NCBI GenBank assembly: GCA_947589675.1
Contig: CANQCI010000017.1
Coordinates: forward strand, 1 to 38,261
Source of the DNA: an uncultured Bacilli bacterium
Lineage (GTDB): Bacteria; Bacillota_I; Bacilli_A; RF39; UBA660
Length of the DNA: 38,261 bases
Direction of reading: 5' to 3'
Position numbers and translations under genes: made by a program. Below are positions 1-38,261 of this stretch, in pieces. The notes below the pieces were generated by a model. That model was not told where the DNA came from, did no database searches, and was given only the letters and a program-made list of their open reading frames with translations. Numbering within the stretch: the stretch's first letter is position 1; each line of letters starts with the position of its first letter.

Positions 1-549
1 CAACATACAACAAGTTTAGCTAATAGTGCACAAGATAATAGCTATCGGTATTCCGGAAATAACCCAAATAACTTTGTCTGTTTTGGTGATGGTAGTGAGG
101 CTTATAACAATGGAGGAACCTCATGCCCAGATACCAATTTATATCGAATAATTGGTGTATTTGGCAACCAAATAAAATTAATCAAGTCGGAATACATAAC
201 CAGTGCTGAATTAGGAATAGCCAGTGATGGTAAGCCAAGTACAGGAAGTTATGATAGTTTAAAAAGAGTAAAAGTAGCACCAAGTGAAGGATTTTACTGG
301 AATAAAACAGCTGATAATACATGGGGAAGTAGTACCTTATATACAGCATTAAATAATGGAACTAGTGGCTATTTAAATAAATTAGGTGCAATATGGACAA
401 ATAAAATAGCAACAACAACGTGGCATGTCGGAGGACATAGTGATTATAAGGTAACACCAAAAGTAATGTATGATGCAGAAATAAAATCAAGTCCAACAGT
501 ATCGGCACAAATTGGATTAATGTATGCTTCGGAATTAGAACACGTATGA
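1..549 (+). CDS. Host surface protein fragment, interrupted at its 3' end by the prophage
   Basis: Frame 1 is open from the window edge to the TGA at 547-549, giving 182 residues with no start in view. The protein contains NNFVCFGDGS, LYRIIGVFGNQIKLIK, IATTTWHVGG and AQIGLMYAS. From memory, this pattern belongs to large multi-copy secreted or pilin-like proteins of uncultured gut Bacilli, in which IGLMYxSDYGYA is followed by a further Trp-rich C-terminal part. Here the motif stops after YAS and the frame closes six codons later as ELEHV-stop, 7 bp from the end of the convergent integrase gene. I infer that the phage inserted inside the gene and that the last codons are phage DNA. The product is probably secreted, but its signal peptide lies outside the window. 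Family assignment rests on memory of the motif, not a search. Confidence 0.7.
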   Translation, partial: QHTTSLANSAQDNSYRYSGNNPNNFVCFGDGSEAYNNGGTSCPDTNLYRIIGVFGNQIKLIKSEYITSAELGIASDGKPSTGSYDSLKRVKVAPSEGFYWNKTADNTWGSSTLYTALNNGTSGYLNKLGAIWTNKIATTTWHVGGHSDYKVTPKVMYDAEIKSSPTVSAQIGLMYASELEHV

Positions 550-556
550 TGCCCCC
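520..556. other. attL: Probable left attachment site (attL)
   Basis: The host-like reading frame loses its conserved motif right after codons 511-531 (IGLMYAS), and phage sequence with the integrase stop codon (556-558) follows at once. Large serine integrases usually lie beside attP, so the crossover should fall in roughly 520-550. The exact core cannot be fixed without the right junction, which is outside the window. Confidence 0.55.
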
Positions 557-2163
557 TATATTTTAAGTTTAATTTCTAGTGTGAAATCATTTGTGGTATT
601 TCCCCATCTACTGGCTTTTTCCTTATTATAATAAACTACATCAATTATTTCTGATAGTAGTTCATTTTTTTCTTCAACAGTGGCATTTTCATATAATTCT
701 AAGCAAGTTTTAATGTTTGGAATAATTTTAGTTATGTTTTCAGAATCAATTTGTTTAATTTTTTCTTCAATATTTATTTTTGTATTATTATATTTTTCTA
801 AATCATTATTTAAGGAATTAATTCGTAATTTAAAAGTTTCTTCATCATAAATGCCTTTTTCTAAAAAATCACAACATTTCATTTTTTGGTTTTTAATATC
901 ATCTATTTTTTTTGTTAAATTTTTAATGTCATTTTGATATTTAGCGGTATTATCCTCAAATTTTTTATTATATTCATCGAGATGAGTTTCATAATTATTT
1001 AATATTTTTTTTAATTCTTCAAGTAATTTATTTTCTACTAAATCTAAATATGATTGTGGCATTTTACAGGTTGGGTTACGACATACTAAAGCTGAACCAT
1101 AATTTTTTTTATATGATATCCGCCTCATTAAAGTATAGCCACATTTTTTACACCTAATTAATCCTGAAAGTGGATTTTTTAAAGTGTAGTCTTTTTTTAC
1201 TTTTTGAGAATTGCTATATCTGTCTAATTTTTCTTGTACTTCCAATCCTTCTTCCCATGTTATTATTGGTTCGTGTCTTCCAACTGCTTCAATACAATTA
1301 GAATTTAATGGTCTTATTTTTTTTATTTCTCCATTAACCAATTTCAGAACACTTTTTCTTTTATACCATGTTACATGTCCTGCATATACACGCCAACTTT
1401 TTAACTGATACCTAACAGTTTCAGAAGTCCATACTTTCCCAGTAGGAGTTAATATTCCTAAATCATTTAATTTGTTAGCAATAGTCGGAGGAAATAAATT
1501 ATCTTTTAAGTAATAATCAAATATTTTTCTTATAATCTTACTATCTTCATTTGGAACCATGGTATAACCTTTTTCTCCCTCCAGCTTTTTTTTAGTATAT
1601 CCGAATTTTGCTTTTGATGTTATACATTTTCCCTCACGTACGGCTTGTTCTCTTCCTCTAGCTAATATTTTTTTAACATATTGTAAATATTTTCTTGATT
1701 GATACAAGCTATCTTCAAAATAGGATAAGTCAAATTCATCATCTAAATTAAAAACTCTAGTAGGTACAATAATCCTAGTATTACTTAATTTAAACTTTTG
1801 AACTATTATTCCTTGGTCTATGGTATTCCCTCGAGCTAGTCTTTCTATTTCAACAACTAAAACTCCTTTAACATCATTTTTTTCTATTTTTTGCAATACT
1901 TTTTGTATCTCTGGTCTATCTTCAATTGTATCTCCAGAAACGACTTCTCTAAAAATATTTTTTTCGGGAATTTTACAGCCAAAAGTATTAGTTGCAAAAT
2001 TCTGCAATATTGTTTCATGTCTTTCTAAAGTTTTTTCTATTGGTTCATCACTAGAAAGTTCATTATCTTTTCTTGATTTTCTTAAATATATAATAATATA
2101 ATCCACTAATTCTTGATTAGTTGCATTTTCTAAATTAAATAGTTTTTTGATAGTTTCTAACAT
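556..2163 (-). CDS. int: Large serine recombinase (phage integrase)
   Basis: 535 aa, a normal length for large serine integrases. The resolvase domain covers roughly residues 20-170. The likely nucleophile is Ser30 in IYLRKSRKD, and conserved pieces include REVVSGDTIEDRPE and VEIERLARG. A recombinase domain follows (SKAKFGYTKKK to about residue 300). Next come a zinc ribbon (CKKCGYTL ... CRNPTCK, about residues 338-370) and a long coiled coil (about 385-470), as expected for the DNA-gripping arm. It should catalyse attP x attB integration and, with a directionality factor not identified here, excision. The ATG at 2161-2163 has AAGGAAGT upstream. The gene ends 7 bp from the interrupted host frame, the usual position of a prophage integrase next to attL. 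Confidence 0.95.
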   Translation of the reverse strand: MLETIKKLFNLENATNQELVDYIIIYLRKSRKDNELSSDEPIEKTLERHETILQNFATNTFGCKIPEKNIFREVVSGDTIEDRPEIQKVLQKIEKNDVKGVLVVEIERLARGNTIDQGIIVQKFKLSNTRIIVPTRVFNLDDEFDLSYFEDSLYQSRKYLQYVKKILARGREQAVREGKCITSKAKFGYTKKKLEGEKGYTMVPNEDSKIIRKIFDYYLKDNLFPPTIANKLNDLGILTPTGKVWTSETVRYQLKSWRVYAGHVTWYKRKSVLKLVNGEIKKIRPLNSNCIEAVGRHEPIITWEEGLEVQEKLDRYSNSQKVKKDYTLKNPLSGLIRCKKCGYTLMRRISYKKNYGSALVCRNPTCKMPQSYLDLVENKLLEELKKILNNYETHLDEYNKKFEDNTAKYQNDIKNLTKKIDDIKNQKMKCCDFLEKGIYDEETFKLRINSLNNDLEKYNNTKINIEEKIKQIDSENITKIIPNIKTCLELYENATVEEKNELLSEIIDVVYYNKEKASRWGNTTNDFTLEIKLKI

Positions 2164-2193
2164 TTATAACACTTCCTTTTTAAATTCTGCTGT

Positions 2194-2229
2194 GTTATAA
2201 TGTAAAAGAAAGCTCAATTACATTATAAC
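2194..2229. repeat. 12-bp perfect inverted repeat upstream of the integrase
   Basis: GTTATAATGTAA at 2194-2205 and its exact reverse complement at 2218-2229 are separated by 12 bp. Each arm carries a TATAAT-like -10 element, one per strand, so this may be the integrase promoter plus a regulator site. No convincing -35 hexamer is visible. Confidence 0.55.
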
Positions 2230-2275
2230 TCTGTTATTTTGTTTTAAAGATTGCTAGTCTTATGAGTTTTCATTT

Positions 2276-2305
2276 TCCTAGTGTTTGAGGCACTAGGATT
2301 TTTTT
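2276..2305 (+). terminator. Intrinsic terminator between integrase and repressor genes
   Basis: TCCTAGTG (2276-2283), loop of 7 and CACTAGGA (2291-2298) form a perfect 8-bp stem followed by seven T. The T tract is on the plus strand, so it stops rightward transcription, for example read-through from the interrupted host gene, before it runs antisense through the repressor genes. Confidence 0.75.
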
Positions 2306-2726
2306 ATTTATCTTCATTTTTCATAATAAGAGGTTTAACAGCTTTAGTAAAATCCATTAATTTTTCAAAGTCTTTCTCTGTTAATTCTTCATTATTTTCA
2401 AGAATACCTTTATTTTTTAAAATTTTTTCTAAATATTGTAAGTCTGTTTTATCATCATCTTTAGTAAATTTATTTATATTTTTTTTAGGAACATCAAATC
2501 CTATTAACCAAGCGGGATTAACATTTAAAGTTTCAGCTAAAACCATTAATTTTTTTAGCCTCGGCTCGGTTTTACCAGAAACATACTGACTTAGGTCATT
2601 TCGTTCAAGTCTTACATTATATTCCTTACAATATGGGATAGACTTTTTTAATATATCTACTTGTTTTAAATTTTGCTCAATCATTATTTCATTAAGTCGT
2701 GTTGATGTATGTGCTTTTTTCTCCAT
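2304..2726 (-). CDS. Cro/CI-type HTH regulator
   Basis: 140 aa from the ATG at 2724-2726, which has GGAGGG seven bases upstream. An ATG 15 bp further upstream overlaps that ribosome site and is unlikely to be the start. The N-terminal XRE helix-turn-helix includes LSQYVSGKTEPRLKKL (residues 45-60), then NPAWLIGFD, the usual end of phage repressor HTH domains. The C-terminal half has no peptidase catalytic residues that I can see, so SOS-type self-cleavage is not indicated. The tail (LTEKDFEKLMDFTKA) resembles the end of the neighbouring repressor at 2763-3161. The gene lies 36 bp downstream of that repressor and is probably cotranscribed. Its separate role is unknown; a second repressor or an integrase regulator is possible. 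Confidence 0.85.
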   Translation of the reverse strand: MEKKAHTSTRLNEIMIEQNLKQVDILKKSIPYCKEYNVRLERNDLSQYVSGKTEPRLKKLMVLAETLNVNPAWLIGFDVPKKNINKFTKDDDKTDLQYLEKILKNKGILENNEELTEKDFEKLMDFTKAVKPLIMKNEDK

Positions 2727-2762
2727 TATAAATCCCTCCATAAGATAAATAAAACAAATTAT

Positions 2763-3161
2763 TTATTTATTTATTTTATTAGTTTCATCTGAAAATAAGA
2801 TGAATTTTTTATTTGCTTTAATAATTTCCATAATATTGTTAAATTTTTCTGTTGTAAGTTTGTCATTTTCACCTAATAATTGATGTTCTTTTAATGTCTT
2901 CTGGAAAATTTCTAAATCGTTATCAATACTACTTTCGCCATAAGGTCTAATATCGGTGATGTCATCATCAGCTAAATAATCAATGGAACAATTAAAGAAT
3001 TTTGCTAATGCACGTAAAGTAGGAAGCTTGATATTATCTGTACCTTTTGAATAAAATCCTCTTAAAGTTGAATAGGGTATTCCTGATTTAGTAGACAAAT
3101 CATGCAAATTTTTAATATTTTTTTTAGTCATTAAATTTTCTAACTTACTTAAAAAGGTCAT
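2763..3161 (-). CDS. Phage repressor, Cro/CI-type HTH
   Basis: 132 aa, ATG at 3159-3161 with AGGAGAG upstream. The N-terminal XRE domain covers about residues 5-65 (LHDLSTKSGIPYSTLRGFYS, then LPTLRALAKFFNCSIDYLAD). The C-terminal tail reads LTTEKFNNIMEIIKANKKFI, common in short Firmicutes phage repressors. It is the first gene of the leftward lysogeny operon and faces the rightward early operon across the operator region at 3223-3318, so it is the best candidate for the lysogeny-maintaining repressor. It lacks an S24 peptidase domain, so induction probably does not work by RecA-stimulated self-cleavage. Confidence 0.88.
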   Translation of the reverse strand: MTFLSKLENLMTKKNIKNLHDLSTKSGIPYSTLRGFYSKGTDNIKLPTLRALAKFFNCSIDYLADDDITDIRPYGESSIDNDLEIFQKTLKEHQLLGENDKLTTEKFNNIMEIIKANKKFILFSDETNKINK

Positions 3162-3184
3162 TTCAATCTCTCCTAACTGATTAT

Positions 3185-3213
3185 ATTATAAATATTTTTT
3201 TCTGTATTGTCTA
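3185..3213 (-). promoter_or_regulatory. Leftward promoter of the repressor operon
   Basis: On the minus strand TAGACA (3208-3213) and TATAAT (3185-3190) are separated by exactly 17 bp, 5/6 and 6/6 to the sigma-70 consensus. The predicted start is near 3178, just ahead of the ribosome site of the 3161 ATG. Operator 3223-3236 lies 9 bp upstream of the -35, a place from which a bound repressor could help polymerase. Confidence 0.75.
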
Positions 3214-3222
3214 TATGAAAAA

Positions 3223-3236
3223 TGTCCCATAGGACA
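3223..3236. promoter_or_regulatory. Operator copy 1 (14-bp near-palindrome)
   Basis: TGTCCCATAGGACA, almost perfectly self-complementary (TGTCC-CATA-GGACA). It is the first of three related sites in the repressor/cro intergenic region and sits between the two divergent promoters, closest to the leftward one. Confidence 0.85.
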
Positions 3237-3264
3237 AAAAAAAGTCAAAATTGCCAAAAAATGG

Positions 3265-3293
3265 TTGACAATATGTCCCATAGGGTATATATT
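3265..3293 (+). promoter_or_regulatory. Rightward early promoter
   Basis: TTGACA (3265-3270), 17-bp spacer, TATATT (3288-3293): a near-consensus sigma-70 promoter. The spacer ends with operator copy 2 (3274-3287), so a bound repressor would directly block polymerase. It should drive the Cro-like gene at 3372 and the early genes after it. Confidence 0.88.
3274..3287. promoter_or_regulatory. Operator copy 2 inside the rightward promoter
   Basis: TGTCCCATAGGGTA fills the spacer between the -35 and -10 of the rightward promoter. It matches copy 1 at 11 of 14 positions and is exactly repeated, inverted, as copy 3. Confidence 0.87.
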
Positions 3294-3304
3294 TGTAGTG
3301 TAGT

Positions 3305-3318
3305 TACCCTATGGGACA
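3305..3318. promoter_or_regulatory. Operator copy 3 downstream of the rightward promoter
   Basis: TACCCTATGGGACA is the exact reverse complement of copy 2, placed near +6 to +19 of the rightward transcript. The centres of copies 2 and 3 are 31 bp apart, about three helical turns, which suits cooperative binding. Confidence 0.85.
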
Positions 3319-3371
3319 CATTTATAAAACAAAATGTGTTATGTAGGGCAATAAATGAGAGGAGGAAAATC

Positions 3372-3602
3372 ATGTATAAGAATTTACAGATTTTAATGAT
3401 TAACAACAATATTGATGAAAAAAACATTGCCGATACTTTAAATCTTACTTTAAAAGCTGTTCAACATCGTCTTAGAGGAAACACTGAATTTAAACGTAGC
3501 GAGATGTTAATTATTAAGAAAAAATTATTTCCTACATATACTTTAGACCAATTATTTGATGATGATATTGAAATAATTGAAGTGAAAAAAAATGAAAATT
3601 AA
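3372..3602 (+). CDS. Cro-like HTH protein
   Basis: 76 aa from the ATG at 3372, preceded by GAGGAGG. Longer in-frame versions would start inside the operator region and are unlikely. The protein is one small HTH domain (IADTLNLTLKAVQHRLRGN) followed by LFPTYTLDQLFDDD, a typical ending of short phage XRE regulators. It is the first gene of the rightward operon, right after operator copy 3, which is the lambda cro position. I infer that it binds the same operators and favours lytic growth. Confidence 0.8.
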   Translation: MYKNLQILMINNNIDEKNIADTLNLTLKAVQHRLRGNTEFKRSEMLIIKKKLFPTYTLDQLFDDDIEIIEVKKNEN

Positions 3603-3643
3603 ATATAAAAGTTACAAGACTAGCTGGGAGGAAAATAACAATA

Positions 3644-3832
3644 ATGGAAGTAACAGTAATTGAAAACAACTTAAGTAAGGAAGAATTAAAGAAAAATTTA
3701 AAAAAACTTTACGATGTTATTTATAAGATAGGTATGCAACAAAAGGAAAGAGGAATTGATGTGTCTAATGCTTTTATGACCGTTGACGAATATGAAAGAA
3801 TAAAATCGGAAAAGCCCGAAACTTTTATATAA
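3644..3832 (+). CDS. Small early protein, unknown function
   Basis: 62 aa, ATG at 3644 with GGGAGGA upstream. The sequence is charged and mostly helical (LSKEELKKNLKKLYDVIYKI). No family is recognised. It follows the Cro-like gene by 41 bp and belongs to the same early transcript. Confidence 0.6.
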   Translation: MEVTVIENNLSKEELKKNLKKLYDVIYKIGMQQKERGIDVSNAFMTVDEYERIKSEKPETFI

Positions 3833-3877
3833 AAATTAAAAAAATAAAAAATTAAAAATTTAGGAGGGAATATAAAT

Positions 3878-4096
3878 ATGACATTTAAAAATAAAAATAG
3901 AAAAATTGTAAATTTATCAGACGATATAGATGATATTATTGATAAATTGGAACAAGTATTGTGGAGAACAAGACCGAGTAAAGAAACATCAAATGGAGAA
4001 CCGACAGAAGCTGAGGCATGGAATTTATTACTTAAAGCTTATGCAATAAAAGCTTCTTTACTAACATCAGAACACACTTGTAATTATTGGGGTTAA
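3878..4096 (+). CDS. Small early protein, unknown function
   Basis: 72 aa with a strong ribosome site (AGGAGGG) before the ATG at 3878. It is helical, with an acidic start (LSDDIDDIIDKLEQVL) and a more hydrophobic end (NLLLKAYAIKASLL). No known motif. It is the last plus-strand gene before the minus-strand gene at 4152, which points toward it. Confidence 0.6.
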   Translation: MTFKNKNRKIVNLSDDIDDIIDKLEQVLWRTRPSKETSNGEPTEAEAWNLLLKAYAIKASLLTSEHTCNYWG

Positions 4097-4106
4097 AAAA
4101 TAAATG

Positions 4107-4135
4107 AAAAAGTAATTGATATAAAATCAATTACT
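4107..4135 (-). terminator. Intrinsic terminator for the lone minus-strand gene
   Basis: A 10-bp perfect stem (4111-4120 with 4126-4135, 5-base loop) is followed on the minus strand by TTTTT and, after a short gap, more T-rich sequence. It lies 17 bp past the stop of the 4152-4505 gene and between convergent genes. Confidence 0.7.
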
Positions 4136-4151
4136 CGCAATTGTACTAACA

Positions 4152-4505
4152 TTAACTGTTTGTTTCTTCTTTACCAACATACAAAACATTATCTGTTAGT
4201 TTAAGTTCATCGAATACATATTTTTGAAACTTATGCTCACAATTATAATCTTGAAATTCATTAAATTTTTTATCTATTTTATCAAATTCTTCTTCTTTGA
4301 CTGTATCATTATATATTGCCGTATATAATGGAGTAAAAAGAACATAGATAAATTCTACATATTTGTCTTCAGGATTATCAATATCATCTTCGTCATTATA
4401 CTGTTCTTGATAACTATGAAAGACTTTTACGTCTGGAACACCATTCCAAAGACAAGTTGTAATCATGGTACAAAAATCATCGATGTTTTTATTCTTTATA
4501 TACAA
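4152..4505 (-). CDS. Lone minus-strand acidic protein, candidate accessory (moron) gene
   Basis: About 117 aa from a TTG start at 4503-4505, which has GGAGG at a good distance. Another in-frame TTG two codons upstream abuts the ribosome site. The protein is small and acidic, with a run rich in Asp/Glu (YNDEDDIDNPEDKYVEF) and a short hydrophobic stretch (FIYVLFTPLYTAIY). No family recognised. It is the only leftward gene among rightward early genes, with its own promoter (4530-4558) and terminator (4107-4135), so it can be expressed from the prophage. That arrangement is typical of lysogenic-conversion, exclusion or anti-defence genes, but the sequence does not show which. Confidence 0.7.
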   Translation of the reverse strand: MYIKNKNIDDFCTMITTCLWNGVPDVKVFHSYQEQYNDEDDIDNPEDKYVEFIYVLFTPLYTAIYNDTVKEEEFDKIDKKFNEFQDYNCEHKFQKYVFDELKLTDNVLYVGKEETNS

Positions 4506-4529
4506 AACCAATCCTCCTTTCTAAAAAAT

Positions 4530-4558
4530 ATTTTAAAGGAGCATATAACAAAAATCAA
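4530..4558 (-). promoter_or_regulatory. Promoter of the lone minus-strand gene
   Basis: On the minus strand TTGATT (4553-4558), 17-bp spacer, TAAAAT (4530-4535). It lies just upstream of the AAAGGAGG ribosome site and TTG start of the 4152-4505 gene. Confidence 0.68.
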
Positions 4559-4563
4559 ATAAA

Positions 4564-4674
4564 ATTCATACATCTAGCTAGAGCTAAGATATACCCTTTT
4601 ATCAATCCTTTCTTTTTAATGCTAGTAAAGTCGCTAATAATACCATCGTCTTAGCTCTAATTAGATGTATGAAT
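4564..4674. repeat. Long inverted repeat, 27-bp arms, 57-bp loop
   Basis: 4564-4590 pairs with 4648-4674: ATTCATACATCTA at the outer end and TAGAGCTAAGA inside, with one 2-base mismatch and one wobble. The loop is pyrimidine-rich. It fills much of the 365-bp gap between divergent genes (4506-4870) and starts 5 bp from the leftward -35 hexamer. It could be a structured RNA, a large operator, an origin element or the remnant of a small mobile element; I see no clear target-site duplication. Confidence 0.75.
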
Positions 4675-4756
4675 GTATCAATAAATAATAAAAACTTTAC
4701 CAGCTGATATAAAAAACAATTAAATAAAGAATATACAGAAGACAGGTTAAAGAAGA

Positions 4757-4785
4757 TTGAATAACAATACTAATTTTACTATTAA
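4757..4785 (+). promoter_or_regulatory. Possible promoter for the replication operon
   Basis: TTGAAT (4757-4762), 17-bp spacer, TATTAA (4780-4785), about 85 bp before the initiator gene. The match is modest and AT-rich sequence gives chance hits. Between it and the ATG lies a G-rich stretch (GGTGGGTTTTGGTGG, 4832-4846) of unknown purpose. Confidence 0.35.
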
Positions 4786-4870
4786 GTTTAGTACAAATAA
4801 TATTAAATTACTTTTTATGAATATTTATCTAGGTGGGTTTTGGTGGTTTCTATAAGAAAGGAATACTAAT

Positions 4871-5776
4871 ATGGATAAAAAGAAATATTGGCTACGAATG
4901 GAAAAAGGATTTTTTAATAATCCATTAATTAAAATTATGTTAAAACAACCAAATGGTTATGAATTAGCAATATTTTATGAACAACTTATGCTTGAAACAA
5001 TAGATACCGTAGGTCATTTAAAATTTAGTGAAACTAAAGCTTACAATGAAGTTTTATTATCTGCGGTATTTGATAAACCATTAGAGTTTGTTAAAGAAGC
5101 CATAAAATTTTTAAAAGACTATGGGGCAATTGAAGTTTTAGAAGATGGAACATACTTTTTAACCGAAGTCGCTAAAATTATAGGTAAGGAATGTGATTCT
5201 GCGGCTCGAGTTAGAATTTATCGAGCCAAAAATAAAATGGAAATTGAAACCAAACACGACAGTAACGAAGAAAGTGTTACTGATGTAACTGATAATTATA
5301 ATTATTTAAACAGCGATGTAACAGATAAAAAAAATGAGTGTAACACTGATGTAACACATGATGAAAATAAATGTAACAGCGATGTAACAAAATGTAACGA
5401 GATAAATAATAAAGAAAAGAATAATAAAGAAGAGAATAATAAAGAAAAGAATATTCTTCATATAACAACAATAACAACAATAACTAAAATAAATAATTTT
5501 GTAACAAAAAACTTTAAACAAGAATTAACTGAATTAGAAAAAGAAAAAATTAAAGAGTGGTTGTCGTTGTTTGATGAGAAAGCAATCTTTTATGCTTTTG
5601 AAAAAGCTGTTTTTAACGGTGTTAAAAAATTTAGTTATGTACAAGGCATCTTAAACAACTGGAAAAATTTAAAATTAACTACTTTTGCCAAAATTCAAGA
5701 ATATGAAAGCAAGGGTATGAGTCATAACGCAAATGTTGCACCGGAGATTCTTCAAGTAGATTGGTTAAATACATAG
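4871..5776 (+). CDS. DnaD-like phage replication initiator (replisome organizer)
   Basis: 301 aa. Residues about 1-120 match the phage replisome-organizer N-terminal winged-helix pattern (YWLRMEKGFFNNPLIKIM ... YGAIEVLEDGTYFLTE). Residues about 120-195 are a low-complexity linker with xDVT repeats every 11 residues and NNKEK/NNKEE repeats. The C-terminal region (about 205-275) is a DnaD/DnaB_2-type domain ending in the signature YVQGILNNW (256-264). Such proteins bind the phage origin and recruit the host helicase and its loader. The repeats in the linker DNA suggest that the origin lies within this gene. No separate helicase or loader gene is visible, so host DnaC/DnaI is probably used. A GGA ribosome site precedes the ATG. 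Confidence 0.85.
   Translation: MDKKKYWLRMEKGFFNNPLIKIMLKQPNGYELAIFYEQLMLETIDTVGHLKFSETKAYNEVLLSAVFDKPLEFVKEAIKFLKDYGAIEVLEDGTYFLTEVAKIIGKECDSAARVRIYRAKNKMEIETKHDSNEESVTDVTDNYNYLNSDVTDKKNECNTDVTHDENKCNSDVTKCNEINNKEKNNKEENNKEKNILHITTITTITKINNFVTKNFKQELTELEKEKIKEWLSLFDEKAIFYAFEKAVFNGVKKFSYVQGILNNWKNLKLTTFAKIQEYESKGMSHNANVAPEILQVDWLNT
5282..5398 (+). repeat. 33-bp-spaced iterons inside the initiator gene, candidate replication origin
   Basis: GATGTAAC occurs at 5282, 5315, 5348 and 5381, each exactly 33 bp apart, about three helical turns. A second series of GTAAC lies at 5340 and 5373 (33 bp apart) with an off-phase copy at 5394, and an inverted GTTAC at 5276. Lambda and several Gram-positive phages carry the origin iterons inside the initiator gene, which is the model here. 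No binding evidence is available. Confidence 0.65.
5405..5449 (+). repeat. Three 15-bp purine-only-plus-T repeats beside the iterons (candidate unwinding region)
   Basis: AATAATAAAGAAAAG, AATAATAAAGAAGAG and AATAATAAAGAAAAG lie head to tail (5405-5449), encoding NNKEK/NNKEE. The stretch has no C on the plus strand and is followed by more A/T-rich DNA up to about 5510. Strand-asymmetric AT-rich DNA next to iterons is the usual place where origin melting starts. Confidence 0.6.
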
Positions 5777-5786
5777 GGAGGGTTGT

Positions 5787-6287
5787 ATGATTTTAGTTAG
5801 TGGAAAAAAATATCAAGATATGGTTAAGTTAAAAAATTCCTATAAAGAAGAGCTTGTTAAAAATAAAGAGTTGTTAAAAACGAGTGAACGGCGAAATTTT
5901 ATTTTACTTGAAGAAAAGAGTAAAGCTACTAATTTGTTTTGTCAAAAACTTAAAGTTTTAGAAGAAAAACTAAATCATAAACAAGAGGAAAATGCGGAAT
6001 TAGAACTAAAATATAATCTTCTCAAAAAAGATTATAATAAAAAGCTTGAAACTATTAAAAAATACAGGAAAGCTGTTGGTTCTAAAGGTGGCTTAGTAAA
6101 GAAACTTAACCAAAAAGAAAAACGTATTGTGGAATTAGAAAAAGAAATAGAAGTTTGGAAAAAAGATAAATACAAAGTTAAAAGATTAAGGGATGCCACA
6201 GAACCAAAAATGAAAATGAATTATAAACTTAATAATTCTAAAAATGGACAAGTTAAAGCTATTTTAAGAGATATGTATCATGAATAA
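5787..6287 (+). CDS. Coiled-coil protein, unknown function
   Basis: 166 aa, GGGAGG before the ATG at 5787, ten bases after the initiator gene. Nearly the whole protein is Lys/Glu-rich heptad-like helix (for example EEKLNHKQEENAELELKYN), then a basic region (YKVKRLRDATEPKMKMNYKL). The last residues (NGQVKAILRDMYHE) look like a short separate helix. No enzyme motif. It overlaps the next gene by 8 bp. A structural or replication-associated helper role is possible but unproven. Confidence 0.65.
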   Translation: MILVSGKKYQDMVKLKNSYKEELVKNKELLKTSERRNFILLEEKSKATNLFCQKLKVLEEKLNHKQEENAELELKYNLLKKDYNKKLETIKKYRKAVGSKGGLVKKLNQKEKRIVELEKEIEVWKKDKYKVKRLRDATEPKMKMNYKLNNSKNGQVKAILRDMYHE

Positions 6288-6558
6288 TGTTGATGAAAAA
6301 GATAAGAAAATATTACAGTTAGAAGCGGAAATATTGTCGTTAAAGATGGTAAATAAAATTCAAGTGAAAAATTTTATTAATATGCGAACAAGAGATGAAA
6401 CTTTAAAAAAATTAAAATATCTTCTTAAAACTCATCAAGATAAAAGAAATAATATGTATTTTTATGAAGAGGGGCAAATTGATACATTACTGTGGGTATT
6501 AAATTTGCAAAATAATTTTAACAAAGAACAATTAAAAAAAATTAAGGAGGAATATTAA
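6280..6558 (+). CDS. Small helical protein, unknown function
   Basis: 92 aa; the ATG at 6280 lies inside the end of the upstream gene, so translation is probably coupled. It starts with a coiled coil (KKILQLEAEILSLKM) and ends with EEGQIDTLLWVLNLQ, a pattern I recall from small early proteins of Firmicutes phages. No catalytic motif. Confidence 0.6.
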   Translation: MNNVDEKDKKILQLEAEILSLKMVNKIQVKNFINMRTRDETLKKLKYLLKTHQDKRNNMYFYEEGQIDTLLWVLNLQNNFNKEQLKKIKEEY

Positions 6559-6559
6559 A

Positions 6560-6757
6560 TTGTTTAAATGTGATAATTGTAAAAGAATAACTCAACCTCG
6601 AGAAAAATTAACGAAATATCCAGTAGAATATCGAGATAGAGTTTATCAGTATGAAAGAAAAAGAAGGACAATTGCCACTTATGGAAAAGAGATAGTTAAA
6701 GAAATTAATTTATGTGAAGATTGTGCTAAAAAATTGAAAAATTTGGAGGCAAATTAA
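6560..6757 (+). CDS. Small zinc-binding protein (two CxxC pairs)
   Basis: 65 aa from a TTG at 6560, nine bases after AAGGAGG; no ATG fits that ribosome site. Cysteines FKCDNCKR at the start and LCEDCAKK near the end make a four-Cys zinc site around a basic middle (YERKRRTIATYGKE). This looks like a small treble-clef or zinc-ribbon nucleic-acid-binding protein. Its TAA overlaps the next ATG. Confidence 0.65.
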   Translation: MFKCDNCKRITQPREKLTKYPVEYRDRVYQYERKRRTIATYGKEIVKEINLCEDCAKKLKNLEAN

Positions 6758-6807
6758 TGAAATACTTATTCTTTACATTAAAACCATTGGAGCTATGTCT
6801 ATTATGA
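6757..6807 (+). CDS. Possible 16-aa peptide, coupling or leader ORF
   Basis: ATG at 6757 overlaps the preceding TAA and has TTGGAGG at good spacing. The ORF encodes MKYLFFTLKPLELCLL and ends in TGA overlapping the ATG at 6804. It may only deliver ribosomes to the next gene, or may be a small hydrophobic peptide. Length makes it uncertain. Confidence 0.35.
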   Translation: MKYLFFTLKPLELCLL

Positions 6808-6998
6808 ATTGTATAGAAATGTCTAAATTTAATGATGAGCGTAATAAGAAATGTTCCTGTGGAAAAACAATCACTTTTAATAGAACCAAAGTTGAAGTAT
6901 GTACTCATTGTGGACATCTTGTTTATTACGATAAATTAACTTTATTTAGAGAAAAAGCTAAGATGGCTTTAAGGAAAGGAAACAAAAATGAAAAATAA
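6804..6998 (+). CDS. Small zinc-ribbon protein
   Basis: 64 aa if it starts at 6804, the ATG that overlaps the stop of the 16-aa ORF (ATGA). An ATG at 6795 is only two bases from the GGAG and less likely. Core: CSCGKTITFNRTKVEVCTHCG, a CxC...CxxC zinc ribbon seen in many small Firmicutes phage proteins. A basic C-terminal tail (RKGNKNEK) follows. It overlaps the lipoprotein gene by 11 bp. Precise function unknown. Confidence 0.6.
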   Translation: MNCIEMSKFNDERNKKCSCGKTITFNRTKVEVCTHCGHLVYYDKLTLFREKAKMALRKGNKNEK

Positions 6999-7518
6999 AT
7001 TATTATTAGGAATACTTTTAGGGGGAATGTTGTTAGGTGTAACTGGTTGTGAGGTAATAGAAACTGACTCTGATAAGACAATTGATGTTGGAAATAAACT
7101 ATCAACTAATCAACCAACCCCGACAGATATTGATTATAGCTTAGAAAGATACAATCTTATTAAGAGAGCTTATTGGGTTAATGGTATGCGAGATAAAGCA
7201 AGAAGCTTAAGCTCACCAATTGCTGATATGCCTTTAGGATATATTGTCTTATTAACTGAAAGTGGGTCGGTTGTTGGAAAGTTTATTGTAGATGGTAAAG
7301 TATCTAGTTTAAATAGTTTTTTAACTCCTGACAGTGAGTATTATGAAAATCCAAATTTTTCTAGTAAATGGATACCTGATGTTGATGGTAGTTATGGAGA
7401 AAATGATAATGGGATATTCTTCTTTACAACCGATGGTAAGTATGTAGAATGGACAGGCACTTACTTGTATAGTGATATACCGTTTAAGGTTGATGAACCA
7501 ATAGTAAAGGTGGATTAG
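6988..7518 (+). CDS. Phage-encoded lipoprotein
   Basis: 176 aa. The signal peptide has MKNK, a hydrophobic core (LLLGILLGGMLLG) and the lipobox GVTGC with Cys21 as the expected lipidated residue. The mature part starts with a Thr/Asp-rich linker, then an unrecognised globular domain (LPLGYIVLLTESGSVVGKF-like strand region, YSDIPFKVDEPIVKV end). The product should be anchored on the outer face of the host membrane. It lies in the early operon between zinc proteins and a prepilin-like ORF. Phage lipoproteins often act in superinfection exclusion or surface alteration; nothing in the sequence proves this here. Confidence 0.75.
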   Translation: MKNKLLLGILLGGMLLGVTGCEVIETDSDKTIDVGNKLSTNQPTPTDIDYSLERYNLIKRAYWVNGMRDKARSLSSPIADMPLGYIVLLTESGSVVGKFIVDGKVSSLNSFLTPDSEYYENPNFSSKWIPDVDGSYGENDNGIFFFTTDGKYVEWTGTYLYSDIPFKVDEPIVKVD

Positions 7519-7519
7519 T

Positions 7520-7621
7520 ATGAATAATAAAGGTTTTACTTTAATTGAATTAATAGCATTTATAGTTTTTGCAACGGCGGTAATAATTTATATCATAACA
7601 ATAATTGAGGTGATGAAATGA
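7520..7621 (+). CDS. 33-aa prepilin-like peptide (class III signal motif)
   Basis: ATG at 7520; the protein begins MNNKGFTLIELIAFIVF and ends with a membrane helix (VIIYIITIIEVMK). GFTLIEL is the type IV prepilin peptidase motif: cleavage after Gly5, Glu at position 5 of the mature chain. Nothing follows the hydrophobic N-helix, so it is a pilin without its globular head. The TGA at 7619-7621 overlaps the ATG of the next gene. AAAGGTGG upstream supports translation. Such an ORF in a prophage is unusual; it may be a membrane peptide that borrows the host pilin pathway, or simply a small membrane protein with a chance motif. Confidence 0.65.
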   Translation: MNNKGFTLIELIAFIVFATAVIIYIITIIEVMK

Positions 7622-8010
7622 AATATTTTTTAGGAACAATATTAGCTTTAATTCTCTTATTTATAGCTTATATATGCTTTTTCCCATCAGGACGGACTTT
7701 GATAAATTCCTATGGTAATGTAATGAAAAAAGTAGATGATAAGACTTTATATGAAACTAGAAAGAAAGTAGAGGACACCGCTAGGGCTAGCATTGCTTCA
7801 TATAAAACCGATAAAGCTACTTATGAAATGTATAATGACTCTAGTGATGAAGAAAAAAGGTCTTGGGCGGAACAAGCTAAAATGCGGGCTAATAAAACAG
7901 CAAATGTCTTTAATGAATTTATGTTAAAAAATAGTTATGTTTTTGAAGATAATATGCCGGCTGATATTAACATTAGATTAGAATTAATTGGTGAAGATTA
8001 TGAAAAATAA
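7618..8010 (+). CDS. Membrane-anchored phage protein, unknown function
   Basis: 130 aa. Residues 3-24 form one N-terminal membrane segment (YFLGTILALILLFIAYICFF). The rest is a charged helical domain with KKVEDTARASIASYKTDKA and RSWAEQAKMRANKTANVFNE, which I recall as conserved in Firmicutes phage early regions. It probably sits in the membrane with the bulk outside or inside, topology not certain. Start overlaps the prepilin-like ORF (ATGA), so the two are translationally coupled. Function not known. Confidence 0.65.
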   Translation: MKYFLGTILALILLFIAYICFFPSGRTLINSYGNVMKKVDDKTLYETRKKVEDTARASIASYKTDKATYEMYNDSSDEEKRSWAEQAKMRANKTANVFNEFMLKNSYVFEDNMPADINIRLELIGEDYEK

Positions 8011-8362
8011 AGAAATAACGATGTTGGGATTAGCAAATAGAATATATAACCGTATTGCTCCCAAAAAAATAAAATATGATGGCGATGTTTGGGAGTATTG
8101 TGAAGATGATTGCAATTATTATTCCAAAAATCAAGATGTAATGTTAAACAATGAATATATAAGCATATTAAAGTTTTTAGATGATAAAGTTGAAATTCTA
8201 CCAGAAGAAAATGATGAGTGGGAAGATATAGGAATAATAGAAAATATTGATAATTTTACTATTGGTGATTTAATAGAACTAAATGCTAAAACAATTAATC
8301 AACTTATTAAAAATCAAAAATACTTAAAAGAAAAGTTGGAGAGTAAAAATGAAGACTTGTAA
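8000..8362 (+). CDS. Conserved phage protein, unknown function
   Basis: 120 aa from the ATG at 8000 (GGTGA upstream); a TTG 12 bp earlier forms part of the ribosome site. It begins KNKEITMLGLANRIYNRIAPKKIKYDGDVWEY, long known to me from small Firmicutes phage proteins, and ends in a helix (LNAKTINQLIKNQKYLKEKL). Acidic in the middle. It overlaps the preceding gene by 11 bp and the following one by 14 bp. No activity can be assigned. Confidence 0.6.
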   Translation: MKNKEITMLGLANRIYNRIAPKKIKYDGDVWEYCEDDCNYYSKNQDVMLNNEYISILKFLDDKVEILPEENDEWEDIGIIENIDNFTIGDLIELNAKTINQLIKNQKYLKEKLESKNEDL

Positions 8363-8567
8363 AACTTGCGAAGAAATAAAATTTTGGCTTAATAATAAAA
8401 GCAATATTTTAGACTATAAATTATTCGTAAAATTTTCACAATATGGTTGGTATAAAAATGTTAGAAAAAGAAAAGGAAAGTAAAAATCAACTTTAACAAG
8501 TAAAGCATTTGATTTAAATTATTGTCCTACTTGTGGAATTAAAATAGAAAAGTTGGAGGAAAAATAA
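8349..8567 (+). pseudogene. Zinc-ribbon protein gene with an in-frame TAA
   Basis: ATG at 8349 reads MKTCKTCEEIKFWL and reaches TAA at 8481-8483 after 44 codons. The same frame then stays open for 27 more codons, with LNYCPTCGIKIEKLEEK, up to a second TAA at 8565-8567. The two CxxC pairs together would make one zinc ribbon, a common small phage protein, so the full product is likely 71-72 aa and the first TAA is a nonsense mutation or a read-through site. No start codon with a ribosome site opens the second half. The first 44 aa alone lack half of the zinc ligands. Confidence 0.65.
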
Positions 8568-8568
8568 A

Positions 8569-8859
8569 ATGATTAGTGGTGCAAGTGAAGAAGAATTAGA
8601 TATAGCTCATATTAGAGTTGATATTATGATTGCTTTAGATGCTAAATACGGTAATTATGATTTATTAGATAAATTAGATAAATATCAGGAAAACGACCGC
8701 CAAATGCTTATTTCTTTTTTGAAAGATAAGATACAAGATATTACAAATTATGCTGTTAGTTTTGGCTTATTTATCGATAAAGATATTTCTCACGAAATAG
8801 ATATAAAAAAACAAATATATCAAGAAGTCCTAGATTTTGTTAATAAAGGTGAGAGATAA
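8569..8859 (+). CDS. Small phage protein, paralogue of the next gene
   Basis: 96 aa, TTGGAGG before the ATG at 8569. The C-terminal two thirds (RQMLISFLKDKIQDI ... YQEVLDFVNKG) align with the protein at 8861-9154 (RQQLISFFEDKIKLC ... YQEALDFINKG). The DNA is also similar in those blocks, so the pair arose by duplication. Helical, acidic, no motif known. It sits in the early operon, one base after the broken zinc-ribbon gene. Confidence 0.6.
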   Translation: MISGASEEELDIAHIRVDIMIALDAKYGNYDLLDKLDKYQENDRQMLISFLKDKIQDITNYAVSFGLFIDKDISHEIDIKKQIYQEVLDFVNKGER

Positions 8860-8860
8860 A

Positions 8861-9154
8861 ATGGAAACAATGTATGATAATACTAAAAAAAGTATATTAA
8901 CTAATACAACTAAAGAAGATAGTGTATACTTCATTAAATTTTATGGTTTAAATAACCGAATTGAACAATTGAAACATGAACGCCAACAACTTATTTCTTT
9001 TTTTGAAGATAAGATAAAATTATGTAATAAAGACATAAAAGAATTTAGCAAAAATTACAACGCTTATTTTAACCTTTTACAAGAAACTAATACAATATTA
9101 AAAACATATCAAGAGGCTCTAGATTTTATTAATAAAGGTGGTAAAGATGAATGA
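8861..9154 (+). CDS. Small phage protein, paralogue of the preceding gene
   Basis: 97 aa from the ATG at 8861, preceded by GGTGAGAG; longer in-frame starts fall inside the upstream gene. N-terminal part is different from its paralogue, while QQLISFFEDKIK and TYQEALDFINKGG match. Probably a coiled-coil protein. It overlaps the next gene by 8 bp. Function unknown. Confidence 0.6.
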   Translation: METMYDNTKKSILTNTTKEDSVYFIKFYGLNNRIEQLKHERQQLISFFEDKIKLCNKDIKEFSKNYNAYFNLLQETNTILKTYQEALDFINKGGKDE

Positions 9155-9353
9155 TGAACAAATTGTTAAATATGTAAAAGATATGATAATAAATAATTTA
9201 GCTCAAAAAGATTATTGGGAAGAAATATTTATTATAAAAGATGATAAATCAAATAAAATTTTAATTAGTCATATTGATGGACTAATTGAATTGTTTACTA
9301 AAGCCGAAGAAATATTAGAAAAAGGCGGTAAAAATGAAAAAAGTAAAAATTGA
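9147..9353 (+). CDS. Small phage protein, unknown function
   Basis: 68 aa from the ATG at 9147 (AGGTGG upstream). Short helical protein (DEQIVKYVKDMIINNL) ending KAEEILEKGGKNEK, which resembles the ends of the two genes before it (DFxNKG). It may be a third, more diverged member of the same family. It overlaps the methyltransferase gene by 20 bp. Confidence 0.55.
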   Translation: MNDEQIVKYVKDMIINNLAQKDYWEEIFIIKDDKSNKILISHIDGLIELFTKAEEILEKGGKNEKSKN

Positions 9354-10137
9354 ATTATATAATGACCATTTTGAAAATGCTAAAAGATATGGAATACCTC
9401 ATGCCCAATTAATTATCGCTGATATTCCCTATAATTTAGGTAATAATGCTTATGCAAGTAATCCTAAATGGTATATAGATGGGGATAATTCAAATGGTGA
9501 AAGTAAATTGGCTGGAAAAGCATTCTTTGATACTGACAATGATTTTAAAATAAATAACTTTTTTGATTTTTGTACTAGGTATTTAAAGAAAGAACCTAAA
9601 AAAGGGGGAGAACGAGGAAAAAGTAGTAATGCCCCCGCAATGATTATATTTTGTGCTTTTGAACAAATACCGATGGTAATAGAACAAGGTAAAAAACATG
9701 GTTTAATGAAAAGTTATCCATTAGTATTTATTAAAAATTATTCAAGCCAAGTTTTAAAAGCCAACATGAAAATAGTTGGTGCCACAGAATATGCTGTTGT
9801 CTTATATCGTGATAAACTACCGAAATTTAATAATAAAGATATCTACGGAAATAATAAAATGATATTTAATTGGTTTGAATGGAAAAGAGATAATTCTAAG
9901 GAATGTCCAAAAATACATCCAACACAAAAACCAGTTAATTTACTTAAAAGATTAATTGAAATTTTTACAGATGAGGGTGATGTCGTTATTGACCCAGTCG
10001 CTGGAAGTGGAAGTACATTACGAGCTTGTGCAGAATTAAACCGTAATTGTTATGGTTTTGAAATAAAGAAAAATTTTTATAAAGATGCTAAAGAAAAAAT
10101 GCTGACAAATATCCAAGTACAGCAATCAATGTTTTAG
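9334..10137 (+). CDS. Orphan DNA methyltransferase (beta-class N6-adenine or N4-cytosine)
   Basis: 267 aa. Motif IV comes first, as DIPY (30-33) in place of the usual DPPY. Then come HPTQKP (195-200) and the SAM-binding motif I DPVAGSGST (220-228). This order, with the target-recognition region between, is the beta class. HPTQKP is typical of phage and restriction-associated adenine methyltransferases. No restriction endonuclease is encoded nearby, so its likely job is to methylate phage DNA against host restriction or to affect packaging and expression. GGCGG precedes the ATG. Ile in the DxPY motif is a modest departure that may affect activity. Confidence 0.9.
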   Translation: MKKVKIELYNDHFENAKRYGIPHAQLIIADIPYNLGNNAYASNPKWYIDGDNSNGESKLAGKAFFDTDNDFKINNFFDFCTRYLKKEPKKGGERGKSSNAPAMIIFCAFEQIPMVIEQGKKHGLMKSYPLVFIKNYSSQVLKANMKIVGATEYAVVLYRDKLPKFNNKDIYGNNKMIFNWFEWKRDNSKECPKIHPTQKPVNLLKRLIEIFTDEGDVVIDPVAGSGSTLRACAELNRNCYGFEIKKNFYKDAKEKMLTNIQVQQSMF

Positions 10138-10151
10138 AAAGGAAATGAATT

Positions 10152-10316
10152 ATGAATAATGATAGTGTAAGAGGTTATTTCGTATTAACCTTAAAATCTT
10201 TAGGCTATAATACTAAAGAAATAGATAAGATATTAGATGAATTGCATTGGCAATTTGATACAGTTTCAGAATATGAGGCTGAACAATATTATTCTAAATG
10301 GAGGCTTGAAAATTAA
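10152..10316 (+). CDS. Small acidic protein, unknown function
   Basis: 54 aa: ATG at 10152 with AAAGGAA upstream, TAA at 10314-10316. It begins MNNDSVRGYFVLTLKSLG and has a likely helical body (EIDKILDELHWQFDT), ending in AEQYYSKWRLEN. The Tyr/Trp-rich end resembles small Firmicutes phage proteins of this region. The next gene starts one base after its stop. Confidence 0.55.
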   Translation: MNNDSVRGYFVLTLKSLGYNTKEIDKILDELHWQFDTVSEYEAEQYYSKWRLEN

Positions 10317-10317
10317 T

Positions 10318-10626
10318 ATGGATTTATGGATAAGAAGCCAAGATAAAAATAGATTAATTAAGGTTGAAGATTTATATATAGTGCATAATGAAAATGATTT
10401 TTGTGATTATATAGGTAATTCTTTAGTAGGTCATTTAGCAAAATATACAAAAAAAGGAAGAGCATTGGAAGTATTAGATGAAATACAAAATATATTAAAG
10501 CCGAAACTAAGGACTGTAATTTTAAATAACCAACCAATAATTAGTGATTTGGTATATAGACCAAATGAAGAAGTTCAAATAATGCCATTATCAAATGTTA
10601 TTGTTTATGAAATGCCAAAGGAGTGA
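10318..10626 (+). CDS. Conserved Firmicutes phage/mobile-element protein, unknown function
   Basis: 102 aa from the ATG at 10318, right behind the preceding stop; an in-frame start further upstream would overlap that gene completely. It begins MDLWIRSQDKNRLIKVEDLY and has KYTKKGRALEVLDEIQNIL, both features I recall from a widespread small family in clostridial chromosomes and phages. Predicted fold is mixed alpha/beta. No catalytic residues are recognisable. Confidence 0.6.
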   Translation: MDLWIRSQDKNRLIKVEDLYIVHNENDFCDYIGNSLVGHLAKYTKKGRALEVLDEIQNILKPKLRTVILNNQPIISDLVYRPNEEVQIMPLSNVIVYEMPKE

Positions 10627-10632
10627 TTAATT

Positions 10633-11262
10633 ATGATAAAAAAAGAAATATATCCCAAAACCAAAAGATTAAGTAGTAGTGAGGATAAAGTATATATTAC
10701 TGAAAAATTAGATGGAAGTAATCTATGTATATTTAAAAAAGATAGTATTTTATATATAGCTCAACGAAAAAATATTTTTTCAATAGATGAATTAGAAAAT
10801 GCTAAAGGCATTTTATACAAAGGATTATACGAGTGGTTAAAAAATAATCAAAATTTATTAACAGACATTCATGAGGGTAGTGTTATTTGTGGTGAATGGC
10901 TAGGAATGGGTTGTATAAAATATACTATTGATGAATTTGATAAAAGAATATATATGTTTGCAAAAGCTAATATTGATGATGACTTTAATTTATATAATTT
11001 AATATATGATCATAGCTTGTTTAAATACGTTTTTGATAGTCAAATTATACCATCTTGTATAGGTATCGTTCCCGAAGTAGGTGAATTAAGTGTTTTACCT
11101 ACAAAAGAATTATTAGATGGTATTTATACCAAATATTGTACAACAGTTAATAGAAATGTAGAGGGATTTGTAATTAATTATAAAAATATAATTCAAAAAT
11201 ATGTAAGAATGAAAAATGGCAAATTAACTGAGCATTTTGATAGTAGGGAAAATAATGAATAA
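10633..11262 (+). CDS. RNA ligase family protein (T4 Rnl2/Rnl-like nucleotidyltransferase)
   Basis: 209 aa. The covalent nucleotidyltransferase motifs appear in order: motif I EKLDGSN with the AMP-accepting Lys25; GEWLG (87-91) as motif III-like; EGFVI (177-181) as motif IV; and KYVRMK (189-194) as motif V. It is therefore an ATP-dependent RNA (less likely DNA) ligase consisting of the core domain with almost no C-terminal extension. AAAGGAGTG precedes the ATG. No polynucleotide kinase or nicking toxin is next to it, so the role is unclear; repair of tRNA or rRNA cut by host defence nucleases is the classic one for T4. An RNA ligase is uncommon in small temperate siphophages. Confidence 0.85.
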   Translation: MIKKEIYPKTKRLSSSEDKVYITEKLDGSNLCIFKKDSILYIAQRKNIFSIDELENAKGILYKGLYEWLKNNQNLLTDIHEGSVICGEWLGMGCIKYTIDEFDKRIYMFAKANIDDDFNLYNLIYDHSLFKYVFDSQIIPSCIGIVPEVGELSVLPTKELLDGIYTKYCTTVNRNVEGFVINYKNIIQKYVRMKNGKLTEHFDSRENNE

Positions 11263-11623
11263 AGATATTACATTGGAAGATTTAGGGTGGAACAATATAG
11301 AACTTGAAAATAATATGATTAGAATAACTTATATAAAATTATATGAATTTGCAGATAATGAAAAAGACCTTAAAGAAAGACTAAAAAAAGCAAAAAAAGC
11401 AAAATTTATATGTTTACATTTTAATCATGAGATTGGTAAATTGATTTCAAAAGATATTAACTTTTGCGGTGAAGAAAAAGAATTAGAATTTGAAAAAGAA
11501 GAAATATTTATCAAAGGACTAGGAAAACCGATAACTTTTAGTACATTTGGATTTCATTTATCACCTTTAGATATTCAAGCAATATATAACAAATGTAAAG
11601 AATTAGGGTGGTTTGATGATTAA
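11255..11623 (+). CDS. Hypothetical protein
   Basis: 122 aa from the ATG at 11255, overlapping the end of the RNA ligase gene by 8 bp, with AGGGAAA upstream. The protein is alpha/beta with a Lys-rich helix (LKERLKKAKKAKFICL) and the end ITFSTFGFHLSPLDIQAI. No family recognised. It may form a functional unit with the ligase because of the tight coupling, but that is inference. Confidence 0.55.
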   Translation: MNKDITLEDLGWNNIELENNMIRITYIKLYEFADNEKDLKERLKKAKKAKFICLHFNHEIGKLISKDINFCGEEKELEFEKEEIFIKGLGKPITFSTFGFHLSPLDIQAIYNKCKELGWFDD

Positions 11624-11972
11624 AGAAGAGATTGATAATATAGAAGATTATTTAAAAAATAAATTACCAAAAATAGAGTCTACAATTCCTATTGCTAATT
11701 TTGGAAGTGTTGATTTAGATGATTTAATGGATAGCATAAAACATTTTAAAGAAGTTCCTAAATATGATGAAGTACTTAGGGAAAATAAAAAATTAAGAAG
11801 TCAATTAGAAGAAAACAACAAGATTATTGATGAAGTTAAAAAATATTGTAAGTTTAAATCAAAATTTAATTGCTTTGAAGATAGTTTAACAGAAAAAATG
11901 CTAGATACATATGTAAATGCAACAAAAAAAGATATTTTAGAAATATTAGAAAGAGGCAAATATGAAAGATGA
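11616..11972 (+). CDS. Hypothetical coiled-coil protein
   Basis: 118 aa; the ATG at 11616 follows AGGGTGG. A helical middle (YDEVLRENKKLRSQLEENNK) has clear heptads and the end (KKDILEILERGKYER) is typical of small early phage proteins. It overlaps both neighbours by a few bases. Unknown function. Confidence 0.55.
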   Translation: MIKEEIDNIEDYLKNKLPKIESTIPIANFGSVDLDDLMDSIKHFKEVPKYDEVLRENKKLRSQLEENNKIIDEVKKYCKFKSKFNCFEDSLTEKMLDTYVNATKKDILEILERGKYER

Positions 11973-12172
11973 AATTTAAGAAAATAATTGATAATCCATC
12001 TATTGAAAATCAGATTAGATTTAAAAAAGAGTGTTTTTATAGAATAAAAAAAGATATGGAAATAAACGGAGATAATGGATTTGGTTATAAAAAAATACAA
12101 CTTGAAAATATGCAAGAGGATATCAAAAAGTTAGAAAATGAAAATAAAAGAATTATTAATAAAAAAAATTGA
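11969..12172 (+). CDS. Small basic helical protein, unknown function
   Basis: 67 aa; its ATG overlaps the preceding TGA (ATGA). It is rich in Lys, Glu and Asn (ENMQEDIKKLENENKRI). The tail overlaps the start of the recombinase gene by 35 bp in another frame, so one of the two starts may be chosen wrongly or the genes are coupled. Confidence 0.5.
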   Translation: MKFKKIIDNPSIENQIRFKKECFYRIKKDMEINGDNGFGYKKIQLENMQEDIKKLENENKRIINKKN

Positions 12173-13529
12173 TAATCATTTAAAAGATATTGCTCCTATA
12201 TTAAATACAAGTGAATGGGGATTAGAGGAAATATTAAAAAGTAATGGAGTAGTATCTTTAGATGATTTACAAAAGTTATTTGATTATTTAGGAATAGAAA
12301 TTGTTGATAACCCAAATAAAATAATTGAATATAAATTGTCAACAAATGTGAATACAAAAATATTTAAATATTATGCCGCATATTGGTTAGAAAAAAAGAA
12401 ATATGAAATAAGAGAAAGCACTTATGCTAATTATGTTAATTTATTTATGTATAATATAATACCTTATTTAGGTGATATACCTTGTGAACAATTTAATAAT
12501 AAATTACTTCAAATGTTTGCGTATTGGTGTAAAGAAAAGGGTGGTAAAGAAAAAAAAGGTATTTCAGAACATTATATAAGAGATTCTTTATTACTTATTA
12601 AATCAGTTATAAGAGATGGACAAGAAGAACATGTATTTCCTGAATTTGCTTTTAAACAAATAAAAATTCCAAAAACAATACAAGTTGAAACAAAAAAACA
12701 AGTTTATAATGAAAAAGAATACAAAAAAATAATAGATTATATTTTAAAAAATATTTCGTCCAAAAGTGTTGGTATTTTATTAGGAATTTATACGGGTATG
12801 AGAATTGGTGAAATATGTGCATTACAATTTAAAGATGTTGATTTTGAAAGAAATATAATAAATGTTAATAAAACCATTCAAAGAATTTATAATCCTTTAG
12901 ATGAATTAGAACCATCAAAGATAATTATTACCCCTGGAAAAACTAAAAATTCAATTAGAGAAATACCAATTACAAATGAAATAATAGAAATATTAAAAAC
13001 AATAAAAAAAGATGAAAGTGATTATATATTAAGTAATTCACATAAACCAATTGAGCCTAGAACATATAGAAAATTTTATAATAGTTTTATGAAGAAAGCT
13101 GGAGTAGAACCTATAAAATTTCATGCTTTAAGACATACGTTTGCTAGTATAAATATTGAAAATGGAACAGATGTAAAAACTATTAGTGATATTTTAGGTC
13201 ATTCTGATATTTCTATTACATTAAAGACTTATACTCATACATCTCAACAGGCAAAATTAAAAGCCATAGAAAAATTTAATTCTATGTTTCAAAATCAAGA
13301 TGAGAAAATTGCTTTTACTAGCAAATATAAAGGAAATATATGCTGTATAAACAAAAGAACCAATAAGCTCGATTTTATTGGTAATATTCAAGAAGTTTCA
13401 AACTATTTAGCAGAACCCAGTAAATATGTATGCGATGTAATAAATAGTATTAAAAATGATGATGTATATAATATAATTCCCCAAATAGAGGGTATAACAC
13501 ATAAGAATGGTGTTTATGTCGGTGGATAA
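12138..13529 (+). CDS. Tyrosine recombinase with an extra C-terminal domain
   Basis: 463 aa. After a helical N-terminal extension (1-65), a SAM-like core-binding domain covers about 70-175 (ESTYANYVNLFMYNIIPYLG). The catalytic domain has Arg222 (TGMRIGE), Lys268/270 (TPGKTKNSIREIPI), His329 and Arg332 (FHALRHT), His355 (ILGHS) and the nucleophile Tyr365 (LKTYTH): all residues are present. Beyond the usual end, residues about 392-463 form a separate domain (GNICCINKRTNKLDFIGNIQ ... KYVCDVINSIKN) that resembles the NUMOD1-type DNA-binding repeat of mobile endonucleases; this resemblance is by eye only. The phage already has a serine integrase, so this enzyme probably serves another function or marks an inserted module. 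The ATG has only a weak ribosome site. Confidence 0.88.
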   Translation: MKIKELLIKKIDNHLKDIAPILNTSEWGLEEILKSNGVVSLDDLQKLFDYLGIEIVDNPNKIIEYKLSTNVNTKIFKYYAAYWLEKKKYEIRESTYANYVNLFMYNIIPYLGDIPCEQFNNKLLQMFAYWCKEKGGKEKKGISEHYIRDSLLLIKSVIRDGQEEHVFPEFAFKQIKIPKTIQVETKKQVYNEKEYKKIIDYILKNISSKSVGILLGIYTGMRIGEICALQFKDVDFERNIINVNKTIQRIYNPLDELEPSKIIITPGKTKNSIREIPITNEIIEILKTIKKDESDYILSNSHKPIEPRTYRKFYNSFMKKAGVEPIKFHALRHTFASINIENGTDVKTISDILGHSDISITLKTYTHTSQQAKLKAIEKFNSMFQNQDEKIAFTSKYKGNICCINKRTNKLDFIGNIQEVSNYLAEPSKYVCDVINSIKNDDVYNIIPQIEGITHKNGVYVGG

Positions 13530-13574
13530 AGTTATGTACATGAATAATTTTTTAGATAAGGAAGTGAAAATAAA

Positions 13575-13886
13575 ATGAAAAATAAAGATTATAAACCAAG
13601 AAATTTAATTGAAATTGCAGATAAAATAATAGAAGTAATAAGTTCACATAGTGATTTAAAAAAAGAACGAGCAGATATGATAATAAACCAAATAGAAAAA
13701 GTTAAGAAAAGTTATAGTTATTCTGCTCCTGAAATTATATATTTAAGATGGGAAGAACTTGCTAATATATTAAGTAGATACTTTATTCCGAGTAATTCAA
13801 AATGGGAAACTGAAATAATGATTATATTCAATGATTTAAGTGGAACAGTTGATGATTATTATGAAAAGGAAGGCGAAATAAAATGA
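13575..13886 (+). CDS. Hypothetical protein
   Basis: 103 aa, AAGGAAGTG upstream of the ATG at 13575. Helical and charged, with NLIEIADKIIEVISSH and a Trp/Tyr-rich second half (IIYLRWEELANILSRYF). No family recognised. Its stop overlaps the next start (ATGA). Confidence 0.55.
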   Translation: MKNKDYKPRNLIEIADKIIEVISSHSDLKKERADMIINQIEKVKKSYSYSAPEIIYLRWEELANILSRYFIPSNSKWETEIMIIFNDLSGTVDDYYEKEGEIK

Positions 13887-14251
13887 AATTAGAAAAAGAA
13901 GTTACATTAGATACTTATGGATTATCATTAATATGTTTTAATGAGAACTTTACACAAAATGAAATAAGGGAATTACAACAAATGTATAAAAGAAAAATAA
14001 AACTAACATTAGAAGTAGAAGAACCAATACTTGATGAAGCTGAAAGAAAATACTTAAGTGGAATTATTAGACCTTTTAGAGATAGAGTAAGATACATACA
14101 AAAAATTGTTTATAGTCTTGAAGAAAAAGAATTTATTGTAATTGTTTGCATTAGTTGTGGTAATATAATTTTTCCAGACTTTAAAAAAGGCTCGATGTAC
14201 AAAGGCATGGAATTAAATAAAGGATATACATTGGAGGAACTCGGATTGTGA
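13883..14251 (+). CDS. Conserved phage protein, unknown function
   Basis: 122 aa. The centre (LDEAERKYLSGIIRPFRDRV) and the end (FKKGSMYKGMELNKGYTLEELGL, given here only in part) match a small protein I recall from many Firmicutes temperate phages in the same operon region. It has two Cys near ISCG, too few for a zinc site. Start overlaps the previous stop; stop overlaps the next GTG. The function of the family is unknown to me. Confidence 0.6.
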   Translation: MKLEKEVTLDTYGLSLICFNENFTQNEIRELQQMYKRKIKLTLEVEEPILDEAERKYLSGIIRPFRDRVRYIQKIVYSLEEKEFIVIVCISCGNIIFPDFKKGSMYKGMELNKGYTLEELGL

Positions 14252-14610
14252 AATTAGAAGTAGGAATGTATGTTAGAACAGATTTAGGGGAAATTGGTAA
14301 GGTTACAAGTGTATTAGATGATGATTCTAAAGCATTTGGATTAAGTGGACAATTTTATAATAGTGAACCATTTTTAAAAGGAACTGAAATAAAAGCCAGT
14401 CATAATATTATAGATTTAATTGAAAAAAATGATATTATTTTGGGAAAAAATGGAAAAATATATCAAGTTTGGAAAATATATAAAGATTATATATTTACTT
14501 ATACTAAAAATAAATATGGTCAAACGATTACATTAGTAGATTATCAAATAGATAAAGTTTTAACTAAAGACCAATTTGAAATTAATTGTTTTAGCATAGG
14601 AACTGAATAA
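14248..14610 (+). CDS. Conserved phage protein with SH3-like beta fold, unknown function
   Basis: 120 aa from a GTG at 14248 overlapping the previous TGA (GTGA); TTGGAGG lies upstream. It starts MKLEVGMYVRTDLGEIGKVT, a short beta-barrel pattern, then ends KDQFEINCFSIGTE. Similar small proteins occur in many Firmicutes phages. Role unknown. Confidence 0.58.
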   Translation: MKLEVGMYVRTDLGEIGKVTSVLDDDSKAFGLSGQFYNSEPFLKGTEIKASHNIIDLIEKNDIILGKNGKIYQVWKIYKDYIFTYTKNKYGQTITLVDYQIDKVLTKDQFEINCFSIGTE

Positions 14611-14611
14611 A

Positions 14612-14824
14612 ATGTCAAAAGAAGAATTTATAGCAAAACTACAAATGGTTTATGTAGGTGATAAAAATGCTTTTAATGAATTAGTATCAGTTTATGATAA
14701 TTTACAACAACGAATTGATAAAGCAATAGATAAATTATATTGTTGGGGTGAAACACTAAATTCTAATTTTCAAAATGAAATGTTATCAATTCTACAAGAT
14801 GAGGAAATGAAAGATTATGAGTGA
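14612..14824 (+). CDS. Small hypothetical protein
   Basis: 70 aa, ATG at 14612 one base after the previous stop. Helical (KNAFNELVSVYDNLQQRIDK), no motif. It overlaps the next small gene by 8 bp. Confidence 0.5.
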   Translation: MSKEEFIAKLQMVYVGDKNAFNELVSVYDNLQQRIDKAIDKLYCWGETLNSNFQNEMLSILQDEEMKDYE

Positions 14825-14975
14825 AGATAACATTCGTAAATTAACTAGATTAGAACAGCTAGAGTATATGCGAGATTTTTATAAGAGTCTTATTGTTAAT
14901 ATTGAACTTGAATTAAATAAAGTTGAAAAAGAACTTAATAATGAAAAAAACTTAGTGAAGAAATTAAATAAATAA
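14817..14975 (+). CDS. 52-aa coiled-coil peptide
   Basis: ATG at 14817, TAA at 14973-14975. MSEDNIRKLTRLEQLEYMRD leads into a clear heptad pattern (NIELELNKVEKELNNEKNL). GAGGAAA lies upstream. Position and coupling support translation; function unknown. Confidence 0.5.
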   Translation: MSEDNIRKLTRLEQLEYMRDFYKSLIVNIELELNKVEKELNNEKNLVKKLNK

Positions 14976-14993
14976 GTTTAAGGTAGGATAATT

Positions 14994-15374
14994 ATGCAAG
15001 TGATGGAAATTATATTAAAAATTTGTAATTTATTAAATCAAGTAGATGATTTTGTCAATGATGTTCCTGTAAAATCTCAAGAATATGATGAAAAATTGTC
15101 TGATTTATACCATTTTGCCGAAGCTAACAAAATGGATGCTAAAAAGGCTTATAGATTTTGTAAGGAATTAAAAAAGGTTCTACAAGAAAGAAGAGAATTT
15201 AAAAATAATGTTGAGATATTAAGGGAATATAAAAATCAAAAACAAAAACTAAATAGCGGAATTGAAAATCGTAAATTATTTATTACAGAAATGAAAAAAA
15301 GAGTTAATCGTTTAAATCAACCATATAAAAATAGAAGTTATAAAGAAGATGAATTAAAAGAAAAAATAGGTTAA
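14994..15374 (+). CDS. Hypothetical coiled-coil protein, last gene of the early/middle operon
   Basis: 126 aa, AGGTAGGA before the ATG at 14994. All-helical: LLNQVDDFVNDVPVKSQEYD, then a basic coiled coil (KKVLQERREFKNNVEILREY). After it the operon pauses: 157 bases to the next gene contain a palindrome and a likely regulatory site. No recognised family. Confidence 0.55.
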   Translation: MQVMEIILKICNLLNQVDDFVNDVPVKSQEYDEKLSDLYHFAEANKMDAKKAYRFCKELKKVLQERREFKNNVEILREYKNQKQKLNSGIENRKLFITEMKKRVNRLNQPYKNRSYKEDELKEKIG

Positions 15375-15470
15375 AAATGGTCATAAAAAACCTATTAAAA
15401 ATTTCAAAAAGTATCAATGATAAAAAAATACCAAAATAGCCCGTAAGTATGGGAGAAAATGAGGATAGAT

Positions 15471-15506
15471 AGTGTGCAATATAATATTATACATATCTTG
15501 CACACT
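15471..15506. repeat. 9-bp perfect inverted repeat with a TATAAT in its loop
   Basis: AGTGTGCAA (15471-15479) and TTGCACACT (15498-15506) are separated by 18 bp that begin with TATAAT (15480-15485). The site lies 26 bp before the ATG at 15532. It could be an operator over a promoter -10 box or a weak hairpin; no T tract good enough for a terminator follows, and no good -35 is seen. Confidence 0.6.
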
Positions 15507-15531
15507 TTATTCCGTCCGGAGGTAGTAGATA

Positions 15532-15861
15532 ATGGAAATAATAAAGGTTAATAAAGAAGTAAAAACTTATGAATGTGTTGAAATAGAAGTTGAAGATACT
15601 AAAAATTGTTTTTTTAAAGGTAATGATGTTTATAGGAATTTAACTGAATATTTAGGAATATGGATTGATAATCATGGATTAAAAACTGTTTCTATTCTTA
15701 ATAATAGTGCGATAACTGTTGATTGTTCACTGAATGTAAATAATAATACCATCATTGATATTGAATACTTTTTAAAAAATCATAAATCTGTTCAAATTAT
15801 TTCTAAGGAAGAGTTTCGAAGTCAACTAAATAGATTAATAGGTATTTTAAATGAGGAATAG
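15532..15861 (+). CDS. Hypothetical protein
   Basis: 109 aa, strong CCGGAGG ribosome site before the ATG at 15532. Mixed alpha/beta protein (KTYECVEIEVEDTKNCFF, then WIDNHGLKTVSILNNSA), no family recognised. It starts a new gene group that continues with the second tyrosine recombinase two bases after its stop. Confidence 0.55.
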   Translation: MEIIKVNKEVKTYECVEIEVEDTKNCFFKGNDVYRNLTEYLGIWIDNHGLKTVSILNNSAITVDCSLNVNNNTIIDIEYFLKNHKSVQIISKEEFRSQLNRLIGILNEE

Positions 15862-15863
15862 CC

Positions 15864-16721
15864 ATGACTAAAGAAGAATTAAAGAATAAACTTGATGAAT
15901 TTATAGATTATTTAGAATTAGAAGAGAAGTCAGAAAGAACATTAAAAAGTTATCGTAATGCCATCAATAATTTAATTAATTATATTCCTACTGATGAGTT
16001 TACTTTAGATAAAAAATTATTAATTAATTGGAAAAAAGATATTAAAGATAAAAAAGAGTATAGTTTAAATACTTGTAATCAGTTCATAATTATTGTTAAT
16101 AAGTTTATGAAATATCTTGGTGTTAATGAATTTGTAGACCAATTTAAAATTCAAGAAAAATCCAATTTAGAAGAATATATTGAACCTCAAGAGCATAAAC
16201 GGATGTTAAGATGGGCGAAACAACTTAATATGATGGAAGCTTACATGATAATAAAGGTATTTGCTCATTCTGGTGCCCGTATAAGTGAGTTAAAATATTT
16301 CACGGTCAAGAATTTAGATAGTAATTATATAAAAGTTTATAATAAGCGAAAAGAAAGATACTTAATTATAACTAATGAATTAAGAAGAGATTTAAAGCGT
16401 TATTGTAAACAAAATAAAATAACTGAAAACTATATATTTAGAAGTCCGGAGGATAAATATAAGGATGACCCGAACCGGATGCCGGATAACTCAACTATAT
16501 GGCGATGGCTGAAAAAGATAGCTAAAAAAGCTAAAATTAATCCTGAAAAAATTCACCCTCATGCATGGCGTCATTTATTTGCTAAACAATGTAAAGAAAA
16601 TGGCATTGATTTAGATGAGCTTGCGGATATATTAGGACACAGCAATATCAATACCACGGCAATTTATACTAAAACTTCTAAAAAGGAAAAAAGGTTAAAG
16701 TTAGAGAAAATTAGGTATTAA
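15864..16721 (+). CDS. Tyrosine recombinase, XerC/D-like size
   Basis: 285 aa. A core-binding domain (1-95) is followed by the catalytic domain with Arg139 (SGARISEL), Lys161/163 (NKRKERYL), His233 and Arg236 (HAWRHLF), His259 (ILGHS) and Tyr268 (AIYTK). All active-site residues are intact. GAGGAA lies just upstream of the ATG. Its place, between the middle genes and the late regulator and terminases, recurs in Firmicutes prophages that also have a main integrase. It may resolve phage or chromosome dimers or recombine at another site. It differs in length and sequence from the recombinase at 12138 and is not a copy of it. Confidence 0.9.
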   Translation: MTKEELKNKLDEFIDYLELEEKSERTLKSYRNAINNLINYIPTDEFTLDKKLLINWKKDIKDKKEYSLNTCNQFIIIVNKFMKYLGVNEFVDQFKIQEKSNLEEYIEPQEHKRMLRWAKQLNMMEAYMIIKVFAHSGARISELKYFTVKNLDSNYIKVYNKRKERYLIITNELRRDLKRYCKQNKITENYIFRSPEDKYKDDPNRMPDNSTIWRWLKKIAKKAKINPEKIHPHAWRHLFAKQCKENGIDLDELADILGHSNINTTAIYTKTSKKEKRLKLEKIRY

Positions 16722-16753
16722 TATGTTGAATGAAGAAATTTGTGAGAGGATAT

Positions 16754-17185
16754 ATGAAACTTGAAGAATTAGATAATATAAAAAATGAATTATCAAGTAT
16801 AAATGATTTAAGAATAGAAATAGCCAACATCGAAGAAAAGATAAAAGCAATGGATAATGAAAAGACTGTTGTCGCAGCTGTTGATGGTTCTATGAAAGAT
16901 TATCCATATACAAAAGTTCATCAAAAAATATATGTTCAAAATAAAAAGTATATTAATGAAATAAATAAATACTTAGATATCTTAAAGACAAGAAAATTAT
17001 CATTGATACTAAAATTAAATAGAATAGAAAAATTCATCAATGATTTACCAACAAGTAGATTAAGACTTATTTTTGAATATAGGTATTTAAAACAATATAC
17101 ATGGCGAAAGATTGCTTATAAGTTAGGAAATACCAGTGAAGATAGTGTGAGAATGGAACATGATAGATTTTTTAAAAAAAATTAA
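16754..17185 (+). CDS. ArpU/RinA-like late transcription regulator
   Basis: 143 aa from the ATG at 16754 (GAGAGG upstream); an ATG at 16730 would add eight residues and cannot be ruled out. The N-terminal part is a coiled coil (LRIEIANIEEKIKAMDNEK). The C-terminal RLRLIFEYRYLKQYTWRKIA ... EDSVRMEHDRFF resembles sigma-70 region 4 and the ArpU family that controls late genes in Gram-positive phages. It lies directly before the packaging genes, the normal position. It probably binds upstream of them, perhaps at the palindrome at 17227-17255. Confidence 0.75.
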   Translation: MKLEELDNIKNELSSINDLRIEIANIEEKIKAMDNEKTVVAAVDGSMKDYPYTKVHQKIYVQNKKYINEINKYLDILKTRKLSLILKLNRIEKFINDLPTSRLRLIFEYRYLKQYTWRKIAYKLGNTSEDSVRMEHDRFFKKN

Positions 17186-17226
17186 GTTTGTTCGTTTTGT
17201 TCGGTTTTTGTGTGTTATATTTTTAT

Positions 17227-17255
17227 TATGGAATACTACATGCAAGTATTCCATA
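17227..17255. repeat. 11-bp perfect inverted repeat before the packaging genes
   Basis: TATGGAATACT (17227-17237) and AGTATTCCATA (17245-17255) form a perfect palindrome around a 7-base centre, in the 171-bp gap between the late regulator and HNH genes. No T tract follows, so it is more likely a regulator binding site, or a terminase site, than a terminator. A direct repeat TTTGTTCGTTTTGTTCG lies at about 17188-17204. Confidence 0.65.
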
Positions 17256-17291
17256 CGTTCCTTTAAATTGCCTTTGGTGCTGGTGTACCTT

Positions 17292-17316
17292 AAGAACTAG
17301 AAATAGTTCTTTTATT
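17292..17316 (+). terminator. Possible terminator upstream of the HNH gene
   Basis: AAGAACTA, loop GAAA, TAGTTCTT (17292-17311) followed by TTTATT. The stem is 8 bp and AT-rich, the T tract short, so it may be a weak terminator or a stable GNRA-type RNA hairpin that the late regulator could overcome. Confidence 0.5.
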
Positions 17317-17356
17317 ATGTCTTAAAAATAATTTGTGAAAATGGAGAAAGGTTAAA

Positions 17357-17734
17357 ATGATGTATAGGCTTTGTAGGAAATGTAATAAACCAATAGTTCC
17401 TCCAGCTGTTTATTGTGAGAAGTGTAATGAGAAAGTTATTAAACAACAAGAAGAATATAAAACGTTAAGGGAAAAAAGATATAATAAAAATCGTAATCCT
17501 AAATATAAACAGTTTTATAATTCTAATGATTGGAAAATCTTAAAAGAAAAAAAACTTTTTGATTGTCAGTATCAATGCGAAATATGCAAAGGACTAGCAA
17601 CCGAAGTTCATCACATTAAACCAATTCAAACAATTGAGGGTTGGATAAGAAGATTGGATTACTTTAATTTAGAAGCATTATGTACAAGGTGTCATAATTA
17701 TAGGCATAAACGTTTTCAACAACGACAAAAATAA
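17357..17734 (+). CDS. HNH endonuclease next to the terminase genes
   Basis: 125 aa. An N-terminal zinc knuckle (CRKCNKPIVPPAVYCEKC) is followed by the HNH domain: CEIC, EVHHIKPI with the catalytic His pair, LEALCTRCHNYRH at the end. GGAGAAAGG precedes the ATG. In HK97-type cos phages an HNH protein beside the terminases is needed for cos cleavage and head assembly, and this gene sits exactly there. A homing function is less likely, as there is no intron. Confidence 0.9.
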   Translation: MMYRLCRKCNKPIVPPAVYCEKCNEKVIKQQEEYKTLREKRYNKNRNPKYKQFYNSNDWKILKEKKLFDCQYQCEICKGLATEVHHIKPIQTIEGWIRRLDYFNLEALCTRCHNYRHKRFQQRQK

Positions 17735-17812
17735 TGAAGTTAATTCTTTAATTTTGTAATAAAAATATTATAAATTTATAGGAAAATTTATCTTATATTT
17801 GTATGTCTTTTA

Positions 17813-17893
17813 CCCCTAGGGGATATCAAAAAAATACAAGACCGAATTGGAAGAACGGTGCAAAAGGGGTTTTTGTAAAAAAAACTCCCTTTT
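17813..17893. other. cos: Candidate cos/terminase recognition region
   Basis: The perfect palindrome CCCCTAGGGG (17813-17822) stands out in AT-rich DNA. It is followed by a GC-rich segment and a strong hairpin (17862-17874 with 17880-17893, AAAAGGGGTTTTT against a near-complement with a one-base bulge). All of this lies in the 179-bp gap between the HNH and TerS genes, where cos sites of HK97-like phages are usually found. The hairpin could also be a terminator. Ends of virion DNA are not known. Confidence 0.5.
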
Positions 17894-17913
17894 TGAAAAA
17901 ACGGAGGTGGGAG

Positions 17914-18387
17914 ATGGCTGGTCGCAAAAAGGAACCTATTGACCTTGTTATAGCGAAAGGAAAAAAGCATTTATCCAAGGAAGAAATTGCAACAAGAAAG
18001 GCTCAAGAAATAAAAGTTGATTTATTTGATATTTCTCCACCAAATTATTTAAATGAGAAACAAATAAAGGAATTTTTAGAAATAGCCGGCAAGCTAAAAC
18101 ATGTAGGAATTATGACAGAACTAGATGAAGATGCTTTAGCAAGATATATTATTACGAAAGATGAATGTATTCAAACTGATAATTTATTAACAAAAGAATT
18201 AAGTAAGAAAAACAAGATAGATATTGATAAAATTTATCGTTTACAATTAATTCAAAATAAATTGCATAAACTAGTGCGAACATTAGCCTCCGACTTAGGT
18301 TTAAATGTATCCGCAAGAACGAAATTATGTGTTCCTAAAGAACCAACCGACCCACCGGAAAATAAATTCTCGAAATTTGTCAAATGA
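17914..18387 (+). CDS. Terminase small subunit, P27-like
   Basis: 157 aa from the ATG at 17914, behind GGAGGTGGGAG. Longer in-frame versions would translate the hairpin region and lack a ribosome site. It begins MAGRKKEPIDLVIAKGKKHL, the pattern of P27-family small terminase subunits, then has helical blocks (ELDEDALARYIITKDECI) and ends LNVSARTKLCVP, also typical. It binds packaging-site DNA and brings it to TerL. Its stop overlaps the TerL start (ATGA). Confidence 0.9.
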   Translation: MAGRKKEPIDLVIAKGKKHLSKEEIATRKAQEIKVDLFDISPPNYLNEKQIKEFLEIAGKLKHVGIMTELDEDALARYIITKDECIQTDNLLTKELSKKNKIDIDKIYRLQLIQNKLHKLVRTLASDLGLNVSARTKLCVPKEPTDPPENKFSKFVK

Positions 18388-20111
18388 AAAAGAAAGACCG
18401 AGTAACGGAATATGCCCAAAAAGTGGTTGATAAAAAGGTTTTTTGTGGACATTATCATTATCTAGCGTGTTTAAGACATTTAAAAGATTTAGAAAGGCAA
18501 AAAACAAAGGAATTTCCCTATTATTGGGACATCGATGAAAGTGAAAGAATAATTGATTATGCTCAAACTCTGACAATATCCGAGGGAATAGAAAAGAAGC
18601 CAGTAAAATTATTGCCAGCTCAAATATTTGATATAGGTTCACGCTTCGGTTGGAAAAAGCGTAATGGCTTTAGAAGATTTAGAAGAAGTTATAAATCAGA
18701 AGCCCGTCAAAATGGGAAAACTTTTGAAAACGGGATAATGGGAACTTATATTGGTAATTTTTGTGGTTATAATTACGGTAAATTATTTACCGTAGCAACC
18801 AAGAAACGTCAAGCAAGATTAGCTTGGGAAGAAATGGCAAAATTTATTAATGCCGATGAAGATTTACAAGAAAAATTTGAAGTAAAAGATTATAAATCGA
18901 TGATAATATGTAATGATACAAATTCAACAATAGAAGCTTTATCCAAAGAAGCGGGACTAGAAGAGGGATTTAGATCTATATTTAGTTCAATCGATGAACT
19001 TCATCAACATAAAAATAATCGAATATATAAAGCTATATATGATGGGACGGTTTCATTAGATGAAACATTAGTATCGATGATAACCACTCGTGGTTTTGAT
19101 ATCGGCCCGACAAGTTTTAGCTACGAAATGGATAAATATGCCATAAAAATTTTGGAGGGGGTAGCCACCGCCGAAGATTTTTTCGTGGATATTTATTGCT
19201 TAGATAAAGACGATGATATATGGGACGAAAAAAATTGGATTAAAGCTAATCCCTATTTGGCAAGTACCGAAAAAGGTATGGAAGCCTTAAGATTAGATGC
19301 CGAAACCGCAAAAGATATGGGTGGTAGTGATTTAACCGATTTTATCACGAAAAGATTAAATATGTGGTCGAGAGATGAAAATTCTTATTTTATCTCATTA
19401 GATGATTGGAAAGAATGTGAATGTGATGAAACATTAGAAAATTATCGAGGAATGGCTTGTTATTGTGGTTTAGATTTATCGCACGGCGGAGATTTAACGA
19501 CTTTAGCTTTAGAGTTTCCTTTAGAAAATGATGAGTTTTATATTTTTTCTCATTCATTCATGCCTAAAGGAAGATTACAAGAACACATAAAAAGTGATTT
19601 AGCTCCCTATGATGTTTGGAATGATAATGGTTTAATTTCCGTAACAGGAGGAGTAACTGAATATAAAAATAATTATAAATTTATACTTAGTTATATAAAA
19701 CAATTAATAGCTGATTATGAAATAAAAATAAAAGTAATTGGTTATGACCCCCATAATGCTGATGGTTTCTTAGGTGATTTAGAAGAATTGGGCTGTCCAT
19801 TATTAGAAATAGGTCAAACAGCGAAGTTTTTAAATGATGCCACTGTTGATGTTCAATTAAATATAAAATCTAAAAAATTAAAGTATGACCGCCGGAACGA
19901 ATTATTAAGTTGGTCGTTTTCTAATGCCAAAATTGTAGCAAATTCCTTTGGTGAAATAAAAGTTGATAAAGAACCAAAAAAAATATACCAAAGAATTGAC
20001 CCAGTTGATGCGGCAATAGATGCCCATGTTGCTTACATGAAATTTAAGGAAGAAATAGATACAGAAGCCACAATGCAAAACTATTTAGAAATGATGGAAT
20101 GGCAAGAATAA
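18384..20111 (+). CDS. Terminase large subunit (HK97-like)
   Basis: 575 aa, full length. The ATPase domain has a variant Walker A KSEARQNGKT (104-113), as usual for this family, and a Walker B-like stretch IDEL with Asp204-Glu205. The nuclease domain has GLDLSHGGDLTT, GYDPHNADG and the C-terminal DPVDAAIDAHVAY, supplying its metal-binding acids. It cuts the DNA concatemer and pumps it into the prohead. Stop-start overlap with TerS indicates coupling. Confidence 0.95.
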   Translation: MKKKDRVTEYAQKVVDKKVFCGHYHYLACLRHLKDLERQKTKEFPYYWDIDESERIIDYAQTLTISEGIEKKPVKLLPAQIFDIGSRFGWKKRNGFRRFRRSYKSEARQNGKTFENGIMGTYIGNFCGYNYGKLFTVATKKRQARLAWEEMAKFINADEDLQEKFEVKDYKSMIICNDTNSTIEALSKEAGLEEGFRSIFSSIDELHQHKNNRIYKAIYDGTVSLDETLVSMITTRGFDIGPTSFSYEMDKYAIKILEGVATAEDFFVDIYCLDKDDDIWDEKNWIKANPYLASTEKGMEALRLDAETAKDMGGSDLTDFITKRLNMWSRDENSYFISLDDWKECECDETLENYRGMACYCGLDLSHGGDLTTLALEFPLENDEFYIFSHSFMPKGRLQEHIKSDLAPYDVWNDNGLISVTGGVTEYKNNYKFILSYIKQLIADYEIKIKVIGYDPHNADGFLGDLEELGCPLLEIGQTAKFLNDATVDVQLNIKSKKLKYDRRNELLSWSFSNAKIVANSFGEIKVDKEPKKIYQRIDPVDAAIDAHVAYMKFKEEIDTEATMQNYLEMMEWQE

Positions 20112-20133
20112 AAATGAAAAGGAAGTGATTGGA

Positions 20134-21393
20134 ATGGGATTTACTAAAAAAATTATGAATAAATTATTCGTGCGTAATTCAGTTGATATGGATAATTGGA
20201 TTAAATTAGCGGATTTTTTAGGAATAGATAAAAATACAGATAAAGATGTTCGCTCCGAAGCCACTTATTTTGCTTGTTTAAAACTTTTAAGTGAAGCGGT
20301 AGGAAAGTTACCTTTAAAGTTATTAAGGCAAACTGAAAAAGATGGTGTTGTGGAAGCAACAAGCCATAGCTTGTATAATATTGTTCGCAATCGTCCTAAT
20401 AGATATATGACATCAACAACATTTTGGAGTACTACGGAATATTATCGCAATCATTTTGGTAATTCTGTGTCATTAATAAGTGGTTATGGGGAAAAATTAA
20501 CACTTATTCCCTTAGATTTTTCAGAAATTGATATTTGGTATGATGATGCCAAAATATTAAGTGAAATTCCGGATGTTTATTATATTTATAATCATGGGGG
20601 AAAACGGTATTGTTTTAGCAGTGAAGAAGTATTACATTTTAGAACATCAATTTCCGAAGATGGAATTACGGGTTTAAGTGTTAGAAATATCTTAAAGAGT
20701 ACAATTGATGGAAGTCAAAAGGCACAAAACATGCAAAATAGTCTTTATGACAGTGGATTTGTTGCTAAGGCGGTTATTCAATATACAGGTGATTTAAACA
20801 GTAAATCGACGGAAAATTTTTTAGCTAATATTGAAAAATATGCAAAAGGACAAATACCTACATCGAAAAGTTTAATTCCAATTCCTCTTGGTTCACAATT
20901 AACGCCTTTAAATACTAAATTAGGCGATAATGAATTTTTGGAATTAAAAAAATATAGTTCCTTGCAAATTGCATCGGCATTTGGAATAAAGCCTGTTCAA
21001 ATAAATGATTATTCAAAGTCAAGTTATGCTTCGAGTGAATCGCAAAACTTGGCTTTTTTAGTGGATACATTGTTATTTATTTTGAAACAGTATGAAGAAG
21101 AATTAAATTATAAATTATTATCTCAAGATGAACTAAAAAAGGGTTACTTTTTTAAATTTAATTATGGCATGCTTTTAAGAGCTGATATGAAAACCCAAAT
21201 AGAAAGCCTTACAAAAGCTGTCCAAAACTTCCTTTATACGCCGAATGAGGCAAGGGCTTTTTTAGATAAGCCGGCGGTTGACGGGGGCGATGTTTTAATC
21301 GGGAATGGTTCCACGATAAAACTTGACCAAATAGGATTGCAATATTCGCAAAATTATAATAATTCGCCTAATACTGAGGGAGGTGATGAATAG
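20134..21393 (+). CDS. Portal protein (HK97 family)
   Basis: 419 aa from the ATG at 20134 (GGAAGTGATT upstream; an in-frame GTG lies inside that site). Contains the portal pieces ACLKLLSEAVGKLPLKLLR, LYNIVRNRPN and the later ASAFGIKPVQINDYSKSSYAS. It forms the ring through which DNA enters the head. The gene order TerL-portal-protease-capsid is the HK97 order. GGGAGGTGATG at its end serves the next gene. Confidence 0.95.
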   Translation: MGFTKKIMNKLFVRNSVDMDNWIKLADFLGIDKNTDKDVRSEATYFACLKLLSEAVGKLPLKLLRQTEKDGVVEATSHSLYNIVRNRPNRYMTSTTFWSTTEYYRNHFGNSVSLISGYGEKLTLIPLDFSEIDIWYDDAKILSEIPDVYYIYNHGGKRYCFSSEEVLHFRTSISEDGITGLSVRNILKSTIDGSQKAQNMQNSLYDSGFVAKAVIQYTGDLNSKSTENFLANIEKYAKGQIPTSKSLIPIPLGSQLTPLNTKLGDNEFLELKKYSSLQIASAFGIKPVQINDYSKSSYASSESQNLAFLVDTLLFILKQYEEELNYKLLSQDELKKGYFFKFNYGMLLRADMKTQIESLTKAVQNFLYTPNEARAFLDKPAVDGGDVLIGNGSTIKLDQIGLQYSQNYNNSPNTEGGDE

Positions 21394-22200
21394 GTGAAAA
21401 AATTTTTTGAGTTTAAAAATATCACGCAAAACACAGCTGATTTATTCATCTATGGTGAAATAGTTCAAGAAAAGTCTGTTGACTGGTGGACGGGTGAAGA
21501 AAGTGATACAGATGTATCTATTATGGATTTTAAAGAAGAACTTGAAAAAATAGGCAATGTTCAAACTTTAAATATTTATATTAATTCCCCAGGTGGTGAT
21601 GTTTTTGTAGCATCAGCCATGATTAGTATGCTTGAAAGAAAGAAACAATCAGGAACAACTATAAATGCTTATGTAGATGGTGTAAGTGCTAGTGCGGCAT
21701 CATTTTTAATGTGTGTTGCGGATAACATTTATATGTACAAAAATTCGGTTGTAATGATTCATAAACCAATGAGTTTTGCGTATGGTAACGCCAATGATAT
21801 ACAAAAGGTTATAGATACTCTTGATAAAATCGAAAGTGCAACTATGCTACCGATGTATATGAGTAAAGCCAAGATTAGTGAAGATGAATTAAAAGAATTT
21901 ATTAATAATGAAACTTGGTTTTCGGCACCGGAAATGGAAGAATATTTTAATGTAACAGTTTTAAATGAAGAAAAAGTGGCGGTTGCCTCAATTTCAAATG
22001 AATTGTTTAAAAAATATAAAAATATTCCTGAAAATATTCGCAAAGTTTTGAATAATTTCCATCAAAAACCAAATTTAGATAATACTTTAAAAGATTATCA
22101 AGATGATGTGGTTGTTAATAAAAACGAAGAAAATATAAAAACAAGATTAAGCCTGATTAAAGGCTTTTTAATTGCCGAAAATTTGAAAGAGGGTGAGTGA
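21394..22200 (+). CDS. Head maturation protease, ClpP/S14-like
   Basis: 268 aa from a GTG at 21394 with GGGAGGTGATG upstream. ClpP-like fold: INSPGGDV (63-70), catalytic Ser100 in DGVSASAAS and His123 in VMIHKP. It processes the prohead, most likely removing the N-terminal coiled-coil segment of the capsid protein. It ends in TGA overlapping a GTG of the next frame. A helical C-terminal tail (LSLIKGFLIAENLKEGE) may act as a scaffold. Confidence 0.93.
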   Translation: MKKFFEFKNITQNTADLFIYGEIVQEKSVDWWTGEESDTDVSIMDFKEELEKIGNVQTLNIYINSPGGDVFVASAMISMLERKKQSGTTINAYVDGVSASAASFLMCVADNIYMYKNSVVMIHKPMSFAYGNANDIQKVIDTLDKIESATMLPMYMSKAKISEDELKEFINNETWFSAPEMEEYFNVTVLNEEKVAVASISNELFKKYKNIPENIRKVLNNFHQKPNLDNTLKDYQDDVVVNKNEENIKTRLSLIKGFLIAENLKEGE

Positions 22201-22202
22201 TT

Positions 22203-22391
22203 TTGAAATTAAGAGTATGCGTTAAACCAGATTTAACTCTTATTAAAGAAAAAAAGAAAGTTAAATATGGAGAAGTATTTGAAGTAGATGAAAATCGAGG
22301 AAAAGAAATATTAAAAGCAACTTATTATGGTAAGCCTGTGGCGGAAGTAGTTGCTGATGAAAAAGAAAATAAAAATTGTTCAAATAAATAA
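22203..22391 (+). CDS. Small head-region protein, unknown function
   Basis: 62 aa from a TTG at 22203, the start best spaced from GAGGGTGAG; a GTG at 22197 is too close. MKLRVCVKPDLTLIKEKKKV followed by YGEVFEVDENRGKEIL is a short beta-rich protein of the type often found next to capsid genes. It may be a decoration or assembly factor. No direct evidence. Confidence 0.55.
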   Translation: MKLRVCVKPDLTLIKEKKKVKYGEVFEVDENRGKEILKATYYGKPVAEVVADEKENKNCSNK

Positions 22392-22405
22392 GGAGAGTGA
22401 TAAAA

Positions 22406-23527
22406 ATGAACAAAAGAATGCGAGAAATAAAGGAAAGAATGGAAATTTTAAATAAGGAAGCGGTAGAATTTTATAATTCTAATGATTTCGAAAATGCGGA
22501 AAAAAGAATTAATGAAATCGAAAACTTAGAAAAAGAATATAAAATAGCTGAAAAATTATTTAAAACAGATAAGGAAACAGTTGAAGAAGAAATGCCTAAA
22601 AATACTGTTGATAAAAAAATTGTGGCATTTGCAAATGGCATCAGAAATGCGGCTACAAAAATGAATGAAACTACCGGAACTGAGGGTGGTTATACAGTGC
22701 CAGAAGATGTTGTTACCGATATTGAACATTTACGGGAAGCAAAAGAGTCATTACAAGATTTAGTAACAGTTGAAAATGTAACGACTATGTCCGGTAAAAG
22801 AACCTATAAGAAAAGAAGTCAAATGACTGGTTTTTCCGAAGTTGGTGAAGGTAAAAAAATTGGTGCTAAAGCTACACCACAATATGCATTAATGGAATAT
22901 AAAATCAAAAAGTATGCTGGTATTTATCCAACTACTAATGAATTATTAGAAGATAGTGATGCTAATATTTATAATGAACTTACCAGTTGGATTGCTGATG
23001 AAAGTCGAGTTACAAGAAATAAATTAATAATTAATGCTATTAAAACTAATACTGAAACTGATTTAAAGGATTTAGATGGAATTAAAAAAGCATTAAATGT
23101 TACTTTAGGTGCGGCATTTAAAGCAACATCAAAAATTATAACTAACGATGATGGATTACAATATTTAGATACTTTAAAAGATGAAAAAGGTAACTATTTA
23201 TTACAACCAAGTGCCAGTGATCCTATGAAATTAGTTTTATGTGCTGGGGCTAATACAATTCCTGTTAAAGTATTCCCAAATGCTGATATGCCAACTGATG
23301 GTGAAAAAGTTCCTTTCACAATTGGGGATTTAAAAGAGGGGATTAAATTATTTGATAGAAAGAGAATTAATATTTTAGCCTCTAATACAGCGGTTGTAGG
23401 TAGTGATGAAGATGTTTTAAATGCTTTTGAAGAAGATTTATCATTATTTAGAGCTATTGAACGTGAAGATGTTGAAGTTCGTGATAAAGATGCGTTTGTA
23501 AACGGCTATATCACTGTTACACCCTAG
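22406..23527 (+). CDS. Major capsid protein, HK97 fold
   Basis: 373 aa from the ATG at 22406 (AAGGAGAGTG upstream). Residues 1-70 form a charged coiled coil (RMREIKERMEILNKEAVEFY), the delta domain that serves as scaffold and is normally removed by the protease. The body has GTEGGYTVPEDVVTDIEHLR, then YPTTNELLEDSDANIYNEL and, near the end, DAFVNGYITVTP. It ends CCC TAG, and the +1 frame continues without any start codon as an Ig-like domain (see 23523-24224), so a longer 605-aa form is expected in a minority of subunits. Confidence 0.95.
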   Translation: MNKRMREIKERMEILNKEAVEFYNSNDFENAEKRINEIENLEKEYKIAEKLFKTDKETVEEEMPKNTVDKKIVAFANGIRNAATKMNETTGTEGGYTVPEDVVTDIEHLREAKESLQDLVTVENVTTMSGKRTYKKRSQMTGFSEVGEGKKIGAKATPQYALMEYKIKKYAGIYPTTNELLEDSDANIYNELTSWIADESRVTRNKLIINAIKTNTETDLKDLDGIKKALNVTLGAAFKATSKIITNDDGLQYLDTLKDEKGNYLLQPSASDPMKLVLCAGANTIPVKVFPNADMPTDGEKVPFTIGDLKEGIKLFDRKRINILASNTAVVGSDEDVLNAFEEDLSLFRAIEREDVEVRDKDAFVNGYITVTP

Positions 23528-23528
23528 C
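23519..23528 (+). promoter_or_regulatory. Probable +1 programmed ribosomal frameshift site (ACA CCC TAG)
   Basis: The last capsid codon CCC (23522-23524) is followed by the stop TAG. If the proline tRNA slips forward one base it still pairs with CCT (23523-23525) and translation goes on AGC ACG CCC into the open frame. Listeria phage PSA is a known example of +1 frameshifting at a proline codon before a stop in structural genes. Confidence 0.75.
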
Positions 23529-24224
23529 ACGCCCGATGAGGGCGATATCGGGACTGTAACAGTTAATATAACTTCTGGTAATTTAAAACTATCAGAAGCG
23601 GTAACCGATAAAGAAATAGGTTCTGTAACTGTCGATGGCGGAACAGAACCTTATTCTTATGAATTAACTGGTACAGACGCTGATAAGTTCAAAATAGAAG
23701 AAACTAAAGTTAAAATAAAAGAAACTTTAACGGAAGCTAAAACTTATACAGCAAAAGTAAAGGTTACTGATAAAAATAGTAAGGAAAAAGAGTCTGATGA
23801 ATTTAACTTAATTGTTGAAGACCCTGAAATAAAAGTAAGTATACCAAGTAATGAAACTCAATTATTAGGTGAAAAGACTGTTGCGGATTTATGCGATAAT
23901 GTAAATCTTGAAACTGATGAAGTAACTGGGGCTTTAAATTATGTTGAAAATTGGGCTGATTTTTCAAATAAGGAAGATGAACAAACTGGAAACTTCTTAC
24001 CATTGTATTTTGAGGAAGCGAAAGGACAAGCTAAGGGAACAGTTAAGTGCGAACTTAAAGGAACTGGGGCTAAAGTTAAAAAGCCAGTTGCGGTTGACCC
24101 TAAAGATGGCTTGATTGTTTTCCAAATTCATGACAATGATAATACAATTGAAATTACAAGCGATGGTAAAGATACTAAAACACTTACACTAAGTAGTTTA
24201 GATTTAAAAAAAAAGAGTGGTTAA
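23523..24224 (+). CDS. Ig/cadherin-like C-terminal extension of the capsid protein, made by +1 frameshift
   Basis: The frame is open from the frameshift site to TAA at 24222-24224, adding 232 residues, with no ATG, GTG or TTG for the first 160 codons. The first domain has GSVTVDGGTEPYSYELTGTD and TYTAKVKVTDKN, the pattern of cadherin/Ig-like beta-sandwich modules. The second half (about 23830-24215) has TVKCELKGTGAKVKKPVAV. Such domains on capsids are thought to bind surface sugars or mucus. A separate protein starting at the TTG 24003 would lack both a ribosome site and the first domain, so I prefer the fusion. Confidence 0.82.
   Translation, partial: PSTPDEGDIGTVTVNITSGNLKLSEAVTDKEIGSVTVDGGTEPYSYELTGTDADKFKIEETKVKIKETLTEAKTYTAKVKVTDKNSKEKESDEFNLIVEDPEIKVSIPSNETQLLGEKTVADLCDNVNLETDEVTGALNYVENWADFSNKEDEQTGNFLPLYFEEAKGQAKGTVKCELKGTGAKVKKPVAVDPKDGLIVFQIHDNDNTIEITSDGKDTKTLTLSSLDLKKKSG
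24209..24215 (+). promoter_or_regulatory. Candidate -1 frameshift heptamer A AAA AAG
   Basis: A AAA AAG lies in frame with the Ig-like extension, three codons before its stop. Slipping back one base leads to GAG TGG TTA ACA GAT AGC GTG and the open frame ending at 24346. No clear downstream pseudoknot was identified, so this may also be a simple homopolymer error. Confidence 0.45.
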
Positions 24225-24232
24225 CAGATAGC

Positions 24233-24346
24233 GTGAAAACATCAATAAATAAAATATTAGGTGAAGATACTTCTACTGAACAAGATATTGAGGAAAGTGA
24301 AGCCGATAATATTTTAACAAGAATTGTTGGAGGTGATGCTGAATGA
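24233..24346 (+). CDS. 37-aa ORF, possibly the tail of the capsid fusion
   Basis: GTG at 24233 opens VKTSINKILGEDTSTEQDIE and the frame closes at 24344-24346, overlapping the ATG of the next gene. No good ribosome site precedes the GTG. Read from the -1 slip at 24215, the same frame adds EWLTDS in front, 43 residues in all. Either it is translated alone or it is a second C-terminal addition to the capsid fusion (646 aa total). Confidence 0.5.
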   Translation: MKTSINKILGEDTSTEQDIEESEADNILTRIVGGDAE

Positions 24347-24936
24347 GTGTTGTAAGTGAAAAATTAAATCGTATTGAAAGTGCAACCAATACGATAAGGA
24401 CTAAAGTTGGGGCTAGTGAAGTTAATACTATTGAAGAAGTTGCGGATATGGTAAAAGATATACCTATTTTTTATTTCGATGGTGATGTTAATAAAGAAGA
24501 AAATAAAACCATGTTTGACGATATTTATAATAATTATATTAAATTTAAAAAACCATTTTTGCTTGCTGGAACAAATCCTGCAAAAGAAAACAGTTATTTA
24601 TTTGATTGTCATTCTTTTTTAAATATTGGGTATATTCTTTTTTCTTCCATAGTCATTTTACGAACTTCAACAACAGAAAAAAAAGGATTAAAAGTTGTTC
24701 CAATTTCTTATGATTTTATTCAATATAAGTTTCATGAAAAGAAAATTGAATACGTAGCTTCTAATAATGCATATATGTTAGATGTAAATTCGATAGACTC
24801 CATAGTTGGTATAAATAATACTACTGAATGGACTCCAACCAAAGATTACGGACTTGTTCATAAAAAATATGTAGATGATATAGTTGGTAACATCAATAAT
24901 GTACTTAATACATTAGTTACGGTAAGTGAGGAATAA
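24343..24936 (+). CDS. Head-fibre-like protein with adaptor N-terminus
   Basis: 197 aa, GGAGGTGATG before the ATG at 24343. The N-terminus (EKLNRIESATNTIRTKVGAS, then TIEEVADMV) is a short helical adaptor also used by the next gene. The C-terminal end has EWTPTKDYGLVHKKYVDD, a motif of phage fibre collars, often followed by a coiled coil. I infer a trimeric fibre or decoration attached to the capsid. The middle domain is not recognised. Confidence 0.65.
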   Translation: MSVVSEKLNRIESATNTIRTKVGASEVNTIEEVADMVKDIPIFYFDGDVNKEENKTMFDDIYNNYIKFKKPFLLAGTNPAKENSYLFDCHSFLNIGYILFSSIVILRTSTTEKKGLKVVPISYDFIQYKFHEKKIEYVASNNAYMLDVNSIDSIVGINNTTEWTPTKDYGLVHKKYVDDIVGNINNVLNTLVTVSEE

Positions 24937-24937
24937 T

Positions 24938-25981
24938 ATGGCAACGATAGAAGAACAATTAAATCAATTAAAGCAAGATAAGACTGTTTTAGTTCAAAAT
25001 TTAGTTGAAAAGGGAATTGAAGCATCCGATGATGAAACATTTACAGAATTAGTGCCTAAAGTTGCGGAAATACAAAGTGGGGGAAATATAGAAGAGTATA
25101 TTAGTAGTACGTCAGATGAAAAAGAAATTGCTGAAAGATATGTATCAAAACAATTTGCTTATAGAATAAAAAAGCTGCCCGATTTAGATTTTTCTAATTT
25201 GGTAGATGAAAGGTGTTTACAACATTTATTTCAGTCGCTTCCAAAAATAAAATCGTTGCCTAATATTAAATTAGGAAATATTTTAAAATTAAATTTAGCA
25301 AATATTTGTTCTCAATGTGAAGACTTACAAGATATATCAAATTTGGTTAATGCAATAAAAGATAAAAAAATTTTAAATTTGACTAGTGCTTTTACTAATT
25401 GTAAGAATTTAGATTATTCATTTTTTAATGAATTAGATACAGATGAATTAACTCAAATGAATAATACTTTTTTAAATAGCAACTTAGCAAATATTCCTTT
25501 ATTTAATACAGAAAATGTAATAAATATGACTGGGGCATTTTCAAATTGTAATGAATTGACAACAATTCCACAATTTAATTTAGCAAAATGTGAAAAAGTT
25601 GATAGTATGTTTAACGGTACTAATAATTTAGAGTCTTTACCTGAACTAGATTTTAGTTCTGTAAAAAATTTAAATAATTTTTTAAACAATAGCAAACCAA
25701 ATTTAACATCTTTAGGTGGCTTTAAAAATTTAGGCTTAAATTATACTACTAGAAGTAACAATAATAACTACTATAAATTAGACTTATCATATTGTTCGGC
25801 TTTAACGAGGGAAAGTGTACTTAATGTCTTCAATGGCTTAGCTGATTTAAATACGGTATATGCTGACACTCTTTATACCCAACAAATAGTATTAGACCCA
25901 ACTGTAAATTCTTTATTACAGCCTGAGGATATAGCAATAGCAACTGATAAAGGTTGGAATATTACTACTCAATCACATTAA
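24938..25981 (+). CDS. Surface-exposed LRR-like (BspA-type) head protein
   Basis: 347 aa from the ATG at 24938, one base after the previous stop, with GTGAGGA upstream. After the same kind of adaptor (LNQLKQDKTVLVQNLVEKG), repeats rich in Leu/Asn follow: LPDLDFSNL, INMTGAFSNCNELTTI, VDSMFNGTNNLESL, LDFSSVKNLNNFLNNS, LDLSYCSAL. This is the BspA/DUF285-like leucine-rich pattern seen in gut-phage virion proteins. The ligand is not known; a role in binding the host or the mucosa is plausible. Placed between capsid and connector genes, it is likely on the head. Confidence 0.7.
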   Translation: MATIEEQLNQLKQDKTVLVQNLVEKGIEASDDETFTELVPKVAEIQSGGNIEEYISSTSDEKEIAERYVSKQFAYRIKKLPDLDFSNLVDERCLQHLFQSLPKIKSLPNIKLGNILKLNLANICSQCEDLQDISNLVNAIKDKKILNLTSAFTNCKNLDYSFFNELDTDELTQMNNTFLNSNLANIPLFNTENVINMTGAFSNCNELTTIPQFNLAKCEKVDSMFNGTNNLESLPELDFSSVKNLNNFLNNSKPNLTSLGGFKNLGLNYTTRSNNNNYYKLDLSYCSALTRESVLNVFNGLADLNTVYADTLYTQQIVLDPTVNSLLQPEDIAIATDKGWNITTQSH

Positions 25982-25999
25982 CAAGGTGGTGAAATAAGA

Positions 26000-26239
26000 A
26001 TGGAATTAATTCAAAAAGAAAAATTTAATATATTAAAGGCTAGCGAGGGTATGCACTTGCGAAATATTGATGATGAATATAAGCAAGCTTATGTAGATGA
26101 AAATAGTAATGAAATTGAGGAACATTTTCCTTACTATTTTCCTGAATGTTATTTACCTAAATCTATTACCTTAGAGGAAGCAAATAATATTTATATAGAA
26201 GAACCAATATCCAAAGAAGTTCAAGGTGATACTGTATGA
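26000..26239 (+). CDS. Small acidic head-region protein
   Basis: 79 aa, AAGGTGGTG before the ATG at 26000. Contains MHLRNIDDEYKQAYVDENSN and an acidic, Pro/Tyr-rich second half. No known family. Its stop overlaps the next ATG. It may take part in head completion. Confidence 0.55.
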   Translation: MELIQKEKFNILKASEGMHLRNIDDEYKQAYVDENSNEIEEHFPYYFPECYLPKSITLEEANNIYIEEPISKEVQGDTV

Positions 26240-26547
26240 CAGAAGCTGAGAATAAAAAAGATATTGTTTCAATCGAGGAAGTAAATACTTATTTAGGTAT
26301 AGATTATGACGATGATATTTCTAAAGAAAATATTAAAAGATTTATTTCTGTTGCCGAAAAATATATCCAAGGGGCGATAGATAAAGTTCCAGAAAATGAT
26401 GAAAGGGTTAAGCAATTAGCCCTTTTTATTATTGAAGATTTATATGACCGTAGTTCTTATTCGGTAAAGGAAAATGCGGCAATAACCCGAATAAAAAATA
26501 GTATTATTATGCAATTACAATATGGGGATGCAAATGACGAGTTATAG
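26236..26547 (+). CDS. Head-tail connector (gp6-like)
   Basis: 103 aa. Helical protein with SIEEVNTYLGIDYDDDISKE, FISVAEKYIQGAID and RVKQLALFIIEDLYDRSSY, the pattern of gp6/QLRG-type connector proteins that form the ring under the portal. Coupled ATGA overlap with the previous gene. Confidence 0.82.
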   Translation: MTEAENKKDIVSIEEVNTYLGIDYDDDISKENIKRFISVAEKYIQGAIDKVPENDERVKQLALFIIEDLYDRSSYSVKENAAITRIKNSIIMQLQYGDANDEL

Positions 26548-26857
26548 AATACCTATAAAAATCCAAAAATTAGATGAAAATACGGAAGTATGGGCTGATT
26601 ATTATCATACTCATGCCAACATTAATAAAACTCGTGGTAAAGAATATAATAATGCTTCAACTAATATAAGCTTCTCAACTTATGATTTTAATATTAGATT
26701 TTGTGAGAAAGTTAAAGAAATAATTTTTAATACGGAAATATATCGAATTGTCTATGAAAATAGAGTATATAACATTAAAAGTGTCGACCGCTATGCGGAA
26801 AATCATAATAATGTAACTTTAGTAGGAGATTATAATGGCTCGCAAGGTAACCATTGA
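26534..26857 (+). CDS. Head closure protein (head-tail joining)
   Basis: 107 aa from the ATG at 26534, one of three nearby in-frame ATG codons (26522, 26528); GGGG lies six bases upstream of the chosen one. Beta-rich protein (WADYYHTHANINKTRGKEYN ... YRIVYENRVYNIKSVDRY) fitting the SPP1 gp16/HK97 gp7-like stopper family. It overlaps both neighbours. Confidence 0.75.
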   Translation: MTSYRIPIKIQKLDENTEVWADYYHTHANINKTRGKEYNNASTNISFSTYDFNIRFCEKVKEIIFNTEIYRIVYENRVYNIKSVDRYAENHNNVTLVGDYNGSQGNH

Positions 26858-27233
26858 TGAATTGTGTGCTTGTATTTCCGAAGAACTTAAAGGATATTGT
26901 GATTCAGTTATTACAGGAATTAAAAAAGCCAACGATGAATGTATGCAAGAATTTGTTAAAGATACTAAAAAGCATGCTCCTCGGGGATATCGCAAAATAA
27001 AAAAGTATTATACTCACATTGCTAGTAAAACAAAAGTAGATACACCAAATAGAAAAGTAAATGTTTGGTATGTTAAAAAGCCTGAATATCGCTTAACTCA
27101 TTTGCTTAAAAATGGACATATGACCGCTAATGGGAAAAGAACAAAACCGCAAGATTTCATAACCCCAAGTTACGAAAAAATGGTTGCAAAATATAGCCAA
27201 AAAGTGGAAGAGGTAATAAAAAATGGACATTAA
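26835..27233 (+). CDS. HK97 gp10-like neck/tail completion protein
   Basis: 132 aa, AGTAGGAG before the ATG at 26835. Features of the gp10 family: CMQEFVKDTKKHAPRGYRK near the middle and RLTHLLKNGHMTANGKRTKP with the usual LLxxGH pattern. It joins the head and tail. Confidence 0.85.
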   Translation: MARKVTIDELCACISEELKGYCDSVITGIKKANDECMQEFVKDTKKHAPRGYRKIKKYYTHIASKTKVDTPNRKVNVWYVKKPEYRLTHLLKNGHMTANGKRTKPQDFITPSYEKMVAKYSQKVEEVIKNGH

Positions 27234-27564
27234 AAAATGGTTCGAAGATGGAACCGGTTTAAAAATAAAAGAACTAAGATATTTAAAAATGCCTCCATTA
27301 CCATACAACATTTATATTGATGACCAAAATTATCGGGGGTCAGACCAATTGAATAATATTATCGAACATAATGTTACGATTGAACATTACAGTAAAGATT
27401 TAAAAAATTCAAATGAACTAGAAATAGAAAATTTTTTAAATAAAAATAGTATCCATTTTGAAAAAAATAGGGAATGGTTACAAGATGAAAATATGTTTGT
27501 TACTTTATATGAATTAGAAACTTATATAGAGAAAAGAAGAAAGGAAAGTGGTTTAAATGAGTAA
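27223..27564 (+). CDS. Tail terminator/minor tail-component-like protein
   Basis: 113 aa, ATG at 27223 overlapping the previous gene, with AGAGGTAA upstream. Short alpha/beta protein (LPYNIYIDDQNYRGSDQLNN ... VTIEHYSKDLKNSNELEIE) at the tail-terminator position between the gp10-like gene and the tail tube gene. Assignment rests mainly on gene order. Confidence 0.7.
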   Translation: MDIKKWFEDGTGLKIKELRYLKMPPLPYNIYIDDQNYRGSDQLNNIIEHNVTIEHYSKDLKNSNELEIENFLNKNSIHFEKNREWLQDENMFVTLYELETYIEKRRKESGLNE

Positions 27565-28111
27565 AAGAACAAACGACACTATTACTTTAGGTAGTGGTAA
27601 ATTATATGTAAAAGAATTTACAGGAGAAATTCCTGAATATACCGACCTTGAAACAGAAGAAAACAGACTTGCTTGGATAAAAGGTGGAGCGGCTTTAAAT
27701 TATACTGGGGAATTTTATGATGCCGAAGATGATTTAGGTATGGTTTCTAAAAGAAAAATTAATGCTGAAAATGTAACTTTAACAAGTGGTATTATGACTT
27801 GGAATGGTAAAACCTTAGAAAAACTATGTTCTACCGCTAGAGTTGAAGAGGGCAATGGAAAACGGACAGTTAAAATTGGTGGCGTTAATAACGACAGTGG
27901 AAAACAATATATAATTCATTTCTTACATGAAGATAAAGTTGATGGTAATGTAAGACTTACGCTTGTCGGACAAAATACAAGTGGATTTACTTTAACATTT
28001 GCTAAAGATAATGAAACGGTTATTGATGCGGAATTTTCAGCTGTTAAAGGTAAACTTGATAAAGAGGGGACTCTTGTCATTTACGAAGAAGAAATGGATG
28101 CCGCAGCTTAA
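27557..28111 (+). CDS. Major tail tube protein
   Basis: 184 aa, AAGGAAAGTGG before the ATG at 27557. Features: NDTITLGSGKLYVKEFTGEI at the start, GAALNYTGEFYDAEDDLGMV in the middle and VIDAEFSAVKGKLDKEGTLV near the end, as in tail tube proteins of Gram-positive siphophages. It polymerises into the tail tube; the following gene is its chaperone. Confidence 0.9.
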   Translation: MSKRTNDTITLGSGKLYVKEFTGEIPEYTDLETEENRLAWIKGGAALNYTGEFYDAEDDLGMVSKRKINAENVTLTSGIMTWNGKTLEKLCSTARVEEGNGKRTVKIGGVNNDSGKQYIIHFLHEDKVDGNVRLTLVGQNTSGFTLTFAKDNETVIDAEFSAVKGKLDKEGTLVIYEEEMDAAA

Positions 28112-28126
28112 ACTTAGAGGAAAATT

Positions 28127-28438
28127 ATGTACGATATGACAAAATTCTCAGCTAAATACTGGGAAGTAAAATTTATTGATGGTAATGTTTTGCATATAGC
28201 AGCAATAAATGTTGAAACATATGGAAAGTTAATAATGATGCTTAATAGTTTAACTAATCCGAATGAAACAGCTTATGAAAATCTTTTGGAATGTGTGTAT
28301 TTAATTATAAATGATAATAAAGAAAAAATTGTTTATGATAAAGAAACATTACGAAAATTATTATCACAAGAATTACAAATGGAATTTGTAAATAATTATA
28401 CAGATTGGTTGATTAAAGAGGTGGAGGAAAAAAACTAA
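28127..28438 (+). CDS. Tail assembly chaperone, short form (gpG-like)
   Basis: 103 aa, AGAGGAAA before the ATG at 28127. Acidic helical protein ending EVEEKN then TAA. Two codons before the stop lies A AAA AAC. Position between tail tube and tape measure is that of lambda G. It should guide the tape measure during tail assembly. Confidence 0.88.
   Translation: MYDMTKFSAKYWEVKFIDGNVLHIAAINVETYGKLIMMLNSLTNPNETAYENLLECVYLIINDNKEKIVYDKETLRKLLSQELQMEFVNNYTDWLIKEVEEKN
28429..28435 (+). promoter_or_regulatory. -1 programmed frameshift site A AAA AAC
   Basis: The heptamer is in frame with the chaperone gene and is followed immediately by TAA (28436-28438). Slipping back one base gives CTA AAA ATT CCC and the open frame to 28710. 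This is the classic way siphophages make the gpG/gpGT pair. Confidence 0.92.
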
Positions 28439-28710
28439 AAATTCCCTATTACCCATCAAAAAAGGGCGATAGGGAAAATCCATATATATTAGAAACTATT
28501 CAAGAAAAAACAATTGCCAATTATTTAGGTATTCCGATTAGAGAAACATTAAAGTTAAACATATTGGAATATAAGTTTTTTTTACGAGAAGCATTTATCT
28601 ATAACTGTTCGATGACTGAGGCGGGTATAGATTATTTAATTAATGCTAAAAGATTAGAAACAACTAATCCAGATCGTGAGAAATTAAGAAATAAAATTAA
28701 CAAGGGCTAA
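28435..28710 (+). CDS. Tail assembly chaperone, frameshift extension (gpGT-like)
   Basis: After the -1 slip the frame adds 91 residues (LKIPYYPSKKGDRENPYILE ... PDREKLRNKINKG), for a 194-aa product. No ribosome site or sensible start opens this part alone. The T-like domain is helical and should contact the tape measure. Its stop codon lies inside the stem of the terminator at 28704-28739. Confidence 0.9.
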   Translation, partial: LKIPYYPSKKGDRENPYILETIQEKTIANYLGIPIRETLKLNILEYKFFLREAFIYNCSMTEAGIDYLINAKRLETTNPDREKLRNKINKG

Positions 28711-28739
28711 TGCTATAAAGTGTTAGCCCCCTTTTTTTT
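28704..28739 (+). terminator. Intrinsic terminator between tail chaperone and tape measure genes
   Basis: GGGCTAA (28704-28710) pairs with TTAGCCC (28723-28729), extended by two wobble and two normal pairs, followed by CC and eight T. It overlaps the chaperone stop. It probably reduces, without stopping, transcription into the tape measure gene 17 bp further on. Confidence 0.85.
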
Positions 28740-28755
28740 ATGGGGAGGATTTAGT

Positions 28756-31700
28756 ATGGCAAGTAGAGTTGTAAAAGGTATTGAAATTGAACTAGGTAGT
28801 GATGCCACAAAATTAGGGAAAGCTTTAAAAGATATAGAAAGTAAAAGTAATGTATTACAAAGTCAGTTAAAACAAGTAAATAAATTATTAAAGTTTGACC
28901 CATCTAATACTGAAATTTTAAATCAAAAACAGGATATTTTAGCAGAGTCTATAAAAGAAACTTCGGATAAACTAGCGGTTTTACAAGAAGCGGAAAAACA
29001 AGTACAAAAACAGTTTGCCGAGGGGAAAATTAGTCAAGAACAATATCGGGAATTACAAGTTGAAATTTTAAAGACTAAAGATAATTTAAAATATTTGCAA
29101 AAACAACAAGAACAAATGAATAAAACTTTTGCTCAATCCCTAGAAGAGGTTGGCAAGAAATTAAGTAATACTGGTGATAGTATTGAAAAAATCGGGAAAA
29201 AGACTGCGATATTCTCGGCAGCTGCGACAACAGCCTTAGTATCAAGTGCGAAAAGTGCTATTGATTTTGAAAGTGCCTTTACTGGAGTAGAAAAAACGGT
29301 TGATGCCACTTCCAAAGAATTGTCTGATTTAAAAAAGGGCATAAGAGAAATGGCTAAAGAGCTTCCATCATCGACAACGGAAATCTCAGCGGTTGCCGAA
29401 GCGGCTGGACAATTAGGAATTAAAACCGAAGATATATTATCGTTTACGAAAGTAATGATTAATCTAGGAAATTCTACAAATTTATCTGCCGAAGAAGCGG
29501 CAAGTTCTTTAGCTAAATTTGCTAATATTACAAACATGAGTGCCAAGGATTATGATAGGTTAGGTTCAACAATTGTTGCTTTAGGTAATAATTTTGCTAC
29601 GACCGAAGCTGATATTGTTCAAATGGCAACCCGTTTAGCCGCAACCGGTGAATTAACTGGCTTAACGCAATCGCAAATATTATCACTGGCAACGGCAATG
29701 TCAAGTGTGGGTATTGAAGCCGAAGCTGGCGGCACAGCGATGAGTAAATTATTGAAAAAAATGCAAGTGGCTGTGGAAACTGGCTCAGGAAATTTAGAAA
29801 ATTTTGCTAAAATTGCGGGCATGACTTCGAGCCAATTTAAAAAGTCGTTTGAAGAAGATGCCGTTAAAGCCTTAAGTGCCTTTATAGGTGGACTTAATGA
29901 TACGAAAAGAAATGGTAAATCGGCGATTGCTATTTTACAAGATATGGATTTATCGGAAGTAAGATTATCTAATACCATTTTATCTTTAGCTAATGCTAGT
30001 GATTTAATGAATGATGCGGTGGATTTAGGAAATAACGCATGGAAACAAAATGTTGCTTTAACTAATGAAGCTAATAAAAGATATTCAACTACATCAAGTA
30101 AAATGCAAATGACGGTAAATAGAATTAAAGATTTACAAATTACAATTGGTAATAAATTATTACCGGTTGTTGAAAAAGGTTTAAATGCAATTAATAAGTT
30201 TATAGATAATTTTAATGAATTAGATGATAGTACAAAAAATATTATCATTACTATTGCTAAATTAGTGGCAGCGATATCACCTGTCATGTTAATAACGGGT
30301 AAAGTTGTTGGTGGCATCGGTGATACGATTAATGCTTTTTCAAAGTTATCAAAAGCAACCGAAGCAGCGACTGGCTCTCAACTAGCTCATAATGCGGCGA
30401 TATTAGCTAATCCTTACGTTTTAGGAGCGGTGGGGATAACCGCTTTAGTCGCCGGAATAATTGCTTTTGCTAAAGCTCAAGATGATGCCACACTTAAAAA
30501 TAATGAGTATGCAACATCTTTAGTTGATATTATTGAAAGACAAAAAGAATTTGAAGACTCTTTAAAAGATACAATTACAACTCGAGATGAGGCTATCAAA
30601 AATGTCGAAGTTGAAGTTGGAGCTGCCGAAAAGTTATTAAATAAATTAACAGAATTAGAAGCGGTTGAAAATAAAACCAATGGACAAAAAGAACAAATGG
30701 CAGCGTTAGTTCAACAATTAAATGAATTAATGCCTGATTTAAATTTGGAATACGATAAAGAAAAAGATGCTTTAAATCAATCAACTGATGCCATTAAAAA
30801 TCATATTATCGCTCAAAAAGAATTAATGAAAGCCAAAGTAGCTCAAGAGTCTTTAACTGATATTGCTAAACAAATGGTTGAACAAGAAATGCTACTGGCA
30901 GAAACAACTGAGGAAAACACTAAATTAGAAAAACAATATCAAGAAGCTAAAAAGAAAACGGCGGAATTACTTAAACAATGGGAGTCATTTAGTTACTATG
31001 AACAAAATAATGATGAAAGAGCCAAAAAAATCCATGACCAATTAAAACAAGCTAGAGAAGCTGAAAGAGATTTAAAAGAGGCTTATGAAGAAAGTAATAA
31101 AGTCTTAAATGAACAACAAAATTCTTTAAATAAAATAAATGCTGAGTATGATAAAACTAAAAATTATGCTGATAATATGTTTAATCAAGCGGAATTAGTG
31201 GAAAAAATATCTAATTTAACTGACTTAGCAGCTCAAGCTGGTGTTGATATACCTGATAAATTAGTACATTCATTACAAGAAAATAAATATAAAATACCCG
31301 AAAGCATTGCCGAATTAAATGATTTAATAAAATTCGATGATGCCTTAACTAAGGCTCAAAAAGCGGGAGCAGATGTTCCTGATGCCATTGTGAAAGGCTT
31401 AAATGCGGGCGAATATAATATAACTGAGGCAAATAACCGGTTAAATAGATGGATTAATTTTCAAGAAGCTTTAGCCAAAAGTGATAAGGCGGGAATAGAA
31501 ATTCCTGAGAAAATAAAAAATGGTATTTTAAGTGGGGAATTATCCGTATCTGATGCCATGAAAGAATTAGATAACATAATTAGTACCGAGGGGAATAAAA
31601 TCCCTAAAGATATGGAAAAAATTGGTAACGATGCCAATGAAAAATTTTCAACGACCATTAAAAATTATAAAGGTTATTATGAAGCGGGAAAATTTGTTGT

Positions 31701-32226
31701 TGAGGGAACAGAAAAAGGTATAAAAGATAAAAAAGCCACAAGTAGTGCTTATTCAGCTGTTCAAAATTTTGCTAGCAATATTTTAAGTAAATTAAAGAGT
31801 TCCTTAAAAGAAAAATCTCCATCTAAAGCAACCGAAGAAATGGGGATTAATATCGATGAGGGAATTATTGTTGGAGTCAAGAATAATGAAAAAAATGTTT
31901 TAAATAAAATTAAAAAATTTGGAGAAAGTACTTTAGATGCTTTAAAGAACAGTTTAGATGATGATATTACTCTAAATACGGATTTTAATGGGACAAGAAA
32001 TATTATGATGAAGACCTTTACTGACTCTAATTCTAAAGTAGCTGATAATAGAACCGCTGAGGATTTAAAGACATTAACTTCATTATTAAATAAATATATG
32101 CCAATCATTGCTCAAAATGCTGGTCATGAAATTGTTTTAGATGGTAAAAAAGTTGGTAAAACAATAGCTCCAACTATTAATAAAGAATTAGGGACTATTG
32201 CTTCCAAAGAACAAAGAGGCTATTAA
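28756..32226 (+). CDS. Tail tape measure protein (TP901-like)
   Basis: 1156 aa from the ATG at 28756, behind GGGGAGG; an in-frame start 12 codons earlier lies in the terminator. Long coiled coil at the N-terminus (residues about 20-135), then the TP901 core (FESAFTGVEKTVDATSKELS ... MQMTVNRIKDLQITIGNKLL), a hydrophobic stretch (PYVLGAVGITALVAGIIAFA) likely to enter the membrane, another coiled coil (about 600-800) and a repeat region with VPDAIVKGL/IPEKIKNGI. The length sets the tail length. No lysozyme or peptidase motif is visible. Confidence 0.93.
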   Translation: MASRVVKGIEIELGSDATKLGKALKDIESKSNVLQSQLKQVNKLLKFDPSNTEILNQKQDILAESIKETSDKLAVLQEAEKQVQKQFAEGKISQEQYRELQVEILKTKDNLKYLQKQQEQMNKTFAQSLEEVGKKLSNTGDSIEKIGKKTAIFSAAATTALVSSAKSAIDFESAFTGVEKTVDATSKELSDLKKGIREMAKELPSSTTEISAVAEAAGQLGIKTEDILSFTKVMINLGNSTNLSAEEAASSLAKFANITNMSAKDYDRLGSTIVALGNNFATTEADIVQMATRLAATGELTGLTQSQILSLATAMSSVGIEAEAGGTAMSKLLKKMQVAVETGSGNLENFAKIAGMTSSQFKKSFEEDAVKALSAFIGGLNDTKRNGKSAIAILQDMDLSEVRLSNTILSLANASDLMNDAVDLGNNAWKQNVALTNEANKRYSTTSSKMQMTVNRIKDLQITIGNKLLPVVEKGLNAINKFIDNFNELDDSTKNIIITIAKLVAAISPVMLITGKVVGGIGDTINAFSKLSKATEAATGSQLAHNAAILANPYVLGAVGITALVAGIIAFAKAQDDATLKNNEYATSLVDIIERQKEFEDSLKDTITTRDEAIKNVEVEVGAAEKLLNKLTELEAVENKTNGQKEQMAALVQQLNELMPDLNLEYDKEKDALNQSTDAIKNHIIAQKELMKAKVAQESLTDIAKQMVEQEMLLAETTEENTKLEKQYQEAKKKTAELLKQWESFSYYEQNNDERAKKIHDQLKQAREAERDLKEAYEESNKVLNEQQNSLNKINAEYDKTKNYADNMFNQAELVEKISNLTDLAAQAGVDIPDKLVHSLQENKYKIPESIAELNDLIKFDDALTKAQKAGADVPDAIVKGLNAGEYNITEANNRLNRWINFQEALAKSDKAGIEIPEKIKNGILSGELSVSDAMKELDNIISTEGNKIPKDMEKIGNDANEKFSTTIKNYKGYYEAGKFVVEGTEKGIKDKKATSSAYSAVQNFASNILSKLKSSLKEKSPSKATEEMGINIDEGIIVGVKNNEKNVLNKIKKFGESTLDALKNSLDDDITLNTDFNGTRNIMMKTFTDSNSKVADNRTAEDLKTLTSLLNKYMPIIAQNAGHEIVLDGKKVGKTIAPTINKELGTIASKEQRGY

Positions 32227-32238
32227 AGCGGGAGGTTT

Positions 32239-32886
32239 ATGTTGAAAAATGGTGTAAAATTTAATGATAAACATTCCATCGATAATTGGGATTTATTAAT
32301 GGTAAGTAAAACAATTGGACAAGCAATTCCCAAAACTATTGAAATAGATATCCCAGGTCGAGATGGAAAATTAGATTTAACGGAATGTTATGGACAAATT
32401 AATTATTATAATAGGACGTTAGAATTTACTTTTGATTGCTTTCAAGATTATAAATCATGGGCTGAATTATTAAGGCAAATAAAACAACATCTACATGGTA
32501 AAATGCAAAAAATAATATTAGATGTAGACCCTAATTATTACTATTATGGGCGGTGTAAAGTCGATTCATTTACTAATGATAAACAAATTGGGCATATAAT
32601 GATTTCTTGTGATTGTGAGCCATATAAATATAAATTAGAAAAAACGGTAATTGAAAATGATGTTATTGCTAAAGAAGTATATACTTATCAAAATTTATAT
32701 AGAGAAGTAGTGCCAGAAATAACAGTTACTGATACTGCTCAAATAGAATTTGAAAATGCAACATATTCATTTAGTAAAGGAACATTTAAAAATTTAAATA
32801 TTGTTTTTAAAGAGGGAACTAATACAGTTAAAATCCTAAGTGGTAGTGGAAAAATTACCTTTTCTTATCAAGAGGCTACATTATGA
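32239..32886 (+). CDS. Distal tail protein (Dit)
   Basis: 215 aa, GGGAGG before the ATG at 32239. The N-terminal belt domain has VKFNDKHSIDNWDLLMVSK, IPKTIEIDIPGRDGKLDLTE and the conserved YYNRTLEF; the rest is a galectin-like beta domain (YKLEKTVIENDVIAKE onward). It forms the hub between tail tube and Tal. It overlaps the next gene (ATGA). Confidence 0.9.
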   Translation: MLKNGVKFNDKHSIDNWDLLMVSKTIGQAIPKTIEIDIPGRDGKLDLTECYGQINYYNRTLEFTFDCFQDYKSWAELLRQIKQHLHGKMQKIILDVDPNYYYYGRCKVDSFTNDKQIGHIMISCDCEPYKYKLEKTVIENDVIAKEVYTYQNLYREVVPEITVTDTAQIEFENATYSFSKGTFKNLNIVFKEGTNTVKILSGSGKITFSYQEATL

Positions 32887-34631
32887 AATATCAAGTTTTA
32901 TGTGATGAATATATTTTATATGATAAAAGAGATGAAGAATTATTTTTAGAATCACCAGTTTTAACTAGAGAAGTAAATAAAGTGGGAGCATTAACATTTA
33001 CTATTTATCCTAATCATCGTTATTTTGATGAATTAAAATATTTAAAATCAAATATTGAAGTATTACGTAATGATAAGCCAATTTTTCGTGGGAGAATAAT
33101 TGATGTTGACCAAGGAATATATAATCAGAAGAGCGTAGAGTGTGAAAGTACTCTAGCTTTTTTAAATGATAGTTATGTTGCTCCCTATGTTTTTGAGGGT
33201 TCACCCGAAGAACTTTTTGTTTATTTAATTGATAATCATAATATGCAAGTAACCGAAGATAGACAATTAAAAATAGGTAATATTACGGTTAAAGATGACA
33301 ATGATTATATCCGGCGAAGTTGGAGTAATTATGAAAAAACTTTAGATTTAATCAATAGTAGATGTATTGACTCGTTAGGTGGTTATTTAGTTGAAAGATA
33401 TGAAGAAGATGGAAATTATATTGATTGGTTAGAGGATTTTTCTAAAACTACTGTTCAAAATATCGAATTTAGTAAAAATTTATTAGATATATTTGCTCGG
33501 AATGATGCCACTAAAACATATAGTGTTGTTGTTCCTATTGGAGCAAATATCGAACAAGAAGATGGTTCACAAATCCCTTTAACAATCGAAAGTGTAAATG
33601 AGGGAAAAGATTATTTAATAAATAATGAAGCATTTGAAAAATACGGTTGGATAGTGGCTCCAATTAGTGAAACAACTTGGGAAGATGTAACCTTGCCGGA
33701 AAATTTATTAAAAAAAGGACAAGCTTTTTTAGATAACTCGGCAACAGGTATTAACAGTAATATTGAATTAAAAGCCATAGATTTAAGTATTATAGATAAA
33801 AGCTATGAAAGTTTTTTTATTTATGAATATATAAATATCATAAGTAAAGTTCATAATATAAATGATAAATTACTATTGAGGTCAATTACTATTCCTTTAG
33901 ATATGCCCGAAAATACGATTATAGATTTAAGTGAAACAAGAACAACTTTATCGGGTATTGAACTGGAAAATAAAAAGAATGCTCAGGATATAGTTTCTCG
34001 AGTAGGAACAATAGAACAAGATTATGTAAAAAATAAAGAAGTACCTAATATTGTTGAAAGAAGTATTGAGGAAAGTTCTTTTATTCAACAACTTCCTAAT
34101 CAAATAATGGAGCGAGTAAGTGAAAGCTATACGAGTATTACTAAATCAAATGAAGATTATAATGAACTTTTAAAAAAGTTTGATAGTTATGTTACCGAAG
34201 AAAATATTGATGTTATCAAAAAAAGTGTGGAAGATGTTATTAATTCAACCGAAAGAGTAACAACAATAGTTGAAGAGATTGAAAAAAACGGGGTTAGCCA
34301 AGTTAAAACGGAAACAGGTTTTACCTTTAATAAAGATGGTTTAAATATTAGTAAGTCTAATGCTCCAACAAGTTCTACTTTAGATGAAGCGGGCTTAGAA
34401 ATAAAAGATAAGACAGGAGCTTCTGAGTCAACACAATCCTATACGGGTTATGTTGATGATGATATAGCTAAGAAAAATCCCATTCTTGACCCTTTTAAAG
34501 GAACAACTGTTACATATCAAAAAAATGCCATTATTGAAGAATATTTAGTTTTTCCAAATTGGCGAATAGAAGAAATAGGTATGGATAATTCAAAAAATGG
34601 ATTAGCCTTTTTTTATATTGGTGGTGAATAA
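32883..34631 (+). CDS. Tail-associated protein (Tal), baseplate hub
   Basis: 582 aa. The N-terminal 360 residues match the phage minor structural/Tal N-terminal region (VLTREVNKVGALTFTIYPNH, then LFRGRIIDVDQ-like segment, VECESTLAFLNDSYVAPY). The C-terminal third is a coiled coil (TSITKSNEDYNELLKKFDSY) and a beta tail (TETGFTFNKDGLNISKSNAP). No endopeptidase motif is recognised, so it is structural, closing the tail tip. TAA ends two bases before the next ATG. Confidence 0.85.
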   Translation: MKYQVLCDEYILYDKRDEELFLESPVLTREVNKVGALTFTIYPNHRYFDELKYLKSNIEVLRNDKPIFRGRIIDVDQGIYNQKSVECESTLAFLNDSYVAPYVFEGSPEELFVYLIDNHNMQVTEDRQLKIGNITVKDDNDYIRRSWSNYEKTLDLINSRCIDSLGGYLVERYEEDGNYIDWLEDFSKTTVQNIEFSKNLLDIFARNDATKTYSVVVPIGANIEQEDGSQIPLTIESVNEGKDYLINNEAFEKYGWIVAPISETTWEDVTLPENLLKKGQAFLDNSATGINSNIELKAIDLSIIDKSYESFFIYEYINIISKVHNINDKLLLRSITIPLDMPENTIIDLSETRTTLSGIELENKKNAQDIVSRVGTIEQDYVKNKEVPNIVERSIEESSFIQQLPNQIMERVSESYTSITKSNEDYNELLKKFDSYVTEENIDVIKKSVEDVINSTERVTTIVEEIEKNGVSQVKTETGFTFNKDGLNISKSNAPTSSTLDEAGLEIKDKTGASESTQSYTGYVDDDIAKKNPILDPFKGTTVTYQKNAIIEEYLVFPNWRIEEIGMDNSKNGLAFFYIGGE

Positions 34632-34633
34632 AA

Positions 34634-36790
34634 ATGGCAAGTAATAGTGCAAGTAAAACAGTTTATACAAGTCAAAGTAAATCTCATGGGTATGTATTTA
34701 GTACCTCATTTAATGAAACAGCAACCGACACTTATAATAATACTTCTACCATAAGTGTAAGTGGTAGTATTACTAGTCAAGGGCTTTCATGGTCATCATC
34801 ATCTAATTCTAAATTAGCTATTTATTGGTATGATGATAATGCATATACGGGTGGAACATTAATTAAAAGTACATCTTTTTCCAGTTTAAATAATAATGGT
34901 TCAAAATCCGTAAGTGGAACAATTACTGTACCTCATAAAACCGATGGAAATTTAAATGGATATTGTAAACTTGTTTTTACCAAAGGTGGGACAAGTTCTT
35001 ATACGCCGGCATCCACCAATTTATCTACGGGAAGCACTCCTTTAACAACTATTCCTAGATATGCTAATTCTTATCAAGGTTTAAATTCTTTAACAGAAAC
35101 AACAATAACGATGAATTGGTCGAGTGATTCCATTATTGATTATATTTGGTATGACATAAACGGTAGTAATAATTGGATACCAGTGGGAGCCACTTATGCT
35201 TATAGTGGTTCTTATGTAATAACTGGCTTAGCTCCTAATACAACTTACTATATTAGAACGTTAGTAAAAAGAAGTGATAGTCAACTTACAACAAGTAGTG
35301 CTTCATTACCAATTACAACGTATGCTAATCCTTATGTAACACGACCATTAAACTTTATGTTAGGAAATCAATTAACATTATCGCTATATAATCCCTTATA
35401 TAGAGAATGTAATATTTATATAATTCCGGATAATGGGACAGAAATATTTGTAGGTTCTACTAATAATACAAGTATTTCGGCTCTAATTGATGCCACAGTT
35501 ATAGATTTATTAAATAAAGCTAGTCCAAATAGTGCTAATAATAATTATAGTGTTAAATGTGTTTGTCCGGCAACGGGTTCAACGCAATTATCAAGTTCTA
35601 AAGGTGTTTATACTATTCCAGCAAGTCCTCCTGATTTTGAAATAATTGCTAAAGATATTAATCAAGCAACTTTAAATTTAACTAAAAATGAAGATATTGT
35701 TGTATTATTATATTCAACTATGAAAATTACTGTAAATGCTACGGCTAAAAATTATGCTTCGATATTCGAATATTATGTTAATGGTATTAAAATTTTAGAA
35801 AATAATACAAGTATAGAAAATTGTAATACTAATGTTTTTTCAGTAAGAGTGGTAGATAGTAGAGGTTTTGAAACTACTAAAACTTTAACTAAAGAAAAAA
35901 TTGATTATGTTTTCTTAACTTGTAATCCAAAATTTTATCGTAAAAGTCAAACAAGTGAAGAAGTATTATTAAGTTATTCTGGAAATTATTATAATGGAAG
36001 TTTTGGCGAAGTTGATAATACTTTAAAATTAAGTTGGGCATTTCGAGAAAAAGGAAAAGAAGAGTGGACAACTGGGGGAAGTTTAAAACCAACAATTGAG
36101 GGTAATTCTTATAGTGGTTCTATAAGTTGTGGAAAAGATTTTGATTATCAAACAAATTATGAATTTATTGTTTATTTTGGTGATAAATTAATAACTAATC
36201 AAGCGGTTATAATTTCTTTATCTAAAGGTATTCCTAATTTTATAATTGGTTATGATGCCTTATATTTAGGAGGAGATAGAATATTAAGTCGGGAAAAATT
36301 AGTTATTCCTTATGCGGAATTAATGCAAAAACCTACCGCTTCTAATCATGGGGTTAGATTACAAGATGTTGCTAATAAAATTTATTGTGTCGTCCCTGAT
36401 TCAGAAACATTATATTATGAAAATAATGAAGTCCATATTTCTGAACATATCAAAAACGAATACTTTCATGTTGAAGACCAATATATTGTAGTTGATAAAG
36501 ATTGTAAGGTTTTAGTAGATGGACAAGTATTTTTAGAGGGATTAAATAATATCTTTTATATTTTTGCCTTTATTTATCAAAATAGAGGTGGTACGGATAT
36601 TAGTAATATAAATTCCATTATAAGTGGCGGAATGACTTATCAAACATTACATATTTCTAAGGGACTATTCGATTGTTTAGCGGGCGACCGTTTTAGGGTA
36701 GTTTTAAATAATCCAAGTTATGGCGGTTCGGCATTTACGCTTCGAGGCGGTCATGATAATTCAAGATTTACATTTCAAGTTATATTATAA
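34634..36790 (+). CDS. Receptor-binding/tail fibre protein with Fn3-like domain
   Basis: 718 aa, GGTGGTG before the ATG at 34634. Ser/Thr/Asn-rich beta N-terminus (residues 1-140) of the DUF859 type, then a fibronectin-III-like domain (about 140-230; TETTITMNWSSDS ... LAPNTTYYIRTLVKR). Further beta domains of Asn-rich sequence follow, and the C-terminal end has FTLRGGHDNSRFTFQVIL. It probably contacts the host receptor, but the exact binding site is not visible. Confidence 0.8.
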   Translation: MASNSASKTVYTSQSKSHGYVFSTSFNETATDTYNNTSTISVSGSITSQGLSWSSSSNSKLAIYWYDDNAYTGGTLIKSTSFSSLNNNGSKSVSGTITVPHKTDGNLNGYCKLVFTKGGTSSYTPASTNLSTGSTPLTTIPRYANSYQGLNSLTETTITMNWSSDSIIDYIWYDINGSNNWIPVGATYAYSGSYVITGLAPNTTYYIRTLVKRSDSQLTTSSASLPITTYANPYVTRPLNFMLGNQLTLSLYNPLYRECNIYIIPDNGTEIFVGSTNNTSISALIDATVIDLLNKASPNSANNNYSVKCVCPATGSTQLSSSKGVYTIPASPPDFEIIAKDINQATLNLTKNEDIVVLLYSTMKITVNATAKNYASIFEYYVNGIKILENNTSIENCNTNVFSVRVVDSRGFETTKTLTKEKIDYVFLTCNPKFYRKSQTSEEVLLSYSGNYYNGSFGEVDNTLKLSWAFREKGKEEWTTGGSLKPTIEGNSYSGSISCGKDFDYQTNYEFIVYFGDKLITNQAVIISLSKGIPNFIIGYDALYLGGDRILSREKLVIPYAELMQKPTASNHGVRLQDVANKIYCVVPDSETLYYENNEVHISEHIKNEYFHVEDQYIVVDKDCKVLVDGQVFLEGLNNIFYIFAFIYQNRGGTDISNINSIISGGMTYQTLHISKGLFDCLAGDRFRVVLNNPSYGGSAFTLRGGHDNSRFTFQVIL

Positions 36791-36807
36791 AGAAAGAGGA
36801 AGAAAAA

Positions 36808-37107
36808 ATGGCTTTAAAGAAAACAATAATATTAGAAAATGGTATTCCTATGTCTTATCATAGGATAGCGGAAATAAAAAATATTGTGAATAATAGCACG
36901 ATGTTAATTATTCATTCTTATATTAATCAAGAACAAAGAAATAGAGAGAAAAATCATGAAATAAGATTTTCTGATGATATTTATAAAATAATCGAGCAAG
37001 TTAAAATTGCTTATAATGATAAATTAGATATTGTATCAGCTTATGAATATTTAAAAACAACTGAGAAATATCTTGATGCGGAGGACATTTTTGAAGAGGA
37101 AGTATGA
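36808..37107 (+). CDS. Small baseplate-region protein
   Basis: 99 aa, AAAGAGGAAG before the ATG at 36808. It starts MALKKTIILENGIPMSYHRI and has IIHSYINQEQRNREKNHE, a pattern I recall from many Firmicutes prophages directly after tail fibre genes. Function unknown; it may aid fibre assembly. It overlaps the next ATG. Confidence 0.65.
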   Translation: MALKKTIILENGIPMSYHRIAEIKNIVNNSTMLIIHSYINQEQRNREKNHEIRFSDDIYKIIEQVKIAYNDKLDIVSAYEYLKTTEKYLDAEDIFEEEV

Positions 37108-37490
37108 AAGATTTAACTTTAGATACGATAGCTTCTAATCTTATATGGTTAGGAGCTTTTATTGGGGCTATATTATTAATTTTAAAATATTGTAAGAATA
37201 TTTTTGAGAATGTAATAACAAAACCAATCTTAGAAAAAATGGATAAAAATAAATCTAGTCTTCAAAAACAGATTAATGATTTATCTAATGAAGTTCAAAC
37301 ACTAGGTATTAATCAATGTCAAAACTTTTTGGTTTCCTATTTATCAGATGTCGAAAATGGGGAACCAGTAACCGAAATGGAAACCAAAAGAGCTTATGAC
37401 ATTTTTGATAAGTATACAAATGAATATCATGGAAATAGTTATATCCATAGTTGGTGGAATAAAGTTGTAGAAAGAGGGAAGAATAAATGA
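37104..37490 (+). CDS. Membrane-anchored phage protein near holin genes
   Basis: 128 aa. A membrane segment covers about residues 10-28 (SNLIWLGAFIGAILLILKY). A coiled coil (LQKQINDLSNEVQTLGINQ) and a cytoplasmic tail (AYDIFDKYTNEYHGNSYIHS) follow. Similar proteins sit before holins in Firmicutes prophages; a role in lysis is plausible but not shown. It overlaps the holin gene (ATGA). Confidence 0.65.
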   Translation: MKDLTLDTIASNLIWLGAFIGAILLILKYCKNIFENVITKPILEKMDKNKSSLQKQINDLSNEVQTLGINQCQNFLVSYLSDVENGEPVTEMETKRAYDIFDKYTNEYHGNSYIHSWWNKVVERGKNK

Positions 37491-37735
37491 CTTTAGAATT
37501 AATTTTTGCGGTTGTAACAGCGGTTGTAACAGGAATAATGGGAGCATGTACTAAGAATAAAGTAATACCGGCTAAATATGTACCTATTCAAAATATAGTT
37601 ATAGGTGTAATTGCGGCTTTAGTAGCTATTTATTTTAAAATATTTAGTGATATACCTACGGCTATTATAGTTAGTTTAGGGGTGTCTTTAGGTGTTGGTG
37701 GTGCTTATGATGCCATGCAAATACCTAAAAAATAA
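37487..37735 (+). CDS. Holin
   Basis: 82 aa with two or three predicted membrane segments: LIFAVVTAVVTGIMGACT (4-21) and YVPIQNIVIGVIAALVAIYF (31-50), then TAIIVSLGVSLGVGGAY (58-74). The pattern KxxIPAKYVPIQNIVIG is typical of a phage holin family. It should open the membrane so the lysin can reach the wall, and it lies just before a second small holin-like ORF and the lysin. Confidence 0.85.
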   Translation: MTLELIFAVVTAVVTGIMGACTKNKVIPAKYVPIQNIVIGVIAALVAIYFKIFSDIPTAIIVSLGVSLGVGGAYDAMQIPKK

Positions 37736-37748
37736 GGAATGAAGTTAA

Positions 37749-37942
37749 ATGAATAAAAAAAAATTAAAAATAGCGTTATAAAGAGTTTATTAAATTTAAT
37801 TAAAATAAAAAGCATAGTTACATTTGTATTTTTAGGAATAACTACCTATGCGGTTATTAAATCATGTGATTTACCCGAATGGTTTGTTCCAATACTTACG
37901 TTATGCTTTAAAGAATTATTTGATAAAGATAAATCTAAATAA
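37749..37942 (+). pseudogene. Small holin-like gene split by a 9-A tract (frameshift)
   Basis: ATG at 37749 (AGGAATGAAG upstream) gives MNKKKLKIAL and stops at 37779-37781. The -1 frame, entered at the nine-A run (37755-37763), reads on to 37942 with a membrane segment (SIVTFVFLGITTYAVI), and has no start codon of its own. One extra A, or a -1 slip on A AAA AAA, would give a 64-aa single-span membrane protein (MNKKKIKNSVIKSLL...). Either a sequencing or replication slip broke the gene, or the run is a genuine frameshift site. Confidence 0.65.
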
Positions 37943-37953
37943 TGGGAGGAAAT

Positions 37954-38261
37954 ATGTCTAAAATTGTAGATTTAATTTTAAAAGGAAATAAGTATAAGCT
38001 TACTTCCAAATTTGGTTCAAGAACGCCGATATCAACTAAAGCGGGAAACTCATCTAATTATCATAAAGGCTGTGATTATGGAACATATAGTAAAAAGGTT
38101 CCAGTTTATGCTATTGAAAATGGGACAGTTGATAGTTTTGGAAAGGCAAGTGATGGTGCTTTATATGTCATTATAAAATATCCTAGATTAAATAAATTAT
38201 TTAGGCACTGGCATTTGAGTTCTTATTGCGTAAAAAAAGGACAATCAGTTTCTAAAGGAAC
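37954..38261 (+). CDS. Endolysin, M23 metallopeptidase (5' part; runs off the window)
   Basis: ATG at 37954 behind GGGAGGA. 102 codons lie in the window. The M23/LytM zinc motif appears as YHKGCDYG (HxxGxDxG) and the later HWHLSS (HxH), with VPVYAIENGTV between. It should cut peptide cross-links of host peptidoglycan at the end of infection. Domains further on, such as wall-binding repeats, are not visible. Confidence 0.88.
   Translation, partial: MSKIVDLILKGNKYKLTSKFGSRTPISTKAGNSSNYHKGCDYGTYSKKVPVYAIENGTVDSFGKASDGALYVIIKYPRLNKLFRHWHLSSYCVKKGQSVSKG

Follow-up and report, generated by a model that had tools for sequence, protein, structure and literature searches.

A temperate-phage attachment site in the constant scaffold of a multi-copy gene family targeted by a diversity-generating retroelement

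The window, i.e., the entire 38,261-base contig C17 of a draft genome (G000; 1.46 Mb in 60 contigs), starts with a host reading frame that is broken by phage DNA. Judged by its sequence, the left junction is a serine integrase junction within a conserved coding motif, and the attachment site is both real and unusual. The interrupted gene reads as a member of a family that forms the target set of a diversity-generating retroelement (DGR), and the phage appears to cut it just 5' of the variable region, a circumstance missing from the preliminary description of this DNA. The finding couples a temperate-phage attachment site with the repeated constant scaffold of host genes that are diversified by retrohoming. 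The element is very probably a tailed-phage prophage that owes its integration to a large serine integrase of its own, a reading that covers the whole anatomy described here, including an attB in a DGR target.

The host frame (window 1-549, plus strand) corresponds to the 5' part of a DGR target gene of the DUF6273 type; the contig start cuts it short, and it is 77-89% identical to 12 paralogues over around 178 amino acids. Its translation ends in ...SPTVSAQIGLMYASELEHV*, with the stop at 549 located in phage DNA. The codons for IGLMYAS begin at 511 and make up the left half of attB (B; 511-531, plus strand), as delimited by the motif and by comparison with the paralogues. Identity with the 12 intact paralogues extends to the GA at 532-533 and is then lost; the paralogues read GAY TAT GGA TTT GC, or nearly so, at this place. 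The frame is cut at this dinucleotide, which belongs to the D codon of IGLMYAS|DYGFA. The residues 3' of the cut position are DYGFA in 11 of the 12 near-identical paralogues and DYVFA in the remaining one. This agrees with the preliminary description, in which the host frame was said to break within a conserved motif at a serine integrase junction. The motif itself had been given as IGLMYAS(DYGYA), of which the first part stands and the second is to be corrected to the residues above. The D codon begins with this GA (532-533), the inferred crossover dinucleotide: it is common to the left junction and to positions 118-119 of another contig, C6, and is compatible with the junctions of three relatives as well.

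A large serine integrase of 535 aa is encoded next to this junction (556-2163, minus strand). Its Pfam matches are Recombinase (2.3e-17), Resolvase (3.5e-11) and a zinc ribbon (4.7e-7), so that the Resolvase N-terminal, Recombinase and zinc-ribbon domains by which large serine integrases are recognized are all present. The surroundings of the gene are typical as well: it adjoins attP, with its 3' end 22 bases from the GA core, the core is short, and attP, as rebuilt from two contigs, contains an imperfect dyad. G000 has one integrase gene of this kind. The identities of the other phage genes come from a scan of ten proteins besides the integrase. A CI-like phage repressor (2304-2741, minus strand; PHROG transcriptional regulator, 6.5e-17) follows the integrase. 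Structural genes extend over 18384-34631 on the plus strand, comprising those for the terminase large subunit (18384), portal (20125), major head protein (22397), tape measure (28720) and a tail protein (32883), and a holin gene and a truncated endolysin gene (37487-38261, plus strand) lie at the contig end. The prophage also holds a second integrase, of the tyrosine type (12138-13529, plus strand; PF00589, 2.3e-33; phrog_1), which we count against the main reading. Since the contig ends inside the endolysin gene, the window lacks the right end of the prophage.

The closest relatives of the integrase in a scan of genome contigs are three proteins with 52-54% identity (loci L134, L135 and L136), encoded in MAGs with a split cotJC, a gene of the manganese catalase family. 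A GA core is compatible with their junctions, and their attB falls in the codons for ELGH in that gene. The gap between integrase and core is 25 bases in all three relatives versus 22 in the window, and their integrase-side half-sites have 11-13 of 18 bases in common with the putative half-site of the window (an attP half; 534-563). Given the similar core, spacing and half-sites, the window integrase belongs with these and differs in its attB. The splitting of cotJC, which encodes a spore-coat-type manganese catalase, is comparable to that of spsM by SP-beta, and for C. difficile, a passage of PMC11222575 mentions a prophage with a CotJC homologue beside it.

As the window is the entire contig, its right junction must lie elsewhere. 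The missing C-terminal half, which was expected at that junction, is indeed absent from the window; a C-terminal half that restores the frame is present at the start of C6, and we infer the link between the two contigs. Among 28 matches to the C-half of a paralogue in G000, C6:118-357 stands out as an orphan: it lies at the start of its contig and has a frame of 107 aa. C6 begins with 117 bases of non-host DNA, followed by GA TTATGGATTTGC..., which continues in frame to a stop at 432. When the host flanks of C17 and C6 are joined at GA, a frame of 282 codons results, the last of which is a stop, with zero internal stops. The candidate attR core is C6:118-119. The phage half-sites of both contigs form a dyad in which 20 of 30 positions match, and only two of the 76,462 30-mers in the window score as high against the C6 half-site, one of them being the site itself. 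As a yardstick, the same comparison gives 21/30 for the relative G292, in which both prophage ends are found on one long contig, and 19/30 for G291, in which they are on two contigs. In the third relative, G293, two candidate C-halves occur, one on another contig (23/30) and one on the integrase contig (11/30), and the latter weakens the yardstick. The second C-half of G293 was also considered as a wrong-pair control, and rejected as such because the 11/30 copy shares the integrase contig and the 23/30 copy does not. No phage structural genes were recognized by eye in the 8.7 kb before the 11/30 C-half, which may belong to another element. These two split cotJC C-halves of G293 (L198 on C25 and L199 on C14) could stem from two elements or from a mixed assembly.

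In G291 and G292, the distance between the junction and a lysis gene, recognized from the translations, is around 0.5 and 3.5 kb, respectively, at the end opposite to the integrase. With lysis genes this close to the far ends, the unassembled stretch between the endolysin gene and C6 is probably short. As long as this stretch is unassembled, the link between C17 and C6 rests on the dyad and the frame, by which the start of C6 can be taken as the putative attR of the window prophage. An assembly chimera of phage and host contigs might be considered as well, given that the two contigs have ends close to the element and that the draft assembly counts 60 contigs. Yet, the left junction falls at GA like those of the three relatives, the integrase spacing is similar and the half-sites pair as a dyad, and we regard a chimera as extremely improbable.

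A more serious objection arises from the relatives: as they target cotJC, the site in a DGR target could be a one-off. The window prophage might then be a lysogen at a secondary site, with cotJC as the normal target of the integrase and the DGR-target insertion as an accident at a site with a partial match. In each of the three nearest relatives, cotJC is split at a GA core, and the cotJC frame of G000 is intact and unoccupied, although its site differs in sequence. Nonetheless, the relatives are merely 52-54% identical, a distance at which integrases may differ in specificity, and the spacing and dyad in the window appear as regular as in G291 and G292. Such an accident is possible, if somewhat doubtful, and with one insertion seen, the different attB may reflect either a stable new specificity or a secondary site.

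The rebuilt attB is not a singular sequence in G000. A 23-mer motif pattern, with at most two mismatches, has 25 matches in this genome and its reversed control has none, which bears out the earlier expectation that the motif recurs in many paralogues. The motif in its scanned form yields 26 sites in G000. Twelve of these agree with the rebuilt attB in 34-38 of 42 bases, including 20-22 of the central 22, and the remaining 14 match it at 29 or fewer of 42. A 32-base attB pattern finds 12 sites at 0-1 mismatch in G000 (nine at 0) and two sites at 2-3 mismatches in one congener, and is absent from the other 96 genomes in the same scan. From these counts, attB is multi-copy in the species and, within the genomes sampled, nearly confined to it. 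The preliminary description had also raised the possibility of the same nucleotide core in host paralogues, and 12 near-identical attB are now found there; these other 12 attB-like sites may be usable by the phage. Conservation of the attB DNA beyond what the protein needs was considered and rejected, as synonymous change is not unusual in the codon windows around the core, where it amounts to 0.20 and 0.13 versus 0.09-0.41 elsewhere.

A search of G000 for reverse transcriptases (RTs) gave four matches, of which the one on C37 adjoins a target gene. This locus (L093) contains, in this order and on one strand, a paralogue, a template repeat, a MutS-I-like ORF, an Avd-like ORF and the RT. The template repeat, found by sequence comparison, comprises 99 bases (L093:5338-5240). 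The 124-aa ORF (L093 4661-5035) matches MutS domain I at 1.4e-4, and the RT (358 aa) contains RVT_1, with GLPIGNMTSQ and YMDD read directly. A motif of the GLPIGNMTSQ type is presumably a mark of DGR RTs. The C37 locus combines this DGR-type RT with a template repeat near the RT, with adenine-specific variable repeats and with Avd, the latter as a 121-aa ORF of which the matches to NF033474 (4e-9) and PF22296 (7e-5) are both below the curated cut-offs. When 27 of the 28 C-half loci were scored against the template (L091, which holds the template repeat, was left out), 12 had less than 25% non-adenine mismatches. Across those 12 variable regions, mismatches fall on 221 of 394 template adenines, compared with 64 of 791 positions with other template bases. 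In the assignment of regions to templates (24 regions scored, with L013 counted twice and L022 and L023 missed by the pattern), 11 of the 12 attB-bearing genes fit the first (C37) template and L013 fails, while three further paralogues were assigned to a second template, on C55. The orphan variable region of C6 fits the first template, from which it differs at 19 of 33 adenines and at one of 66 other bases. Hence, the attB-bearing set and the first DGR target set are nearly the same genes.

The second DGR (L187 on C55, 2216-2306 and 2728-4083) comprises a target gene and a template repeat, ORFs that resemble MutS and Avd, and the initial part of an RT, at which the contig ends; a C-part matching this RT is found at C19:27866-28591, near the end of C19. 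An ORF thus accompanies each DGR RT: the C37 copy (L093 4661-5035) has the MutS domain I match, and the C55 copy (L187 2996-3376) looks alike. The MutS-I-like ORF possibly encodes a DGR accessory protein.

A full-length paralogue, of 959 aa, has a C-terminal domain with a DUF6273 match (5.2e-8). DUF6273 domains of DGR-targeted phage proteins are described as C-lectin-like in passages of PMC10743442. At the N-terminus, the full-length paralogues have a hydrophobic segment that ends in ...GATYAFFQAQKG or similar, which suggests that the target protein is exported, and it would plausibly be displayed on the cell surface. The earlier designation as a host surface protein fits this N-terminal segment, while NCBIfam gave no match for the target protein; a PDB search with the target domain had 0 matches. 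The crossover is situated around 120 bases 5' of the variable region, at residues with little or no variation among ten paralogues. Given this position, the insertion strips the variable tip from one copy. Elsewhere in the genome, a 308-aa DUF6273-like gene is flanked by genes with prepilin-like N-termini (L095 on C5, 207-2288), hinting that some DUF6273 family members may be part of pilus-like structures. A group-II-intron-like reverse transcriptase (L095 on C5, 4678-5985; QGG and YADD read directly) lies a few kb from this family member.

We propose that the phage circle carries a GA-centred attP, which the integrase would pair with one of around 13 equivalent scaffold sites. Within one member of the host family, the attB would occupy invariant codons of the scaffold (IGLMYAS|DYGFA); the C-terminal DUF6273 (C-lectin-like) domains of this family would be diversified by the DGR. 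In the lysogen, one target protein would lack its hypervariable tip and the 12 other genes would retain a near-identical attB. The loss of one among around 13 redundant copies would plausibly be cheap for the host, and the phage would gain many entry points. As neither half has stops, excision should restore the gene. That the host frame is exactly restored once the flanks are joined, both halves being free of stops, would also suit a regulatory switch, in which regulated excision of the phage restores a surface gene as for SP-beta and spsM. However, the gene is one of around 13, so that switching a single copy may matter little, and such a switch seems very unlikely. The preliminary description had gone further and had individual surface genes switched off and on by insertion and excision; this is unsupported, with one integrase gene found in G000 and no second occupied site detected by a junction pattern in 386 family genomes.

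A broader version of the proposed mechanism is that the phage lineage is specialized on DGR targets. The codons 5' of the variable region would stay constant while the tip mutates, and would offer a permanent, many-copy landing site. Each lysogeny would then silence one hypervariable adhesin, different cells of a population would lose different variants, and phage-driven variation would be added on top of the host DGR. We consider this extension unlikely. Matches to the integrase (E <= 0.001) occur in 70 of 291 family genomes, G000 included, and the motif in a target-gene context was found in none of 32 integrase loci (L105-L136), many of which have only around 1.5 kb of flank. A pattern for the same junction matched in 11 of the 386 family genomes, once in each, with the window as the sole relevant match; the other 10 were judged unrelated on inspection, five of them being antisense to a glycosyltransferase. 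Short C-terminal frames in congeners were considered as further right junctions and rejected, as the two inspected (L184 and L185) are cut by contig ends. In IMG/VR, a relative of the integrase was not found, the motif pattern occurred in 11 contigs with a target-type gene in none, and the joined attP 25-mer had 0 matches. One insertion of the integrase is seen, and all of its candidate sites belong to one paralogous family; multi-targeting in the sense of one integrase cluster with more than three target gene clusters was not found in this analysis.

Several known systems share part of this anatomy, as described in the cited passages. In Bacillus subtilis, the SP-beta prophage likewise uses a large serine recombinase and splits a host gene, spsM, in frame, and joining restores the gene (PMC4191935). 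Regulated excision has been shown there, whereas the present case concerns a multi-copy DGR target family and a predicted excision. The phiSa3int prophage in hlb of Staphylococcus aureus also inactivates one host gene in a way that is reversible in principle (PMC6597384), but the target there is a single gene. Multi-targeting large serine recombinases similarly have several possible attB per host (PMC10083194), yet these fall in more than three distinct target gene clusters and the recombinases often carry DUF4368, in contrast to the one paralogous family found here; DUF4368 is absent among the Pfam matches of the window integrase. The cotJC-splitting prophages (L134-L136) have a related integrase, a GA core and similar integrase-side half-sites, and differ in having attB in cotJC, at the codons for ELGH, and not in a DGR target.

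On the DGR side, multi-target DGRs also have one template repeat for several variable regions, while prophage attachment in a target is not treated in the relevant passages (PMC6642488). Tentaclins, which are DUF6273/C-lectin DGR targets, resemble the present family in having the variable region in a DUF6273-type domain, but they are phage-encoded receptor-binding proteins and the genes described here are bacterial (PMC10743442). In titles and the first lines of abstracts, no prophage attachment site within a DGR target was found described, and in passages from some of the papers containing both 'diversity-generating retroelement' and 'attB' the two terms were unrelated. Roux and colleagues kept a single variable repeat for each RT where several were found, according to a passage of PMC8144416, and multi-copy families like that of G000 may therefore be under-recorded. 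The mechanism itself is ordinary site-specific lysogeny; it is the coincidence of the attB set and the DGR target set that is surprising. A multi-copy attB also raises the question whether lysogens of one population have their prophage in different members of the family, and hence have different surface repertoires. Finally, the finding exposes a bacterial genus rich in matches to DGR RTs and target domains: among 20 genomes of the genus, 17 have a DGR RT match (E <= 0.001), and all 20 have target domain matches, with 10-35 per genome.

Follow-up and report, generated by a model that had tools for sequence, protein, structure and literature searches.

A candidate portable +1 frameshift cassette appending predicted Ig-like arms to phage capsid proteins

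The major capsid gene of a prophage in an uncultured member of the Bacilli ends in CCC TAG, and the +1 frame beyond it stays open for a further 232 codons. This raises the question of whether these codons form a separate gene, are the remains of a broken fusion, or are added to the capsid protein during translation. We conclude, with a probability of about 0.88, that a programmed +1 ribosomal frameshift would give rise to a minor form of the major capsid protein with an extended C-terminus. The window (the whole stretch of 38,261 nt analysed here) is contig 17 of a 1.46-Mb metagenome-assembled genome (MAG), ~95% complete, and every close relative with a named source is a rabbit-gut MAG. The features of the capsid region are as follows.

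20125-21393: portal gene, preceding the protease and capsid genes.
21394-22200: Clp-type head protease gene, directly upstream of the capsid gene.
22406..23527, + strand: major capsid protein of the HK97 type, 373 aa, C-terminus ...GYITVTP and stop (PF05065, E 7.5e-34; phrog_10, E 2.9e-62).
23519..23527, + strand: shift site ACA CCC TAG, with a proposed slip of the peptidyl-tRNA-Pro from CCC (23522-23524) to CCT (23523-23525).
23526..24224, + strand: extension in the +1 frame, 232 aa (codons 23526-24221, stop TAA 24222-24224).

The window carries the marks of a prophage, namely a serine recombinase, repressor-type regulators, integrases, portal, protease, connector, tape measure and tail genes. 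A single contig thus holds one serine recombinase (556-2163, - strand) together with two tyrosine integrases (12138-13529 and 15864-16721). Between the capsid gene and the head-tail connector lie a DUF285 (BspA-like repeat) gene (24926-25981) and a further gene (24343-24936), an unusual place for them, and they possibly code for further surface proteins. At the position of the major tail protein, 27557-28111 matches phrog_2175 ('protein with Ig domain'), which may represent a second Ig-like surface on the same phage.

The capsid ORF closes with GTT (23516-18), ACA (23519-21), CCC (23522-24) and TAG (23525-27), as the preliminary description had read it. Skipping one base gives the product ...TVTP-STPDEGD..., and the peptide spanning the capsid/extension junction in the +1 reading is ...TVTPSTPDEGDIGTVTV...; when CCCT is taken as one step, capsid plus extension reads through with a single frame change, at the junction. 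None of 2000 base shuffles of the extension stretch stayed open. The reported absence of an early start in the 232-residue frame also held, the earliest ATG, GTG or TTG being a TTG at codon 160, inside the second of two modules.

23535..23828, + strand: module 1, residues 4-101, cadherin/Ig-like beta sandwich (AlphaFold pLDDT about 95).
23829..24221, + strand: module 2, residues 102-232, beta-rich, phrog_31690 (profile E 2.6e-10; model pLDDT 88.6).

Module 1 is confidently modeled as a cadherin/Ig-like sandwich, and VIA-align superimposed it on the Fat4 cadherin 8egw with Z 9.1 and 2.2 A over 91 residues. Module 2, whose residues 123-225 match positions 2-102 of the 107 in the phrog_31690 profile, is modeled with confidence as beta-rich, and fold searches with it gave no confident relative (best Z 5.6). 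The suggestion that the extension resembles cadherin/Ig modules therefore stands for about residues 4-101 and is unproven for residues 102-232. By alignment, module 2 is the part common to nearly all relatives, in which it occurs alone or behind module 1; one relative has module 1 alone (G015) and another two Ig-like modules (G036). Judging from the fold and from precedent (PMC6669499, PMC13370021), adhesion to glycans or cells would be the likeliest role, and precedent likewise suggests that the arm is displayed at the surface.

Searches with the extension covered 146 related genomes, and those with module 2 covered 386 genomes from the family and a set of 85,000 species genomes; the 38 loci that module 2 retrieved from the latter all belong to 'Lapin' (rabbit) MAGs labelled Bacilli or Clostridia. 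At 36 sites (the window and 35 relatives, with 35 distinct junctions), which are related by descent, an ORF ends in CCC-TAR and a homologous domain is open in +1. The proposal of a +1 frameshift at CCC-TAG adding an Ig-like extension to the capsid protein is thus supported by comparison of relatives: the slip site and the open frame are kept in related prophages, and none of the relatives with CCC-TAR sites has a decayed +1 frame. The extensions are under purifying selection, with a median pairwise dN/dS of 0.20 overall; the window extension gives dN/dS 0.18-0.27 against the four full-length homologues.

The final sense codon is CCC in 36 of 36 sites, preceded by a Thr codon (ACA, ACT, ACC or ACG) in 26 and by a Ser codon in four. 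In the 30 upstream ORFs used to count Pro codons, CCC is the terminal codon of all 30 and is absent from the 333 internal Pro codons (CCA 246, CCT 86, CCG 1, CCC 0); over the loci it makes up 5% of Pro codons. The stop that follows is TAG at 28 sites, TAA at eight and TGA at none. TGA closes 21 of the 195 ORFs in the loci, yet is absent from the 36 shift sites, so perhaps release-factor choice matters.

The preliminary description missed a conserved hairpin immediately downstream of the stop, which we propose as a putative stimulator of frameshifting.

23530..23544, + strand: putative stimulatory hairpin, stem CGCCC/GGGCG, loop GATGA, -10.1 kcal/mol, starting 2 nt past the stop.

The GCCC/GGGC core that the window shares with its relatives starts 3 nt after the stop, and the window adds a fifth pair; its hairpin is stronger than those of synonymous randomisations (z -3.2, p 0.003). 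Among the relatives, the hairpin lies 2-4 nt past the stop and falls into three sequence classes: GCCC-GAxxA-GGGC (class I, including the window), GCCAC..GTGGC or GCCACC..GGTGGC (class II), and GCCC(TC)..GGTAA..TTACC..(GA)GGGC (class III, in distant homologues). A hairpin occupies the same position in 29 of the 30 class I and II sites and in all six of class III, and synonymous randomisation shows folding stronger than is needed to encode the peptide (p <= 0.014) in 20/30 and 4/6 of these, respectively. The excess was not significant at ten class II sites, nine with p 0.06-0.22 plus G033, which retains CCC-TAG and has nearly lost the hairpin (-1.9 kcal/mol). Median folding energy is -8.0 kcal/mol at +1 sites, against 0 to -3.1 where the domain is attached otherwise. 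Sliding the partner strand of the class II stem lowered paired cells from 86% to 26-49%. Covariation between columns of this stem was not significant by shuffling, and the case for the structure therefore draws on its position, on the replacement of one class by another, on codon choice and on the controls. Rfam gave no match in the window.

Searches beyond these genomes returned little. The class I signal pattern found four matches in viral_contigs (L047-L050), all followed by frames of 22 aa and by a GC hairpin plus T run; these short frames and terminator-like hairpins mark them as chance matches. When a looser pattern was run on 395 genomes from the class, most of the matches looked like chance. 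The extension and module-2 queries found no close relative in IMG/VR, a human faecal phage query there found only a near-copy of that phage, and a phage collection yielded three distant matches only.

The same domain is also attached in other ways. At eight loci it follows an A-run in the -1 frame (L065, L066, L068, L072, L074, L078, L100, L110), and at eight others it is in frame (L069, L071, L073, L076, L081, L109, L113, L119), in four of these across an A-run (L069, L071, L073, L076). L111, L125, L126 and the partial L118 were left out of the junction classes. Attachment through an A-run to other capsid and tail proteins, in -1 or in frame, makes up a second, parallel type of joint, which may work by slippage in either direction. 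In the human faecal phage MT835616 (L045, about 4990-5010) the domain follows a tail-like protein in -1, at a TTTTAAAA heptamer located by eye; L127 likewise represents a human gut phage with the domain after a tail-like protein at this -1 heptamer. An A-run also occurs near the end of the window extension.

24203..24215, + strand: TTTAAAAAAAAAG run (A9), seen in the sequence; similar A-runs join the -1 class relatives.

A -1 slip at TTTAAAAAAAAAG would append about 43 residues (to 24345), EWLTDSVKTSINKILGEDTSTEQDIEESEADNILTRIVGGDAE, so a second frameshift there is possible; no homologue of these residues was found among the fetched loci.

The +1 joint follows at least eight unrelated PHROG families: the major head families 422, 10, 544, 1328, 267 and 212, family 909 (listed as major head, near head-decoration families) and the major tail family 88. 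Between class I members with unrelated upstream proteins, nucleotide identity rises from ~0.2-0.4 to 0.95-1.0 exactly at ACN-CCC and remains high through the stop and the hairpin; in class II the step at ACN is less sharp, with CCC invariant. Over about 270-700 nt, extensions borne by unrelated capsids share 82-89% identity. Conversely, the capsid genes of L116 and L079 are 89% identical (last 90 nt) and their extensions 35%, and L117 and L082 are 79% identical upstream and 35% downstream. A cassette on unrelated carriers, together with arm swaps on near-identical capsids, indicates that this site is where recombination has joined capsids to arms. It thus appears that the domains, together with their slip site, stop codon and hairpin, form a single portable cassette found on many unrelated head and tail proteins.

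These patterns bear on whether a real frameshift might be incidental, that is, a chance frame whose slip was rescued later and whose arm has little function, a view already put forward for Ig domains of phages at large. The presence of the same module in frame and in -1 would agree with this, as would a 2016 review that regards the choice of frame as plausibly due to chance (PMC5009743). However, the domain moves from one unrelated protein to another in company with the slip site, stop and hairpin, and where the domain changes, homologous capsids retain the slip site; given both, independent rescue of each case is not expected, and we consider this explanation improbable. We lean instead towards ACN-CCC-TAR and its hairpin being a portable, self-contained display cassette, in which frameshifting has been selected for a low dose of adhesin and is not the repair of a chance insertion.

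Less probable still, the extension could be a gene in its own right, lying downstream of the capsid stop and expressed through reinitiation or coupling. Databases do annotate similar stand-alone ORFs of 128-151 aa, and codon 7 or 8 of class II extensions is a GTG, but this GTG coincides with the 3′ arm of the hairpin. In addition, five relatives (L070, L079, L084, G036 and G015) lack ATG, GTG and TTG throughout the extension, which agrees with the preliminary description, where a proper start in relatives would have spoken against frameshifting, and the window offers none before the TTG in module 2. A separate gene would also leave the conserved CCC, the +1 register and the hairpin unexplained. 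An assembly or sequencing error, or a mutation breaking an original in-frame fusion, could point to the single in-frame relative reading ACACCC-AGT (L081), but is in practice refuted by the register shared among 35 distinct junctions, by purifying selection on the extension and by a hairpin that is found at +1 joints and missing at the in-frame one. L081 itself, a major tail protein in which ACA-CCC-AGT runs in frame, the T of the stop being absent and the hairpin gone, is a natural control for the +1 joint and its hairpin.

Programmed +1 frameshifting could proceed as follows. The only tRNA-Pro found has the anticodon UGG, although the ~95% completeness of the genome and a partial tRNA of untyped identity (C15:1-68) make a second tRNA-Pro possible. 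A tRNA-Pro(UGG) should decode CCC more poorly than CCU, consistent with slippage when a slow stop occupies the A site. The rare CCC of ACA-CCC-TAG would be decoded by this tRNA, with the slow stop in the A site and the hairpin 2-4 nt downstream favoring a pause, and the tRNA would re-pair with CCU, one base on. The ribosome would then read the cadherin/Ig-like module and, after it, the phrog_31690 module. The majority of subunits would terminate at TAG, and a fraction would display the arm at the surface of the capsid, where its likeliest role would be that of an adhesin binding glycans of the gut or of bacterial surfaces. Gut phages would have attached this cassette, correctly in register, to the C-termini of many unrelated head and tail proteins. 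The sequence comparisons establish a conserved site, an open frame, selection, a hairpin and exchange at the joint; we infer slippage itself, its rate, the tRNA step, stimulation by the hairpin, display at the surface and adhesion, and the extended capsid form would be expressed in virions.

Such an arrangement would offer a natural and compact means of displaying a domain at low level on the shell of a phage, and gut phages may share adhesins in this way, through an exchanged frameshift cassette. Some orphan ORFs after capsid genes are probably misannotated extensions. The family phrog_31690, listed as 107 aa and of unknown function, is found here at the end of probably frameshifted capsid or tail proteins.

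The kind of event is already known, from PSA, SPP1, the lactococcal 936 phages and Ig-domain frameshifts. The Listeria phage PSA had been named as a +1 precedent, rightly so: its cps and tsh genes (AJ312240) both read ACA-CCC-U, the same slip sequence, and a +1 shift on major capsid and tail proteins gives a longer minor form in PSA (PMC5009743), as it would in the window family. PSA cps has a downstream RNA structure, a reported pseudoknot (PMC5009743). It differs in shifting 7 codons before the stop and in its extension of about 53 residues, without evident resemblance to that of the window, and the PSA signal is not described as a cassette common to unrelated capsids. PSA tsh uses CCC-TGA, unlike the 36 sites, all with TAG or TAA. 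In SPP1, gp17.1* arises by a +1 shift at CCCUAA that adds an FN3-type domain, at a ratio of 3:1 (PMC6316719); CCC before the stop and the direction are shared, whereas the protein is that of the tail tube and not a capsid, and a shared cassette is not described in the parts of the source consulted. The MTP-TpeX protein of the lactococcal 936 group has an identical shifty stop, CCC.UAG, its extended tail protein has been detected on Western blot (PMC4759559), and the extension binds host cells (PMC6669499); there, however, it is a carbohydrate-binding module on the tail tube, in one phage group. The Ig-like domains that frameshifting adds to phage virions (Fraser et al. 2006, cited in PMC5009743), among them those of T3 and A2, are likewise minor C-terminal extensions of major structural proteins; T3 and A2 use -1 shifts, whereas the window family would use +1, with the signal travelling with the domain. 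Why Ig-like domains are added by frameshifting has been left open, with chance suggested, and the cassette family makes the question testable, since signal and domain travel together and natural in-frame and -1 controls exist. Relative to the literature searched, which included few subscription papers, what is new is a portable cassette that brings along its stop, its slip site and its hairpin.
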